Assembly (NCBI RefSeq): GCF_030817835.1
Contig: NZ_JAUSZR010000001.1
Span: 4,526,001-4,590,000, forward strand
Source of the DNA: Pseudarthrobacter sp. W1I19
Lineage (GTDB): Bacteria; Actinomycetota; Actinomycetes; Actinomycetales; Micrococcaceae
Direction: 5' to 3'
DNA length: 64,000 nucleotides
Shown: in pieces, positions 1-64,000 of the stretch
Position numbering within the stretch: the stretch's first letter is position 1
How the letters are laid out: every line of letters begins with the position of its first letter
Notes under the pieces: model-generated
The model's input: the letters and a program-made list of their open reading frames with translations, nothing else
Databases searched by the model: none
Told to the model about the DNA's origin: nothing
Program-made: the position numbers and the translations under genes

Positions 1-1
1 C

Positions 2-685
2 GCCGAAGTACTGCGCGAAGAACTTTCGTCACGCCCGCATGAACTGGTGGGCGCGGCAGCAACAGCCGCAGAGACCGGATCCATTCCCACCATCGCCGGC
101 CGCACTGTTGCACGGCGCGCCGCCACCCTCCTCACGCACAAGGCTGAACCGCAGCCCGGCGATGCTGAAGACAACCTCGTCCCGCTCAAGCCACGCCGGT
201 GGGTCACCTGGTCCATCGCCGCGCTGGTGCTGGTGGTCCTGACGGCGGCGCTCTGGCTCGGCTACGCGTGGACCCAGACCCGCTACTACGTCGGCGAGTT
301 CGACGCCCGGGTGGCCATCTACAATGGCGTCTCCCAGCGGCTCGGACCCATCCAGCTTTCCACCCTTGAGACGGTTACCGAGATCCGGATGGACTCGCTC
401 CCCCCGTTCTCGCAGCAGCGGGTACGCCAGACCGTCCCCGCCCAGGACCTCTACGACGCCCAGCGCATCGTCAAGAACCTCGAACTCACCGGCACCACGT
501 CACCCGAAGAGGGGTGCCCGTCCCCGTCGGCATCGCCCGCCACGTCCCCGGTTCCGGCCAGCCCGCCGCCGTCGACAGATGCCCCAGCGCCGGCACCCGA
601 TACCTCAACCGCCCCGGCATCGCCGACACCCTCAGCACCGTCCCCCACACCCAGTCCCACGATCTCCTGTGAGGTGGGCCAATGA
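2..685 (+). CDS. pstP: PP2C-family Ser/Thr phosphatase, C-terminal part (PstP-like), partial
   Basis: The reading frame is already open at the left edge, so only the C-terminal 227 residues are visible. They contain the end of a phosphatase domain, a basic juxtamembrane stretch, one transmembrane helix (around ALVLVVLTAALWLGYAW), an extracellular segment typical of PstP (TRYYVGEFDARVAIYNG) and a long Pro/Ser/Thr-rich tail. PstP-type enzymes dephosphorylate PknA, PknB and their substrates. Its stop overlaps the rodA start by 4 nt (ATGA), so it heads or sits within the pstP-rodA-pbpA-pknA-pknB operon. The catalytic metal-binding motifs lie outside the window, so the family call rests on the tail and the gene order. 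Confidence 0.9.
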   Translation, partial: AEVLREELSSRPHELVGAAATAAETGSIPTIAGRTVARRAATLLTHKAEPQPGDAEDNLVPLKPRRWVTWSIAALVLVVLTAALWLGYAWTQTRYYVGEFDARVAIYNGVSQRLGPIQLSTLETVTEIRMDSLPPFSQQRVRQTVPAQDLYDAQRIVKNLELTGTTSPEEGCPSPSASPATSPVPASPPPSTDAPAPAPDTSTAPASPTPSAPSPTPSPTISCEVGQ

Positions 686-2070
686 CCCAGCCCAGTACCG
701 CGCCCAAGCCACGACGCAACGTGGAGCTCGCCTTGCTCCTGCTTGCCCTCTGCGTGGGCATCGGCGCCAACATGCTGGTTGGCGTGGACAAGGAAAAGGC
801 CTTCGATTCGGACTTCTGGTTCCAGTCCAGCCTCCTCGCTGTTGCGGCCCTGGTATTCCACGGGGTCCTCCGCTTCCGGGCCAAATATGCTGATCCAGTA
901 ATACTTCCCGTGGTTGTGGCCCTCAACGGCATTGGCCTGGCCATGATCCACCGCCTGGACGCGCCCGGCGATGACACCGGCAACAACCAACTCCGGTGGA
1001 CCCTCATCGCCATGGCCGTGGCCATCGCGGTGATCTGGTTCCTCAAAGACCACCGGGTCCTGCGCAAATTCACCTTCATCTCACTTGCCGCCAGCGCCCT
1101 GCTCCTGTTGCTGCCCCTGATCCCCGGGATCAGCGCCGGGGAGATCCTGGGCGCGCGCGTGTGGATCCGGCTCGGCCCCATGACCTTCCAGCCCGGCGAA
1201 GTCGCAAAGATCACCCTCGCAATATTCTTTGCAGGGTATCTGTCGTCCAACCGGGACCTCATCCTGCTGGCCGGCCGGAAAATCGGCCCGATGCAGTTCC
1301 CCCGCTTCAAGGACATGGGACCCATGATCACTGCCTGGCTGGTCAGCATCGGCGTGCTCATCTTCCAGCGTGACCTGGGCTCCTCGGTCCTGTTCTTCGG
1401 CCTCTTCATCGTGATGATCTACGTTGCCACCAGCCGCATCAGCTGGGTGGTCATCGGCCTGGCCCTCATCCTTGGCGGCGGCTTCGTGGCAGCGCAGGTG
1501 TTTTCCCACGTCCAGCAGCGCGTGTTCGGATGGCTCAATGCCTTTTCCCCTGAGGTCTACGAAAACGGCAGCCGGCAGGTAATCCAGGGCCTCTTCGGCA
1601 TGGCCAACGGCGGCCTGGTGGGAACGGGGCTGGGCCAGGGCCGTCCGGATCTGGTGCCCTTTGCCAACAGCGACATGATCATCGCCTCCCTCGGCGAGGA
1701 GCTGGGGCTGATCGGACTGTTCGCCATCGTCCTGATGTACCTGCTGCTCTTCACCCGGGGTTTCCGGGCCGCCCTCGGCACCCGCGACGCGTTCGGAAAG
1801 CTGCTGGCCTGCGGCCTGTCCTTCGCCGTCGCGCTGCAGTGCTTTGTGGTGATCGGCGGCGTCACCCGGCTCATCCCCTTGACCGGCCTCACCACCCCAT
1901 TCCTGGCCGCCGGCGGCTCATCGCTGTTGGCCAACTGGATCATCGTGGGCCTGCTCCTGTTGATTTCCCATACCGCCCGCGGACCGGTGGATACCACTCC
2001 GCCTCCTTCGGCAAAAGAAGCCGATTCCCTGGGCATTGACACTCCTACCGAGGCGGTGAAGCACCCGTGA
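682..2070 (+). CDS. rodA: SEDS-family peptidoglycan glycosyltransferase RodA/FtsW
   Basis: A 462-residue polytopic membrane protein with about ten to twelve hydrophobic helices. SEDS signatures are visible: GARVWIRLG at residues 158-166 followed by FQPGEVAKI at 169-177, an RDLGSS motif near residue 229, and a region with NSDMIIASLGEELG that matches the conserved loop ahead of the last helices. SEDS proteins polymerise lipid II into glycan strands together with a class B penicillin-binding protein. The partner is encoded immediately downstream (pbpA) with a 4-nt overlap, so translational coupling is likely. Order next to pknA/pknB matches mycobacterial rodA rather than ftsW, which lies in the dcw cluster elsewhere. 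Confidence 0.97.
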   Translation: MTQPSTAPKPRRNVELALLLLALCVGIGANMLVGVDKEKAFDSDFWFQSSLLAVAALVFHGVLRFRAKYADPVILPVVVALNGIGLAMIHRLDAPGDDTGNNQLRWTLIAMAVAIAVIWFLKDHRVLRKFTFISLAASALLLLLPLIPGISAGEILGARVWIRLGPMTFQPGEVAKITLAIFFAGYLSSNRDLILLAGRKIGPMQFPRFKDMGPMITAWLVSIGVLIFQRDLGSSVLFFGLFIVMIYVATSRISWVVIGLALILGGGFVAAQVFSHVQQRVFGWLNAFSPEVYENGSRQVIQGLFGMANGGLVGTGLGQGRPDLVPFANSDMIIASLGEELGLIGLFAIVLMYLLLFTRGFRAALGTRDAFGKLLACGLSFAVALQCFVVIGGVTRLIPLTGLTTPFLAAGGSSLLANWIIVGLLLLISHTARGPVDTTPPPSAKEADSLGIDTPTEAVKHP

Positions 2071-3527
2071 ACCAGGCAATACGGCATTCGTGGGTAGCGG
2101 CAGTTGCCATGTTTGCACTGCTCTTCGGCGCCATCAGCTTCGTCCAGGTGGTAGGTGCCGACGATCTCAAAGCCAACCCGCTTAACCAGCGCGCCATCCT
2201 GCAGAACTACTGCAATGACCGCGGCGCCATCATTGTGGGCGGAAGTCCCGTGGCGGAATCGGTGGAAAGCGGTTCGGAGACCTGCAAGTTCCAGCGCACC
2301 TACTCACAGCCCGAACTCTATGCAGGCATCACCGGGTACTTCTCACAGAACTACGGCGCCACGGGCCTGGAACAGGCCCTCGGCCAGCAGCTTGCAGGCA
2401 ATTCGGACCAGCTGTTCCTGGACCGGGTGGGGCAGATGTTCCTGGGAAACCAGCCCAAGGGCGCCTCGGTGGAACTCACCATCGACCCCGAGATCCAGAA
2501 GCTCGCATATGACCTGATCCCGGACGGCCAGCGCGGCTCGATCGTGGTGACCAACCCCAAGTCCGGGGCCATCCTGGCCATGGCGTCCAAGCCGTCCTAC
2601 AACCCGAACCTCGTTGCCACCCAGGACACCGAGCAAGAGTCGGCCAACATCAACGAACTGGTTAAGATCCCCGGCATCAACCTGAACGCCAACGTCAGCG
2701 GTCCCACGGGCGAGCAGCTCGCCCCGGGTTCGGTCTTCAAGCTGGTGGACACAGCCGCGGCCCTTGCCTCGGGCAAGTACAACAAGGACAGCGAGCTTCC
2801 CAATCCTGCAGAGATGCCCTTCGACGGCATCCAGTACAAGCTGCCCAACTACGCCGGCGGCAACTGCTACACCCGGAACACAGCGGACTTCGCGTTCGCC
2901 CTGCAACAGTCCTGCAACACCCCGTTCGCGAGCATCGCCCTTGACCTGGGGCGCAACGCCATTGCCGAACAGGCCAAAAAGTTCGGCTTCGGCGAAGACA
3001 TGGGCGACCAACTGAAGCTGGGTTACGCCAAGGGCAACGGTTTCCCCGACGACCTGGACGCTCCGGGGCTGGCGCAGTCCGCCATCGGACAGCGCGACGT
3101 CCGCGCCACACCGCTGCAAATCGCCATGATGACTGCCGCCATCGCCAACGACGGTGTCCAGATGCGTCCCACCCTCATCAAGGCCTTGCGCTCCCCGGAC
3201 CTGCGTGTCATCGACGAACCGCAGCCGCAGCAACTCCGGACCTCCACCACTCCGGCGATCGCCAACCAGATCACCGAATGGATGACCAGCGCGGTCAGCC
3301 AGGGCATCGCCAACAGGGCAGCAGTCCCCGGAGTCCAAGTGGCCGGCAAGACCGGAACCGCAGAGTTGGGCAACGGCGTCAACAACTCCTGGTTCACCGG
3401 GTTCGCCCCCGCAAACAACCCGCAGGTGGGAGTCACGATCGTCATGGAGGGCGTAGACATCACCACCGGCGCACAGCTAACCAGTCCGAACGCGAAGAAG
3501 ATTTTTGAGGCGGTGTTGAATAAGTGA
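2067..3527 (+). CDS. pbpA: Class B penicillin-binding protein PbpA (peptidoglycan transpeptidase)
   Basis: 486 residues. A single N-terminal membrane anchor (residues 8-30) is followed by a short dimerisation domain and a transpeptidase domain with the active-site triad SVFK (222-225), SCN (282-284) and KTG (428-430). It cross-links glycan strands made by RodA. It starts with GTG, whose TGA overlap with the rodA stop indicates coupling, and its own stop overlaps the next kinase start by 4 nt. Length and motifs are normal for actinobacterial PbpA. The order rodA-pbpA-pknA-pknB links it to polar growth and septation under kinase control. Confidence 0.97.
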
Positions 3528-5255
3528 GGCCTACAACCGGAATCACCCTCGGCGGCAGATTCCAGCTGACTACGCGGATCGCGATCGGCGGCATGGGGGA
3601 AGTCTGGAAAGCCAAGGACCTTGTCCTGGGCCGCATCGTCGCCATCAAAGTCCTGAAAGAGGAGTACACGGGGGACCCCGGCTTCCTTCAGCGGTTCCGC
3701 GCAGAGGCCCGCCACACCGCCCTGCTCAACCACGTGGGCATTGCAAACGTCTTCGACTACGGCGAGGAAGAGGGCTCGGCCTACCTCGTGATGGAACTCG
3801 TTCCGGGCCAGCCGCTGAGCAGCATCATCGAGCATGAGCAGGTACTGTCCCCGGACCGCACCCTGTCCATCATCGCCCAAACCGCCCGGGCGCTCTCCGT
3901 TGCCCATGCCCAAGGCCTCGTGCACCGCGACGTGAAGCCCGGCAACATCCTGATCACCCCTGACGGCCGGGTGAAGGTCACTGACTTCGGCATCGCCCGC
4001 CTCGCCGACCAGGTCCCGCTCACGCAGACCGGCCAGGTGATGGGAACGGCGCAGTACCTGGCACCCGAGCAGGCCACCGGACAGACTGCCACGGGATCTT
4101 CTGACATCTACTCGCTGGGCGTCATCGGTTACGAGTGCCTTGCCGGGCACCGGCCGTTCTCCGGCGAGTCCCAGATCGCCATCGCCCTGGCGCAGGTGAA
4201 CGACGCTCCGCCACCCCTGCCCGAGTCGCTTCCCGCCCCGGTGCGCGCCCTCCTGATGTCCATGCTGGCCAAGGATCCCAAGAACCGTCCGGCCAACGCC
4301 ATCAAACTTGCCGAAGCTGCCGAGGCCATCCGGAACGGCGACATCAACGCCGCCCGCGCCGCGGTACCGGGCATGCTCCTCTTTGACGCGGACACAGGTC
4401 CCATTACCGCCCCCGTGGACACGGCCACTGCCCCCACCGGCGTCATCGGCGCCCAGCGGGACTCGTCGGACGCAGCCACCTCGGCGCTGCCGCGTACTGG
4501 GTGCCGGTGCTGCAGGAGCCGCGGCGGGGATGGCGGCAGGCGCTGCCGGCGCATCCGCAGCAGATGGTGAACCACAGGGGACACTGGCCCGCGCCAATGC
4601 CCTGGCCGCCGAGCGGAATTGGACCCCGGAAGAAACAACGTACGACGACGAGCCCGCCGATGAGCCGCGGCGTAAGGGCCGCAGCCCCTGGACGTGGCCG
4701 TTGGTTGCCTTGATCCTGCTGCTCCTGTTTGCCCTGGTGGGGTTCCTCGTAAGCCAGCTCGGACTCTTTTCGCCCTCCGGCAATCCCTCACCCAGCGCTA
4801 CCTCCACCAGTGCGCCGGCTACGTCGGCCAGCCCCACCCGGACCACGCCGTCGGCTACCCCGACGCAGACGCGTTCCACGCCCACACCCACTCAGGAGCC
4901 CACGCCGGAAACGGTGAACGTCATCCCCGCGGCCTACCTCGGCAAGGACTACCGGACGGTTCAGTCGCAGCTTACAGACCTTGGGCTTGCGGTGAGTGTG
5001 GTCCCGCGGCAAACGACTGAGGCCGCTCCGGGGAGAGTTGTGGAATTGAACCCGACCGGTCCTTTGCCTTTGGGGTCGGCGATAACTGTCACCTATGCCG
5101 AGGCACCGCCCGCGCCCGCGCCGACCACGGCTGCCCCTACCACCGTTCCCACCACCGCTCCCAGCACCCCGTCCGCCGCAGGACCTACGGCGCCTTCATC
5201 CCTCCCGGCTTGTGGACCAGACCAAGTGCCCGGCCTGCCTACCTGCCGGCCGTAG
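3524..5255 (+). pseudogene. pknA: PknA-type serine/threonine kinase, interrupted by an apparent +1 frameshift
   Basis: The kinase domain is intact in one frame (GTG at 3524): ATP lysine K42 in VAIKVL, catalytic loop HRDVKPGN (134-141), DFG (154-156), and a [10 protein letters not shown] activation segment. That frame runs on as sensible sequence to about nt 4498, then becomes Arg/Cys-rich nonsense and stops at 4570. The rest of the protein, an Ala/Gly linker, an acidic stretch, one transmembrane helix (about nt 4690-4765) and a PASTA-like domain (about nt 4911-5090) with a Thr/Pro tail, continues in the +1 frame to 5255. Removing one G from the GGG at 4499-4501 joins the frames as [15 protein letters not shown]. 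The intact product would be about 576 residues. Either a sequencing error in a GC-rich stretch or a real mutation leaving a soluble kinase domain of 348 residues. Confidence 0.85.
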
Positions 5256-5270
5256 CCGCCAGGACAGCCA

Positions 5271-7202
5271 GTGAACGAGTCAGCGCGCACACCGTTGCAC
5301 CGGGAGGACAACCTCCCGGTGGATAGCCAGCGTGTCCTCAGCGGACGCTACGAACTGGGCGGCCTCATCGGCCGCGGCGGAATGGCAGACGTCTACCGGG
5401 GCCTGGATACCCGGCTGGGCCGTACGGTCGCCATCAAGCTGCTCCGGCCGGATATGGCCCGGGACCCGCAGTTCCAGGCACGCTTCAAACGCGAGGCCCA
5501 GTCAGTGGCCGCCCTGAACCACCCCTCGATCGTGGCAATTTACGATACGGGCGAGCACATGGTCCATGACGGCTCCGATGACAACGTCCGGGTGCCGTAC
5601 ATCGTGATGGAATACGTTGAGGGCAGGACCATCCGGGAACTGATCCGGGCCAACGAGGTCAGCATCAACCAGGCCATCGACTATTGCCTGGGCGTGCTCG
5701 GCGCCCTTGAATACAGCCACAAAGCCGGCATTGTGCACCGCGACATCAAGCCGGCCAACGTGATGTACTGCGACGGCACGGACTCGGTAAAAGTCATGGA
5801 CTTCGGCATCGCCAGGGCCATCGCCGATTCCTCCGCCACCATGACCCAGACCCAGGCCGTGGTGGGCACGGCGCAGTACCTCTCTCCCGAGCAGGCCCGC
5901 GGCGAAACAGTGGACGCGCGCAGCGACCTCTATTCCGCGGCCTGCCTGCTCTACGAAATGCTGACCTCCCGCCCGCCGTTCGTCGGCGACAGCCCCGTGT
6001 CCGTGGCCTACCAGCACGTGCGCGAGATTCCGGCGCCGGCGAGCAGCCTGAACCCTGCCGTTTCCCCGGCACTGGACACCGTGCTGGCAAAAGCGCTGCA
6101 GAAAAGCCGCGACGACAGGTTCCAGGACGCCGCCGCCTTCCAGCGTGCCCTGCGCGCTGCTCGGGCGGGGGTTCCGGTCCCGGCAATTACTGCCTCGGAG
6201 GCACCCACCGATCCCAATGACCACGTCCCCGCCCCCACCACAGCGCCCGTGACCGAAGCGTTCGCGGCAGCCGGCGCAGGCTTCCTCGATGACCCCCCAA
6301 CCGGGCGCTTGGCTGCCCTGGGCACTACAGCCGACGACGGCGGCGCCACTGCCGCCGCTTACGAACCTTCAGCACGCGATGGCCTGCCCCTCGGCTTCCC
6401 TCCCGAGCGCGAGCGGACCGCCCGGCAGAAGTCCCGCCGTCGTGCCTGGATAACCACCCTGGTGATCTTCACCCTCCTGGTCCTCACCGGCGGCGGGCTG
6501 TGGGTGTACGACACCGTGAACCGTCCGGCACCGCCGCCGCCCAAGGTGCAGATCCCGGCTGTGGCAGCGCTGACCGAATCGGCGGCACTGCAGGAGCTCT
6601 ACGGCGCGGACCTCAAACCAAAAATCGTGCGGCTGCAGCATGACACGGTGCCCAAGGGGACAGCCATCGGAACGGATCCGGCGTCCGGCACGTCCATGGA
6701 CCCGGGCTCCGATGTAGTGCTGAACATTTCCGAGGGGCCCAGCGCCGTGAAGATTCCGGACAGCCTGCCGGGCAAGACCGAAGCGGCGGCCAGGGATATC
6801 CTGCGCCAAAGCGGACTGGCGGGTGCCCCGTCCACCACCACGGCCAACAGCGCCACTGTCCCGGCCGGAATTGTGATTACCACCAGCCCTGCCCCCGGGC
6901 AGATGGTAGGAGTGGGCACCACGGTTGAGCTGGTGGTGTCCACGGGCAAGGTGGCAATTCCGGAACTGCGCGGCCGGACCCGCGAAGAAGCTGAAGCGGC
7001 ACTGAAGGAACTCAGCCTCGTACCAGCGGTCACGGAGGCGGAGAACGCCCAGGTGGAGGCCGGCAGGGTGACGGACCAGAGCGATCCCGTTAACTCCGTG
7101 GTGGAGCAGGGAAAGACTGTCAGCATCGTGGTGGCCAAAGCCCCGCCACCGCCACCGTCCCCCACGCCTACACCGACGCCCACCTCCACAAAGAAGGGCT
7201 AG
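5271..7202 (+). CDS. pknB: Serine/threonine protein kinase PknB with PASTA domains
   Basis: 643 residues. The N-terminal cytosolic kinase has a glycine loop (GRGGMADVY), ATP lysine K56, HRDIKPAN from residue 156, DFG at 177-179 and GTAQYLSPEQ. A linker of about 90 residues is followed by one transmembrane helix near residue 400 and three extracellular PASTA repeats ending in a Pro/Thr tail. PASTA domains bind muropeptides or lipid II, so the kinase senses wall synthesis and phosphorylates growth and division proteins. Start GTG at 5271, 15 nt after the pknA-like stop. It is intact, unlike its neighbour, so it may cover some of the signalling role if the neighbour is truly broken. Confidence 0.97.
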   Translation: MNESARTPLHREDNLPVDSQRVLSGRYELGGLIGRGGMADVYRGLDTRLGRTVAIKLLRPDMARDPQFQARFKREAQSVAALNHPSIVAIYDTGEHMVHDGSDDNVRVPYIVMEYVEGRTIRELIRANEVSINQAIDYCLGVLGALEYSHKAGIVHRDIKPANVMYCDGTDSVKVMDFGIARAIADSSATMTQTQAVVGTAQYLSPEQARGETVDARSDLYSAACLLYEMLTSRPPFVGDSPVSVAYQHVREIPAPASSLNPAVSPALDTVLAKALQKSRDDRFQDAAAFQRALRAARAGVPVPAITASEAPTDPNDHVPAPTTAPVTEAFAAAGAGFLDDPPTGRLAALGTTADDGGATAAAYEPSARDGLPLGFPPERERTARQKSRRRAWITTLVIFTLLVLTGGGLWVYDTVNRPAPPPPKVQIPAVAALTESAALQELYGADLKPKIVRLQHDTVPKGTAIGTDPASGTSMDPGSDVVLNISEGPSAVKIPDSLPGKTEAAARDILRQSGLAGAPSTTTANSATVPAGIVITTSPAPGQMVGVGTTVELVVSTGKVAIPELRGRTREEAEAALKELSLVPAVTEAENAQVEAGRVTDQSDPVNSVVEQGKTVSIVVAKAPPPPPSPTPTPTPTSTKKG

Positions 7203-7233
7203 CGGCGGGCCGAGCCGGCGTGCTTGGCGAAGG

Positions 7234-7875
7234 CTAGTGCTGGATGAGCGGGCTCAGCTTCGCGGCGCGCGCCGCCGCACCCTTCATGCCCAGGGACTCA
7301 AGCCAGTTCCCCAGCATCTGGTAGCCGCCCTCGGTGAGCACGGACTCGGGGTGGAACTGCACACCGCACAGCGGCGCGGTCCGGTGCTGAAGCCCCATCA
7401 CCACGCCCGACGCGGTTTCCGCGGTGACTTCCAGGACATCCGGGAGCGTTTCGCGGACGGCGGCCAGCGAATGGTACCGGGTGGCCGTGACGGGGGAGGG
7501 GAGCCCGGAAAACACGCTGGTCCCGATATGCTCCACCAGCGACGTCTTGCCGTGCATCAGTTCGGGCGCGTGCGTCACCTTGCCGCCGAACGCCTCCGCC
7601 AGCGCCTGGTGTCCCAGGCATACGCCGAACATCGGCACACTGTTCTCGCCGCACCATTTGATCAGCTCGATGCACACCCCGGCCTCTGCAGGGTTGCCGG
7701 GGCCCGGCGAAATGAGGATGCCGTCGCGCGTGCCGGCCAGTTCGATGGCCTCGGCGAGGGTGACGTCGTCGTTGCGGACCACTGTGGTCTCGGCACCGAG
7801 TTCCTGGAGGTAGCCCACCAGGGTGTAGACGAAGCTGTCGTAGTTATCCACCACGAGGATCTTGGTTGTGGTCAT
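7234..7875 (-). CDS. Glutamine amidotransferase subunit of anthranilate/aminodeoxychorismate synthase (TrpG/PabA)
   Basis: 213 residues from the ATG at 7875, which begins the family start KILVVDNYDSFVYTL. A class I glutamine amidotransferase triad is visible: Cys in GVCLGHQAL, His and Glu in VQFHPESVL. It supplies ammonia from glutamine to a chorismate-using partner for tryptophan or p-aminobenzoate synthesis. The partner is not in this window. The same gene sits beside pknB in many actinobacteria (annotated trpG there), so which pathway it serves cannot be decided from sequence alone; one subunit often serves both. It runs convergently to pknB, and its ATG overlaps the stop of the small membrane gene upstream by ATGA. 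Confidence 0.95.
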   Translation of the reverse strand: MTTTKILVVDNYDSFVYTLVGYLQELGAETTVVRNDDVTLAEAIELAGTRDGILISPGPGNPAEAGVCIELIKWCGENSVPMFGVCLGHQALAEAFGGKVTHAPELMHGKTSLVEHIGTSVFSGLPSPVTATRYHSLAAVRETLPDVLEVTAETASGVVMGLQHRTAPLCGVQFHPESVLTEGGYQMLGNWLESLGMKGAAARAAKLSPLIQH

Positions 7876-8042
7876 GGCTGGCTTGCGGAACCAATCGTTG
7901 AGTCGGTGAATTGGGTGTACTCGGACATCCACGGAAAAAGGAACTGAACCATCAATACCAGTGCGACGGCGACCAGCACCAGCGAGATGACGATCCGCAG
8001 CCACAGCGGCCCGGGAAGATGGCGGAAGATCCAGGCGTACAT
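7872..8042 (-). CDS. Small single-pass membrane protein, unknown function
   Basis: A 56-residue ORF (ATG at 8042, TGA at 7872-7874) between the sortase and the amidotransferase. It begins MYAWIFRHLPGPLWLRI, has one strong hydrophobic helix (about residues 16-36) and a polar tail ending GSASQP. Its stop overlaps the amidotransferase ATG by 4 nt and its start lies 2 nt after the sortase stop, so the three genes form a tight translationally coupled operon. This spacing is the main evidence that the gene is real. I do not recognise a named family; possible roles such as a sortase or wall-enzyme accessory are guesses from position only. Confidence 0.75.
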   Translation of the reverse strand: MYAWIFRHLPGPLWLRIVISLVLVAVALVLMVQFLFPWMSEYTQFTDSTIGSASQP

Positions 8043-8044
8043 GC

Positions 8045-8830
8045 TCAGCCCCGTCCCGTCGCTGCGGCTACCTGGGCTGCAATCTCCGCCGGCGGACCGG
8101 CGGCGGCAGGGCGCCAGTTGTCCAGCAGCGCATAGGCGATGATGCGCTCTTCAGCACCAAAGCGGGGGTTGCAGCTGGTCATGGTGAGGAAGCTTTCGGT
8201 GGGGACGACGCCCGGCTGGGTGGGCACCGGCTCCAGGACGTCGGTTCGGGAGGGCATCACGATCTGGTTGTTGCGGAAGACGTAGATGTAGAAGCCGTCC
8301 TTCGTCTGTACGTAGATCTTGTCCCCGGGCACCAGCGTGTGGATGTTGTCCAGCACGGCGCCGTGCGTCTGCCGGTGGCCGGCAACGGCGAAGTTCCCCA
8401 CGGCACCTGGCATGGCGGTGTTGCTGTAATGCCCCAGCCCCAGGGTGTCCAGCACATCCTGGCTGGTTCCCTGCACAATGGGCCGGGTGTAGTTCGGACC
8501 GAACCGGGGAATGTACATAATGCCGATGGTGCCGGCATGGCCGGGCGGGGTCCCCACGGCAGGAGGGCCGAAATCTTCGGGGGCGGCCGGGGCCGGGGCC
8601 TCCGGAGCGGCAGGTTCCGGGCTGCCCAGATCCTGGGCGAACTCCTTGATCACTGCGCTCTGCTTGGCATCCGATTCAACGTTGGTCCACCACAGCTGCC
8701 AGGCGACAAACAGCAGCAGGACCACCCCGGCGGTGATGAGCAGCTCACCCAGTACCTGGATGGTTCCGCGCAGAAATACGACGCCGGCACGCGGCGCAGC
8801 GGCGGGCCTCGCCTTCTCCTGCAGTACCAC
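8045..8830 (-). CDS. Class E sortase
   Basis: 261 residues from a GTG at 8830 preceded by GAGGAG 5 nt upstream; a longer in-frame ATG at 8872 has no such signal. Layout: basic cytosolic N-terminus, one transmembrane helix (about residues 27-47), Pro/Ala-rich linker, then a sortase beta-barrel with catalytic His152 (AGHRQTH), Cys220 (TMTSCNPRF) and the nearby Arg223. Class E sortases of actinobacteria join proteins carrying LAXTG-type signals to the wall or assemble pili. No obvious sortase substrate is encoded next door, so it is probably a housekeeping enzyme. First gene of the operon with the small membrane protein and the amidotransferase. Confidence 0.93.
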   Translation of the reverse strand: MVLQEKARPAAAPRAGVVFLRGTIQVLGELLITAGVVLLLFVAWQLWWTNVESDAKQSAVIKEFAQDLGSPEPAAPEAPAPAAPEDFGPPAVGTPPGHAGTIGIMYIPRFGPNYTRPIVQGTSQDVLDTLGLGHYSNTAMPGAVGNFAVAGHRQTHGAVLDNIHTLVPGDKIYVQTKDGFYIYVFRNNQIVMPSRTDVLEPVPTQPGVVPTESFLTMTSCNPRFGAEERIIAYALLDNWRPAAAGPPAEIAAQVAAATGRG

Positions 8831-9004
8831 GCATTCTCCTCGGGGCGGTTGCGGCGGGCACTGGTGCCCCATGAACTACGACTAGAATTGGCTGCTAGTA
8901 AGAATCCAGATTTGACCAAGATCGCGCAGACCGCTGGCAACTTCCTTCTTGCAGGATATCAAGCCCGGAACGCCGAGCTTGCCTCAGCCCGCCAAGGAGA
9001 GCCA

Positions 9005-9256
9005 GTGCCCGAGTCAAAGCCTCGCAAGAAGACCGCCAGCACCACCGCGCAGGCGTCTTCGCAGACCTACAAGCCCAACCCTGTCTGGTTCAAGCCGGTC
9101 ATGTTCGGCCTGATGATCATTGGCCTCCTCTGGATCATCACCTTCTACATCAGCGAGGGCCGCCTTCCGGTCCAGGCATGGGAATCATGGAACATCGTGG
9201 CCGGCTTCGGCATCGCGATCGTCGGATTCCTGATGACCACGCGGTGGCGTTCATAG
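9005..9256 (+). CDS. crgA: Cell division protein CrgA
   Basis: 83 residues from GTG at 9005 with AAGGAG 6 nt before it. The protein begins PESKPRKK, then has two transmembrane helices (about residues 30-49 and 62-79) joined by a short loop with a conserved tryptophan-rich segment (VQAWESWN), which is the CrgA pattern. CrgA is a small actinobacterial septum protein that binds FtsZ, FtsQ, FtsI and wall enzymes and helps place the divisome. Its position near the pknA/pknB cluster is the standard one. It is transcribed divergently from the sortase operon. Confidence 0.96.
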   Translation: MPESKPRKKTASTTAQASSQTYKPNPVWFKPVMFGLMIIGLLWIITFYISEGRLPVQAWESWNIVAGFGIAIVGFLMTTRWRS

Positions 9257-9268
9257 CCGGTGGCATCC

Positions 9269-9880
9269 ATGGCGCCTGACAGCGGCGCGGTGCTGGGGGA
9301 GGACGGACTGGCCCGTCCCCTGTGGGCTTCCACCGACCCCCTCCTGCGCGAGTACTACGACACTGAATGGGGCCTGCCAGTCACCGACGAACAGGGACTC
9401 TACGAGCGCATCTGCCTTGAGGGCTTCCAGGCCGGGCTCTCCTGGGCAACCATCCTCCGCAAGCGCCCCGCATTCCGTGCGGCCTTCGCGGCCTTCAACC
9501 CCGACGCCGTGGCGTTGTTCACCGAGGCCGACGTGGAGCGCCTGATGCAAGACCCGGGCATTGTGCGGAACCGGCTGAAGATCCGGTCTGCCATCACCAA
9601 CGCCCAAGCCACCCTCGCCCTGCGGCAGGACGGTGGCCTGGTGGACTACGTGTGGCAGTTCAAGCCCGCACAGACGCCCCGCCCGGCCTTCCACGCAGAT
9701 ATTCCCACGCAGTCCCCGGAGTCGATAGCGCTGTCCAAGGCGCTGCGGAAAAGGGGATTCGCCTTCGTGGGACCCACCACCATGTTTGCGCTGATGGAAG
9801 CCATCGGCATGGTGGACACCCACCTGCTGGACAGCCACCGCCGTGGATCCTCGGGAATCTGGCCTGCTTCAGACGCCTGA
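9269..9880 (+). CDS. DNA-3-methyladenine glycosylase I (Tag family), zinc ligands not conserved
   Basis: 203 residues from ATG at 9269 (GGTGG 6 nt upstream); an in-frame GTG at 9260 is an alternative. Matches the Tag fold throughout: DTEWGLPV, LEGFQAGLSW with the catalytic Glu, ILRKRPAFR, GIVRNRLKI, LSKALRKRGFAFVGPTT. The enzyme removes 3-methyladenine from alkylated DNA. Compared with E. coli Tag, three of the four residues of the structural zinc site differ here: Cys4 aligns with Pro in RPLW, His17 with Tyr in YYDTEWG, Cys179 with Ser; only His175 (DTHLL) remains. So this is probably a zinc-free version of the family. It follows crgA by 12 nt, so may share its transcript. Confidence 0.93.
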   Translation: MAPDSGAVLGEDGLARPLWASTDPLLREYYDTEWGLPVTDEQGLYERICLEGFQAGLSWATILRKRPAFRAAFAAFNPDAVALFTEADVERLMQDPGIVRNRLKIRSAITNAQATLALRQDGGLVDYVWQFKPAQTPRPAFHADIPTQSPESIALSKALRKRGFAFVGPTTMFALMEAIGMVDTHLLDSHRRGSSGIWPASDA

Positions 9881-10090
9881 CCTTCCAAGTTTTCCCCAAC
9901 TGTTGGGAAAGTTATCCACAGTGTTGATAACTTACTGCTGCCACCGGGCCGGAGCCGTGTTGGGGCGCCATGCCGTACCAAATGCGCCAATCGGGCCATT
10001 CGGATGCACTTATTAACAGTGTGGAAGAACTGTGGATAACGGGCAGCCCGTGCTTAACCAAGGGGGCTCAGCGCCGGGGAACCGTGCACT
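9881..10090. promoter_or_regulatory. DnaA-box cluster A (intergenic, 16 kb from dnaA)
   Basis: Two perfect 9-mers are present: TTATCCACA at 9912-9920 and its complement TGTGGATAA at 10031-10039. Each has a partner in inverted orientation with a 1-bp gap or nearby: TTATCCACA-G-TGTTGATAA at 9912-9930 and TTATTAACA-G-TGTGGAAGA at 10010-10028. The same paired arrangement recurs in the next intergenic region. The stretch lies between the ends of two convergent genes, so it is not an ordinary promoter. DnaA binding is inferred from the consensus. Confidence 0.7.
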
Positions 10091-10558
10091 CTACCGGTCC
10101 CGAGAGACCGGATGGTGGCTGGTGATCGAGACCCGGTTGAATGCGTTCATGGCGATGGCCAGCCAGCTCACGGCAGAGAACTCCTCCTCCGAGAGGTGCT
10201 CCCGGGCGTAGGCTTCCTCATGACCCTGCACACTATGGCCCGGCAACTCCGTAATGCTCTCTGCCAATGCAAGTGCCGCACGCTCTTTCTCGGTAAAGAG
10301 AGCCGTCTCGCGCCATGCCGGCAGCACGGCCAGGCGCTGCGCGGTTTCCCCGGCCTCCATGGCTTCCCTGACGTGCAGGTCCAGGCAGTATGCACAGCCG
10401 TTCAGCTGTGAGACCCGGACCCGAAGGAGCTCCACGGTGGTTTCGTCCAGGCCGGCCGCCTCCGCGGCCTCCCGTACCTTGAGTCCGAGCCCGTTGAGGG
10501 CACGCCACAGGGTGGGATGCTGCTTGTCGAGATAGATGTTCTGAGTGGTGGCGCTCAA
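10091..10558 (-). CDS. AhpD-like / carboxymuconolactone decarboxylase-family alkylhydroperoxidase
   Basis: 155 residues from a TTG at 10558, chosen because AGGAGA lies 5 nt upstream and the family-like sequence (TTQNIYLDKQHPTLW) begins right after it. The redox centre CAYCLDLH (CxxC plus His) with the upstream Val-Ser-Gln-Leu-Asn-Gly is the AhpD core. Such proteins reduce peroxides or act as thiol-disulfide carriers, usually as all-helical oligomers. It stands alone between two DnaA-box-rich stretches, with no reductase partner next to it, so its electron donor is unknown. Confidence 0.9.
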   Translation of the reverse strand: MSATTQNIYLDKQHPTLWRALNGLGLKVREAAEAAGLDETTVELLRVRVSQLNGCAYCLDLHVREAMEAGETAQRLAVLPAWRETALFTEKERAALALAESITELPGHSVQGHEEAYAREHLSEEEFSAVSWLAIAMNAFNRVSITSHHPVSRDR

Positions 10559-11082
10559 TGGATTCTCCTGGTGAAAACACAACGGTGGGGAAAAACTAGC
10601 AGGTGGACAGCCCCGCCGAGGAGCGGGCCGTGAGTCCCTTGCCCCCAGCTTTACACACCCGGCCTGTTGATCTTTTCCACTTACCAACACTGCAATACCC
10701 ACAAGTTATCCACAGCTGTGGAAATGCATGGGGAAATTTAGGCGTAGCGAGCCCCATGGCAGTGGCGTGTGGCTGTTTTTCCTGAAGGGAACTACATGCC
10801 TGTCAGTTATTAACACTGTGCACAAGCCTGTTGAAAGTACCCCGACAAAGGGCTTCCGGCGGCGGAAATCCCCGCTGTGCTTCGCCCTTTTCCACAGAAC
10901 CGTAGTTGGCAGCCGATTTGTCCACTTAAGCACAGGCCTATCCCCAAGAGTTATCCACAGATGTGGATGGAGGAAGGGGATATCCGGGAAAACTCCTGCG
11001 TGCTGGCGGGAAAGGGACCTTTCCCATGTGAACTACAGGCGTGTAAGTTACCAACACTGTGGATAAAGGCTGTGGATAAAGG
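10559..11082. promoter_or_regulatory. DnaA-box cluster B: intergenic array of paired DnaA boxes
   Basis: About 520 bp without a gene apart from the start region of the AhpD-like gene. Perfect DnaA 9-mers lie at 10706-10714, 10951-10959, 11058-11066 and 11071-11079. Most sites occur as head-to-head pairs separated by 1-2 bp: TTATCCACA-GC-TGTGGAAAT (10706), TTATTAACA-C-TGTGCACAA (10807), TTATCCACA-GA-TGTGGATGG (10951), TTACCAACA-C-TGTGGATAA (11048). Weaker single sites are at 10888-10896 and 10918-10926. This exceeds the number of perfect boxes in the dnaA-dnaN gap. I see no ORF with coding character here. Confidence 0.75.
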
Positions 11083-11114
11083 AGGCCCCGGCATCCGTGA
11101 GGATGTCGGGGCCT
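11083..11114 (-). terminator. Terminator hairpin after the rhomboid gene
   Basis: A 14-bp stem with a 4-nt loop: AGGCCCCGGCATCC, gtga, GGATGTCGGGGCCT (one G-T pair). On the minus strand it is followed by a pyrimidine-rich CTCCTTT. It lies 37 nt beyond the rhomboid stop and next to the last DnaA boxes, so it also shields the box array from transcription. Confidence 0.75.
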
Positions 11115-11151
11115 TATCTTGACGAGTGGAAGCTGCGCTGCGCCTGCACGG

Positions 11152-12030
11152 CTATAGCGAGATGCGTACCCAGCTGGCGGCAATCAACAGCGCCAGGACG
11201 GCTGCCAGGCCCGCTGCCTGGATTAGGCCTTGCCTGGGTCCGCGGGGGGTGTAGGCGAGGACCGCCGCGCACAGCGCACCTGTGGCCAGCCCGCCGAGGT
11301 GCGCCTGCCAGGCGATCTGGGGGATCAGGAAACCAATCACACCGTTGATGGCGATCAGCACCCAGAGCTGGCGAGTATCACCGCCCCGGTGCCGCTGCAC
11401 CAGAAGCATGGCACCGAAAAGCCCAAAGATGGCACCGGAGGCACCGACCACTCCCACCTGTTGCTGCCCCGGCACGTAAAGCGACGTGAGCATGAGATAG
11501 CCGACGGAGCCGCCAATGGCGGCAATCAGGTACAGCGCCAGGAAACGGATCCGGCCGAGGAGCGGCTCAAGGGCTTGGCCAAAAATCCACAACGTATACA
11601 TGTTCAAGATGATGTGGAGGTAGGAGCCCTGGGAGTGCAGGAAGGCAGCGGTTAACATCCGCCATGGCTCAAACTCTCCCCAGCGTGGCTCGACGTAGCC
11701 ATTGGCATAGGCAAGATTTTGGTAGACCGCCTCATTGGGCAGCAACAACTGCAGCGCGTACATCACCACACACACGGCGATGATGACGTACGTTACCAAT
11801 GGTTTGCCGGCCACTGCGGCGCCGCCGTAGACGGTCCGCACCTCCGGCGTCGTCCGCTTTGTTTCGTTGACGCAGTCAACGCATTGGAATCCGACGGCGG
11901 CCGCCCGCTGGCAGTCAGGGCATGCGGGGCGCCCGCACCTCTGGCAGCGCACATAGGAGGGCCGGTCAGGGTGCCGGGGGCAGACCGGAACCTGCGCGGA
12001 CGGCTCAGCCGACGGAATTCCGTAACTCAT
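11152..12030 (-). CDS. Rhomboid-family intramembrane serine protease with N-terminal zinc-ribbon-like domain
   Basis: 292 residues. The first 60 residues carry paired cysteines (CPRHPD, CQRCG, CPDC, CVDC) that resemble a B-box/zinc ribbon, as in many actinobacterial rhomboids. Six hydrophobic helices follow. The catalytic serine lies in GASGAIFGLFG and the histidine in WQAHLGGLATG, so the Ser-His dyad is complete. Rhomboids cleave transmembrane substrates within the membrane; the substrate here is unknown. It lies 9 nt downstream of the cyclophilin gene on the same strand, so the two are probably co-transcribed, and it ends at a strong hairpin. Confidence 0.95.
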   Translation of the reverse strand: MSYGIPSAEPSAQVPVCPRHPDRPSYVRCQRCGRPACPDCQRAAAVGFQCVDCVNETKRTTPEVRTVYGGAAVAGKPLVTYVIIAVCVVMYALQLLLPNEAVYQNLAYANGYVEPRWGEFEPWRMLTAAFLHSQGSYLHIILNMYTLWIFGQALEPLLGRIRFLALYLIAAIGGSVGYLMLTSLYVPGQQQVGVVGASGAIFGLFGAMLLVQRHRGGDTRQLWVLIAINGVIGFLIPQIAWQAHLGGLATGALCAAVLAYTPRGPRQGLIQAAGLAAVLALLIAASWVRISL

Positions 12031-12039
12031 GGAGGGGGA

Positions 12040-12585
12040 TTACAGCTGTTCGATGTCGATGCTGTTGATGGTGACGTCCTCTACCGGGCGGTCACCCATG
12101 CCGGTGCGGACGCCTTCGATGGCGTCTACGACCTTCTTGGATTCGTCGTCCGCTACTTCACCGAAGATGCTGTGCTTGCCCTGCAGCCAGTCCGTGGGGA
12201 TGGTGGTGATGAAGAACTGTGACCCGTTGGTGCCCTTGCCCATCTGGATGCCGGCGTTGGCCATCGCCAGCTTGTAGGGCTGGTTGAAGGTGAGCTCGGG
12301 GTGGATCTCGTCGTCGAAGCGGTAGCCCGGTCCACCCGTGCCGCGGCCCAGCGGATCGCCGGCCTGGATCATGAAGTCCTTGATGATGCGGTGGAAGATG
12401 GTGCCGTTGTACAGCGGCGTCCCGGTCTTGTCCTCGCCCGTCTCCGGGTGGGTCCACGCCTGCTCGCCGGTGGCGAGGCCTACGAAGTTCTTGACCGTCT
12501 TGGGCGCGTGGTTGCCGAAGAGGTTGACGACGATGTCGCCGAGGCTTGTGTGGATGGTTGCTTTTGCAGTTGCGATGGCAGTCAT
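12040..12585 (-). CDS. ppiA: Peptidyl-prolyl cis-trans isomerase, cyclophilin type
   Basis: 181 residues from ATG at 12585; another ATG three codons upstream (12594) is possible but is less well placed relative to purine-rich sequence. Cyclophilin motifs are clear: FGNHAPKTVKNFVGLA, FHRIIKDFMIQAGDP (catalytic Arg, Phe), GTNGSQFFIT, and HSIFGEV. No signal peptide, so it acts in the cytoplasm, helping protein folding. The gene is the counterpart of the mycobacterial ppiA found near gyrA/crgA. Immediately followed by the rhomboid gene. Confidence 0.96.
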   Translation of the reverse strand: MTAIATAKATIHTSLGDIVVNLFGNHAPKTVKNFVGLATGEQAWTHPETGEDKTGTPLYNGTIFHRIIKDFMIQAGDPLGRGTGGPGYRFDDEIHPELTFNQPYKLAMANAGIQMGKGTNGSQFFITTIPTDWLQGKHSIFGEVADDESKKVVDAIEGVRTGMGDRPVEDVTINSIDIEQL

Positions 12586-12739
12586 AGGCCCCATTCTTTC
12601 ATGGCCCCCTGAGGTGGGGAGGGCTGCGGGGGCAGTTCCGCGCTCGGTGAAATCGGCCTAAAATCCGCGGAGGGAATAGCCGGTGAACATCAAGCCACGT
12701 AGGCTAACCACAGACCGTCACATTAATCGGGAGGTAGTT

Positions 12740-13678
12740 GTGAAGAAATCGGACCGTATTGCCCGTGACCTTGAGCTGTCAGTCATTGGCGCCATGGAGA
12801 ATGCCAAAGATTGGGCGTCTCCGCGCGTGGAAGCAGCTGTGGACCGTCTGCAGCACAGCCTGGATACTGCATCTCCCAAAATCCAGGAGGGCCTGAAGAC
12901 TGCTGCGCACAAGGCGGCAGATGGAGTGGCCACCGTGACGCCGCGTATCCAGGACGGCCTGGCCCAGCTCGCTCCGCGGATCAACGACGCGGTGGACGGT
13001 GCTTCACCGCGGCTGCATGAAGCCCTGGACAGGGCCACGCCCGTCATCCTCAATGCACGTGACCGGGTGGTGGTTGAATACCTGCCCCGCCTGTCCGATC
13101 AGATCGGCTCCGCATCCGGCATTGTGCACCGCACGCTTGAAAACACACCCGCACGCGTGGACGCCGTCGCCCAGAAGCTTGGCGACGTAGGAATCATCCA
13201 CGCCCTCCAGGAGCAGGCCCTGGCTACCGGGACACAACTTAAGGCAGCTGCGACTCAGGCTGGCCGCACGGCGACCATTCAGCTGGCGGAGCCCGAGGTG
13301 CCGAAAAAGCGCGGCTGGCTGGTGTTTGGCGTCATCGCTGCGGCAGTTGCGGCGGGAGTGGCAGCCTGGAAGGCTTCCAAGCCGGTCGAGGATCCCTGGA
13401 AGACGCCGTCCCCGGTCACGTCCACGCCCGCACCGGTCCCGGCCACCACGGTGAACGACGTTCCAGAGGCCACCGCCGGTACTGCCGCTGGCACCGCCTC
13501 CGGCGCAACCGATGAAACGGCCGACGATTCCGCGGACAAGGCCAAGCACGTGGCGGAGGATATTCCCGGCGCCACGGCCCCGATTGTCACGGACGCCAAG
13601 ACTGCCACCCAGGACATCGCCTCCAACATCGGTACCAACGGCAAGTCCACCGCGGACAAGGACGCCACGCAGTCCTAG
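12740..13678 (+). CDS. Repeat-rich single-pass membrane protein, unknown function
   Basis: 312 residues from GTG at 12740, preceded by GGGAGG 6 nt upstream; an ATG 19 codons earlier lacks an RBS. Residues about 20-115 show repeats in which a short helix starts after Ser/Thr/Ala-Pro (ASPRVEAAVD, ASPKIQEGLK, VTPRIQDGLA, LAPRINDAVD, ASPRLHEALD), resembling apolipoprotein-like amphipathic helices. A transmembrane helix follows (KRGWLVFGVIAAAVAAGVAA, about residues 196-216), then a disordered Thr/Ala/Asp-rich tail. No enzyme motif is visible. It looks like a membrane-associated structural or stress protein of actinobacteria. It ends at a strong terminator and stands alone. Confidence 0.85.
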   Translation: MKKSDRIARDLELSVIGAMENAKDWASPRVEAAVDRLQHSLDTASPKIQEGLKTAAHKAADGVATVTPRIQDGLAQLAPRINDAVDGASPRLHEALDRATPVILNARDRVVVEYLPRLSDQIGSASGIVHRTLENTPARVDAVAQKLGDVGIIHALQEQALATGTQLKAAATQAGRTATIQLAEPEVPKKRGWLVFGVIAAAVAAGVAAWKASKPVEDPWKTPSPVTSTPAPVPATTVNDVPEATAGTAAGTASGATDETADDSADKAKHVAEDIPGATAPIVTDAKTATQDIASNIGTNGKSTADKDATQS

Positions 13679-13696
13679 CAGTCCTGCGTTGTGCCT

Positions 13697-13744
13697 AAGG
13701 GCTCCGCCTCCGTGACAAGTTCACTGGGGCGGGGCCCTTTATTC
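13697..13744 (+). terminator. Rho-independent terminator
   Basis: Stem AAGGGCTCCGCC (13697-13708) pairs with GGCGGGGCCCTT (13728-13739) with one G-T pair, and is followed by TTTATTC. It closes the repeat-rich membrane protein gene. Confidence 0.85.
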
Positions 13745-13786
13745 ATCTCCACATGCCATCGCGCTCCCGGGCAGGCCCCTGATCGG

Positions 13787-13802
13787 TGCTAGATTTGGAC
13801 TG
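13787..13802 (+). promoter_or_regulatory. Extended -10 promoter element, probable leaderless start
   Basis: TGCTAGATT (13787-13795) fits an extended -10 element (TGnTAnnnT). The start codon begins 7 nt later and there is no Shine-Dalgarno sequence, so the glycosyltransferase mRNA is probably leaderless. Inference from spacing only. Confidence 0.5.
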
Positions 13803-14678
13803 ATGTCAGCCGATCAATCCTCTGAGGATGCCTTGAACGACGCAGCAGTACAGCCCCGCGTGTCCATTGTCATCCCGGCATATAACGAGGAAAGTGTCAT
13901 CCGGCAGTGCCTGATAGCTGCCATCTATCAGTCGGTGCCCGCCCACGAAATCATCGTGGTGGACAACCTCTCCAAGGACCGGACCGCTGATATCGTCCGC
14001 CAAATGCAGCTTGAGTATCCGGAAAGCCCCATCATCCTGCTCAGCCAGGACAAGGAACAGGGACTCATACCCACCCGCAACTTTGGCCTGGACAATGCTA
14101 CCGGCGACATTTTGGGCCGCATCGACGCGGATTCAGTGGTTGAGCCAGACTGGGTGGAGCAGGTGCAGCGCGCGTTCGACGACCCGTCAGTCCAGGCCGC
14201 CACCGGCCCCGTGGTCTATTACGACATGCCCATGCGCCGCTTCGGCCTCAAAGCGGACGACAAGATGCGCCAGCTCATGCTGAAGCTGGCCAAGCACCAG
14301 TACCACTTCCTGTTCGGCTCCAACATGGCCCTGCGTTCTTCGGCGTGGCAGATCATCCGCTCCGAGACATGCCGTGACGAGAAGGACGAGATGCATGAGG
14401 ATATTGATCTGTCCCTGCACCTGGCAGACCACGACCTGAAGATCAACTACTGCCCCCAGATGGTGTCCGGCATGTCCGCGCGCCGGCTGGAGGATTCACC
14501 CCGCGACTACCGCTATTACGTCACCCGCTTTGACCGCACATACAAGGCTCACAACGTTAAGAAGATGGCCCTCAAGGCCCCCATGGTGGTCTTCTTCTCT
14601 GTGTATTTCCCGGCCAAGCTCCTGCGGGCCATCCACACCGTTAATACAGCCCAGCCTGCCCGCCGCGGCGGCCAGTAG
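13803..14678 (+). CDS. Family 2 glycosyltransferase
   Basis: 291 residues. A GT-A fold glycosyltransferase: VSIVIPAYNEE at the start, the nucleotide-sugar and metal binding DAD in GRIDADS, and the acceptor-side EDIDLSLHL (ED motif). It lacks the many transmembrane helices of processive synthases, having at most a hydrophobic segment near the C-terminus. It probably transfers a sugar to a lipid or wall polymer at the membrane; the substrate cannot be inferred. It stands alone after a terminator, with a likely leaderless start. Confidence 0.92.
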   Translation: MSADQSSEDALNDAAVQPRVSIVIPAYNEESVIRQCLIAAIYQSVPAHEIIVVDNLSKDRTADIVRQMQLEYPESPIILLSQDKEQGLIPTRNFGLDNATGDILGRIDADSVVEPDWVEQVQRAFDDPSVQAATGPVVYYDMPMRRFGLKADDKMRQLMLKLAKHQYHFLFGSNMALRSSAWQIIRSETCRDEKDEMHEDIDLSLHLADHDLKINYCPQMVSGMSARRLEDSPRDYRYYVTRFDRTYKAHNVKKMALKAPMVVFFSVYFPAKLLRAIHTVNTAQPARRGGQ

Positions 14679-14707
14679 GCTTCGGCGGGAAACGCCGGCC
14701 TAAGGGA

Positions 14708-15661
14708 TCAGTCCGTCCCAAGTTCGGCCAGCGGCCGGTCCGGTGGTCCGTCCTGATCCCGGTTTCCTGCTCCGCGTCCCCGCCTTCCCGCCCGTCCAGG
14801 CTTTTGCCCGAGGACGACGACGGCGAGCCCCACCAGGATCAGTCCCAGTCCCGCGTAGGTACCGGCGGGGAGCTTCTCCTGGAGGAACAAGGCAGCCAGG
14901 AGGGCTGCACCGGGGATTTCCAGCAGGATGATCATCGACACCAGCAGCGGGCTCATCGTGGCGAGCAGGTGGTTGAACGCGGTATGCCCCACGAGCTGGG
15001 CGCAGACGGTGATCGCCAGAATGCCCAGCCAGCCGGCCGCCTCAAAGCCCGCCAGGGGCTGGCCCCCCAGCAGGGCCATCACCGCCACGAGGACAGCACA
15101 CATTCCGTAGCAGAGCGTTGTGTAGGTCCCGGTGGTCATGCTTTGCCGGGCCTTGCCTCCCGCCAGGGTGTACAGCCCGGCCAGGGCTCCGCCGGCCACG
15201 GCCAGCAGGTCTCCCAGGAGGGCATCGGGAGAAGATCCCATATCAAAGCCCGTAATCGCCACCACTCCGCCAAAGGCGATGCCCAGCCCCGCCAGCACCT
15301 GCCAGCGGTACCTGGTTCCCCTGAAGAGCTGGAAGACAGCGATCCACGCGGACTGCAGGCAGACCAGCGCCGTGGCTGCGGCGACGGACGTCAGCTGCAG
15401 CGACGTAATGAAGCAGGCAAAGTGCAGGGCAAGGGCGACGGCGGCGAGCAGCGACCAGCGGAATTCCCCCCTGGTTACCCTGCCGAACTGGGCGGGCTGG
15501 CGGATGAGGGTGGGGGTGGCCATCACGGCGGCACCGATGGCATTGCGCCAGAAGGCTATGGCCAGGGCACTGACGCTGGTGGCCCCCAGGGTGGCTGCTA
15601 TCAACGGGCCCGAGGAGGCAACACCCAGGACACCAAGGGCTGCAATAAAGAAGGCCACCAT
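14708..15661 (-). CDS. EamA/DMT-family transporter
   Basis: 317 residues with ten predicted hydrophobic helices arranged as two EamA repeats of five, the standard drug/metabolite transporter layout, and a short basic C-terminal tail. ATG at 15661 follows AGGGGTGG. Such proteins export amino acids, metabolites or drugs; the substrate is not deducible. The gene follows tRNA-Ala on the same strand but is separated from it by a strong terminator. Confidence 0.93.
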   Translation of the reverse strand: MVAFFIAALGVLGVASSGPLIAATLGATSVSALAIAFWRNAIGAAVMATPTLIRQPAQFGRVTRGEFRWSLLAAVALALHFACFITSLQLTSVAAATALVCLQSAWIAVFQLFRGTRYRWQVLAGLGIAFGGVVAITGFDMGSSPDALLGDLLAVAGGALAGLYTLAGGKARQSMTTGTYTTLCYGMCAVLVAVMALLGGQPLAGFEAAGWLGILAITVCAQLVGHTAFNHLLATMSPLLVSMIILLEIPGAALLAALFLQEKLPAGTYAGLGLILVGLAVVVLGQKPGRAGRRGRGAGNRDQDGPPDRPLAELGTD

Positions 15662-15683
15662 CCACCCCTACGTATGCCGGAGA

Positions 15684-15724
15684 AAACAAAAGTCCCGGCC
15701 AGCGTTTCCGCTGAACCGGGACTT
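15684..15724 (-). terminator. Rho-independent terminator after tRNA-Ala
   Basis: On the minus strand a long stem (AAGTCCCGG paired with CCGGGACTT, extended by CAGCG/CGCTG across a small internal loop) is followed by TTGTTTTC. It ends the tRNA-Ala transcript before the EamA gene. Confidence 0.88.
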
Positions 15725-15729
15725 CCTTA

Positions 15730-15805
15730 TGGTGGAGGCACGGGGACTCGAACCCCGAACCCCCTGCTTGCAAAGCAGGTGCGCTACCAATTGCGCCATG
15801 CCCCC
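15730..15805 (-). tRNA. tRNA-Ala (anticodon TGC)
   Basis: On the minus strand: acceptor GGGGGCA pairs with TGCCTCC, D arm with GCGCAATTGGTAGCGC, anticodon stem CCTGC/GCAGG around TTTGCAA (anticodon TGC), and T arm CGGGGTTCGAGTCCCCG. Discriminator A is followed by an encoded CCA at 15730-15732. Together with tRNA-Ile it lies downstream of gyrA, the usual actinobacterial position. Confidence 0.97.
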
Positions 15806-15877
15806 ATAAGAAGCAACCCGTCCATCATACCCTAGAACCTTGGGGCTGCTGACCAGCTCAAGGACCGGGCATCCGGC

Positions 15878-15994
15878 CTAGTCAACCGAATCGGTCGACT
15901 TGCTCCAGACTGTTTTCCGGGCTTCGGATTCCTGTGCTTTCCGGTAGACCAGGACGCCTGCGATTGCCGCTGCCAGTACAAGCAACTTCTTCAC
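15878..15994 (-). CDS. DLW-39 family protein
   Basis: A 38-residue protein from GTG at 15994 with GGGGAG just upstream. It begins KKLLVLAAAIAGVLVYRKA, one short transmembrane helix, then a charged tail EARKTVW and ends DSVD. This matches the small DLW-39 family named for its length and conserved residues, always found near gyrA and tRNA genes in actinobacteria. The usual Asp-Leu-Trp is Thr-Val-Trp here. Function unknown. It lies between tRNA-Ile and tRNA-Ala. Confidence 0.85.
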   Translation of the reverse strand: MKKLLVLAAAIAGVLVYRKAQESEARKTVWSKSTDSVD

Positions 15995-16062
15995 ATGCTC
16001 CCCGTTCCGGTCCGGCCGCAGTACTGCGAACCAAACCTCCACTTGAACCTGCACAGGTTCCG

Positions 16063-16136
16063 TGGGCGTACCAGGACTTGAACCTGGGACCTCTTCGTTA
16101 TCAGCGAAGCGCTCTAACCGCCTGAGCTATACGCCC
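16063..16136 (-). tRNA. tRNA-Ile (anticodon GAT)
   Basis: On the minus strand: acceptor GGGCGTA pairs with TACGCCC, D arm begins TAGCTCAGGCGGTTAGAGC, anticodon stem-loop CTTCGCTGATAACGAAG carries GAT, and T arm is CCAGGTTCAAGTCCTGG. Discriminator A at 16063; the 3' CCA is not encoded, unlike in the neighbouring tRNA-Ala. Confidence 0.97.
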
Positions 16137-16198
16137 CGATACCTCATCGGGCCGAGACATGACTTTACAGCACATCCCGGCCCGATCTCAAATCGGGC

Positions 16199-16227
16199 GC
16201 TTTCACCGCAATTTACCCGGTGAAAGC
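16199..16227 (-). terminator. Hairpin after the DUF3566 gene
   Basis: GCTTTCACC (16199-16207) pairs with GGTGAAAGC (16219-16227), directly after the DUF3566 stop; a second small hairpin (GCCCGAT/ATCGGGC) lies at 16180-16198. No T-run follows on the minus strand, so termination is uncertain. Confidence 0.4.
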
Positions 16228-16233
16228 AAGGGC

Positions 16234-16900
16234 CTAATCGTCGGTGAGGGTAACGCCGATGCCGCCCACCAGGGTGGCGGCAATGTTGTACAGGACAGCC
16301 GAAAGCATGGAGAGCGCGGTCAGCAGGACAACGTTCACCACGGCAATGATGGTGGCGAACGAGGCCACCTGCCCCAGCGATGCAACCTTCTTAAGCTCGA
16401 AGCCGCCGCCCTCGGAGCCGGCGAGCGTACCAAGCAGGCTGTCCACCTGATCAAAGATGCCGGTGAGGTCCAGGACGGTCCACAGGACGATCGCAGCCAC
16501 CACCGTGACGATTCCCAGCGCCACGGAGAGCAGGAAGGCCATCTTCAGGACGGACCATGGGTCAACCTTGCTGACCAGCAGCCGCGCGCGCCGGACCTTG
16601 GCCTTGGGCGCCGGCTTTACCAGCCCCGGCCCGCCCTGGGCGGGCCGCTGGCCCTGCTGGCCCTGCACCGGACGCTGGCCGGGGACGGACGGTCCCGCAG
16701 CCGTGCGCGGCGCGGCCTGTCCCGGCGTCGGCCGTTCACCCTGGACGGGACGCTGGCCCGGGACTGCAGGCCGCTGGCCGGGAGCTGCCGCGGGGGCGGC
16801 AGGCCGCTGCTGCGGACGAACAGGAGCGTTCACGCGGGGTGCGGCCGAGGGCCGGTTTCCCTCGGAAGCTGAAGTGTTCGGCCTGGGAAATGAGTCGGGA

Positions 16901-16908
<8 letters not shown>
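16234..16908 (-). CDS. DUF3566 membrane protein
   Basis: 224 residues. The N-terminal 100 residues are Pro/Gln/Arg-rich with repeated GQRP units and probably disordered. The C-terminal half has two transmembrane helices (one in [20 protein letters not shown], one in [19 protein letters not shown]) and the DUF3566 ending, [10 protein letters not shown]. The family is restricted to actinobacteria and lies directly downstream of gyrA. Its function is not established. Its ATG overlaps the gyrA stop by 8 nt, so it is in the gyrase operon. Confidence 0.95.
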
Positions 16909-19579
<2,671 letters not shown>

Positions 19580-19635
19580 TTTCTATTTCCGTTTCAGGTA
19601 TATGTCGGATCTGGAATATCTGTTGGGGTGAAGCC

Positions 19636-22088
<2,453 letters not shown>

Positions 22089-22646
22089 CTATCCGTAAGT
22101 GTCCCGCGGTCCCCGGCCGTTGACTGTCCGGCCGCCCTTGCGCCAGCTCGGCGCGGACGGCCCCAAAACCTGGATGCTCGTGACCACACCGTCGCCCAGT
22201 TCCACCCGGAATTTCTCGAGAAGGCTCAGGCTGAGGAGCCGCAATTGCGTGGCCCAGGCCGTTGAATCACACCTGACATGGAGCGTGGTGTCCGTGAAGC
22301 TTTCGGGTGTGCAGTGGGCCGAGATTTCCGGCCCCACCAGGGTGGCCCATTCCGCCATCACGGAGCCGACGGCAACCGGTGAGGTCCAACCGCGTTCGGC
22401 CACCAGGCGGCCTACTACTTTGCCCAGTCCCAGCGGATCGCGGCCGGTGGCATGGAACTGGTTGAATCCGCGGGTATCCCGGATACCGCGTTTGGCCTTC
22501 TGGGATCCGGGACGCACTGCCGCCCTGCGGATTTCGCCCCGGGCGGCCGCGGCTTCCCGCATTCTGTTCAGGGCGGCCTGGGGCGCATCGATATTATCGG
22601 GTTCACGGCCCGGCTGCCGGGCGTCGTCGTCCTTGGCCCTACTCAT
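22089..22646 (-). CDS. dciA: DciA-like (DUF721) replicative helicase operator
   Basis: 185 residues. The N-terminal part is basic and probably flexible; the DUF721 core runs from about residue 65 (GKVVGRLVAERGW, VMAEWATLVGPEISAHC, LHVRCDSTAWATQL). DUF721 proteins include DciA, which loads or manages the replicative helicase DnaB in bacteria lacking DnaC/DnaI. It overlaps the end of recF by 8 nt, so the two are translationally coupled, as in most actinobacteria (dnaA-dnaN-recF-dciA-gyrB order). Confidence 0.93.
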   Translation of the reverse strand: MSRAKDDDARQPGREPDNIDAPQAALNRMREAAAARGEIRRAAVRPGSQKAKRGIRDTRGFNQFHATGRDPLGLGKVVGRLVAERGWTSPVAVGSVMAEWATLVGPEISAHCTPESFTDTTLHVRCDSTAWATQLRLLSLSLLEKFRVELGDGVVTSIQVLGPSAPSWRKGGRTVNGRGPRDTYG

Positions 22647-23841
22647 CGATACCTCCCGCGATGACCTTCACCCGCCGTCCGGACAGCTCTTCCGGGATAT
22701 CGGCGTCGACGGCGGCGGTCACCAGGACCTGTTCCGCACCCGAGACTATTGCGGCCAGTTTACGCCTGCGCTGCACGTCCAGCTCGGCAAAAACATCATC
22801 AAGGATCAGGATGGGAGCGGAACCGCCGGTCCGGGCATCGTCCAGCATCACGTAATAGGACGCCAGGCGCAGCGCCAGGCACGTGGACCACGTTTCACCG
22901 TGGGATGCGTACCCCTTCGCGGGCGCCTGTCCCAGGACCAGCTCCAGTTCGTCGCGGTGGGGACCCACCAGCGAAATGCCGCGCTCCAGTTCCTTGCGCC
23001 GGGCGTCGGCGAAGGCGCGCACATAGCGCTCCGTCAGCTGCTCCACGGTGAGCTGGCGCAGGTCCTCAGCTTCAGCTGTTGTACCTCCGGCTCCGCTGCC
23101 GGCCGCGCGCAACTCGGGTGCGCCGTCGTCGTCCATCTGGTTCTGGAGGGTGGAACGGTAGATGGCGTCGGCCGGCTTTGAGGTGTCCGTGAGCCCGGCA
23201 TATGCCTTTGCTAGGTGCGGGCGGAGGCGTTCCACCAGCTCCAGCCGGGCATGCAGGAGTTCGGCACCGGCTTTGGCCATGTGCTGGTCCCACACATCCA
23301 ACGTTGTTTCATGCGCCGAGGTGAATTTGCCCGCCCGGGCGGACTTCAACAGGGCGTTGCGTTGTTTGAGCACACGGTCGTAATCGCTGCGGGTGGCCGC
23401 GTGGTGCGGAATCAGGCTGGCCAGGAGTTCATCCAGGAAGCGGCGGCGGTTGGACGGATCACCCTTCACCAGGGCCAGGTCCTCGGGCGCAAAGAGCACG
23501 GTTTGGCAAATGCCCAGCAGGTCGCGGGCACGGACCGGATTGCTGCGGTTGATCCGGCCGCGGTTGGCCCGGCCCGCATTGATTTCCAGTTCGAGGACCG
23601 TGATCTGCCCGCCGCGGACCAGCCGGGCCCTGACCAGGGCGCGCTCCGTGCCGAACCGCAGCAGTGGAGCATCGGAGCTGACCCGGTGGGAGCTGAGGGT
23701 GGCCAGGTACCCGATGGCTTCCATCAGGTTGGTCTTGCCGATGCCGTTGTATCCCACCAGGACGGTGACGCCCGGGCCCAGGGCAAGGTCAACCTGGGCG
23801 TAACTGCGGAAATCAGTCAGCGAGAGGTGTTCTATGTACAC
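22639..23841 (-). CDS. recF: DNA replication and repair protein RecF
   Basis: 400 residues. Walker A is GYNGIGKTN near the N-terminus (LTDFRSYAQVDL precedes it), an ABC-type signature region with LVGPHRDELEL is visible, and Walker B is ILILDDVFAELD. RecF loads RecA at single-strand gaps with RecO/RecR. Longer than the E. coli protein, with an inserted acidic/Gly-rich segment around residues 245-265 (DDDGAPELRAAGSGAGG). Lies between gnd and dciA on the same strand. Confidence 0.98.
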   Translation of the reverse strand: MYIEHLSLTDFRSYAQVDLALGPGVTVLVGYNGIGKTNLMEAIGYLATLSSHRVSSDAPLLRFGTERALVRARLVRGGQITVLELEINAGRANRGRINRSNPVRARDLLGICQTVLFAPEDLALVKGDPSNRRRFLDELLASLIPHHAATRSDYDRVLKQRNALLKSARAGKFTSAHETTLDVWDQHMAKAGAELLHARLELVERLRPHLAKAYAGLTDTSKPADAIYRSTLQNQMDDDGAPELRAAGSGAGGTTAEAEDLRQLTVEQLTERYVRAFADARRKELERGISLVGPHRDELELVLGQAPAKGYASHGETWSTCLALRLASYYVMLDDARTGGSAPILILDDVFAELDVQRRRKLAAIVSGAEQVLVTAAVDADIPEELSGRRVKVIAGGIDE

Positions 23842-23886
23842 GCGGTTTTCGGCAATTCCGGGAACCTCCCAGGTTCCCTCTGGTTG

Positions 23887-24771
23887 CTACTTGGCAGGAC
23901 GGGTTGCGTGCCCGCCGAACTGGTGGCGCAGGGCGGACACCATCTTCATGGCGGGAGAACTGTCCTCGCGGGATTCAAAGCGGGCGAACAGGGCAGCCGT
24001 GATGGCAGGTGCGGGAATGGCGTTGGCGATGGCTTCTTCCACAGTCCACCTGCCCTCGCCCGAGTCCTCGACGTAGTCGTCGATGTTCTGCAGCCCCGGA
24101 TCCTCGTCCAGCGCTTTGACCAGGAGGTCCAGCAGCCACGACCGGACCACGGTGCCCTTTTGCCAGGCGCGGAAGGTGCCGGGCAGATCGTTGATGATGT
24201 CCTTGGATGCGAGGAGCTGGTACCCCTCGGCGTACGCCTGCATCAGGCCGTACTCGATGCCGTTGTGCACCATCTTGGCGTAATGGCCCGCGCCGATTCC
24301 GCCCACGTGGACAAAACTGTCGGCCCGTTCGCCTTCAGGGCGCAAGGCGTCAAAGACCGGAAGGGCCCGTTCGATGTCGGCGGCGTCCCCGCCTGCCATC
24401 AGGCCGTACCCGTTCTGGAGCCCCCACACGCCGCCGGACACACCGCAGTCAGCGAAGTGGATACCCTTTGCGGCCAGGAGTTCACCGTGTTTTTGGTCCT
24501 CGGTAAAGCGTGAGTTGCCGCCGTCTATCACCAGGTCGCCCTCGGTGAGTTTTTCGCTGAGCTCCTTCACCACGGCGTCCGTGATGTCGCCGGCAGGAAC
24601 CATCACCCAGATGAGCCGCGGGACGGGCACAGCTGCAATGAGCTCATCAATGGAGCCGGCGTCCGTGACGTCCGGGTTCCGGTCATAGCCGGTGACCTCA
24701 ACGCCGCCTTTGCGCAGGCGTTCGCGCATGTTGAATCCCATTTTGCCAAGGCCAATCAGTCCAATGTGCAT
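23887..24771 (-). CDS. gnd: 6-phosphogluconate dehydrogenase, decarboxylating, short form
   Basis: 294 residues from ATG at 24771, where the Rossmann motif starts at once (IGLIGLGKMGFNM). NADP/NAD-binding and catalytic signatures of the family are present (DGGNSRFTEDQKHG, KMVHNGIEYGLMQA). At about 300 residues it is the short form of the enzyme, often NAD-dependent, that oxidises 6-phosphogluconate to ribulose 5-phosphate. It sits between dnaN and recF, the common actinobacterial arrangement, with no functional link to replication that the sequence shows. Confidence 0.96.
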   Translation of the reverse strand: MHIGLIGLGKMGFNMRERLRKGGVEVTGYDRNPDVTDAGSIDELIAAVPVPRLIWVMVPAGDITDAVVKELSEKLTEGDLVIDGGNSRFTEDQKHGELLAAKGIHFADCGVSGGVWGLQNGYGLMAGGDAADIERALPVFDALRPEGERADSFVHVGGIGAGHYAKMVHNGIEYGLMQAYAEGYQLLASKDIINDLPGTFRAWQKGTVVRSWLLDLLVKALDEDPGLQNIDDYVEDSGEGRWTVEEAIANAIPAPAITAALFARFESREDSSPAMKMVSALRHQFGGHATRPAK

Positions 24772-24811
24772 AGGGGAATCTCTTTCTGCGCTGGGTGTCG
24801 GTTGTCGTTTT

Positions 24812-24844
24812 GGGGCCCAGAACGGCGACAACTGTCTGGGCCCC
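24812..24844. other. Strong hairpin between dnaN and gnd
   Basis: GGGGCCCAGA (24812-24821) pairs perfectly with TCTGGGCCCC (24835-24844). On the minus strand it lies after the dnaN stop, but no T-run follows, so it may slow or stabilise the dnaN mRNA end rather than act as a classical terminator. Confidence 0.45.
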
Positions 24845-24951
24845 CGCCGCCAGGGTTCCCTGGCCGTGGGCCCCCATCGGCGAGGGGCCCTCCTGAGCTT
24901 GCGAAGGTTGGGAGCCGATGGGGACTTGCGAGGCGAGGGTGGCGGTGGGGA

Positions 24952-26076
24952 CTAGTTGGGGAGGCGGACCGGCATCACGAGGTAGCGGTAGTCATCCTGG
25001 TCTTCGCCGTCCGCGTCCGCCTGGGCCGTGATCATGGCCGGCTTCGGTGCCGTGGTGAATGAGAACCGGACGAACTTGGTTTCAATGACACTCAGGCCTT
25101 CCACCAGGTAGTGCGGGTTGAAGGCCACAGTGATGTCGTCGCCGGAAAGTTGGGCTTCCAGTTCCTCGGACGCCTGGGCGTCCTCGCCGGTGCCGGCGTC
25201 CAGGTTCAGCAGGCCCTGGGTGAAGGCGAGGCGGACCGGGGTGTTCCGTTCTGCCACCAGTGAGACGCGACGTACCGCTTCGACGAGTTCCTGGGTCTGG
25301 ACCGTTGCGTGGATTGGCGTGGAATCCGGGAAAAGGGAGCGGATCTTCGGGTAGTCGCCGTCCACCAGCAGGGACGTGGTGGTGCGGCCGCCGCTTTCGA
25401 AACCGATCAGCCGGCTGTCGTCATCCGAGAGGGCAAGCTGGATGTCTCCGCTGTTGCCGAGGGTCTTGGCCACCTCGTTCAGGGTTTTTGCCTTGACCAG
25501 TGCGCTGGTGGAGATGCCGGGAGTTACCGGCTTCCACGGAACTTCACGCATGGCGAGCCGGTAGCGGTCAGTGGCGAGAAGGGTGATGAGGTCGTCCTCG
25601 ATCTCCATCCGCACACCGGTGAGGATGGGCAGGGTGTCGTCCTTGCTTGCAGCAATGATCACCTGGGAAACAGCCTGGGCAAACGAGTCACCGGGAACTG
25701 TTCCGCTCACCGTCGGCAGGGCGGGAAGCGGCGGGTATTCCGCTTCGGGCATGGTGGCCAGGTGGAAGCTGCTGCGGCGGCAGGTGAGAGTGACCTTGTT
25801 GCCGTCCGTTTCGACGTCCACAGGCGCGGAAGGCAGGCTGCGGCAGATATCAGCGAGGAGGCGGCCCGAAACCAGGATAGTTCCTTCGTCCCGGATGTCA
25901 GCGGCAATCTCCAGGCGTGCGGAGGTTTCGTAGTCGAAACTCGAGAGGCTGACCGTGCCTGCTTCAGCCTTCAGGAGGAGGCCGGAAAGGACGGGTACGG
26001 GCGGCCGCGGAGACAACGAGCGGGCTGTCCAGGTGACGGCTTCTGCCAGGACGTCCCGATCGACTCTGAACTTCAC
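24952..26076 (-). CDS. dnaN: DNA polymerase III beta sliding clamp
   Basis: 374 residues, normal for the clamp. Conserved start MKFRVDRDVLAEAVTW and conserved C-terminal end YRYLVMPVRLPN, where the ligand-binding pocket lies. Dimers encircle DNA and tether polymerase III. Located downstream of dnaA on the same strand, separated by the 520-bp origin region. Confidence 0.99.
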   Translation of the reverse strand: MKFRVDRDVLAEAVTWTARSLSPRPPVPVLSGLLLKAEAGTVSLSSFDYETSARLEIAADIRDEGTILVSGRLLADICRSLPSAPVDVETDGNKVTLTCRRSSFHLATMPEAEYPPLPALPTVSGTVPGDSFAQAVSQVIIAASKDDTLPILTGVRMEIEDDLITLLATDRYRLAMREVPWKPVTPGISTSALVKAKTLNEVAKTLGNSGDIQLALSDDDSRLIGFESGGRTTTSLLVDGDYPKIRSLFPDSTPIHATVQTQELVEAVRRVSLVAERNTPVRLAFTQGLLNLDAGTGEDAQASEELEAQLSGDDITVAFNPHYLVEGLSVIETKFVRFSFTTAPKPAMITAQADADGEDQDDYRYLVMPVRLPN

Positions 26077-26599
26077 GGAAGGGTGCCGCCTTTCATTGCT
26101 GCTGCGTTGGTGTTCGACGAAACTTCCCGCAGGAAGCTCCTCAAGGAGTTGTCCCAGACCTGAACTTGCATGGTCCGTGCTGCCTGAACCACGCGGAAAC
26201 CCAAGGATGGGAGCGCTGCTGACAGCTTAGCCGGAAGATCCGCGATTAACCCATCCCCACTTTGCCGGGCTGGCCCCTTGGGGCCGGCGGCCCCTCCGAG
26301 CGGTGCGGGCGGATCGATCTTGTTGTTTGAGGGACTTCAAATTTTTGGGATTAGTAGTGTTAATAACTGCTGTGGAAACTGTGGATAACTGCCTCCAGCC
26401 GCACGATCCGGCGGTTAAGCCCTGTTCATGGACTGTGGGTGGAGGAGGTTTTAAACAGGGTGTGGATGGGGATAAGAATTTTGGCGTTTTTCGCGATCCA
26501 CAGGCGGCTTAAGGGTTTTAAGCCCATTAACCGCGGTTGTCCCCTTAAGTATCCACAGGCTTATCCACATGCACCTGTTAATAAGGTATAGATGCTTCG
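26077..26599. other. oriC: Chromosomal origin oriC (dnaA-dnaN intergenic region)
   Basis: Actinobacterial oriC lies between dnaA and dnaN, and this gap has the expected content. DnaA boxes: perfect TGTGGATAA at 26380-26388 and TTATCCACA at 26561-26569; close variants at 26371-26379, 26461-26469, 26494-26502 and 26549-26557. The last two near the dnaA end (26549 and 26561) are direct repeats 12 bp apart. AT-rich stretches around 26335-26368 and 26445-26530 could be the unwinding element. The half toward dnaN (26077-26330) is GC-rich and has no boxes that I can see. Confidence 0.88.
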
Positions 26600-28021
26600 T
26601 CAGGAATCGCGCTGCTGTTGCTTAATCCGGTTGGTCAGCTCGGTCACTTGGTTGTAGATCACACGGCGCTCGGCCATCAGCTCACGGATTTTCCGGTCTG
26701 CGTGGATCACGGTGGTGTGGTCGCGGCCGCCAAGTTCCTGGCCGATCTTGGGAAGCGACATATCCGTCAGCTCCCGGCAGAGGTACATGGCGATCTGGCG
26801 TGCGGTGACCAAAGTCCGGGTGCGGGACTTGCTGCAGAGCTCTTCCATGCTGAGCTTGAAGTACTCGGCCGTCTGCTGCAGGATCTGGCTGGACGTGATC
26901 TCCTGGGCGCCGTCGTCGGTGATGAGATCCTTGAGCACCATCTCGGCGAGGGCAACGTCCACGGGCTGGCGGTTGAGGCTTGCGAACGCGGTGACCCTGA
27001 TCAGGGCGCCTTCGAGTTCGCGGATGTTGCTGGAAATCTTGGACGCGATGTACTCGAGCGCGTCGTCGGGAGCGGAAAGTCCTTCACTGAGGGCCTTCTT
27101 GCGGAGGATCGCGATACGGGTTTCCAGTTCCGGTGGCTGGATGTCCGTCAGCAGGCCCCACTCGAAGCGCGACTTCATCCGGTCCTCGAATCCGGCGAGC
27201 AGCTTGGGCGGCTGGTCGGAGGTGATAACCACCTGCTTGTTGTTGTTGTGCAGCGAGTTGAACGTGTGGAAGAACTCCTCCAGCGTCCGGTCCTTGCCGG
27301 CCAGGAACTGGATGTCGTCGATGAGCAGGACGTCCACGTTGCGGTAGGTGGTCTTGAAGCTGGCGCCTTCGTCATCACGGATGGAGTTGATGAAGTCGTT
27401 GGTGAATTCTTCGGAATTGACGTACCGCACGCGGATGCCGCTGTAGAGCCGGCGGGCATAGTGGCCGATGGCGTGCAGGAGGTGGGTCTTGCCCAGTCCC
27501 GAATCGCCGTAAATGAACAGCGGGTTGTAGGCCTTGGCCGGGGCTTCGGCAACAGCGACGGCCGCGGCGTGGGCAAAGCGGTTGGACGAGCCGATCACGA
27601 AGGTGTCAAACACGTACTTGGGGTTCAGCCGCCCGAATTCGTGGGAGGTGCTGGGCAGCATGGGCTGCGGCTTCTGCTCGATCAGCTGGTCCGGCGAGAA
27701 GGAAGGCTCGACGACGGGTTCGGGCTCTTCGTGGATGGGCACCAGATCCGTGTCCACGTCAATGGCACAACGGATGTCCTCGGAGAAGACGCTGTGCAGG
27801 GCATCATCCAGGGCGTCCTTGACCTGGGTCTGAAGCACTTCCCGGGTGAGTTCATTGGGTACTGCCACCAGCAGGGTGGAACCGATCAGGCCCTGGGCCT
27901 GGGCGAGGATGACAAAGCCACGCTGCCGCGGTGAAACGCGGTGGTCCTGTTCCAGCAGGCTGACAACGCGGCGCCAGGAACTTCCGACAGTATTGGCGTG
28001 ATTGGCTTCGTCTACTGTCAT
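26600..28021 (-). CDS. dnaA: Chromosomal replication initiator DnaA
   Basis: 473 residues from ATG at 28021 (GAGGGA 8 nt upstream); a TTG one codon earlier is possible. Domain I (about 1-95), a short linker, domain III AAA+ ATPase with Walker [12 protein letters not shown], Walker [11 protein letters not shown], sensor motifs, and domain IV helix-turn-helix with the DnaA signature around [15 protein letters not shown] that reads DnaA boxes. It opens oriC, which lies just downstream. Its own promoter region also carries DnaA boxes, which suggests autoregulation. Confidence 0.99.
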
Positions 28022-28488
28022 CAATTGGTTCCCTCAAAACTTGCTTTGCCTGCATTGCCTGCAGCCGCAAGCGCGGAACCAGGATCCGGTTCAGCTTCAT
28101 CCACAGGGTTATGCACAGCACGTGGATAATCGGCTACTGGGCCACTCTAGGGGATGAAAAGCCTAGAAGATAGCTGGCAAGTAGCTTGTGGATAATTACA
28201 CCGTTGTGGTTCTGAAAAGGAGCCTGTGAGCCACTTCATCCACAGGCTTCAGGGGCAGGTTTGCCACAGCTGGGGACAACGCCGGCGGCCTGCTTCGGTT
28301 TGACTGGGGGCACTGAATTGCCCTAACGTTGTGAAGTCCTTTGTGTCCGCTTTTTGGCCCCATCTGAAACTCTCAGACGCAGTGCGTGTGAGCAGCCGGG
28401 GGAAGCGTGCATATACAAACTTAGCGTCGGCCAGTTCTTCCCCATACTGATCGGGTGGGCGCACCTTTGATCCACTGGAGTAACTAAC
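28022..28488. promoter_or_regulatory. dnaA-rpmH divergent promoter region with DnaA boxes
   Basis: 467 bp between divergently transcribed dnaA and rpmH. DnaA boxes: perfect TGTGGATAA at 28187-28195, and variants TCATCCACA at 28097-28105 and 28236-28244, TTATGCACA at 28109-28117 and CGTGGATAA at 28121-28129. The first three of the left group are spaced 12 bp apart. A -10-like TATACA lies near 28412 upstream of rpmH. The boxes suggest that DnaA represses or times its own gene; they may also be part of a bipartite origin. Confidence 0.7.
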
Positions 28489-28626
28489 GTGAGCAAGCGG
28501 ACTTTTCAGCCGAATAACCGCCGTCGAGCCAAGAAGCACGGCTTCCGCCTTCGTATGCGTACCCGTGCCGGCCGCGCCATCCTGGCAGCCCGTCGTGGTA
28601 AGGGCCGTACCGAGCTGTCGGCGTAA
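28489..28626 (+). CDS. rpmH: 50S ribosomal protein L34
   Basis: 45 residues from GTG at 28489: [20 protein letters not shown] and the Arg/Lys-rich end [11 protein letters not shown] are the L34 signature. A structural protein of the large ribosomal subunit. First gene of the plus-strand operon rpmH-rnpA-yidD-yidC-jag-rsmG. Confidence 0.99.
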
Positions 28627-28666
28627 ATAACTGACTTGTCGGTAGACATTTCTTTGCGAGTTTAAG

Positions 28667-29074
28667 GTGCTGGCCACCCGCAACCGTTTGAGGACTGCAA
28701 CCGATTTTTCAACAACTGTACGTTCCGGTGTCCGCAATGGACGCCGGAACGTAGTGTTATATGCGGCAGCTATTGCTGCCGACGAACCCAGCCGGATCGG
28801 GTTCATTGTTTCCAAAAGTGTTGGGAACGCTGTGGTCAGGAACCTCGTTAAGAGGAGACTGAGGGAAGCCGGTGCTGCCTCGCTGCGCGAGTACGGTACC
28901 GGGTTCGCCATAGTGGTCAGGGCGCTGCCTGCGTCCGCGTCCGCGAGCTGGGAGCAACTGCTCTCGGACTACAACGCTGCACTGGAGTCGACAATGGCCC
29001 GTCTGACCGGCCGCCCCCGGGCTGCCGCCAACGGTTCGGCCGGTACAACACAGGAGGGGACACCGCGTGCGTAA
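28667..29074 (+). CDS. rnpA: Ribonuclease P protein component
   Basis: 135 residues from GTG at 28667. The RNase P protein core is visible: NRLRTATDF, FIVSKSVGNAVVRNLVKRRLRE (the RNR motif with basic residues). It assists the catalytic RNA in trimming tRNA 5' ends. Forty nt after rpmH and overlapping yidD by 8 nt. The RNA subunit is not in this window. Confidence 0.98.
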   Translation: MLATRNRLRTATDFSTTVRSGVRNGRRNVVLYAAAIAADEPSRIGFIVSKSVGNAVVRNLVKRRLREAGAASLREYGTGFAIVVRALPASASASWEQLLSDYNAALESTMARLTGRPRAAANGSAGTTQEGTPRA

Positions 29075-29459
29075 CGCCACCGCCGTCGTCGCCCATTTAC
29101 ATCCTGTTGTGGCCGCCGTGGCGCTGTTCCTCTGGAACCTGCCCCGCAACATCCTCATTCTTCTGTTGAAGGCCTACCGCAAGGTGGTTTCTCCCTTGTA
29201 CGGCCAGGTCTGCAGATTCTTCCCTTCATGCTCGGCCTATGCCCTTGAAGCGATCACTGTCCATGGTGCCGTCAAGGGAAGCTGGCTTGCTGCGCGCCGC
29301 CTTGCCCGCTGCCATCCATGGAATGCCGGCGGTGTGGACCATGTCCCCGCCGGCCACCGGGAATGGCCTGCCAGCCAGACCCCCACAATTGTTGTGCTGA
29401 ACAACCCGGACAAGTACCTGGCTGCTCGGACTGATGGAGAAGGCCGCACGGCGGCCTGA
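29067..29459 (+). CDS. yidD: Membrane protein insertion efficiency factor YidD
   Basis: 130 residues from GTG at 29067. Family core: LLKAYRKVVSPLYG, CRFFPSCSAYALEAI (paired cysteines), GSWLAARRLARCHPW. An N-terminal amphipathic/hydrophobic segment of about 35 residues is likely to sit on the membrane. YidD helps YidC-dependent insertion of membrane proteins. Overlaps rnpA and precedes yidC by 15 nt. Confidence 0.97.
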   Translation: MRNATAVVAHLHPVVAAVALFLWNLPRNILILLLKAYRKVVSPLYGQVCRFFPSCSAYALEAITVHGAVKGSWLAARRLARCHPWNAGGVDHVPAGHREWPASQTPTIVVLNNPDKYLAARTDGEGRTAA

Positions 29460-29474
29460 CGAATAGGGATAAGT

Positions 29475-30446
29475 ATGGACTTCTTTGAAACAATCATGTT
29501 TCCGTTCAAGTGGCTTGTGTCCGTCATCATGGTGGGCTTCCATGAGGGCTTGAGCGCGATCGGCCTGCCCGAAGCATCGGGCTGGACCTGGACGCTGTCC
29601 ATCATCGGCCTGGTGCTGGTGATCCGCGCCGCCCTGATTCCCGTGTTCGTCAAGCAGATCAAGGCCCAGCGCGGCATGCAGCTGCTGCAGCCTGACTTGA
29701 AGAAGCTGCAGGACAAGTACAAGGGCAAGACAGACCAGCTGTCCCGCCAGGCCATGGCGCAGGAACAGATGGCCATGTACAAGAAGCACGGGACCAACCC
29801 GTTCTCCGCCTGCCTGCCCATGCTGATCCAGATGCCCTTCTTCTTCGCCCTGTTCCAGGTGCTGTCCGGCATCAGTTCCGCCAAGACCCAGGGCAAAGGC
29901 ATCGGTGCCATGAGCCAGGAGCAGGTGGTGCAGTTCGACGAGTCCAGCATTTTCGGAGCTCCGCTGTCTGCCGCACTCCTTCACGGCGGCGCCACCAACG
30001 TGGCCGTCGTGGTCCTCAGCATCGTGATGATCCTGGCCATGACAGCCTCGCAGTTCATCACGCAGAAGCAGATCATGGCCAAGAACATGTCTGAAGAAGC
30101 CATGGCCAGCCCCTTTATGCGCCAGCAGAAGATGATGCTCTACATCCTGCCCATTGTCTTCGGTGTAGGCGGCATCAACTTCCCCATCGGTGTGCTCATC
30201 TACTGGACCACCACCAACCTCTGGACCATGGGCCAGCAGTTCTTTGTCATCCGCCGTATGCCGACGCCGGGATCCCCCGCAGCGAAGGCCCTCGCCGAGC
30301 GCCGTGCCGCCAAGGGCCTTCCGGCCCTTTCGATCCTGAGTGGTAAGAAGGACGACGACGCGGACGCAGCGGCTGCCGCCGCTGCCGTGGCGCAGGCAAA
30401 AGGACAGCGCACACAGCCACAACGCAAGAACAGGAAGAAGAAGTAA
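29475..30446 (+). CDS. yidC: Membrane protein insertase YidC/Oxa1
   Basis: 323 residues. It starts with a membrane segment, then a second helix carrying the conserved Arg of the insertase groove (VIRAALIPVFVKQIKAQRGM), a cytosolic coiled loop (LQPDLKKLQDKYKGK), and three further helices. The C-terminus is basic and Ala-rich (RTQPQRKNRKKK), a ribosome-binding type tail. It inserts proteins into the membrane alone or with SecYEG. Its TAA overlaps the jag ATG (TAATG). Confidence 0.98.
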   Translation: MDFFETIMFPFKWLVSVIMVGFHEGLSAIGLPEASGWTWTLSIIGLVLVIRAALIPVFVKQIKAQRGMQLLQPDLKKLQDKYKGKTDQLSRQAMAQEQMAMYKKHGTNPFSACLPMLIQMPFFFALFQVLSGISSAKTQGKGIGAMSQEQVVQFDESSIFGAPLSAALLHGGATNVAVVVLSIVMILAMTASQFITQKQIMAKNMSEEAMASPFMRQQKMMLYILPIVFGVGGINFPIGVLIYWTTTNLWTMGQQFFVIRRMPTPGSPAAKALAERRAAKGLPALSILSGKKDDDADAAAAAAAVAQAKGQRTQPQRKNRKKK

Positions 30447-31012
30447 TGTCAGCCGAGAGTACCGAACAGGCCCTTTCTGAAGTGACTGTCGACGAGCAGG
30501 ACGAGTCCTTGGACCAGGATGTTTCCTCCCCCAAGGCTTCCTCAGCCAGCCGCCTGGAGGAAGAAGGCGACGTCGCAGCGGACTACCTCGAGGAGCTGCT
30601 GGACATTGCAGATATCGACGGCGACATCGACATCGAGGTCCGCAACGGACGCACTTACATCTCCATCGTTACCGAGGAGGAATCGGACAGCCTCGACAGC
30701 CTGGTGGGCGAGGACGGCGAAGTCCTTGAAGCCCTGCAGGAACTGACCCGCCTCGCCGTGCTGTCCGCCACGGAAAACCGTTCGCGCCTAGTGCTGGATA
30801 TCAACGGCTACCGGCAGGAGCGCACTGGCCACCTGCAGAAAATTGCTGAGGATGCGGCCGCCACTGTAAAGGAAACCGGCCAGGCAGTTGCCCTGAAACC
30901 GATGAGTGCTTACGAACGCAAGATCGTCCACGACGCCGTTGCCGACCTCGGCCTGGTGAGCGAGTCCGAGGGCGAAGGTGCCGGCCGCCATATCGTTGTT
31001 TCCGCGGACTAG
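30446..31012 (+). CDS. jag: Jag/KhpB-like RNA-binding protein (KH-R3H)
   Basis: 188 residues. An acidic N-terminus of about 45 residues, a KH-like domain (about 50-125, with YLEELLDIADIDGDI and LVLDINGYRQ), and a C-terminal R3H-type segment (LKPMSAYERKIVHDAVADL). Such proteins bind single-stranded RNA, often with KhpA, and influence division and cell-wall genes. Translationally coupled to yidC. Confidence 0.94.
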   Translation: MSAESTEQALSEVTVDEQDESLDQDVSSPKASSASRLEEEGDVAADYLEELLDIADIDGDIDIEVRNGRTYISIVTEEESDSLDSLVGEDGEVLEALQELTRLAVLSATENRSRLVLDINGYRQERTGHLQKIAEDAAATVKETGQAVALKPMSAYERKIVHDAVADLGLVSESEGEGAGRHIVVSAD

Positions 31013-31033
31013 AGAATTGCTGATTCGCTGATC

Positions 31034-31684
31034 ATGGTTGACATCACGCCAGCTGAGCTTCTGGCAGCTGAGAAGATTTTCGGTGACCGCCTGGACCTCG
31101 CTAAGCGTTACGTGGAACACCTCGCCACCTCCGGAACTGAGCGCGGGCTGATTGGCCCCCGCGAGATCCCCCGGCTCTGGAGCCGCCATGTCCTGAACTG
31201 TGCGGTCATTGAAAGTGCGATAGCCCACGGCAGCCACGTGGCGGACGTCGGAAGCGGGGCCGGACTCCCGGGCCTGTGCCTCGCTATCGCGCGCCCGGAC
31301 CTGGAACTGACCCTGATCGAGCCGCTGGAACGCCGGGTGATCTGGCTTCAGGAAGTGGTGGATGACCTGGGCCTGGAGAATGTCACGGTGATGCGCACCC
31401 GCGCCGAGCTGGCAGTGGGACACGTGGACGCCGATGTTGTGACCGCGCGTGCTGTTTCTGCCCTGAGCAACCTTGCCGGCCTCACCATCCCCCTGCTCGC
31501 AGGCAAGGGCGAAGTGGTTGCCATCAAAGGCCGCAGCGCGGGCGAGGAAATCGAGAAGGCGGCTAAGGTCATCCGGAAGCTGGGCGGTGTGGAGACATCC
31601 GTCCTGACGGTTGGCGATAACCTGCTGGAGGAGCCCACCACCGTGGTACGCATCGTTGTAAACAAGTCCCAAAAGAAGTCCTAG
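31034..31684 (+). CDS. rsmG: 16S rRNA (guanine527-N7)-methyltransferase RsmG
   Basis: 216 residues. SAM-binding motif VADVGSGAGLPGLCLAI, then LIEPLERRVIWLQEV, and VVTARAVSALSNL, all RsmG signatures. It methylates G527 of 16S rRNA; loss of the enzyme gives low-level streptomycin resistance in other bacteria. Ends the rpmH-rsmG block, just ahead of parA. Confidence 0.98.
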   Translation: MVDITPAELLAAEKIFGDRLDLAKRYVEHLATSGTERGLIGPREIPRLWSRHVLNCAVIESAIAHGSHVADVGSGAGLPGLCLAIARPDLELTLIEPLERRVIWLQEVVDDLGLENVTVMRTRAELAVGHVDADVVTARAVSALSNLAGLTIPLLAGKGEVVAIKGRSAGEEIEKAAKVIRKLGGVETSVLTVGDNLLEEPTTVVRIVVNKSQKKS

Positions 31685-31773
31685 TGTTGGCCCGGCAGCC
31701 GCAGTCTGCCGGAGTAAGCAGTTAGGCTAGTCAACGGCAGCAAAATTAGCTGAACGAGAGTGAGTGTGCCCCA

Positions 31774-32841
31774 GTGACCAGTAGCGAAGCCTCCACACAA
31801 CGGATACCCCCGTTTGTGTCTCTGGGGTCAGCACGTTCTTTCGCTGGGACTGTCTCGGGCGCCTCCGGTGTACTCGGAAATCAACCTGGTGCGGTATCAA
31901 GCTCTTCTCCGGTGTTCGTTTCACGTGAAACAACCTCCACAAGTAGGGGGAACATCATCGACGCCATTGATGATTCCAGTCCCATTGCCCGTGAACTGGC
32001 GCATGAGACCCGCCGGCGCGAGCGGTTGGTGGGCCGGCAGTTGCCGCGCCCGGAGAAAACGCGCATCTTCACGGTTTCCAATCAAAAGGGCGGGGTGGGG
32101 AAGACCACTACCACCGTTAACATCGCTGCGGCCCTCGCAGCAGCCGGACTGAACGTCCTGGTCATCGACATTGACCCCCAGGGCAATGCGTCCACCGCGT
32201 TGGGCATCGAACACCACGCTGATGTGGACAGCATCTATGATGTCCTGATCAATGACGTGCCCTTGGCCGACGTGGTGGCCCAGTGCCCGGACATCGGAAA
32301 TCTCATCTGTGCGCCGGCCACCATCCACCTGGCCGGGGCCGAAATTGAACTGGTGTCCCTGGTGGCGCGTGAGCAGCGGCTCCGCAGGGCTATTGATGTT
32401 TATGCCAAGGCCCGCGAGAAAAATGGCGAACAGCGCCTGGACTACATCTTTATCGACTGCCCGCCGAGCCTTGGCCTTCTGACAGTCAATGCATTCTGTG
32501 CAGCCAACGAAGTGCTCATTCCCATCCAGTGCGAGTACTACGCGCTGGAAGGCTTGAGCCAGTTGCTCAAGAACATTGAGATGATCCAAAAGCATCTCAA
32601 CGCGGACCTTGTGGTTTCCACCATTCTGCTCACCATGTATGACGGCCGCACCAACCTTGCTGCGCAGGTAGCCGCCGAGGTCCGTCAGCATTTCCCGGAA
32701 CAGGTCTTGGCCGCAGTGGTACCGCGTTCGGTACGCATTTCGGAGGCGCCGAGCTACCAGCAGACTGTAATGACTTACGACCCCTCATCCAGTGGCGCCC
32801 TGTCCTACCTGGAAGCTGCTGCTGAAATAGCAGAACGCTAA
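31774..32841 (+). CDS. parA: Chromosome partitioning ATPase ParA (Soj)
   Basis: 355 residues from GTG at 31774. The deviant Walker A KGGVGKTTTT lies at about residue 106, after an N-terminal extension of roughly 95 residues. Walker A', VIDIDPQGN and FIDCPPSLG, are present. ParA forms ATP-dependent gradients on the nucleoid that pull ParB-parS complexes. The extension contains the codons for FVSRETT, which are dictated by a perfect parS site, and is Ser-rich and poorly conserved, so the true start could be further in. Followed by parB after 66 nt. Confidence 0.97.
   Translation: MTSSEASTQRIPPFVSLGSARSFAGTVSGASGVLGNQPGAVSSSSPVFVSRETTSTSRGNIIDAIDDSSPIARELAHETRRRERLVGRQLPRPEKTRIFTVSNQKGGVGKTTTTVNIAAALAAAGLNVLVIDIDPQGNASTALGIEHHADVDSIYDVLINDVPLADVVAQCPDIGNLICAPATIHLAGAEIELVSLVAREQRLRRAIDVYAKAREKNGEQRLDYIFIDCPPSLGLLTVNAFCAANEVLIPIQCEYYALEGLSQLLKNIEMIQKHLNADLVVSTILLTMYDGRTNLAAQVAAEVRQHFPEQVLAAVVPRSVRISEAPSYQQTVMTYDPSSSGALSYLEAAAEIAER
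31918..31931. other. parS: parS site 1 (inside parA)
   Basis: Perfect palindrome GTTTCACGTGAAAC, the ParB-binding consensus, in the coding sequence of the ParA N-terminal extension (reads VSRET). Confidence 0.93.
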
Positions 32842-32907
32842 AATCTTCAAGAACTGCAACAACTGGAGCCCGGCTGGACCTGGCTCTTCCACTGGAGGGA
32901 TTTATCC

Positions 32908-34221
32908 ATGAGCGAGAAGCGACGGGGCCTAGGCCGCGGTCTTGGCGCACTGATTCCGAGTTCCGCCGGTGCTAATGGGGCGGGCAACGGAACAGCTGCA
33001 GCGCGCCCCGTCGATCTCTTCTTTCCCGAGGGGCGCCGCAAGACCGATCCCGCCGAGTCTGTTGTGGATTCGGCGCCGGTGGAAGAGTTCGATGCCGGCA
33101 CCGCTGCCGGTACCTCTTCTGTTGAGTTGCCGGATGCGGTGTCGAAGGGATCATCTTCCACATCCTCGGGCAACGGCTCACGCAAGCCCGCAGCCGCAAA
33201 GTCCTCCACTGCAAAGAGCGCAAGCCCCGATGGGCCCGCTACGAAATCCAATGCCAGTTCAAACGGTAGCGGCAATGCCACGGCGGCCAAGAAGGCTGCC
33301 GACGCGACTGAAGTTCCCAGTGACAAGCCGGAGGTTCGTGGTGGCCAATCCCTCGAGTCTGTGGCAATTCCTGAGACGGACAACGGTGTTGACCTGGTAG
33401 AGGTCCCTGGCGTCCGCTTTGCCGAGATCCGGGTAACGGACATCCACCCGAACCGCAAACAGCCCCGTTCCGTCTTCGATGAAGACGACATGGCTGAGCT
33501 GGTTCACTCTGTGCGTGAAATCGGCGTCCTCCAGCCAATTGTGGTGCGGAACTCAACCGAACCCGGTGGAGAGCCGTTTGAGCTCGTTATGGGTGAACGC
33601 CGTTGGCGTGCAGTGCAGGCCGCTGGACTGGAAACCATCCCGGCAATAGTCCGGGACACCACTGACGATGACCTCCTGCGTGACGCACTTCTCGAAAACC
33701 TGCACCGCAGCCAGCTGAACCCCTTGGAAGAGGCGGCGGCCTACCAGCAGCTCCTCGAAGACTTCGGCACCACGCACGAGCAACTTGCAGACCGCATTGG
33801 CCGGTCACGCCCGCAGGTCTCCAATACCCTGCGCCTGCTGAAGCTGCCTCCCCTTGTCCAGCGCCGCGTTGCTGCAGGTGTACTCTCCGCTGGCCACGCA
33901 CGCGCCCTCCTGGCCCTCCCAGACGCCGCAGCGATGGAACGACTGGCCCAGCGTATTGTCGCTGAGGGGATGTCGGTGCGGGCCACCGAAGAGGCCGTCA
34001 CCATGTACCAGGATCCGGCGAAGCCTGCCAAGAACAACATTCCGCGTCCAGGCGCGCGTCACGAGCGTCTTGACTATCTCGCTTCTTCGCTTTCGGACCG
34101 CTTGGATACCAACGTCAAGATTTCGCTGGGAGTCCGCAAGGGCCGGGTCAGCATTGAATTCGCCAGCGTTGAAGACCTCAACCGGATCATGGATGTCCTG
34201 GCACCCGGAGCGGAAAACTAA
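32908..34221 (+). CDS. parB: Chromosome partitioning protein ParB (CTPase)
   Basis: 437 residues. A basic start [14 protein letters not shown], a disordered Ser/Ala-rich linker (about 35-150), the N-terminal CTP-binding/sliding domain with [13 protein letters not shown] and [14 protein letters not shown], the helix-turn-helix DNA-binding domain ([19 protein letters not shown]) that reads parS, and a C-terminal dimerisation domain. It loads at parS, spreads as a CTP-driven clamp and recruits ParA and SMC. The linker is longer than in many ParBs. The parS sites follow directly downstream. Confidence 0.98.
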
Positions 34222-34604
34222 CAAGAGTTTGCGCGGAGTGGTTGCTTGGCCGTTTATACGCCTCTGGCTCACTCTGCATGCTGCGTATCTGGGTGCTCTT
34301 GAATCTTGAACGGTGGCGATTCGTTCGCGGTGGGTGTGAAGGCGCCTAAAAGTTGACGAGCAGTTCTCTTAGTTGCAGCGTGGAACGGTGGGTGCATCGG
34401 CTCCGCGTTGGCTCCGTTTCCGGCTTACTTCAGAGCCTTCTTTTACCCTACTGAGCTAGAAGAAGCGGCTTTCCTGTACTGCGCTAAGCTAGCTGGCTCA
34501 GGCCGGGTCCGTCTCGACTGATCGTGTCAGAAGTGCTGCCTTTCGTTCCTCGGTTTGGTTTGCCCTCTGCAGGTGTACGCCTCGGAAGCTCGCGGTGGGT
34601 CTTC

Positions 34605-34618
34605 GTTTCACGTGAAAC
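34605..34618. other. parS: parS site 2
   Basis: Perfect GTTTCACGTGAAAC palindrome, about 380 bp after the parB stop. Confidence 0.95.
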
Positions 34619-35277
34619 AGGTGGGCCGTTTGCTGCGCAAAGCCTTGTATCACTAGCGTTCTGTCGATGCAGACTGATGAAAAAGCACCCTTCCGTGGTC
34701 TTTGCAGGCGCCGGTTAGGCTCGATTGCGCTCGTTCTCCTCCCGCTGGTTCCGAAACAGGTAGCTCGAAGGATCGGACGAGTGTGCCGGATCTGATAGGA
34801 GATCCAAAGGCGAGGAGACAGACTCTATAGCTCTGCAGAAGGCCTTGCGGTACATAATTGTGCTTCCGTACCCGTAGAGGCAGTGCATTCCACCGTACTA
34901 AGAGCGTCCTTCGTGGAGACGATGTGCCAGTGTGGACGAGAGCTACATCTAACGCGAAACGTCAGAGTATTCGCGATGCATCCCCTAGAACCGTACGGCT
35001 GCAGTGGCCTGTTACGCCTAGGGGCGCAGCTCTCCTTGCCCACTCCCCGACCTACCGCTTGTCGGATGGCCTACTGTTGTTCGGGCGTCGCTTTCTGGCC
35101 CTTCGTGAGACCGTAATAGAACGACAACGTGATAGGTGCCTCGTGAGGTCAACGTGCGTCAGCAAGAACTCGTACGCATATCGGCAATCACTGCCAGGGC
35201 CGATTCGGGATCGCCGATCTGATCGTTTCGGATGCAAGAATGAGCTTCAGCTCTCCGACCGAAGGGGCCCGGCGAGC

Positions 35278-35291
35278 GTTTCACGTGAAAC
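35278..35291. other. parS: parS site 3
   Basis: Perfect GTTTCACGTGAAAC palindrome, 673 bp from the previous site. Confidence 0.95.
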
Positions 35292-35934
35292 GACTCCTAT
35301 GAATTCACGCCCCACGCCTGACGCCTTGGCGTTCAAGATTTCAGCGGCCTCTCATGAAGCTCCCTGAATCGTCGTAGAACGATTTCCCACGGAAGCACCA
35401 ATCTGCTTATCAAAGGAGAGACTCGAACCAAACGGGCCAGGCTGGTGCCGCCGCTCGATCGGCTCGGCTCGGCAAAACTAAAGGTCACTGGTTGTCGTAG
35501 TGATCCGACCAGACCGGCGGAAGCGGGAGCCCAAGGTGTCGCTCGATTCGTATGAATAGACCTGCCTTCTCCAGCGGGATGGAAGAAGGCGGGGTTTCTG
35601 GATCTAGTTGGTCGCATCGTCACCAAGCAGTTGATCCAGAGCATTCCGCGCCCTGGATCGGAAATTCGTTGTCAGTGCTAAAGCTGAGCACTACGGCAGC
35701 CAAGTTTCGAGGGATTGCTGGATACCGGTCAGCAAGAGCGTACTTGACGAGCGGACGCTGCTGTACCAACGGAATGGTGCTAAAAGTGGAGGACGCCGTG
35801 GCCGACCACCGCACCCTCCCCTACTGAACATCCGAGCCAAGACACAGCAACATGGTCCCTGACGTTCCTTGCGTCGCGGGATGCCTACTACCGGTGCTGG
35901 TGCTGGCCGTGCCTGGCTCAACGGGCCCAGTTCC

Positions 35935-35948
35935 GTTTCACGTGAAAC
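35935..35948. other. parS: parS site 4
   Basis: Perfect GTTTCACGTGAAAC palindrome, 657 bp from the previous site. Confidence 0.95.
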
Positions 35949-36505
35949 ATGATCAAGTCGACTACGCCTGGTTCTGCCGGTCCAACTGCTTGAGGGGCTC
36001 AAAGGAGTGCAAACGGCAACTTCCCTGGTCGCCCACCGGCTTGGGTGGTACGACCCTTTTCGCCTTCGCCGTTGAGGACCGCGCACACGGTGGCCGGCCT
36101 GGAATCAGATGATGCTGTCGGAGACCTTCCGGTTGAGTGGCTTCGTGCCCCGTTAGTGCTGGTGATGTATTTCTTGGCCACGGAGCGGAGCGTGGATAGT
36201 GCCAGCCGTGGTGCGCCGAGGTCAATACGGCTGATGATGGCCTCGCGCGGTATGCGCACTGGCAGCGGCGTGGCGTTCCTTCTGATGTCGTGTAGAGATT
36301 CTTGGTTGGCAGTTTGACCGGCCTAATAGGCCAGTAGGCACTGCTGAGCGTGGGACGCAAGACGCTTTGCATCTTGAGTGTCGGACTCCGGAGGCGGACA
36401 ATACTGCCCATCCGCTGTCCCCAAGGTGACAACGGTTGCCTCGCCGAGAGGCAGATGAAGGGGAGCGAATCGATTTGGGAGACCATGTTCAGCGACCTGA
36501 CAGCC

Positions 36506-36538
36506 GGTGGATAAAGCTGTGGATAACGGTGTGGACAA
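36506..36538. promoter_or_regulatory. Triple DnaA-box repeat with 12-bp phase
   Basis: GGTGGATAA (36506), TGTGGATAA (36518) and TGTGGACAA (36530) are three direct repeats exactly 12 bp apart; the latter two are perfect E. coli-type and Streptomyces/mycobacterium-type DnaA boxes. The group is about 100 bp from parS site 5. Confidence 0.75.
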
Positions 36539-36634
36539 CCTGGCTCCTTCATGTGGATGTGACAGACTTCTCAGCCCCCCGCACCGCCCGTGCATCCAGC
36601 CCGCCAGCCAGAAGACCCATTCGTACCCACGCGT

Positions 36635-36648
36635 GTTTCACGTGAAAC
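36635..36648. other. parS: parS site 5
   Basis: Perfect GTTTCACGTGAAAC palindrome, 700 bp from the previous site. It is the central site of the array and lies between two DnaA-box groups. Confidence 0.95.
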
Positions 36649-36872
36649 GAGCTGAGGATCCGCAACCGAAAAGTTGGATCGGCGCAGGCGGCACCGAAAG
36701 AGGGCCAAAACTCACAGGTTTTGGTTTAATTCCGGCTGGTCCGACCAAAGCTAGGCGTTTGCCACCGCTCCGGTGCAGCGTTGGACCTCGCTGAACACGC
36801 CAGCTTCGAACTTCGGCCAACGCAATGTCTCATCTGTGTTCTCTAATGCTGTCACCGGTCCGCCTAGCACGC

Positions 36873-36916
36873 TGTGGATAACTATGTGGACAAGCGCGCA
36901 GGGAGCCTGTGTATAA
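36873..36916. promoter_or_regulatory. DnaA-box pair plus variant, 12-bp phase
   Basis: TGTGGATAA (36873-36881) and TGTGGACAA (36885-36893) are perfect boxes 12 bp apart in the same orientation; TGTGTATAA at 36908-36916 differs by one base. Same strand and spacing as the group at 36506. Confidence 0.72.
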
Positions 36917-37717
36917 CGTGGGGAAAACCCAGGCTCCGCCTGGTGGTTCCTGCTCAGAGCTGCGTGTACTTTGCAGCACTACGCGAAGACTCGTGGGCAG
37001 GACTATGTGACTACTGTGTTGCCCCGGGATCGCTGACTCGGCCTATGCACGTGACGAGGATGGTCGAAATAGAGTCGGACTGTTCTCAGGCTGGCCCCTG
37101 GCCATGGCGCATTGCCAGGCCCGGCCGCGGTGAAGTCATGTGCCGGTTCATCGTGACACCCTTCCCAATCAAGGGCAACGGGAGACGTAGGAGGTTGGCG
37201 CAACCGTCCTTTGCGCCTGCTCGGATGCCAGCAGTATGCTTGTGACCTTGTTCAGGAATGAGCCAGCCATCCCAAGAAGAAGCTGCGGCTGATCCGTCCG
37301 AATGGTGTGAGATGGAGAAGAGGTACAGGTGATGATCGTCTCGGCGGTCTTAGCCGTGCGCGCATAGGCTTACAGTGGACTGGTGCGGGGTGCATGGGCG
37401 TCTGATCCCTTTTGGGCTTTTTCTGGTGTGGAGGCGACTGATGGAACCGCAAATGACTATTTGCTCGGGTCGGCGCCGCGAGAAGGCTAACCCGGTCTCG
37501 TTCGACGACCAGAGAGCAAGGAAGGCCGCTTCGGTAGTCGGGCAACGAAGCCACGAACCAGTAGCCGTGCCGAAGGTGTCTGAGGAGCTTAGTTGGTACA
37601 CAAGCTTCAGGGGGCTGCTACATCGGACAGCGATGTGGGGAGCGACCACTGAAGTCCAAGATCCTGGAGCTGCGCGGGTGCGTAGGGGTTCCTTTCTGCC
37701 GGCCATATTCCTGGCAT

Positions 37718-37731
37718 GTTTCACGTGAAAC
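37718..37731. other. parS: parS site 6
   Basis: Perfect GTTTCACGTGAAAC palindrome. The 1083-bp gap to the previous site is the only long interval in the array. Confidence 0.95.
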
Positions 37732-38398
37732 GGCGCCAAAGGCCGTCGTGCTTTTAGGCGTACCTCTTCGTTCGTTTCAGGCCGTACCAAGAATCGTGGG
37801 CCGCAGGCGGCGGAGGATTTGGCGCGCCCGCTCGATCACTAGGCCCGCCTTGGTCCCTGACACAAGTTGAGCCGTCTTCAAAGCAGACCTTTGGGGTCTT
37901 AGCAGAGACAGGTGTTCAGGTATTACCTTGATTACCGAATGGCGGGGCATTGATCCATCGCTGCGAATAGTCGCGACACGGTGAGCGGTCATTTTGCTGA
38001 ACTGCGCCTAACCGGATAGAAGGTCGCGTCTGCTCCCGCCTTGAACCAGCTGGCAGTAGCTGACAGGAAAGGCTACCGTGATTGCCCGGAATAGTGTCCG
38101 GAGCCCAGATACACGGTCCCCCTCATCCTCGCGAATCCCACTTGCGGCTGGGGAGTGTTGCCTCTGGATTGTTCTTGTGCGGTCGTCTTCTGGGCCTTGG
38201 GCGCTCGAGCATAGCAACGCGTCCGATTCACGCCCCCGAAGTCCTTCTCAAGCTACATCGTCGGCGCAACGCCATGCCTTGTTTCTGGCGCTGAACATCG
38301 TGTAGGTCAGCACACCGGATGTTCTAAATACTGCGAGTAGCCTAGGCGCCTGCACTTTTCGAGTTACGGCATTGAAGAGGGAGGTGACCCCGGTTCCT

Positions 38399-38412
38399 GT
38401 TTCACGTGAAAC
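38399..38412. other. parS: parS site 7
   Basis: Perfect GTTTCACGTGAAAC palindrome in the full 16-bp form TGTTTCACGTGAAACA, 681 bp from the previous site. Confidence 0.95.
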
Positions 38413-38611
38413 ATGACCGAGGCTCGCAGCTGGAATCAGTTAGGGCTATTGGCACGGAATTGCTCAACCCGCTTCGGGGTCTTTTTACGCCATCAATCAC
38501 GACGCGCCTCCGAGCGGCTGCATTCGAACGTGCGCTTGAACTCGACTGTTGTTTCTCGGAAGCGTGCTCGTTTGGCAGCGGCGAGGTGATCAACCTCCAA
38601 GGAAACCATCG

Positions 38612-38680
38612 GCGCCGGTCACCTTCGAGATCGACGGCGAGGAATACACCGCCGAGATCACTGGTGGCCCCATCGACTGA
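38612..38680 (+). pseudogene. Possible gene remnant
   Basis: A stretch reading APVTFEIDGEEYTAEITGGP ending in ID and a stop has protein-like composition and regular codons, unlike its surroundings. Upstream in the same frame it degenerates into Arg/Pro-rich sequence with no start or RBS. It looks like the last third of a small protein gene whose 5' part has decayed or been rearranged. I do not recognise the family. Confidence 0.35.
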
Positions 38681-39062
38681 ATACAAACCTACGAATCCGA
38701 TTCCCCACCAGCACTATGAACTCCCGCATCAATTCTGCCAGCGCTGGCACTCGCCCCGGCCGTGACGGCTGCAGTGCAGCTTCGATCACCTTGCCAGGTG
38801 CAGTCGGCGATGTCCTGAGCAAGCGACCCACCTCTCCTATATTCAGCTACTTTTTGGACGCGATAAGTGGAAGCGCGGCAAAAGATAATCTTGGCCAACC
38901 GAATCTGGATTTGAACAGATTCCGTCGCCCACGGTTAAGCCTTGGTTCGAAAGACAAATGGATAACGCTGCTTCGGCTAACCCTCCTGATTCTGTCCATC
39001 GATGTGGTTCGCCTCTGAGAGACCTGTAGCCCCCGCTACTTTAGTTGCTGCGAAAGGTGTGT

Positions 39063-39076
39063 GTTTCACGTGAAAC
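39063..39076. other. parS: parS site 8
   Basis: Perfect GTTTCACGTGAAAC palindrome, 664 bp from the previous site and about 170 bp before the trxA terminator. Confidence 0.95.
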
Positions 39077-39242
39077 GAAGTTACGTGCCCATCCGAAGGT
39101 TCCGAATTGAGAGTGAACGCGAGCTGAGTAGGCCAAACATATATGAGGCTACTTTGGGTCCCCTGTAGCCTCAAAGGGCCATAATGCAGCAATTATTAAG
39201 CTAGAACTGATCGCACCACCCAGAATCCAACCTACTGGGAAC

Positions 39243-39278
39243 AAAAAAGTGGCCATTGCCCACATGAGCAATGGCCAC
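39243..39278 (-). terminator. Rho-independent terminator of trxA
   Basis: On the minus strand GTGGCCATTGC, an 8-nt loop and GCAATGGCCAC form a perfect 11-bp stem followed by TTTTTT. It lies 37 nt after the trxA stop and marks the border of the gene-free parS region. Confidence 0.95.
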
Positions 39279-39315
39279 CCGATACGCTCGCTGGTCCCCC
39301 AACAAGCGCTATTTG

Positions 39316-39642
39316 CTAGGACAGTACGTCAGCGAATTCCTTCTCAAAGAACTGCTTCGGCTTTGCGCCGATAACCGTGCTCTTCACTTCGCCACCCTGG
39401 AAAAGGTAGACGGCAGGAATGGAGGTGATTCCGTATTCGGCTGCGATAGCGGGGTTGTCGTCAACGTTCAGCTTTACGACATCAACCTTCTCGCTGTACT
39501 CAACCGAGATTTCGTCGAGGATAGGGCCGAGCTTGCGGCAAGGACCGCACCATTCTGCCCAAAAATCAACGATAACCGGCTTGTCAGAGGACAGGACGTC
39601 CGTGCCAAAACTTGCATCTGTTACATCTTTTGCGTTGCTCAT
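39316..39642 (-). CDS. trxA: Thioredoxin
   Basis: 108 residues. Classical active site FWAEWCGPCRKL, followed by the cis-proline region ITSIPAVYLFQGG. Small cytosolic disulfide reductant, reduced by the thioredoxin reductase encoded 33 nt upstream in the same operon. Ends at a perfect terminator. Confidence 0.98.
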   Translation of the reverse strand: MSNAKDVTDASFGTDVLSSDKPVIVDFWAEWCGPCRKLGPILDEISVEYSEKVDVVKLNVDDNPAIAAEYGITSIPAVYLFQGGEVKSTVIGAKPKQFFEKEFADVLS

Positions 39643-39675
39643 AATCTGTCTCTCTCTTCGATGGCGTTTACGGAC

Positions 39676-40632
39676 TTAGGCGTGCAGGTCTGCGAGGTAG
39701 TGCTCCACGTCAATGGCAGCGACACAGCCCGAACCCGACGCGGTAATGGCCTGGCGGTAGGTGGGGTCTACAACGTCGCCTGCGGCAAAGACACCCGGCA
39801 GGCTCGTCTTGGAACTCCGCCCTTGAACGGCGATGGTGCCCTCGGGCGTCAACTCCAGTACGTCCTTCACCAAGTCGGTTCGGGGGTCATTTCCGATAGC
39901 CACGAACACACCCGTGACCGCAAGATCAGACACTGAGCCGTCAAGAAGGTTCTTCAACTTCAGGCCGGTGACTTTGTTTTCACCGATGACATCCTCAACG
40001 GTGCTGTTCCAGATGAAGTTGATCTTCTCGTGCGCCAGCGCCCTGTCGGCCATGATCTTGGATGCCTTGAGCGAATCGCGGCGGTGGACAACCGTTACCG
40101 ATTTAGCGAACTTGGTGAGGAACAGAGCTTCTTCCATGGCGGAGTCTCCCCCACCGATGACAGCAATGTCCTGGTCCTTGAAGAAGAAACCGTCACAGGT
40201 TGCACACCAGCTAACACCGTGTCCTGAAAGCCGCTTCTCATTGGGAAGGCCAAGCTCACGGTAGGCGGAGCCCGTGGAGAGAATCACTGCCTTGGCCTGG
40301 AAAGTTTCACCCGTGGCGATGGTGACCTGCTTGACGGGTCCTTCCAGCTGGAGAGACGTCACGTCTTCGAACTGGATCTCCGTGCCGAAGCGTGCTGCCT
40401 GCTTCTCGAAGTTCTCCATCAGGTCGGGTCCCATGATGCCCTCCGGGAAGCCCGGGTAATTCTCCACATCGGTGGTGTTCATTAGTTCACCGCCGGCGGT
40501 AACGGAACCTGCCAGCAAAAGGGGCTTCAGGTTGGCCCGGGCAGTGTAGACAGCTGCCGTGTAACCAGCGGGGCCGGAGCCGACGATGATGACATCACGT
40601 ACATCCGACGTGGTGTTTTCTGCGATGGTCAC
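39676..40632 (-). CDS. trxB: Thioredoxin-disulfide reductase
   Basis: 318 residues from GTG at 40632, just before [21 protein letters not shown], the FAD-binding motif; GAGG lies rather far (11 nt) upstream, and the longer open frame to 40692 has no better signal. Redox centre CATC in [17 protein letters not shown] motif [12 protein letters not shown], and the C-terminal FAD site [16 protein letters not shown]. Reduces TrxA with NADPH. Same trxB-trxA order near murJ as in mycobacteria and streptomycetes. Confidence 0.97.
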
Positions 40633-40806
40633 TGAACGGTGAACCTCTTCCTTATTAGACGCGCCCCGCCTTGGAGGCCGGCCACATGGCACAACTGATA
40701 CTGCTGGCTGAATATTCCGGCGCCCAACATGATGGATTTCCGGCAGGCAGCAGCAAGCCGGCTCCGTGAGGCGCTCTTTCCAGATTACCGTCTCGCGGCA
40801 AAAGGA

Positions 40807-40843
40807 AAGTGCCGCAGCCCGATGACTATGGACTGCGGCACTT
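40807..40843 (-). terminator. Rho-independent terminator after the pseudokinase-like gene
   Basis: AAGTGCCGCAG and CTGCGGCACTT form a perfect 11-bp stem with a 15-nt loop; the minus strand continues TCCTTTTG. It separates the murJ-side genes from trxB. Confidence 0.85.
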
Positions 40844-40886
40844 CAATAGATAGGTCTAAGAGAAATCCTGCGGGGTGGATCCGGCG

Positions 40887-42470
40887 TTACTGTACCTTGA
40901 TCTCGGCGAGCCGGAGGCCGTATCCATAACGTGTCTTCGGAGCCGCCAACCGGGGCAGCGAATTGATCGACACAATCACATACTGCGCCTGAACTGGCTC
41001 GGCCAGGGGGATGTTCAGATCCGTGGAGGTGAAGCTGTTCGTGCCGACAGCCTTGGCCCCGTCGATCGAGGGCCGGTCGTTGGTGTATACGGTGATGTTT
41101 CCACCGGAGCCGCCGAGCTGGGAAAGCGTGATCGACGAGACGGTGGCAGGGCTCTTCAACTTCACAACGAGCGGAACACCCTCGGGTGCGAGTCCGCCCC
41201 AGTTCTCAGTGGCAAATTCCATGTCGGACCAGTAGCTGGCGGCGTTGCCGTCGTAAGCCTTCACCAAATCGCGGTCGAACGTGGCGGCGAAGTCGAAGTT
41301 ACCCTGGCGGGTGACTCCTTCAATGGCCGGCGGGACAGCAGGGGGTGCAGAGGTAGGTGCCTGGGTTGCGGTGGCGTTCGCAGAGGGAGCGCTGTTGTTG
41401 GTGCTGGCCGCCGTCGGCTTAGCCTGCGGCTGTGTAGAAAAGAGGCTGCCAAGGTTGGTTACGGCAAACACCAGGCCGGCAATCAGGACCACTGCGAGGA
41501 GCCCGCCCACAAGCCAACGCATGGAGCGCGGTTCACGTTTCGGGGCATCCCGGTCGCCGTCATCATCCTGATCGCCGTAAGAAGCACCCGCAGCGGCACC
41601 TGCAGCAGCGGCCGGGGCTGCGGACCGTGCAAAGACCGGAGACTTCTTTTTGGCCGGCCGCGGCTCTTCTTCTGCCGGCGCATCCTCGTACGGGTCCTGG
41701 TCATCGACGTTCGCGTAGTCGTCCTCGGACCACAGGGAGACCTTCGGCTTCCCGGATCCGGACGCGGACGGGGAGACGAAGTCCTGGTCCTGGTCTGAAG
41801 CGCTCGACGGGAAGCTGGCGGTCGCCGGCTCCTCGGACTGAACCGCGGGCCTGGTGGCCGGACCCGAAACGCCCGATGAAGCGGCGCCGGCAGCGGCACC
41901 AGCCGCCGCACCACCCAACAGAGAGGAGCCGGAGGGCTTGCGTCCAGCGGCGGGGGCCGCCGACGGCCGTGCCGGCGGCTTTGGCGGCATTGCGGGCGCA
42001 GAAGCGTAAGGATCAACCTGGCTGCGATGCCCGTCCGAGTAGTTGATGTAGCCGGCGTCGACGTTCTCTTCGTCGTCATAGGGCTCGGGTTCGCGGGACC
42101 GGGGCTGACCAAAAATCTCGCTCCCCAAGGTGTCCGTGAAGAACGGTTCCACATAGGGAGGGTTGGAGGCCACCACGAGATCCAGCAGGTCAGCGGCGGA
42201 TGTGTGGTTGGTGATGAGGTACGTTGCGGCAGCTGTGACACCAAGGTCCAATACCTGGACTGTGCCGGGGCGCTCCCCGGTGGCAACCTCGCGGGCGCTT
42301 TGGGCAACCTGCTCGGTGTTGTCGGGTCCGGCAACCAGGATGCTGACCGGACGGTTCAGTACCTGGTCCACACCATCCAGCACCAGATCGTGGTCGTGCG
42401 AGGCCAATACGGTGGCTGTGACCTTGTAACGGCCGCCCAGTACTGATCCGACATCGATCGGGTTGGACAC
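40887..42470 (-). CDS. Membrane protein with pseudokinase-like N-terminus and discoidin-like extracellular domain
   Basis: 527 residues. Residues 1-110 resemble the N-lobe of a Ser/Thr kinase (GSVLGGRYKVTATV, VSILVAG) but lack the catalytic loop, so this would be a pseudokinase. A disordered Ala/Pro/acidic segment (115-315) contains short Tyr/Asp motifs, one transmembrane helix spans about 319-338, and the C-terminal 145 residues resemble a galactose-binding/F5-8C domain (AYDGNAASYW, YGYGLRLAEIKVQ). Mycobacterial MviN carries a pseudokinase, a TM helix and an extracellular sugar-binding domain fused behind MurJ; here the same parts appear as a separate gene just after murJ. Role in regulating lipid II flipping is inferred from that. 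Confidence 0.8.
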   Translation of the reverse strand: MSNPIDVGSVLGGRYKVTATVLASHDHDLVLDGVDQVLNRPVSILVAGPDNTEQVAQSAREVATGERPGTVQVLDLGVTAAATYLITNHTSAADLLDLVVASNPPYVEPFFTDTLGSEIFGQPRSREPEPYDDEENVDAGYINYSDGHRSQVDPYASAPAMPPKPPARPSAAPAAGRKPSGSSLLGGAAAGAAAGAASSGVSGPATRPAVQSEEPATASFPSSASDQDQDFVSPSASGSGKPKVSLWSEDDYANVDDQDPYEDAPAEEEPRPAKKKSPVFARSAAPAAAAGAAAGASYGDQDDDGDRDAPKREPRSMRWLVGGLLAVVLIAGLVFAVTNLGSLFSTQPQAKPTAASTNNSAPSANATATQAPTSAPPAVPPAIEGVTRQGNFDFAATFDRDLVKAYDGNAASYWSDMEFATENWGGLAPEGVPLVVKLKSPATVSSITLSQLGGSGGNITVYTNDRPSIDGAKAVGTNSFTSTDLNIPLAEPVQAQYVIVSINSLPRLAAPKTRYGYGLRLAEIKVQ

Positions 42471-42635
42471 GTGTTCCTCCTAGACTGTCCGGTATTGCCG
42501 GCTCGGATGACGCAACCACCGTTCAGGGACCGGCGCGAGGCTGGCCCTTGAATGCAACTACCCCTGTTCCCTTTCGATCCTAGCCGATTGAGCCCAGCCC
42601 ACCGTGGACAAAGGCAGCGGCGAACGGCCGGAATA

Positions 42636-44813
42636 TCACTTCTTGCGAGGCCGCCGCGGCTTGAAATGCGGGTTCTCTCCGGCCTTGCCCTGGAACGTCC
42701 GACGGCCGGGCAGCGGGATTTGCTCACGCAGCAGGCCGCCCCGCGCAGTACTGGGCTGGTCCTCGGTGGGGAGGTAGCCGCCGTCGTCCTGGCCCGTGCC
42801 GCCCTCCGCAGGCGGCTGTGCGGGCGCCTCCCTCCGGGGAGCGGGGCCGGCGCGGAAGGAAACGGCGTCGAACTCGCCGGAAATCCGGGGAATGAGGCCG
42901 GTGTCCACTGAGGTGGTGGCGCGCTCTGGCCCCTGCGGCTGACGGTCGCCGGAGGAACCACCGGAGGGACCACCTGAGGAAGAGCCCGAGGAAGAGCCCG
43001 ACGCCGGCGCCCCGTCTTCCGCGGAAGGTTCAGCCGGTCCCCCGCGCCCCAGCCGTCCCATCAGCGGCCGGAGCAGGTCCCGCAGTTCGGACACGCGGAA
43101 CAACCTGAGCAGGAAGAAGTAGGCCACCAGCATGACGGGGCCAGCCACAATGACGGTCACCAACGCTGTGATCCGGTTCTCCCAGGCAAAACCGTCGGGG
43201 TTGTAGCTGCCCAGGAGCCAGAGCGCGCCCGCACCTGCAATGGCGGAACCCAGGGCCGCGTAGCCCATGCGGATGTAGGAATTGGCGATCCGCGGCCCGT
43301 CCAGATGGCCCAGGAGCCGGCGCAGGAAGTACGCGCTGATGACCACGGAGAGGATGTTGCCCACCATATAGAGGACCGCGATGGCGTAGATGATTTGGTT
43401 GACCGGTAGGAACTGGATGGCAAACGCCCCGGCCACGTAGACAACGGCGAGCAGCAGCTGGATGTAGAACGGCGTCCGGGCGTCCTCGTTGGCGTAGAAC
43501 ACGCGGGACATCATGAAGTTGGCGCTCATAAACGGGGTGCTGAGCGCGAGGATGGTCAACGTCTGGGCCAGCATCACGCCGTCCTGGCGAATGCCTCCCG
43601 AGAAGAACATGCCCAGCGGTCCGGCCAGGGCAAACAGGGCAAGGGCTCCGAATACCGTGGCGACGGCCATGGTCCGCAGGCCGTGTGAGAGGGCGTCACG
43701 CAGTTCGTCCCGGTTGCCGTCCTGGGAGGCACGGGTCATCCGGTTGAACAGGACCGTGGCCAGGGACAGGGCAATGATTGAGTGCGGCAGCAGGTACAGC
43801 TGGCTGGCCACCTCAAGGACGGCGTTGCCCGGCAGCATCTCCGCAGCGGGGTCGCCCGCCTCCTTCAGCCGGAGGCGTTCGGCACCGGGGATGGTTGCGA
43901 TGCGCATGACGTACAGGAAGGCGAGCTGCCCGACGGCGGCCGTCAGCAGTGTCCAGACGCTCAGCTTCGCTGCCTGGCCCAGTCCCACACCACGCCAGCC
44001 GAATCGTGGCCGGAGTCCCAGCTTCAACCGGATCACGGGAATCATCAGGATGGCGGTCTGCGACACCACGCCGATGGTGGAGAACCCGGCCACGAACAGG
44101 GTTTGGGTGGGCCCCCAGTTGTCCAGGGTGTGCGCATTAATTTCGTTGGCGCCGAAGATCCAGATGAACATGCCCAGCCCGGCGATGGCCACCACGTTAT
44201 TAAGGATGGGCGCCCACATGGCAGGCCCGAACGCGCCATTGGCATTCAGGACCTGGGTGAGGAGGGCGTAGAGGCCGTAGAAGAAGATCTGGGGCAGGCA
44301 CCAGAAGGCAAACGTTACTGCCAGTGCCTTCTGCTGCGGCGAATACCCCTGCGTGGTGAGCTCAATGACCCACGGCGCGGCCAGCGTCACCAGGGCCGTG
44401 AGCCCCAGCAGGAGCAGGACAGCCAGGGTCAGCAGGCGGCTGATGTAATCCGCTCCCCTGTCCGGAGCCTTGCTCGCCTTGATGATCTGCGGCACCAGGA
44501 CGGCATTGAACACGCCGCCGGCCACCAGCAGGAAGATCAGGTTGGGCAGGTTGTTGGCGTTGATGAAGGTGTCGTTAACCGTGGATCCCAGGCCCAGGGC
44601 CGTGCCCAGCATCCAGGTCTTGCCGAAGCCCAGGAATCGGGACACCAGTGTGCCCGCGGCCATGATGGCACTGGAACGGGTTTCACTGGGGCCTGCAGGA
44701 GCTGGCTGGGCAACGTCCGGGGCGGCCGGCTCCGGCGGAACGCCGTCGGGCGCCGCGTCGTCTGGCCGGCTGGACCTGTCGGAAGGAAAATTGGAAGCTG
44801 ACATCGAGTTCAT
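42636..44813 (-). CDS. murJ: Lipid II flippase MurJ (MviN family)
   Basis: 725 residues from ATG at 44813 (GGTGAG 3 nt upstream); an ATG ten codons earlier is possible. A Pro/Ala-rich cytosolic start of about 45 residues is followed by some fourteen transmembrane helices with MurJ features (GTLVSRFLGFGKTWMLGTALG, LPNLIFLLVAGGVFNAVLVPQI). After the membrane domain a cytosolic tail of about 180 residues, Ser/Gly/Pro-rich, ends in a basic KPRRPRKK. It flips lipid II for wall synthesis. The mycobacterial-type pseudokinase domain is absent and is replaced by the separate downstream gene 165 nt away. Confidence 0.96.
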   Translation of the reverse strand: MNSMSASNFPSDRSSRPDDAAPDGVPPEPAAPDVAQPAPAGPSETRSSAIMAAGTLVSRFLGFGKTWMLGTALGLGSTVNDTFINANNLPNLIFLLVAGGVFNAVLVPQIIKASKAPDRGADYISRLLTLAVLLLLGLTALVTLAAPWVIELTTQGYSPQQKALAVTFAFWCLPQIFFYGLYALLTQVLNANGAFGPAMWAPILNNVVAIAGLGMFIWIFGANEINAHTLDNWGPTQTLFVAGFSTIGVVSQTAILMIPVIRLKLGLRPRFGWRGVGLGQAAKLSVWTLLTAAVGQLAFLYVMRIATIPGAERLRLKEAGDPAAEMLPGNAVLEVASQLYLLPHSIIALSLATVLFNRMTRASQDGNRDELRDALSHGLRTMAVATVFGALALFALAGPLGMFFSGGIRQDGVMLAQTLTILALSTPFMSANFMMSRVFYANEDARTPFYIQLLLAVVYVAGAFAIQFLPVNQIIYAIAVLYMVGNILSVVISAYFLRRLLGHLDGPRIANSYIRMGYAALGSAIAGAGALWLLGSYNPDGFAWENRITALVTVIVAGPVMLVAYFFLLRLFRVSELRDLLRPLMGRLGRGGPAEPSAEDGAPASGSSSGSSSGGPSGGSSGDRQPQGPERATTSVDTGLIPRISGEFDAVSFRAGPAPRREAPAQPPAEGGTGQDDGGYLPTEDQPSTARGGLLREQIPLPGRRTFQGKAGENPHFKPRRPRKK

Positions 44814-44864
44814 CGTCTCACCCGCAGCCGCCCATTGCTGCACGCCAGGCGCCGCGGTGCGCGC

Positions 44865-45413
44865 CTAAAGGTGTTCGGGAAGGACTTCCCGGGCGAGGTC
44901 GGCGATCCGGCGTTCATTGGGGAAGGACAGCTTGCGGGCAAGTTCCTGGATGGGAACCCACGCAACGTCCACTGCTTCCTGGTCCGGATCGTTTTCGATG
45001 GTCAGTTCGCCGCCGGTGGCGCGCAGGAGGTAGTGGTGGACGGTTTTGTGGACGCGGTGGCCGCTGACCGTGAACCAGTAGTCGATGCTTCCCAGCGGTG
45101 CGAGGATGTCGCCTTCGATGCCAGTTTCCTCGGCAATCTCGCGGACGGCGGCCTGCTCGTTGTTTTCCTTGCCCTCGGGATGCCCCTTGGGCAGGCACCA
45201 TTCCAAACGTCCGCCGCGATTGAGGCGGGCGATAATCGCCACCCTCAGTTCGGCGTCGGACGTATCCACCACCACGCCGCCGGCGGAGACTTCCTCAACC
45301 GTAGGCAGCGAGGCCGGCGCCGAATGCGGGGCAGGCGCAACGTGCGCACCGATTGCCGACGGCAACGGTGCGTTTGTCCTCCTGCCTGGAGCGCTCGGTA
45401 CTGGATGGGCCAT
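44865..45413 (-). CDS. NUDIX hydrolase
   Basis: 182 residues from ATG at 45413. A disordered N-terminus of about 40 residues is followed by a Nudix fold with the box GHPEGKENNEQAAVREIAEE, matching GX5EX7REUXEEXGU. Such enzymes hydrolyse nucleoside diphosphate-linked compounds; the substrate is unknown. Lies 51 nt upstream of murJ on the same strand and opposite to the CCA-adding enzyme gene. Confidence 0.92.
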   Translation of the reverse strand: MAHPVPSAPGRRTNAPLPSAIGAHVAPAPHSAPASLPTVEEVSAGGVVVDTSDAELRVAIIARLNRGGRLEWCLPKGHPEGKENNEQAAVREIAEETGIEGDILAPLGSIDYWFTVSGHRVHKTVHHYLLRATGGELTIENDPDQEAVDVAWVPIQELARKLSFPNERRIADLAREVLPEHL

Positions 45414-45572
45414 GGAGTCCACTCTAACGACTGTTGCCCGTCCGTGATGACCGGAACATGACATCAACATGGACGGCATATGACGCGCTTTGCCGGGGGC
45501 GGACGGAATCAGCAGGATCTTGACAGTATTTTGGCCTGCGGTGCCGCTGGTTTCTGACAAGCTTAAGTAACT

Positions 45573-47078
45573 ATGGCGCACGCACATCACAAGACTGAAT
45601 CCCACACCGTCGATTTCCAGGTGGACCCGGTGGTCCTGGAGCTCGGCCAGCGCTTCGTGGACGCCGGCCATGAACTGTCGCTGGTGGGTGGGCCGGTGCG
45701 TGACCTCTTCCTGGGCAGGACCTCCCCCGACCTGGACTTCACCACAGACGCCAAGCCGGACCAGACGGTGGCCCTTATTAAGAGGTGGGCGGACAACTAT
45801 TGGGAGATCGGGCGCGCCTTCGGGACCATCGGCATGCGCAAGGCCGGGTTCCAGATCGAGATCACCACCTACCGGGCCGAGGCGTACGATCCTGAATCCC
45901 GCAAACCCGTGGTGGCCTTCGGCTCATCGTTGACCGACGACCTGCTCCGGCGCGACTTCACCATCAATGCCATGGCCCTCAAGCTGCCGTCGCTGGAGCT
46001 TGTGGACCCCTTCGGCGGGGTGAAGCACCTGCATGCCTCCGTCCTTGCCACGCCCGGCGCCCCTGAAGCGTCCTTTTCCGACGATCCGCTGCGGATGATG
46101 CGCGCGGCCCGGTTCGCGGCGCAGCTGGGCGTGTCCGTCCACGACGACGTCCGGCAGGCCATGACGGAGATGGCAGAGCGGATCACCATCATCTCCGCGG
46201 AACGCGTGCGGGACGAGTTGGTCAAGCTCATCTGCGGCCCCCGCCCCCGCGCGGGTATCGACCTGCTGGTGGACACGGGGCTGGCGGAGTTCGTGCTTCC
46301 CGAGGTTTCCGCCCTGAGGCTCGAATCCGATGAACACCACCGGCACAAGGACGTCTACCAGCACTCGCTGCAGGTGCTGGAGCAGGCAGCCGAGCTCGAA
46401 ACCGACGCTGAGGGTCCCGTGCCCGGGCCGGATTTTGTGCTGCGTTTCGCAGCGTTGATGCACGACGTCGGCAAGCCGGCTACGCGGCGCTTCGAACCGG
46501 GCGGCGCGGTGAGCTTCCGCCATCATGACATGGTGGGTGCCAAGCTCACCACCAAGCGGATGAAGGCGCTCCGGTTCGACAACGACTCCACTAAGGCAGT
46601 TGCCCGCCTGGTGGAACTCCACATGCGGTTCTACGGCTACGGGGACGCCGGCTGGAGCGATTCCGCCGTCCGCCGGTACGTCACCGACGCCGGGCCGCTG
46701 CTTGAGCGGCTGCACCGGCTGACCCGATCTGACGTCACCACCCGGAACCAGCGGAAGGCCGAGCGCCTGGCGTTCGCCTATGACGACCTTGAGGCCCGGA
46801 TCACTGCACTGCGGGAACAGGAATCGCTGGAGGCAGTCCGGCCCGACCTTGACGGGGCCCGCATCATGGCGTTGCTGGACCTCAAGCCGGGTCCGGTGGT
46901 GGGCCGGGCCTACAAGTTCCTGCTCAACGAGCGGATGGAACACGGACCACTGCCGGCCGCGGAAGCGGAGGCCAGGCTTCTTCGCTGGTGGGCCGAACAG
47001 CCTGAATCAGCACCTGCCGCAACCGGGGATGGAACCTCTCCCGCCGGCGTCGCCCTTTCCCCTAAGGAGTCCAAGTGA
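45573..47078 (+). CDS. CCA tRNA nucleotidyltransferase
   Basis: 501 residues. Class II nucleotidyltransferase head GGPVRDLFLGRTSPDLDFTT with the metal-binding DxD, an RRDFTINAMAL motif, the conserved neck, and a C-terminal HD domain (ALMHDVGKPATR). It repairs or adds the 3' CCA of tRNAs, consistent with the tRNA-Ile in this window lacking an encoded CCA. No good Shine-Dalgarno precedes the ATG. The stop overlaps the phosphatase start by 4 nt. Confidence 0.96.
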   Translation: MAHAHHKTESHTVDFQVDPVVLELGQRFVDAGHELSLVGGPVRDLFLGRTSPDLDFTTDAKPDQTVALIKRWADNYWEIGRAFGTIGMRKAGFQIEITTYRAEAYDPESRKPVVAFGSSLTDDLLRRDFTINAMALKLPSLELVDPFGGVKHLHASVLATPGAPEASFSDDPLRMMRAARFAAQLGVSVHDDVRQAMTEMAERITIISAERVRDELVKLICGPRPRAGIDLLVDTGLAEFVLPEVSALRLESDEHHRHKDVYQHSLQVLEQAAELETDAEGPVPGPDFVLRFAALMHDVGKPATRRFEPGGAVSFRHHDMVGAKLTTKRMKALRFDNDSTKAVARLVELHMRFYGYGDAGWSDSAVRRYVTDAGPLLERLHRLTRSDVTTRNQRKAERLAFAYDDLEARITALREQESLEAVRPDLDGARIMALLDLKPGPVVGRAYKFLLNERMEHGPLPAAEAEARLLRWWAEQPESAPAATGDGTSPAGVALSPKESK

Positions 47079-47659
47079 CCAACCCTGCCATTGCCCCCCG
47101 CCCCCAGCTCTGGATCCTCCGGCACGGCGAGACCGAGTGGTCCAAGAGCGGTCAATACACCGGACTCACTGACCTGCCCCTCACCGTGGAAGGCGAACAG
47201 CAGGCGGTGGAGGCCCGGAAGGTGCTGGACCCCGTCGATTTCGACCTGGTGCTGACATCGCCACTGCGGCGTGCCCGGCGGACTGCCGAACTCGCAGGCT
47301 TTCCCGATGCCCAGCACGAACCGCTCGCGGTGGAATGGAACTACGGGGACTACGAAGGGATCAGTTCGGACCTGATCCGCAAGGACAACCCGGATTACCT
47401 GATCTGGACACATGGGGTTCCCAACGGCGAGACGCTGGATGAGGTTGCCGCCAGGGCGGACAAAATCATTGGCCGCGTCCTCGAATCGGGAATGGACAAT
47501 GTGCTGATTGTGGCCCATGGACACTTCTCCCGGATCCTGACAGCCCGTTGGCTTGAACTCCCGCCCGCCGAAGGGCGGCACTTTATTCTCGGCACTGCGA
47601 AAGTGTGCACCCTTGGCTGGGATAAGCGGACGCCGGCAATTGTGCGTTGGGGCCTTTAG
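47075..47659 (+). CDS. Histidine phosphatase family protein
   Basis: 194 residues from GTG at 47075. The catalytic LRHGETEWSKSGQYTG motif is at the start, the arginine-rich SPLRRARRTAEL and the second histidine in IVAHGHFSRIL follow, so the active site is complete. It could be a phosphoglycerate mutase-like enzyme or a broad phosphatase; the substrate cannot be read from the sequence. Translationally coupled to the CCA-adding enzyme gene. Confidence 0.93.
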   Translation: MTNPAIAPRPQLWILRHGETEWSKSGQYTGLTDLPLTVEGEQQAVEARKVLDPVDFDLVLTSPLRRARRTAELAGFPDAQHEPLAVEWNYGDYEGISSDLIRKDNPDYLIWTHGVPNGETLDEVAARADKIIGRVLESGMDNVLIVAHGHFSRILTARWLELPPAEGRHFILGTAKVCTLGWDKRTPAIVRWGL

Positions 47660-47828
47660 GAACTGTTTTTAAATCCTTCTTAATGATTTCCACGAATTAG
47701 GTAGCCTCGCACACTAATTGTGGTGTAGCTTTATTCCTGACCCCAGAGCCACTTGCCGGGGTCACCGGCGCATGTTGCTGCAGGCGGTCCGCCTGCGTAA
47801 CGGCAGAGCAGAAAAGGAGGTTGGGAAA
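47660..47828 (+). promoter_or_regulatory. Structured leader ahead of a small ORF
   Basis: An AT-rich stretch (47667-47705) suited to a promoter is followed by two hairpin-forming segments: GACCCC...GGGGTC (47739-47763) and the near-perfect palindrome GCAGGCGGTCCGCCTGC (47780-47796), then a perfect AAAAGGAGGT. It looks like a transcribed, folded leader, but I match it to no known riboswitch family. Confidence 0.4.
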
Positions 47829-47924
47829 ATGATTACTTTGACTAGCGGATGGAAGATGACCATCACCGCGCCCCCGGCTTCTGATGCTTTTGCGCGCCCG
47901 TTTAGGGGTCACCCCGGCTCCTAG
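47829..47924 (+). CDS. Small ORF (31 residues), unknown
   Basis: ATG at 47829 follows AAAAGGAGGTTGGGAA, a perfect Shine-Dalgarno with 8-nt spacing, one of the best in the window. Product MITLTSGWKMTITAPPASDA followed by FARPFRGHPGS. No membrane segment. The codon choice is less GC-rich at third positions than in the neighbours. It could be a translated regulatory leader peptide or a small protein. Unknown family. Confidence 0.5.
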   Translation: MITLTSGWKMTITAPPASDAFARPFRGHPGS

Positions 47925-48236
47925 CCTGCGCTCTTTCCGCCGGTACTGAGTCCGGTGGTGACCCGTCGGCTGGTGTGCGCACCGGTGTCTGTACCTCCTG
48001 CGCCATTGCATCGCGCAAGAGCCTGCCCCCTTTTAGCCGCGCTTTTTGCTGCTTCTTGCAGATATTAGCCGCGCGCTTTTAGCGGCCTTTCCCTGCGCAG
48101 TAATTACAGCGTAGAAACTTCCCTGCCCATTGCAATGCCTTTCCATGTCCAAATCCGCCCGTATCCGCGGTGTGAAGAGGGCTTAATTGTCGCGCCCATT
48201 TTGCGGCCCGGCCAATTCAAAAAGGAGGTGACCACA
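47925..48236. other. Region between the two small ORFs
   Basis: 312 bp without a supported gene. Contains a direct repeat TTAGCCGCGC at 48033-48042 and 48065-48074, the second followed by AGCGGCC, which can pair with it (GCCGC/GCGGC). Part of it is richer in A/T than the flanks. It may hold the promoter and leader of the second small ORF. Confidence 0.3.
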
Positions 48237-48377
48237 ATGATAAAGAAACTTCAACAGTTCCTGCTTCCCCAACGGGGAAGACGCAGCAGCCGCCGGCAAT
48301 TCAACCGTCCGCTCCTGGAGAAGCAGCGGGAGGACGTATTCGTCCTTCTGCACCAGCACATGAGCGGCCTGCGCTGA
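48237..48377 (+). CDS. Small basic protein (46 residues), unknown
   Basis: ATG at 48237 follows AAAAAGGAGGTGACCACA, a perfect Shine-Dalgarno complementary to the whole 16S tail. Product begins MIKKLQQFLLPQRGRRSSRR, a short amphipathic start and a strongly basic stretch, then ends with an acidic/hydrophobic helix EKQREDVFVLLHQHMSGLR. Nucleic acid or ribosome binding would fit the charge, but that is a guess. Codon usage fits a real gene. No family recognised. Confidence 0.65.
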   Translation: MIKKLQQFLLPQRGRRSSRRQFNRPLLEKQREDVFVLLHQHMSGLR

Positions 48378-48425
48378 CTCTCCAGCCGTCCCGGGAGAGA
48401 ACCGATGAAGCAGTTCCCTGCGGTA

Positions 48426-48455
48426 CAGGAGCCCACGCGGCCGCGTGGGCTCCTG
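48426..48455 (+). terminator. 30-bp perfect palindrome, possible terminator
   Basis: A 15-bp arm CAGGAGCCCACGCGG (48426-48440) is followed at once by its exact complement. As RNA it folds into a stem with a tight GGCC loop. It lies between the second small ORF and the next gene; no T-run follows, so it would be an I-shaped terminator of the actinobacterial kind. Confidence 0.55.
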
Positions 48456-48498
48456 CCGGGTCCCGTTCCCCGTTCCGGACGGCGGTAAGCTCGTTGGC

Positions 48499-49965
48499 AT
48501 GCAGGAGAACCAGCCGCCGGAGCATCGAGGGCGGCCCCGACTGGTAGTTCCCAGCCGCAGCGACATCCTGCTGCGAAACTTCACCGAAGTCATCGGCGGT
48601 CCCCTTGGATCACGTTCCGCTCCGGGCATCGTCTCGCCCGGGATCTTCACCGTTGAACGCATCCTGGTCCTCCTGACGGTCCTGGCTGCCCTCGCCGGCC
48701 TCCTGGTCAAGGGCTATTGCCGGGCCAACGGCTGGGAATCCCCCACGCAGTTCTATGCCACCTGCTATTCGGACTTTCCTGAGCTGTTCCGGAACCGGGG
48801 TCTGGCAGATGGGACCTTTCCTGTCCTTGCACCCGGAAGCCTGTTTGAGTACCCCGTCCTGACTGCGCTAATTGCCGGAGTTACGGCCTGGCTGGTCCCC
48901 GGGAGCGGAATTTCCGATTCACGCGTACTCGCCTACTTCGACATCAATGCCGCGCTGCTGGCGGCGGTAACAGTGGTGACGGTCCTGGCTACAGCCCGAA
49001 TGACAAGCCGCCGGCCGTGGGATGCCGCCATGGTGGCACTGGCCCCGGGCATCGTGCTGGCAGGGACCATCAACTGGGACATGTGGGCCGTGGCCCTGCT
49101 CGCCCTGGGCATGTACTTCTTCGCGCGGCAGCGGCCGCTGCTTGCCGGCGTCTTCATTGGCCTGGGCGCGGCCACGAAGTTCTACCCGCTGCTGGTGCTT
49201 GGCGCCATCCTGCTCCTTGCCCTCCGCACGGGACGGTTCCGTCCACTGCTCGTGACGGCCGGCGCGGCCGGAGCCGCCTGGTTCGCCGTAAATTTGCCTT
49301 TCGCCCTGGCCAACCCGGGCGGCTGGATCTACTTTTTCCAGTTCAGCGCCGACCGCGATGCCGGCTACAGCTCGCCCTGGTTTGTGTACAACCTGGTTGC
49401 GGCCCGGCTGCGGTGGATGGAACTCAGCCCGGCCGCCGTCGACCTTCTGTCCCCGGGCCTCTTTCTGCTGTCCTGTGCGGCCATAGCGGCGGTTGCCCTG
49501 ACTGCCCGGCGACGGCCCCGGCTGGCCCAGCTGGCCTTCCTGATCGTGGCGGCGTTCATCCTTACCGGCAAGGTCTACTCACCGCAGTTTGTGGTGTGGC
49601 TGGTCCCGCTGCTTGCGTTGGCCCGGCCACGGTGGCGGGAATTCCTGATCTGGCAGGGCATTGAAGGCCTGCACTGGGCGGCCGTGTGGATGTACCTTGG
49701 ACAGGTGACCAGCGCAGGCTCCTCCCAGCACAACCTGGATATGCCGTACTACGCCCTGGCCGTTGCTGCACACATGCTTGCGGTGGGATACCTGATGCTG
49801 CGCGTGACCTGGGACATCCTCGACCCGGCTTACGATCCCATCCGCCGGCACCAGCTCGACGATCCCCACGGCGGCCCCTTCACGGGAGCGCCCGACTGGT
49901 TCCGGCTGGGCCCCGGCGGATCCTCCCGTTCCCTCCTCCCATGGAAAGCAGGGTCCAATGCCTGA
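48499..49965 (+). CDS. GT87-like polyprenol-phosphate mannosyltransferase, multipass membrane protein
   Basis: 488 residues from ATG at 48499; a -10-like TAAGCT ends 7 nt before it, so the start may be leaderless. About ten hydrophobic helices in the layout of GT-C fold enzymes: a first helix, a large extracytoplasmic loop (CYSDFPELF, an acidic site in the position expected for the catalytic Asp), then repeated helices including INWDMWAVALLALGMYFF. Family GT87/DUF2029 enzymes transfer mannose from a polyprenol carrier to wall glycolipids in actinobacteria. Substrate not known. Overlaps the next gene by 8 nt. Confidence 0.85.
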   Translation: MQENQPPEHRGRPRLVVPSRSDILLRNFTEVIGGPLGSRSAPGIVSPGIFTVERILVLLTVLAALAGLLVKGYCRANGWESPTQFYATCYSDFPELFRNRGLADGTFPVLAPGSLFEYPVLTALIAGVTAWLVPGSGISDSRVLAYFDINAALLAAVTVVTVLATARMTSRRPWDAAMVALAPGIVLAGTINWDMWAVALLALGMYFFARQRPLLAGVFIGLGAATKFYPLLVLGAILLLALRTGRFRPLLVTAGAAGAAWFAVNLPFALANPGGWIYFFQFSADRDAGYSSPWFVYNLVAARLRWMELSPAAVDLLSPGLFLLSCAAIAAVALTARRRPRLAQLAFLIVAAFILTGKVYSPQFVVWLVPLLALARPRWREFLIWQGIEGLHWAAVWMYLGQVTSAGSSQHNLDMPYYALAVAAHMLAVGYLMLRVTWDILDPAYDPIRRHQLDDPHGGPFTGAPDWFRLGPGGSSRSLLPWKAGSNA

Positions 49966-51406
49966 TGTTGTGGTGGTGGGTGCAGGGCCCAACGGACTGG
50001 CGGCGGCAGTGGTGATGGCGCGGGCAGGGCTGTCCGTGGAACTCTTCGAAGCCGGCCCAAGCATCGGCGGCGGCACCCGCACCAGTGAGCTGATGCAGCC
50101 CGGGCACTTCCACGACATCTGCTCGGCGGTGCATCCGATGGCCGTGGCATCACCGTTCTTCAAGGCCTTCGAACTGTTCCGGCGCGTCAACCTCATCACG
50201 CCCGAGCTGTCCTACGCCTCGCCCTTGGACGGCGGACGCGCTGCCCTCGCATACCGGTCGCTTGACCGGACAGCCGAGGAGTTGGGCCGCGACGGCGAGG
50301 CCTACCGGAGACTGATGGCGCCCCTGGTCCAACGCATCGACGACGTTATGGACTTCACGCAGAACCAGCTCCTTCGGATCCCGCGCAACCCCGTGGCGGC
50401 GGGGATTTTCGGGCTGAGGACACTGGAGCAGGGATCGCGGCTGTGGAACACACGGTTCAGGGAAGAACTAGCGCCCGCCCTGCTCGCAGGCGTGGCGGCG
50501 CACGCGATCTCCCACCAGCCGTCCCTGGCAGCTTCCGGCGGCGGGTTGATGCTGGGAGCACTGGGACACGCGGGAGGATGGCCTATTCCGGAAGGCGGGT
50601 CCGCATCCATAGCTGCGGCCCTGGCCGAGGACCTCGCTGCGCACGGGGGTGTAATCCACACCGATACACCAATCGACCGGCTTGAGGACCTTCCCCCTGC
50701 ACGCGCCACTCTCTTGAACGTGGCTCCGCAAGGGCTGTTGAACATGGCGGGCCATGCCCTGCCCACTCGCTACCGTGCGGCCCTGGAATCCTTCAGGTAC
50801 GGCAACGGTTCCTGCAAAGTGGACTTCATCCTTTCCGGTCCTGTGCCTTGGACTGCACCTGAACTTGCCAACGCCGGGACAGTCCACCTCGGCGGGACGC
50901 GGGCAGAAGTTGCCCGCTCTGAGAACGAGGTCAGCGCCGGCAAACACCCGGAACGGCCCTATGTGCTGGTGGCCCAACAGTCCCGCTTCGACGCCGGCCG
51001 CGCCCCCGCCGGCCGCCAGACCCTCTGGGCGTACTGCCACGTCCCGGCTGGTTCAACGAGGGACATGACGGAAGCCGTGACAGCCCAGGTGGAACGTTTC
51101 GCCCCCGGGTTCCGGGACGTTGTGGTGGAGTCCAGGGCCATCACCGCCGCCGGACTGTCCAAGTACAACCGGAACTACGTGGGCGGGGACTTCAGCGCCG
51201 GAAGCATGGACATGCTGAACCTGGTGCAGCGGCCCGTGGTTTCGCCTGTGCCCTGGCGTACGCCGTTACGTGGCGTCTACCTTTGCTCCTCCTCAACCCC
51301 GCCCGGGCCAGGGGTCACCGGCATGCCGGGCTACCACGCGGCCAAGTATGCCCTTCAGGACATATTTGGCACCGGGCTCCCGTCATTAGGGTTCGAAGCG
51401 GACTGA
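49958..51406 (+). CDS. FAD-dependent oxidoreductase (phytoene desaturase-like)
   Basis: 482 residues. Dinucleotide-binding motif VVVVGAGPNGLAAAVVMARAG followed by ELFEAGPSIGGG; the middle resembles phytoene-dehydrogenase/amine-oxidase type flavoproteins (DICSAVHPMAVASPFF), and the C-terminal FAD site with CSSSTPPGPGVTGMPGYHAA is present. No other carotenoid gene is next door, so the substrate is open. Coupled to the GT87-like gene by overlap. Confidence 0.9.
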   Translation: MPDVVVVGAGPNGLAAAVVMARAGLSVELFEAGPSIGGGTRTSELMQPGHFHDICSAVHPMAVASPFFKAFELFRRVNLITPELSYASPLDGGRAALAYRSLDRTAEELGRDGEAYRRLMAPLVQRIDDVMDFTQNQLLRIPRNPVAAGIFGLRTLEQGSRLWNTRFREELAPALLAGVAAHAISHQPSLAASGGGLMLGALGHAGGWPIPEGGSASIAAALAEDLAAHGGVIHTDTPIDRLEDLPPARATLLNVAPQGLLNMAGHALPTRYRAALESFRYGNGSCKVDFILSGPVPWTAPELANAGTVHLGGTRAEVARSENEVSAGKHPERPYVLVAQQSRFDAGRAPAGRQTLWAYCHVPAGSTRDMTEAVTAQVERFAPGFRDVVVESRAITAAGLSKYNRNYVGGDFSAGSMDMLNLVQRPVVSPVPWRTPLRGVYLCSSSTPPGPGVTGMPGYHAAKYALQDIFGTGLPSLGFEAD

Positions 51407-51474
51407 CCCCCGCTCCCTCCTCTGCTGCCGTGCCGATGGCAAGCTGACGGCAAAAACCGGGAGATAATGGCCCG

Positions 51475-53463
51475 ATGGGGATATCTACAAAACTGTCTTT
51501 GGGCATCGCTGCCGTCATTCTTGGAACATCACTGGTGGCTTGCGATGACGGCAGGAGTGGCGCCGAAGCCGCCGCCAAACAGCTCGCCAGCGCAGTCGCC
51601 GGGCTGGATGTGGGATCGGTGGCCTTCGAAGGTAAGGATTCTTCAGCTGCGAATGATCAGCTGAAGAGCGTTTTCGCTGCCCTCGACCCCTCGAAGCCAG
51701 CCGTTGAAGCCGGCGAACTGACGCTTGATGGCGACAACGCTTCAGCACCGCTGAACTACACCTGGAATTTCGGCGGTGCCGAATGGAAGTACACCCTGTC
51801 CGCGAAGTTCAAGAAGTCGGGGGACAAATGGCTTACCGTCTGGGACCCTGCCACTTTGGCGCCGGGGCTGGCGGACAGCGAGATCCTGACCAAAGGTTCA
51901 CAGTCACCCCAGCGCGCGGACATTCTGGGCGCCGGAGACGTGCCCCTGGTGACATACCGTGCGGTGGTGAACGTTGGCATCGACAAGCCCCAGCTGGGGG
52001 CTGCAGATCCCGCTGATTCCGCCGGCAAGCTTGCCGCCCTGGTGGGGGTGGATCCCGCCGCGTACAGCCAGCAGGTGCAGGCCTCCGGTGCCGAGGCCTT
52101 TGTTTCCGCGATAACGCTGCGCGACGAAGGCCGCACCATCACCAACGAGCAGATTGCGGCCATTCCCGGAGCGCGTGCCATTCCCGCGAGCATGCCGCTG
52201 GCCCCCAGCCGCACCTTTGCCCGGGCCGTCCTCGGCTCCGTCGGAGAGGCCACTGCCGAGCAGATCGAGGCATCAAAAGGCGAATTGACGGCGGGCGACG
52301 TGACCGGCATTGGCGGGCTGCAGCAACAGTACGACGAACAACTCAGGGGGACGGACGCCGTCGTGATCCGTGCCCAGCGGGCGGACCTGACGCGGGAACA
52401 GATCCAGTCCGCCGCCACTGACCCGCGCCGGGTGCTGTTTGAAGTGAAACCCACCCCGGGAACGCCGCTGAAGACTACCCTGGACCCAACGCTCCAGTCA
52501 CTGGCGGAAACCACCCTTGAAGGCGTGGAACCGGCCTCCGCGATTGTGGCCCTCCGGCCGTCCAGCGGGGCTGTCCTGGCCGCCGCGTCAGGGCCGGGAA
52601 GCAACGGCTACAACACCGCCATGCTGGGCCAGTACGCACCGGGTTCCATCTTCAAAATGGTGGACTCGCTGGCGATGTTCCGGAACGGCCTGACCCCGGA
52701 TTCGAAGGTTGAGTGCACACCCACCTTGAACGTGGAAGGGCGGACCTTTAAAAACGCCGAAGGGTATCCGGAGAGCTCCCTGGGTTCGGTGACTCTTCGC
52801 GATGCCTTCGCGCACTCCTGCAACACGGCCTTCATTGCCGCACGGGAGAAGGTCTCCCAGGGCCAGCTTGAAGCAGCAGCCCTGGCGATGGGCATCGCCG
52901 TCGAAGCACCCACCCTCGGCGCCGATGCCTTTCTGGGCTCCGTTCCCGGCGAGGCCGCCGGCACAGAGCACGCCGCCTCCATGATTGGCCAGGGCAAAGT
53001 GCTGCTGTCTCCGTTGGCCGCTGCCATGATGGCCGGCTCGGTGGCCAAGGGCGCTCCGGTTGCCCCGCAGCTTGTCCTGAATCCCGACGCCGGCGCTGCC
53101 GCCGAGGGAACCACCAGCGGGTCCTCTGTTCCGCCGGCGCAGCCCTCCGCCACCGCCAGTGCTGAGGCGCCGTCCCAGGCATCCGGAAATCCGATTACCG
53201 CTGAGGAAGCGACGAAGCTGGCCGACATGATGCGCGCCGTCGTGACCTCCGGACATGCCGGTTTCCTCGCCAGCGTCCCGGGGGCACCCGTGGGGGCCAA
53301 GACCGGCACGGCGGAGTTCGGGAAGGAAAACCCGCCCAAGACCCACGCCTGGATTGTGGCGGTGCACGGCGACCTCGCGGTAGCTGTGTTTGTGGAGGAC
53401 GGCGGCCTGGGTGCAACAACCTCCGGCCCGCTGCTGCAGAAGTTCCTCACCGCCGCCGGCTAG
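51475..53463 (+). CDS. Lipoprotein class B penicillin-binding protein (MecA-N-like)
   Basis: 662 residues. Lipoprotein signal peptide with lipobox LVAC (Cys23). The N-terminal part (about 28-150) resembles an NTF2-like MecA_N domain (LNYTWNFGGAEWKYTLSAKF), followed by a dimerisation-like domain and a transpeptidase domain with SIFK (391-394), SCN (448-450) and KTG (609-611). It is a D,D-transpeptidase held to the membrane by lipid rather than a helix. A GATAAT -10-like element ends 6 nt before the ATG and there is no RBS, suggesting a leaderless mRNA. It could be a low-affinity PBP conferring beta-lactam tolerance. Confidence 0.92.
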   Translation: MGISTKLSLGIAAVILGTSLVACDDGRSGAEAAAKQLASAVAGLDVGSVAFEGKDSSAANDQLKSVFAALDPSKPAVEAGELTLDGDNASAPLNYTWNFGGAEWKYTLSAKFKKSGDKWLTVWDPATLAPGLADSEILTKGSQSPQRADILGAGDVPLVTYRAVVNVGIDKPQLGAADPADSAGKLAALVGVDPAAYSQQVQASGAEAFVSAITLRDEGRTITNEQIAAIPGARAIPASMPLAPSRTFARAVLGSVGEATAEQIEASKGELTAGDVTGIGGLQQQYDEQLRGTDAVVIRAQRADLTREQIQSAATDPRRVLFEVKPTPGTPLKTTLDPTLQSLAETTLEGVEPASAIVALRPSSGAVLAAASGPGSNGYNTAMLGQYAPGSIFKMVDSLAMFRNGLTPDSKVECTPTLNVEGRTFKNAEGYPESSLGSVTLRDAFAHSCNTAFIAAREKVSQGQLEAAALAMGIAVEAPTLGADAFLGSVPGEAAGTEHAASMIGQGKVLLSPLAAAMMAGSVAKGAPVAPQLVLNPDAGAAAEGTTSGSSVPPAQPSATASAEAPSQASGNPITAEEATKLADMMRAVVTSGHAGFLASVPGAPVGAKTGTAEFGKENPPKTHAWIVAVHGDLAVAVFVEDGGLGATTSGPLLQKFLTAAG

Positions 53464-53557
53464 GAGTTTTTGTCCAGGTATGCAGGCTTGCAGGGCGGGT
53501 TAAGTCGGCTTGTCTGGACAAGAATTCAGGTGCTGGGCTCGTGGGAAGATGGAATGT

Positions 53558-55240
53558 GTGGCCCATATTGACGTTTCCGGTATCGATTACTTCCTCTCCG
53601 ACGGCACGCAGCTGCTCAACGGTGTGACCTTCAAGGTTCCGGACGGCACTAAAACTGCCTTGATCGGCCCCAACGGTACTGGCAAGACAACGCTGTTCCG
53701 GATCATCGCCGGAGACCTGGTGCCTGATGAAGGGGTTATCGGCCGGTCCGGGAACATGGGCATCATGCGCCAGTTCGTCGGCCAGGTCCGCGATGACTCG
53801 ACAGTGCGCGACCTGCTGGTCTCTGCCGCGCCGCCTGCGCTGGCCATTGCGGCCCGCGAGGTCGACGAGGCGGAGCTTGCGATGGTGGAGCACGACGACG
53901 AGCCAAGCCAGATGCGCTACGCCCAGGCCATCGTGGACTGGGGTGACGCGGGCGGTTACGACGTCGAGACGGTCTGGGATGAGGTGTGCATGGCGGCGCT
54001 GGGGCTCCCCTTTGACCGCGCGCAGCACCGCCCGGCGTCGAGCCTGTCCGGCGGCGAGCAGAAGCGGCTGGTCCTTGAAGCGCTCTTTGCCGGCCCTGAT
54101 GACCTGCTGCTGCTCGACGAGCCGGACAACTACCTGGACGTGCCGGGCAAGCGCTGGCTCGAGGAGAAGCTGAACGAATCCAAAAAGACGGTCTTTTTCA
54201 TCAGCCACGACCGGGAGCTGCTGAACAACGCTGCCGGCCGGATCGTCACGCTTGAGCCGGGCATCAACGGGGCCGGAGCCTGGATCCACGGCGGTGGGTT
54301 CGGCTCCTATGTGGAGGCGCGGGCGGACCGCAATGCCCGCTTTGAGGAACTGCGCAAGCGGTGGGACGAGGAGCACGTCAAGCTCAAGGAACTCGTCAAC
54401 ATGTACAAAAACAAGGCTGCCTTCCGCTCCGACATGGCCAACCGGTACCACGCCGCCCAGACCCGGCTGGCAAAGTTCCTGGAGATCGGGCCGCCCGAGG
54501 CGCTGCCCATTGAGCAGAACGTACAGATGCGGCTCAAAGGCGGCCGCACCGCCAAGCGCGCCATCGTAGCCGAAAAGCTGGAGCTGACCGGCCTCATGAA
54601 GCCGTTCTCCACGGAAGTATGGTTCGGCGACCGCGTGGGCGTCCTGGGATCCAACGGTTCCGGCAAATCCCACTTCCTTCGGCTGCTCGCCACCGGCGGC
54701 ACCGATCCGGAGCGGGAGCACCTGCCGGTATCCGACGTCGAAATCGCCGAAGTGCCCCACGAAGGCACCGTGAAACTTGGCGCCCGCATCCGTCCCGGCT
54801 TCTTTGCCCAGACCCACGTGCGCCCGGACCTGCTGGGCAAAACACTGCTGGAAATCCTGCACCGCGGCGACGAACACCGGTCCGGGCTGGGCCGTGAGGC
54901 AGCAGCCGGTGCCCTCGACGGGTATGGGCTGGCCGGGCAGTCGGAACAAAAGTATGAGTCCCTGTCTGGCGGTCAGCAGGCCCGGTTCCAGATCCTGCTC
55001 CTGCAGCTGAGCGGCGCCACGCTGCTGCTCCTCGACGAACCGACGGACAACCTGGACCTGCACTCAGCCGAGGCCCTTGAACGGGCCATCGATCACTTCG
55101 AGGGCACCGTCCTGGCGGTGACGCACGACCGGTGGTTTGCCCGAACCTTCGACCGTTTCCTGGTGTTCGGATCCGACGGGAAGGTCTACGAATCGGACGA
55201 GCCGGTGTGGGACGAGAAGCGGGTGGAACGAGCCCGCTGA
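53558..55240 (+). CDS. ABC-F family ATP-binding protein
   Basis: 560 residues from GTG at 53558, before AHIDVSGIDYFLSDG. Two ABC domains on one chain with no membrane segments: Walker A GPNGTGKTTL and GSNGSGKSHF, signatures LSGGEQKRL and LSGGQQARF, and an inter-domain linker with charged helices (about 250-320). ABC-F proteins act on ribosomes, in translation control or antibiotic protection. It lies downstream of the lipoprotein PBP. No peptide leader or attenuator is evident, so a housekeeping role is as likely as resistance. Confidence 0.95.
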   Translation: MAHIDVSGIDYFLSDGTQLLNGVTFKVPDGTKTALIGPNGTGKTTLFRIIAGDLVPDEGVIGRSGNMGIMRQFVGQVRDDSTVRDLLVSAAPPALAIAAREVDEAELAMVEHDDEPSQMRYAQAIVDWGDAGGYDVETVWDEVCMAALGLPFDRAQHRPASSLSGGEQKRLVLEALFAGPDDLLLLDEPDNYLDVPGKRWLEEKLNESKKTVFFISHDRELLNNAAGRIVTLEPGINGAGAWIHGGGFGSYVEARADRNARFEELRKRWDEEHVKLKELVNMYKNKAAFRSDMANRYHAAQTRLAKFLEIGPPEALPIEQNVQMRLKGGRTAKRAIVAEKLELTGLMKPFSTEVWFGDRVGVLGSNGSGKSHFLRLLATGGTDPEREHLPVSDVEIAEVPHEGTVKLGARIRPGFFAQTHVRPDLLGKTLLEILHRGDEHRSGLGREAAAGALDGYGLAGQSEQKYESLSGGQQARFQILLLQLSGATLLLLDEPTDNLDLHSAEALERAIDHFEGTVLAVTHDRWFARTFDRFLVFGSDGKVYESDEPVWDEKRVERAR

Positions 55241-55253
55241 GGTCATGTCCCCA

Positions 55254-55290
55254 ATGATCAAATGATCAGAAGTTGCTATCATTTGATCAT
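55254..55290. promoter_or_regulatory. Inverted-repeat operator overlapping the regulator start codon
   Basis: ATGATCAAATGAT (55254-55266) and its exact complement ATCATTTGATCAT (55278-55290) flank an 11-nt spacer. The right arm overlaps the ATG of the DeoR-like gene at 55289. A 13-bp perfect inverted repeat at this place is a likely autoregulatory binding site of the DeoR-family protein. Confidence 0.75.
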
Positions 55291-56062
55291 GAAGACGGAC
55301 GATCGGCACCGCATTATCGCCGAACTGCTGCGCCGGCGCCATGAGGTGTCGGTAGAGGAGCTGACGCTTGCCTGCGACGCTTCGGGGGCAACTATCCGCC
55401 GGGACCTTGAGGTCCTCGCTGCCAACGGCGTCCTCCGCCGGGTCCACGGCGGAGCCCGGAGCCTCATCGGCCATGGGGAGAATCCGGGCTACGGGCAGCG
55501 GGAGCTGGAGGACCAGGACGCCAAGAAGCGCATCGCCGCCGCCGTTGCCGGTCTCCTCCGCGACCGGGAGCATGTATGGCTGGACAGCGGCAGCACCGCA
55601 ACCGAGGTGGCCCGGGCATTGGCTGGGAGGGACCTGACGCTGATGCCGATGTCACTGCGGTCGCTCAACGTGCTCGCGGCTGAGGAAGCGACGGCCGGAA
55701 CCCGCCCCGCCCTGCTGCTGCCAGGCGGAAGCCTCGTTCCCGCCGAACTGTGTTTCCGCGGTCCGCTCGCGGAATCCAACGTCCGGTCGCTGCGCTTCGA
55801 CACGGCAGTTGTAACCCCCTGCGCTGTGGACCTCAAGGACGGACTTCTTGCCCATGACCTGGAGGACGCGGCGGTGAAGCGGGCCGGGCTGGAATCAGCG
55901 TCCCGAGTGGTGGTGGCGGCCGCCGCCGCGAAATGGGAAGCCCATGCCAGGGCCCTTGTGGCCGGCCTCGACCGTGTGGACATCATGGTCACGGACAAGC
56001 AGTTCAGCCAGGACGAACGACGACGACTTGAAGACAACTCTGTGGAAGTAGTGAACGTATGA
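55289..56062 (+). CDS. DeoR/GlpR-family transcriptional regulator
   Basis: 257 residues from ATG at 55289. N-terminal winged helix-turn-helix of the DeoR family (DRHRIIAELLRRRHEVSVEE, ATIRRDLEVLAANG), then the DeoRC sugar-phosphate-binding domain (LDSGSTATEVARAL, TDKQFSQDERRRLE). Such proteins repress sugar or nucleoside genes and are released by a phosphorylated sugar. The strong inverted repeat over the start suggests autorepression. Its stop overlaps the MFS transporter start by 4 nt, so the transporter is probably its main target. Confidence 0.94.
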   Translation: MKTDDRHRIIAELLRRRHEVSVEELTLACDASGATIRRDLEVLAANGVLRRVHGGARSLIGHGENPGYGQRELEDQDAKKRIAAAVAGLLRDREHVWLDSGSTATEVARALAGRDLTLMPMSLRSLNVLAAEEATAGTRPALLLPGGSLVPAELCFRGPLAESNVRSLRFDTAVVTPCAVDLKDGLLAHDLEDAAVKRAGLESASRVVVAAAAAKWEAHARALVAGLDRVDIMVTDKQFSQDERRRLEDNSVEVVNV

Positions 56063-57246
56063 GCATAAATACAGGTACGGCACAACAGGCCGGACTTAAG
56101 GCAGCCGCGGCCGCCACCTTTGTTGTCTTTGGCATCAACGGACTGGTTTTCGCCAGCTGGGCGGCGAGGATTCCCGCAGTCACCGAAACGCTGCAGATCA
56201 CGTCGGGCCAGATGGGGACTTTGCTGCTTTGTACCGCCGTCGGCTCACTGCTCGCCCTGCCCACCGCCGGATGGGTGGTAGGACGGCTCGGTACGGCGAA
56301 CACGGTACGCCTGGGCGGGTTGCTGGCCTCGGCCGCCGGTGTGGGAATCGCGTTGTCACTTTCCATCGCGTCCATCCCCGGCACAGCCGTTTCCCTGTTC
56401 TTCTTCGGCATCGCGATCGGCCTGTGGGATGTTTCCCAGAACATCGAAGGTGCGGACGTGGAACACAAGCTCCGGCGGACCATCATGCCGCAGTTCCACG
56501 CTGCCTTCAGCGGCGGTGCCTTCGTTGGTGCCCTTATCGGCGCGGGCCTGTCCAACCTTGGCGTTGACCTTCCGCTGCACCTGCTGGTCATCGTGGGCAT
56601 TGTTCTGGTGGTGACCATGATTGCGCCCCGCTTCTTCCTTCCGCACGTCCCCGTTCCCGCCGACGGCGCCAAGGCCGTCAAGGGCCCGTCCGCCTGGCGG
56701 GACAGCAGGACCGTGCTCATCGGCATTGTTGTCCTTGGAGCCACGCTGACCGAAGGCGCAGGCAACGACTGGATCGCCAAAGCGTCAGTGGACGGCCTGG
56801 GCACCTCCGAATCCACGGGCGCGCTGATGTTCGCCCTCTTTGTCCTGGCCATGACGGCGATGCGCTTCCTGGGCGGCCGCGTCATCGACAAGTACGGCCG
56901 GGTTGCCGTGCTCCGGGCGAGCATGGCCGCAGCTGCGGCCGGACTGTGCCTCTTTGTGCTTGCCGGAAACCCATGGCTGGCCGCAGTGGGTGCCGCGCTC
57001 TGGGGCATAGGGGCTGCCCTGGCCTTTCCGATGGGTATGTCCGCTGCTGCCGACGATCCCCAGCACGCTGCAGCACGGGTCTCGGTAGTGTCCACCCTGG
57101 GATACATTTCCTTCCTGGCAGGTCCTCCCCTGTTGGGTTACCTGGGCGATCTCACGGGTATCCACAACGCATTGCTGGCAATTCTTGCCCCCATCCTGGT
57201 GGCGCTCCTGCTGGCTGGCGCTGCCAAGCCGTTGAAGGCCAAGTAG
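56059..57246 (+). CDS. MFS transporter
   Basis: 395 residues with twelve predicted helices and MFS features (the first helix begins AATFVVFGINGLVFASWAAR, a central cytosolic loop at about 195-215, and the GGRVIDKYGR loop motif). This subtype with WAARIPA is common in actinobacteria and often transports sugars or metabolites, but the substrate is not certain. Coupled to the DeoR-like regulator, which suggests a carbohydrate or nucleoside derivative. Confidence 0.93.
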   Translation: MSINTGTAQQAGLKAAAAATFVVFGINGLVFASWAARIPAVTETLQITSGQMGTLLLCTAVGSLLALPTAGWVVGRLGTANTVRLGGLLASAAGVGIALSLSIASIPGTAVSLFFFGIAIGLWDVSQNIEGADVEHKLRRTIMPQFHAAFSGGAFVGALIGAGLSNLGVDLPLHLLVIVGIVLVVTMIAPRFFLPHVPVPADGAKAVKGPSAWRDSRTVLIGIVVLGATLTEGAGNDWIAKASVDGLGTSESTGALMFALFVLAMTAMRFLGGRVIDKYGRVAVLRASMAAAAAGLCLFVLAGNPWLAAVGAALWGIGAALAFPMGMSAAADDPQHAAARVSVVSTLGYISFLAGPPLLGYLGDLTGIHNALLAILAPILVALLLAGAAKPLKAK

Positions 57247-57304
57247 GCCGCAACGCCGGGAACAGCCGCTTCCGTCCCTTGTCCGCGGCGGTAGGGTGAG
57301 GGGC

Positions 57305-58801
57305 ATGCAGAGCAAATGGCGGACGAGCCATCGATGGATCAGCCGCACAGATAGATACCTCGTACGGCATGTTTCGCGTTTGCCGGGCGGAAACCATGAC
57401 GAGTTTTTCCGCAGGCTTTCGGCTGCCGCCAACCACGGAAAACTCTGGATGGGAATTGCAGCGGCCATCGCCATAATTCCCGGCAGGACGCGCCGGGCCG
57501 CCCTCCACGGACTCATCGCCCAAGCGGTGGCTTCGGCCGTTACCAACGGAATTTTCAAGACGCTCTTGCCCAGGGCCAGGCCCCTTCCGGAGCACCTTCC
57601 GGTATTCCGGTTCGTGCATCCGCAACCCAAAAGCTCATCCATGCCATCGGGCCACTCGGCCTCGGCTGTAGCATTCGCCGTGGGGGTGGGACTGGTGAAG
57701 CCGTCCATCGGTGTTGCGCTGGCCCCGGCGGCGCTGGGAGTGGCCTACTCCCGCGTTCACACCGGAGCGCACTGGCCCTCAGACGTGCTTTTTGGGTCTG
57801 CGATCGGGGTGGGTGCGGCGCTGATAACGCGGCGGTGGTGGCCTGTCCGTCCGCCCTTTCCGCAGACCAGCAGGACGTGGACCTCTGCCCCCGAACTGCC
57901 AGAGGGAGACGGGCTAAGCATTGTCGTAAACACCCTCGGCGGGTCCTTTAAGGAAGAAACGGCCGAGGCCCTCCTGCAGGTATTCCCAAAGGCGTATATA
58001 AGAACAGTGGAGCCGGATGAGGACCTCCGGGTAGCGATTGACCAGACGGCAGCCCGGCCGGCGACCCGCGCGCTGGGGGTGTGGGGCGGTGACGGAACCG
58101 TCGGAGCCGCGGCCGCGGCCGCCGTCGAACGTTCCCTCCCCCTGCTGGTGCTGCCTGGCGGGACACTCAACCACTTCGCCCGTGACGCCGGTACCGGGAG
58201 CCTGAAGGAGGCCCTTGCCGCAGCATCAAAGGGCGAAGCTGCCTTGGCCGACGTCGGCACTGTCACCGTGGAGCGCGGCCTGGCGGGCAAACCGGAAGCA
58301 GCAGAAGTGATCATGCTGAACACCTCCAGCATCGGGCTCTATCCCAACCTTGTGCGCCGGCGCGAACACCTGCAGCCGGCATTGGGAAAACCCCTGGCAG
58401 GAGTAGTTGCCATGTTCCGCACCTTCGCCGCCGGCACCCCCACCACCCTGACCGTGAACGGCCGCAGCCATAAGTTGTGGATAGCCTATGTAGGACGCGG
58501 CCGGTACTACCCCCGCGACCACGCACCGCTGTTCCGGCCCGTTCTCGACGACGGCGTCCTTGACGTTCGGATGATCACGGCAGATGAGTCCTTCGCCCGG
58601 CTCCGCCTGCTCTGGTCCGTGCTGACCGGCACAGTGGCCACCTCACGCATCACCCACCTGAGCGAGGCGACGAGCGTGCGGATCGAGGCAGGCGGGTCAC
58701 CCATGTCGCTGGCCGTGGACGGTGAGGCGGTGGCGGGCGTACGCAGCGTGGAATACAGCGTCCGGCGCCAGGCACTCACGTACTATTCCCCGCGCCCCTA
58801 A
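57305..58801 (+). CDS. Bifunctional PAP2 phosphatase / diacylglycerol kinase-like protein
   Basis: 498 residues from ATG at 57305. The N-terminal domain is a PAP2-type phosphatase with the three motifs K/RP (LPRARPLP), PSGHS and SRVHTGAHWPSD, and a few hydrophobic segments. The C-terminal half is a lipid kinase of the DAGK/YegS type with GGDGTVGAA and LVLPGGTLNHFARD. The fusion would combine phosphatidic acid dephosphorylation and lipid phosphorylation at the membrane. It is a single open frame without a break. The pairing occurs in other actinobacteria. Confidence 0.93.
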   Translation: MQSKWRTSHRWISRTDRYLVRHVSRLPGGNHDEFFRRLSAAANHGKLWMGIAAAIAIIPGRTRRAALHGLIAQAVASAVTNGIFKTLLPRARPLPEHLPVFRFVHPQPKSSSMPSGHSASAVAFAVGVGLVKPSIGVALAPAALGVAYSRVHTGAHWPSDVLFGSAIGVGAALITRRWWPVRPPFPQTSRTWTSAPELPEGDGLSIVVNTLGGSFKEETAEALLQVFPKAYIRTVEPDEDLRVAIDQTAARPATRALGVWGGDGTVGAAAAAAVERSLPLLVLPGGTLNHFARDAGTGSLKEALAAASKGEAALADVGTVTVERGLAGKPEAAEVIMLNTSSIGLYPNLVRRREHLQPALGKPLAGVVAMFRTFAAGTPTTLTVNGRSHKLWIAYVGRGRYYPRDHAPLFRPVLDDGVLDVRMITADESFARLRLLWSVLTGTVATSRITHLSEATSVRIEAGGSPMSLAVDGEAVAGVRSVEYSVRRQALTYYSPRP

Positions 58802-58967
58802 GACGGCGGTCCGAGGAGGCTGTCATCCAGGGGGACTACCCCGGTTTACCCCTGAATCATCCCTGAGACCGGCGAATTCGGGCAGTTGGATCGGTAGCGT
58901 GGGGGGTACACCACCGTCCCAGCAACCTCTCCCCCGCAGGGCACGCTGCCGTCCGAAGGAAACATCC

Positions 58968-59915
58968 ATGATTGAGGCAAAAGGCCTGACCAAGGTTTAC
59001 GGCGGAAAAACCGCCGTGGCCGGGGTCAGCTTCACCGTGAAACCAGGGCTCGTCACGGGCTTCCTGGGGCCGAACGGTGCCGGCAAGTCCACCACCATGC
59101 GCATGATTATGGGGCTGGACCGGCCGACGTCGGGTTCGGTCACCGTCAACGGCCTGCCCTACGCGCACCACAGGGCTCCACTGCACGAGGTGGGCGCACT
59201 GCTGGACGCGAAGGCCGTGCACACGAGCCGCAGCGCCTACAACCACCTGCTCGCCATGGCTGCCACGCACGGCATTCCCAAGGCCAGGGTGCGGGAAGTC
59301 ATTGAAATGACCGGCCTGGAGGCGGTGGCGCGCAAGAAGGCGGGCGGCTTCTCCCTGGGCATGGGCCAGCGGCTGGGCATCGCCGCGGCCCTGCTGGGCG
59401 ACCCCCAGACCCTCATCCTGGACGAACCAGTCAACGGCCTGGACCCGGAAGGCGTGCTGTGGGTCCGGAACCTGGTCCGGTACTTGGCCAACCAGGGCAA
59501 GACCATCTTCCTGTCCTCGCACCTGATGAGCGAGATGGCCCAGACAGCGGACCATCTGATCGTCATCGGCCGCGGCCGGATTATCGCCGACGCACCGGTG
59601 AAGGAAATCATTGCCGGAACCCGGCAGGCCAAGACGCTGGTCCGCACCGGCGCCGCCCTGGAACTCTCCGCCCTCCTGGCCGGCGACGGAGTCACCGTTG
59701 ACCAGAGCGAGCCGGAAACCCTTGAAGTGACCGGAATGGATTCACGGCAGATCGCCCGGATCGCCCTGGACAACCGGGTGCTGCTCTACGAGCTGACGCC
59801 GCAGCTGTCCTCACTGGAAGACGCGTACTTCGACCTCACTAAGGACGAAGTGGAATACCACTCGCACCTGGCCGGCGGGCCCGCAGTATCCGCCCCGGCA
59901 GCGGCAGGAAAGTAA
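58968..59915 (+). CDS. ABC transporter ATP-binding protein
   Basis: 315 residues from ATG at 58968 with GAAGGA 7 nt upstream; the open frame extends upstream without a signal. Walker A GPNGAGKSTT, a signature variant FSLGMGQRLG in place of LSGGQ, and Walker B LILDEPVNGLDPEG. The Ser-Leu-Gly-Met-Gly-Gln form is usual in this drug/multi-gene export subfamily. The C-terminal extension (about 230-315) is typical of DrrA-like proteins. Pairs with the permease 5 nt downstream and precedes a two-component system. Confidence 0.96.
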   Translation: MIEAKGLTKVYGGKTAVAGVSFTVKPGLVTGFLGPNGAGKSTTMRMIMGLDRPTSGSVTVNGLPYAHHRAPLHEVGALLDAKAVHTSRSAYNHLLAMAATHGIPKARVREVIEMTGLEAVARKKAGGFSLGMGQRLGIAAALLGDPQTLILDEPVNGLDPEGVLWVRNLVRYLANQGKTIFLSSHLMSEMAQTADHLIVIGRGRIIADAPVKEIIAGTRQAKTLVRTGAALELSALLAGDGVTVDQSEPETLEVTGMDSRQIARIALDNRVLLYELTPQLSSLEDAYFDLTKDEVEYHSHLAGGPAVSAPAAAGK

Positions 59916-59920
59916 GGACG

Positions 59921-60817
59921 ATGAGCACCATGACTGAAACCCGTACCGCCCCCACCCGTTCCTCCGCAGGTTCGCGGGGAGTGACCTTTAGCGGCGTCCT
60001 GCGGTCCGAATGGATCAAGCTGTGGTCCTTGTTGTCCACCCGCATCCTGCTGCTGCTGACGCTGCTTGCCATCGTGGGCGTGGGCGCACTGGCAGTCCTG
60101 ATCCGCTACACCTACCTGGACGAGATGATCCGCCGGGCCAGGGACCAGGGGCAGACGATGACCCCCGACATGCTGGAAAAATCGTTTCCCCCAGGCTCCG
60201 GTTTTGACCTGTACAACCTGCCCAACGCTGGGCTGCAGATCGGCATCCTGATCCTCGGCTCACTCGCGGTCCTTTTTATGTCCTCCGAATACGCGACTGG
60301 AATGATCCGTTCCACCATGAACGCCGTCCCCCGCCGTACCCCCGCCTTTGTGGCCAAGGCGATCATCCTCGCCGTCATCTCCTACGTCATCACCACCATT
60401 GCCGGGGTTGCAACCTTCCTGATCGCCATGCCGGTGTTCCAGGGGATCGGCTTCGACCTGGACTGGTCCACCGACGGCGTGCTCTACAGCATCTTCACCG
60501 GCGGCCTCTACGTGGCCGGCGTTGCCCTGATCGGACTGTCCCTGGGAACGCTGCTGCGCAATTCGGCCGGCGGCATCACCGTCCTGGTAGCGATGTTCTT
60601 CGTCCTCTCCATCGCCGCAAGCTTTATGACCCTCATTCCGGGTGAATTCTGGAAGTACGTTCCGCAGTACATTCCCAGCGAAGCGGGCGGCCGGTTCCTG
60701 TCCATCGGGCATACGGACGGCATCATCGACCCCTGGCACGGCGGCCTGATCTTCCTCGGGTACGTGCTGCTGTTCCTGATCCCGGCGATGATTGTGCTGA
60801 AGAAGCGCGACGTATAA
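59921..60817 (+). CDS. ABC transporter permease
   Basis: 298 residues. Six hydrophobic helices with an extracellular segment after the first one (about 60-100); an ABC-2 type permease of the kind that partners with the preceding ATPase. The N-terminus is cytosolic and Thr/Arg-rich. Together they probably export a lipid, peptide or drug. It is followed by a sensor kinase after 22 nt, suggesting that the two-component system controls or senses the transporter. Confidence 0.93.
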   Translation: MSTMTETRTAPTRSSAGSRGVTFSGVLRSEWIKLWSLLSTRILLLLTLLAIVGVGALAVLIRYTYLDEMIRRARDQGQTMTPDMLEKSFPPGSGFDLYNLPNAGLQIGILILGSLAVLFMSSEYATGMIRSTMNAVPRRTPAFVAKAIILAVISYVITTIAGVATFLIAMPVFQGIGFDLDWSTDGVLYSIFTGGLYVAGVALIGLSLGTLLRNSAGGITVLVAMFFVLSIAASFMTLIPGEFWKYVPQYIPSEAGGRFLSIGHTDGIIDPWHGGLIFLGYVLLFLIPAMIVLKKRDV

Positions 60818-60839
60818 CCCAGCAGGAATACAGGCAGGA

Positions 60840-62210
60840 ATGACAGAAACGGCAGTAGGAAGGGACGCGCCGGCCGGCCAGGCCGACGCGTCCTTTGCCG
60901 AGCTCACCGCCAGGCGAAGGGGACTCATCCGGCGCTACCTGCATGACCACCCGCGGGTTATGGATACGGTGGTGGTGCTCAGCTACGGCCTGCTGGTGGC
61001 ACCCACGGTGGTGGACGCCGTCGGGTCCGGCAAGTGGATTGCCGCACTCCTGCTGGCGGCCGTGGCGGGGGCGTTGTTCCTCCGGCGTTCCTACCCGGTA
61101 AGCCTCGTTGCCTTCGTGGCAGTGGCGGAGGTGGCGGTGACGCTGCTGCATCCATGGGGTTCCAACGTCTCGGCGGGGCTGTGGTTTTCGCTCTACGCCG
61201 TGGCGGTGGCCCGCACCCGGCGCTTCGCAATCATCGCGACGGCCGCGGCAACCGCGCCGCTGGCACTCCTCTACCTCCTGGCCGCCGTGGGGCCGATGCA
61301 GGTAGAGGTTGTCCACAGCCACGTCAATCCGGACGATTTCCACCTCCTGACCAGCATTGCCACCGGTGCAACGATCGCCCTGTCCAACGTTATTGCCACG
61401 GGGATCGGCATCTCCGTGCGGCAGCGGCGTGAACACGAACAGGAGATCGCCGCCTGGGCGGCGAGAACCGCGAGCCTGGCGTCCGTCAGTGAACGGAACC
61501 GGATCGCCCGGGAAATGCACGACGTCGTGGCCCACTCGCTGACAGTGATGGTCAGTTTGTCCGATGGTGCCGCCGTCGTGGTCCGGAAAAGTCCGGAGCG
61601 CGCCGGCGAGGTGCTCCGTGAACTGTCCCGGACGGGCCGCACGGCCCTCGCCGATATGAGGCGGGTGCTGGGGGTCCTGCGCGACGACGGATCAGCGGCA
61701 CCCCGGCTGCCGCTCGCTTCAGGGGACAGCCTGTCCAAGCTTCTTGAGGGGTTCCGCACCGCAGGCCTGCCCCTGCATTTCTCCCACACCGGGCCCGCGT
61801 TGCCGGACGACGCCGCCTTCCAGCTCACGGTGTACCGGATCGTCCAGGAATCGCTGACCAATGTGCTCCGCTATGGCCGTTCACTGGGCCGGGTGGACGT
61901 TTCGATCATCCGCTCAGGTTCCACGGTCACCATTGACGTGCTCGACGACGGTGCGGGAGTTCCCGGGGATGTCCCACCCGACGGGGTCATCATTTCGGCC
62001 GCCGGGAACGGCTCCTACGGCACCTCTTCCGCCACCTCCTATGGCACCGGCCAGGGAATCACGGGAATGACCGAGCGTGCCCGCATTTATGCCGGCAGTG
62101 TGGAAGCCGGCCGCAGCGGCCGCGGCTGGCGGGTGCACGCCGTCCTTTCCTGGCCCGGCGACGAGGTTACCGAATCCATCCGCCCGCACCAACTGCAAGG
62201 GAAAGCATGA
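60840..62210 (+). CDS. Two-component sensor histidine kinase (HisKA_3 type)
   Basis: 456 residues. Four to six membrane helices within residues 35-200 with a short extracellular loop, then a HisKA_3 dimerisation domain with phospho-acceptor His227 in [15 protein letters not shown] and an HATPase with [11 protein letters not shown] and GITGMTERA. The ATPase has a Ser/Thr-rich insertion ([16 protein letters not shown]). The DesK/LiaS-like layout often senses membrane or envelope stress. Overlaps the response regulator start by 4 nt. Confidence 0.96.
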
Positions 62211-62899
62211 CGATCAACCCGGCCATCACGGTCCTGCTGGTGGACGACCAGCCCCTGCTCCGGATGGGGTTCCGGCTCATCCTGGAAGGCGAAGAGGATC
62301 TGCGGATTGTGGGCGAAGCTTCAGACGGCGCCGAGGCCGTCCGGCTGGTCCGTGAACTCACTCCGGACGTGGTGCTGATGGACGTTCGGATGCCCGTGCT
62401 GGACGGCATTGAGGCGACACGGGCCATTACGGCCGCCGGAGCGGGCTCGAGGATCATCATCCTGACCACCTTCGACGTGGACGAGTATGCCTTTGCCGGC
62501 CTCCAGGCGGGCGCGTCCGCGTTCCTCCTGAAGGATGCGGCGCCGCAGGACCTGATTAGTGCCGTGCGGGTGGTAGCCAGCGGTGATGCAGTAGTGGCAC
62601 CCAGGGTTACCCAGCGGCTGCTCGAAACGTACGTGCGCGGCAACACCAGGCCGGCGCCGGTGACAACTGCGCCGGATCCCCTCCTGGCGGACCTGACACC
62701 CCGGGAAACCGAGATGCTGGAAGCGATGGCGGAGGGACTGTCCAACGCGGAGATCGCCCACCGGTACTTCCTGTCCGAGGCGACGGTGAAGACGCACGTG
62801 CGGCGAATCCTCACCAAGCTCCATCTCCGCGACCGGGTGCAGGCAGTGGTGTATGCCTACGAGACCGGCCTGGTGGTGCCGAGCAACCCGGACTACTGA
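62207..62899 (+). CDS. LuxR/NarL-family response regulator
   Basis: 230 residues. Receiver domain with phospho-acceptor Asp59 in VVLMDVRMP, the conserved Thr and Lys ([15 protein letters not shown]), and a C-terminal LuxR-type helix-turn-helix ([20 protein letters not shown]). It is the cognate regulator of the kinase it overlaps. The ABC transporter is the most probable target by position. Its stop codon overlaps a possible upstream start of the dioxygenase gene (TGATG). Confidence 0.97.
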
Positions 62900-62961
62900 T
62901 GCACAGCCTGCGCACAGGAATGCCCTATGCAGGTGACAGGCGGGGACGGTTGGATGGTGGC

Positions 62962-63852
62962 ATGGCAAACAAACTCCCCCATCCCGATCACGACCGCGGA
63001 TTGGAGTTCGACCTGTCCACGATGATGAGCCGCCGCTCCCTGGGCATGTTCCTTGGCGCGGGCGGCGCGGCCGCAGCCTTGGCTGCGTGCACGCCAGGCG
63101 GATCAAGCACAGCCGCCAGCCCGTCGGCGTCGTCCGCTGCAGCCACTGCCAGCGCAACGGCATCCGCGTCTGCTTCGGACACCGCCACACCGGGGCCCAC
63201 GTTGACCCGGGCGATCGCCGAATGCGGAGTGGAGATTCCGAAGGAAACGGCCGGCCCGTTTCCGGGGGACGGCTCGAACGGACCAAACGTCCTCGAAGCG
63301 TCGGGAGTGGTACGGCAGGACATCACCTCCAGCTTCGGCACAGGCACGGCCAAGGCCGAGGGGGTACCGCTGACCTTCACGCTGACGCTGCTGGATAACG
63401 CAAAGGGGTGTGTGCCGTTGGCCGGTGCTGCCGTCTACGCCTGGCACTGCGACAGGGAGGGGAGGTACTCGATGTACGACTCCAGCCTTGAGAACGAGAA
63501 CTTCCTCCGCGGGGTCCAGGAGGCTGACGCGAACGGCCAGCTCACGTTCACGTCCATATTCCCTGGCGCGTACATTGGCCGTTGGCCCCACATCCATTTC
63601 GAAGTGTTCGAATCGATGAGCAACGCGACGGCGGCGGGCCAGGTGCTGGCCGTCTCGCAGATTGCCCTCACCGAGGCCGCATGCGAAGACGTGTACGCCA
63701 CGGCAGGCTACGAGTCCAGCGCACAGAATTTTCCCAGGACCACGCTTAAGTCGGACAACGTCTTCAGGAACGACGGCGGAATCTACCAGCTGGCCACTAT
63801 GACCGGTTCGGCCGCGGCCGGCTACACGGGGGGCCTGAACGTCACCATCTAG
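62962..63852 (+). CDS. Secreted intradiol ring-cleavage dioxygenase-like protein
   Basis: 296 residues from ATG at 62962; an ATG at 62899 overlapping the response regulator stop is an alternative. A twin-arginine type signal (SRRSLGMFLG, then GGAAAALAAC) with a lipobox suggests a Tat-exported lipoprotein. The C-terminal half is an intradiol dioxygenase with AWHCDREGRYSMYD and the iron-binding region GAYIGRWPHIHFEV. A Ser/Ala-rich linker joins the anchor to the domain. Intradiol enzymes split catechols; the extracellular location means the substrate is likely to be environmental. The link to the two-component system is positional only. Confidence 0.85.
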   Translation: MANKLPHPDHDRGLEFDLSTMMSRRSLGMFLGAGGAAAALAACTPGGSSTAASPSASSAAATASATASASASDTATPGPTLTRAIAECGVEIPKETAGPFPGDGSNGPNVLEASGVVRQDITSSFGTGTAKAEGVPLTFTLTLLDNAKGCVPLAGAAVYAWHCDREGRYSMYDSSLENENFLRGVQEADANGQLTFTSIFPGAYIGRWPHIHFEVFESMSNATAAGQVLAVSQIALTEAACEDVYATAGYESSAQNFPRTTLKSDNVFRNDGGIYQLATMTGSAAAGYTGGLNVTI

Positions 63853-63862
63853 ACTCGGGAGC

Positions 63863-64000
63863 ATGCCTTCTCTTTCCTCCGCCGCAGACCACATCCAGGA
63901 CCTTGGCGCGTATGTCAGCGCGTCGCCGTCGAGCTTTCACGCTGTGCACGAAGCGGCGCGGCGTCTGGTGGAGGCCGGCTTTGTCCGGCTGGATGAACTG
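63863..64000 (+). CDS. M18-family aminopeptidase, N-terminal part (partial)
   Basis: The frame starts with ATG at 63863, 11 nt after the dioxygenase stop, and is still open at the right edge (46 residues visible). LGAYVSASPSSFHAVHEAAR followed by LVEAGFVRLDEL is the typical start of M18 zinc aminopeptidases. The metal ligands lie beyond the window. Confidence 0.85.
   Translation, partial: MPSLSSAADHIQDLGAYVSASPSSFHAVHEAARRLVEAGFVRLDEL

Follow-up and report, generated by a model that had tools for sequence, protein, structure and literature searches.

What selection maintains in about 5 kb of DNA that appears to hold parS sites at regular intervals and no genes is the question raised by a locus of Pseudarthrobacter sp. 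W1I19. Large non-coding gaps are uncommon in dense bacterial genomes. The window analyzed here is 64,000 nucleotides long (contig NZ_JAUSZR010000001.1, positions 4,526,001 to 4,590,000) and contains a 5,094-bp gap between parB and trxA. An initial annotation interpreted this gap as a centromere with a selected parS spacing. We present here the features of the locus and their comparison across related genomes.

The parABS locus and its gene-free gap

The features of the locus are listed in Table 1. AAA_31, ParB_N, HTH_ParB, and ParB_C were all found above the Pfam cut-off in the ParA and ParB of the window. The GxxRxxA motif of ParB has a role in CTP binding. The dnaA and dnaN genes lie 4 to 7 kb to the left of parA. 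Of the 80 named ParB loci among the matches listed, 71 have trxA downstream of parB on the opposite strand.

Table 1. Coordinates of features at the parABS locus, given as positions in the window
Feature	Position	Strand	Remarks
parA (AAA_31 / CbiA P-loop ATPase)	31774..32841	+	Pfam PF13614, E 2.4e-56
parS within 5′ part of parA	31918..31931	+	perfect match
parB (ParB_N, HTH_ParB, ParB_C; motif GERRWRA)	32908..34221	+	Pfam; motif GxxRxxA present once
Fast-evolving gene-free spacer with parS array	34222..39315		no coding signal; homologous gap in 76/76 measured loci
parS 1	34605..34618	+	perfect; aligns with perfect parS in nearest relative L111
parS 2	35278..35291	+	perfect; no counterpart in L111
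parS 3	35935..35948	+	perfect; counterpart in L111
DnaA-box cluster A (TGTGGATAA on + strand)	36506..36538	-	boxes at 36506, 36518, 36530; 12-bp steps; middle box perfect
parS 4 (core parS)	36635..36648	+	perfect; counterpart in L111; 117 bp after perfect box of cluster A
Short AT-rich motif GGTTTAATT	36723..36731	+	downstream of core parS; read by eye, not counted
DnaA-box cluster B	36873..36916	-	boxes at 36873 (perfect), 36885, 36908
parS 5	37718..37731	+	perfect; counterpart in L111
parS 6	38399..38412	+	perfect; counterpart in L111
parS 7	39063..39076	+	perfect; counterpart in L111
trxA (thioredoxin), right border of spacer	39316..39642	-	Pfam PF00085, E 9.1e-29

Comparisons used 76 gaps, one from the window and the rest from 75 relatives; of 77 relatives fetched, L135 and L190 were dropped because their pieces had no trxA. 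The relatives were drawn from 204 genus relatives with a parB match, mainly the nearest by parB with several skipped. For a wider check of the composite of DnaA box and parS, 204 genomes were drawn from the genus. The named ParB loci numbered at least 80, among the matches listed, and gaps with the same flanks and elements occur among named records of Arthrobacter, Pseudarthrobacter, and Paenarthrobacter.

None of the 23 open reading frames (ORFs) of at least 70 amino acids in the window gap reaches the codon-usage score met by 95% of 40 training genes. The codon-usage score is a crude measure (genes have a median of 0.18 per codon and a 5th percentile of 0.01), so GC3 and Pfam were applied beside it. 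The ORFs of at least 100 amino acids have GC3-GC2 values no higher than 0.09, the 5th percentile of genes (gene median, 0.32). Eight ORFs compared with Pfam gave no match above the cut-off and two weak matches below it, and Rfam gave no match in positions 28000 to 41000. With codon usage, GC3, Pfam, and Rfam all blank, the possibility that the window gap hides genes or RNAs was rejected. The absence of genes in the initial annotation is thus upheld, and its end at 39242 is corrected to the trxA stop codon at 39316.

Across the 76 gaps, 11 ORFs in 8 gaps pass the codon threshold (1 in shuffled sequence), and six of these, 71 to 97 amino acids long, have no Pfam match but are still candidate genes. 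Gene-like gap inserts are mobile elements where identified, namely, an IS21-type element in L139 and an IS4/5-type fragment in L156. Among the named loci, L007 carries an integrase-core transposase, and L020 gives a match to a DDE transposase below the threshold. An unassigned 219-amino-acid ORF in L020 counts against the gene-free view. The rarity of large non-coding gaps in dense genomes could suggest that genes have decayed here or that the gap is an artefact of assembly or annotation, but this has a negligible probability, as an equivalent gap with its flanks and elements was found in all 76 loci and no Pfam remnant above the cut-off was found in the eight window ORFs tested.

The eight perfect parS copies (GTTTCACGTGAAAC) of the initial annotation, seven in the array and one in parA, were reproduced exactly in coordinates and intervals. 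In the 4.81-Mb genome, perfect parS is confined to these eight, from the start of parA to trxA. Allowing up to 3 mismatches adds one match in the window, with 2 mismatches, and none of 100 shuffled controls reached nine matches. Each of the 76 gaps (4.0 to 8.2 kb; 405,310 bp altogether) holds 5 to 11 perfect parS sites, for 592 perfect, 55 one-mismatch, and 8 two-mismatch copies, while 60 control palindromes gave no perfect copy in the same gaps. Perfect parS is present in 149 of 150 genus genomes, and exactly one copy lies upstream of the parB stop codon, at -2094 to -2343, in all 78 genus loci, counting the window. Judged from these sites, the interval is a chromosomal ParABS centromere, onto which ParB is predicted to load and spread.

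Spacing of parS and drift between sites

The array intervals in the window are 673, 657, 700, 1083, 681, and 664 bp, and the parA copy lies 2687 bp from the first array site. The coefficient of variation (CV) of the intervals is 0.205 (p = 0.0009 versus seven sites placed uniformly in the gap). No other gap among the 76 is as even, so this p value is weak once the choice of the most even gap is taken into account. Intervals over the 76 gaps span <50 to >2000 bp, and the 516 intervals show no peak at 650 to 710 bp, where 4.7% of them fall. Layouts differ by lineage and include parS pairs 63 to 64 bp apart. In eight close pairs, some with a genome in common, the ratio of net squared change to summed squared indels was 1.23 pooled, compared with 1.16 to 1.60 for simulated neutral change (excluding any interval whose net or root-summed-square change reached 200 bp).

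Because the intervals vary widely between lineages and drift in close species as a neutral random walk would, a selected period of about 675 bp is unsupported, and the initial annotation's proposal that ParB clamp sliding or bridging distance selects this spacing is improbable. Besides the low CV of the window, it could draw on the intervals 675, 1090, 683, and 700 bp of L111, which match the 700, 1083, 681, and 664 bp of the window. L111 and L112 are the nearest kin of the window by parB DNA, however, so this likeness can be shared descent. Other gaps, such as L166 and L124, are fairly even at longer intervals, and in the 53 gaps left after thinning, the sites are spaced more evenly than if placed at random (Kolmogorov-Smirnov [KS] p = 8e-7), so parS sites may truly avoid clumping to some extent. 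A genus-wide tendency to even parS spacing is left over, and the even spacing of the window is mostly particular to its lineage. Tested by CV, interval distribution, and an indel random walk with simulation, regular spacing was rejected as the main explanation.

The DNA between the sites was compared using an alignment score calibrated by simulation, because shuffled sequence also reaches 0.70 identity; the raw whole-gap identity (0.70) was discarded as a measure for that reason. The score of the window gap against its nearest relative falls between those simulated at 0.55 and 0.60, far above shuffles, for about 58% identity. Four-fold synonymous sites have an identity of 0.79 and seven other intergenic stretches 0.81 to 0.98, so inter-parS DNA changes faster than four-fold synonymous sites. 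The gap flanks are 93 to 95% identical to those of nearest relative G123, in which the sole gap-interior alignment longer than 150 bp at E 1e-10 covers 36502 to 36978 (67%). A laxer search added short pieces, mostly at both gap ends and at parS.

Against this drift the sites persist, in the comparison that the initial annotation proposed. Six of the seven gap parS sites align with perfect parS of L111. Positions are also mostly common in close pairs, with 9 of 9 in L129 and L146 at 80% gap identity and 7 of 9 and 7 in L116 and L117 at 92%; apparent close-pair gap identities near 0.70 say little, since shuffled sequence gives the same value. Selection on gap length is unsupported, the length differences being within possible drift by a rough hand estimate. 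Deletions are in mild excess over insertions (179:116 events in seven triples with sequences in common).

A DnaA-box module within the gap

Exactly two DnaA-box clusters, 320 to 417 bp apart, are present in each of the 76 gaps, with a 12-bp step in 74. DnaA boxes in these gaps number 177 forward and 1 reverse, compared with a mean of 1.1 and a maximum of 9 for 200 permuted 9-mers and with 2 boxes in the 838,666 bp of these loci that lie beyond the gaps. A parS site follows a perfect box by 80 to 140 bp in 66 of the 76 gaps, and 47 of 71 box-parS pairs are 115 to 118 bp apart. Of 204 genomes from the genus, 155 contain the composite, and none contains its reversed control. With such a parS absent from 10 gaps and the exact composite from 49 genomes, a parS beside the module is usual, not obligatory. 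Helical phasing of the distances (peaks near 106, 117, and 128) was dropped because the 12-bp box repeats shift the register. Downstream of the core parS, 66 cores give the consensus gGtt.atTt, and the GC content dips to 0.47 to 0.48 at +50 to +100.

The module lies about 8 to 10 kb from the intergenic DnaA boxes adjoining dnaA. It is present in 20 of 24 genomes of its own genus versus 4 of 271 genomes from other genera of the family; being nearly confined to the genus, it is something that ParABS works without elsewhere. Of the 80 named ParB loci among the matches listed, 54 lack a perfect box downstream of parB, and these include loci assigned to Arthrobacter or Paenarthrobacter. The clusters were not noticed in the initial annotation, and the available text of the literature matches listed gives no account of this array or of DnaA boxes at an Arthrobacter centromere.

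An AT-rich stretch between two DnaA clusters might also suit a replication origin, main or secondary, which we regard as highly unlikely. At 1.5 kb, GC skew differs between left and right (p = 0.0004), and a slight chance of minor initiation persists. However, mean GC skew at 1.5 kb in the 53 thinned gaps is 0.021 on the left and 0.048 on the right, with positive values in 40 and 46 gaps, respectively. As mean GC skew is positive on both sides and TA skew is equal, there is no sign change, and the leading-strand skew change of an oriC was not found at the site. Four-fold sites on the coding strand are less C-rich in parA and parB (+) than in trxA and trxB (-), as expected with forks passing from the dnaA side. 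The core as an origin is disfavored on skew.

E. coli datA and DARS regions are composed of DnaA boxes. The clusters could likewise be an element for DnaA titration, inactivation, or reactivation that merely shares the gene-free space, with parS as a neighbor and not a partner. They are non-coding DnaA-box clusters outside oriC. The datA, DARS1, and DARS2 regions, likewise non-coding and outside oriC, act on DnaA (PMC4585315, in the part available). Two same-strand clusters in every gap fit this explanation, as do the 10 gaps without a neighboring parS, and closeness to oriC would give early doubling. It remains rather unlikely, as the box-parS distance is tight despite the surrounding drift. 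The datA and DARS regions are not linked to parS in the material available, whereas the module adjoins parS in most genomes here; E. coli is named as lacking a ParABS system (PMC7083940, in the part available).

A proposed link between segregation and initiation

We consider it probable that the locus is a ParABS centromere with a gene-free track and a DnaA module that would tie segregation to initiation. This retains the parS array in a gene-free centromere, with sites kept amid drift, from the initial annotation and gives up the selected spacing. ParB would load at the perfect parS sites, about eight in number, and spread along the track. Selection would keep the parS sequence, a rough parS number, the absence of host genes, and a central DnaA-binding module, consisting of two same-strand box clusters, mostly with 12-bp steps, that usually bracket one parS. 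The intervening DNA would be nearly unconstrained, and parS distances would be inherited and then drift. We observe the sites, their conservation and orientation, and the drift around them, and from the sequence we infer ParB binding, DnaA binding, and the coupling itself. The module probably couples replication initiation to segregation or holds DnaA near oriC. By analogy with the proposal for Caulobacter, the module would most likely make the ParB-parS complex responsive to DnaA, through the cell-cycle level or nucleotide state of this protein. More tentatively, DnaA on the two clusters might gate ParB loading or release for the whole centromere, the 5 kb serving as a sequence-indifferent ParB track.

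Related arrangements are described in the available parts of two sources. Corynebacterium glutamicum, likewise an actinobacterium with ParABS and parS clustered near oriC, has ten parS sites in one cluster over 35 kb, 73 kb from oriC, nine of them intergenic (PMC7083940). Its sites lie among genes, whereas seven here share one 5-kb gene-free gap adjoining parB, and a DnaA module, present here, goes unmentioned in that part. In Caulobacter crescentus, DnaA boxes occur at the centromere about 8 kb from the origin, DnaA binding has been demonstrated, and DnaA is proposed to start segregation (Mera et al. 2014, via review PMC6399470). The likeness is in DnaA boxes at the centromere. C. crescentus, however, is an alphaproteobacterium described as having one main parS and with shown DnaA binding, while the present system has seven parS sites in the gap, is known from its sites, and places two same-strand box clusters in a fast-evolving gene-free tract. 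In rctA/parS2 of Vibrio cholerae chromosome II, the centromere is also interleaved with initiator-binding sites, but the initiator is RctB rather than DnaA and the chromosome is secondary (PMC6399470).

The comparison separates what the centromere appears to need (parS sequence, rough number, gene-free surroundings, and here a DnaA module) from the sequence and exact length between sites. Natural evolution serves as mutagenesis, and rapid drift around fixed short elements leaves functional motifs visible over little background. The element is small and well delimited, and with it a link between DnaA and the centromere could be tested directly in a second lineage, independent of Caulobacter. 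If the proposed role is true, this actinobacterial lineage would have a dedicated module coupling replication to segregation.

parS sites and the gene-free gap

A pattern search found eight perfect parS sites in the window (see the table) and no others in the 4.81-Mb genome. Pfam shows nothing unusual in parA or parB, and the window ParB contains the motif GERRWRA, which has a role in CTP binding. The array intervals reported in the initial annotation were reproduced exactly, and its observation of a parS array in a gene-free stretch stands; codon usage, GC3, Pfam, and Rfam gave no gene signal over 34222-39315, the gap between parB and trxA.

The gap was compared with those of 75 relatives, chosen mainly as nearest by parB. 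All 76 gaps are 3,961 to 8,169 bp long (median, 5,292 bp) and hold 5 to 11 parS sites. Gene-like inserts are rare, and those identified are mobile elements; the named ParB locus L020 also has an unassigned 219-aa open reading frame (ORF). Six more ORFs of 71 to 97 aa, above the codon threshold and spread over six gaps, gave no Pfam match. Selection on gap length was not detected in seven triples with shared sequences, where deletions exceeded insertions 179 to 116.

Locations of parS sites, DnaA boxes, and gap inserts (window positions unless a locus is named)
Feature	Position	Remark
parS in 5′ part of parA	31918	perfect
parS array, seven perfect sites	34605 to 39063	between parB and trxA
DnaA boxes, first set	36506, 36518, 36530	12-bp steps
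DnaA boxes, second set	36873, 36885, 36908	
AT-rich motif gGtt.atTt	36723-36731	downstream of core parS
DnaA boxes flanking dnaA on both sides	26080-26596, 28028-28480	intergenic; some at 12-bp steps
Third DnaA-box group	9912-11079	six perfect and two near boxes, intergenic
Carboxymuconolactone-decarboxylase-like gene	10091-10702	flanked by third group; between methyladenine glycosylase and rhomboid genes
IS21-type pair in parS gap	L139:6800-9123	
IS4/5-type transposase fragment in parS gap	L156:9088-9714	
Integrase-core transposase in parS gap	L007:13434-14432	named locus
DDE transposase match in parS gap	L020:19208-19831	named locus; weak, sub-threshold

Divergence and parS spacing

Gap divergence exceeds that of four-fold synonymous sites in species pairs (4.2% versus 2.1% in L136/L137, 8.5% versus 4.6% in L116/L117, and 11.4% versus 6.7% in L121/L126). 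Between the window and G123, the genome of its nearest relative, identity is 93 to 95% in the flanks (∼34 kb on the left side of the gap, ∼24 kb on the right), 91% in parB DNA, 0.79 at four-fold sites, 0.81 to 0.98 in seven other intergenic stretches, and between 0.55 and 0.60 in the gap, by a score calibrated by simulation (observed, 530; simulated identity of 0.55, 353; simulated identity of 0.60, 653; shuffled sequence, −147). The only gap-interior alignment above 150 bp is 36502-36978 at 67%; a laxer search added short pieces, such as the final 80 bp before trxA (86%). The 405,310 bp of the 76 gaps contain 592 perfect, 55 one-mismatch, and 8 two-mismatch parS sites, versus no perfect match to any of 60 control palindromes in the same DNA. 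A single variant, GTTTCACGTGGAAC, accounts for 21 of the 55 one-mismatch sites; it could be functional or represent an ancestral state.

The initial annotation had suggested that the regular spacing reflects selection and had proposed, as a check, asking whether related genomes keep the sites and their spacing while the intervening sequence drifts. The sites are kept and the intervening sequence drifts, but so do the intervals. Six of the seven array sites align with perfect sites of L111, the G123 locus, and one has no counterpart; the L111 intervals are 1549, 675, 1090, 683, and 700 bp versus 673 + 657, 700, 1083, 681, and 664 bp in the window. Layouts differ in other lineages and are inherited within them, e.g., 25, ∼760, ∼1050, ∼2400, ∼3500, and ∼3560, which includes one 63- to 64-bp pair. 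In one lineage (L119, L121, L122, L125, L126, L129, L130, L139, and L146), a 63- to 64-bp pair is kept almost to the base while the remaining intervals drift. For eight close pairs, net change in interval length between shared sites was compared with summed squared indels, leaving out changes of 200 bp or more. The pooled ratio was 1.23 (individual pairs, 0.33 to 2.12), near that of simulated neutral evolution (1.16 to 1.60); parS distances therefore drift, while the sites are inherited.

Regular spacing in the window is real as an observation (coefficient of variation, 0.205; P = 0.0009 against uniform placement of seven sites), but this P value is weak because none of the other 75 gaps is as even as that of the window. 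Evenness reached P < 0.05 in 21 of the 76 (median, 0.20) and P > 0.95 in none. After thinning to 53 gaps with pairwise four-fold identities under 0.70 (window represented by kin), the P values depart from uniform (Kolmogorov-Smirnov P = 8e-7), so parS sites of the genus are somewhat more even than chance. Evenness is stronger where the first site lies at least 200 bp past parB (36 gaps; median P, 0.04) and weaker in the remaining 40 (median P, 0.34). No common period was found across the 76 gaps, whose 516 intervals are broadly spread (5 to 95%, 73 to 1522 bp; median, 658 bp). A selected ∼675-bp period is disfavored by the neutral-like drift and by the 4.7% share of intervals within 650 to 710 bp. 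The regular spacing is mostly a drifting lineage feature.

The DnaA-box module

Of 98 other genomes searched with gap DNA, 60 of them congeneric, only 7 gave a match, which in 5 lay at 36502-36555, the stretch that contains the first set of DnaA boxes. The DnaA box TGTGGATAA is present in all 76 gaps, with 177 copies on the parB strand against a single one on the opposite strand; 200 permuted 9-mers averaged 1.1 over both strands (largest, 9). Outside the gaps, it occurs twice in 838,666 bp of the same loci, many pieces of which stop short of dnaA. Allowing one mismatch, every gap has exactly two box clusters, whose starts are separated by 320 to 417 bp (median, 348 bp), with the 12-bp step in 74 of 76. 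A parS site follows a perfect box by 80 to 140 bp in 66 of 76 gaps, at 115 to 118 bp in 47 of 71 such pairs. The AT-rich motif recurs in many genomes among 66 aligned cores.

By whole-genome pattern search, 155 of the 204 genomes from the genus contain the box-parS composite (reversed control, 0/204). A family sample yielded it in 20 of 24 genomes of this genus and in 4 of the 271 from outside it (three from one genus and one from another). Among the 80 named ParB loci listed, perfect TGTGGATAA follows parB in 26 (Arthrobacter, Pseudarthrobacter, Paenarthrobacter, and Sinomonas records) and its reverse in none. The 54 without it include Rothia, Kocuria, Glutamicibacter, cellulomonads, some Arthrobacter-named records (e.g., L022, L025, and L053), and one Paenarthrobacter (L027); some, e.g., L042 and L053, retain a parS gap without a GC3-passing ORF.

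The module is unlikely to be a replication origin, as GC skew along the parB strand averages above zero on both sides (0.021 left, 0.048 right; 1.5 kb, 53 thinned gaps) and TA skew is equal (0.071 and 0.071). GC skew is higher on the right (P = 0.0004 at 1.5 kb), with no sign change. Four-fold coding-strand skews of parA and parB (+ strand; about −0.11 to −0.12) versus trxA and trxB (− strand; −0.26 and −0.31) are consistent with forks passing from the dnaA side. The box stretches beside dnaA are 97 to 98% identical to G123, in sharp contrast with the parS gap, and are likely the oriC region.

Proposed function

In a single-parS Corynebacterium glutamicum strain, the density of ParB was highest less than 2 kb from parS, and ParB extended as far as 16 kb (PMC7083940). 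A gene-free track could spare the ParB complex collisions with transcription. Tightly bound proteins can block sliding ParB, although modelling suggests that short-lived blocks matter little (PMC10387095); the case for avoided collisions is weaker for it. In Caulobacter, DnaA binds at the parS region and is proposed to start segregation (PMC6399470). The DnaA module here probably lets the initiator state act on the ParB complex. What is conserved is a fast-drifting centromere, free of genes, into which a module of DnaA boxes is built. Its parts are of known kinds; the novelty lies in how they are combined, in the regularity of this combination across the genus, and in its pattern of drift.
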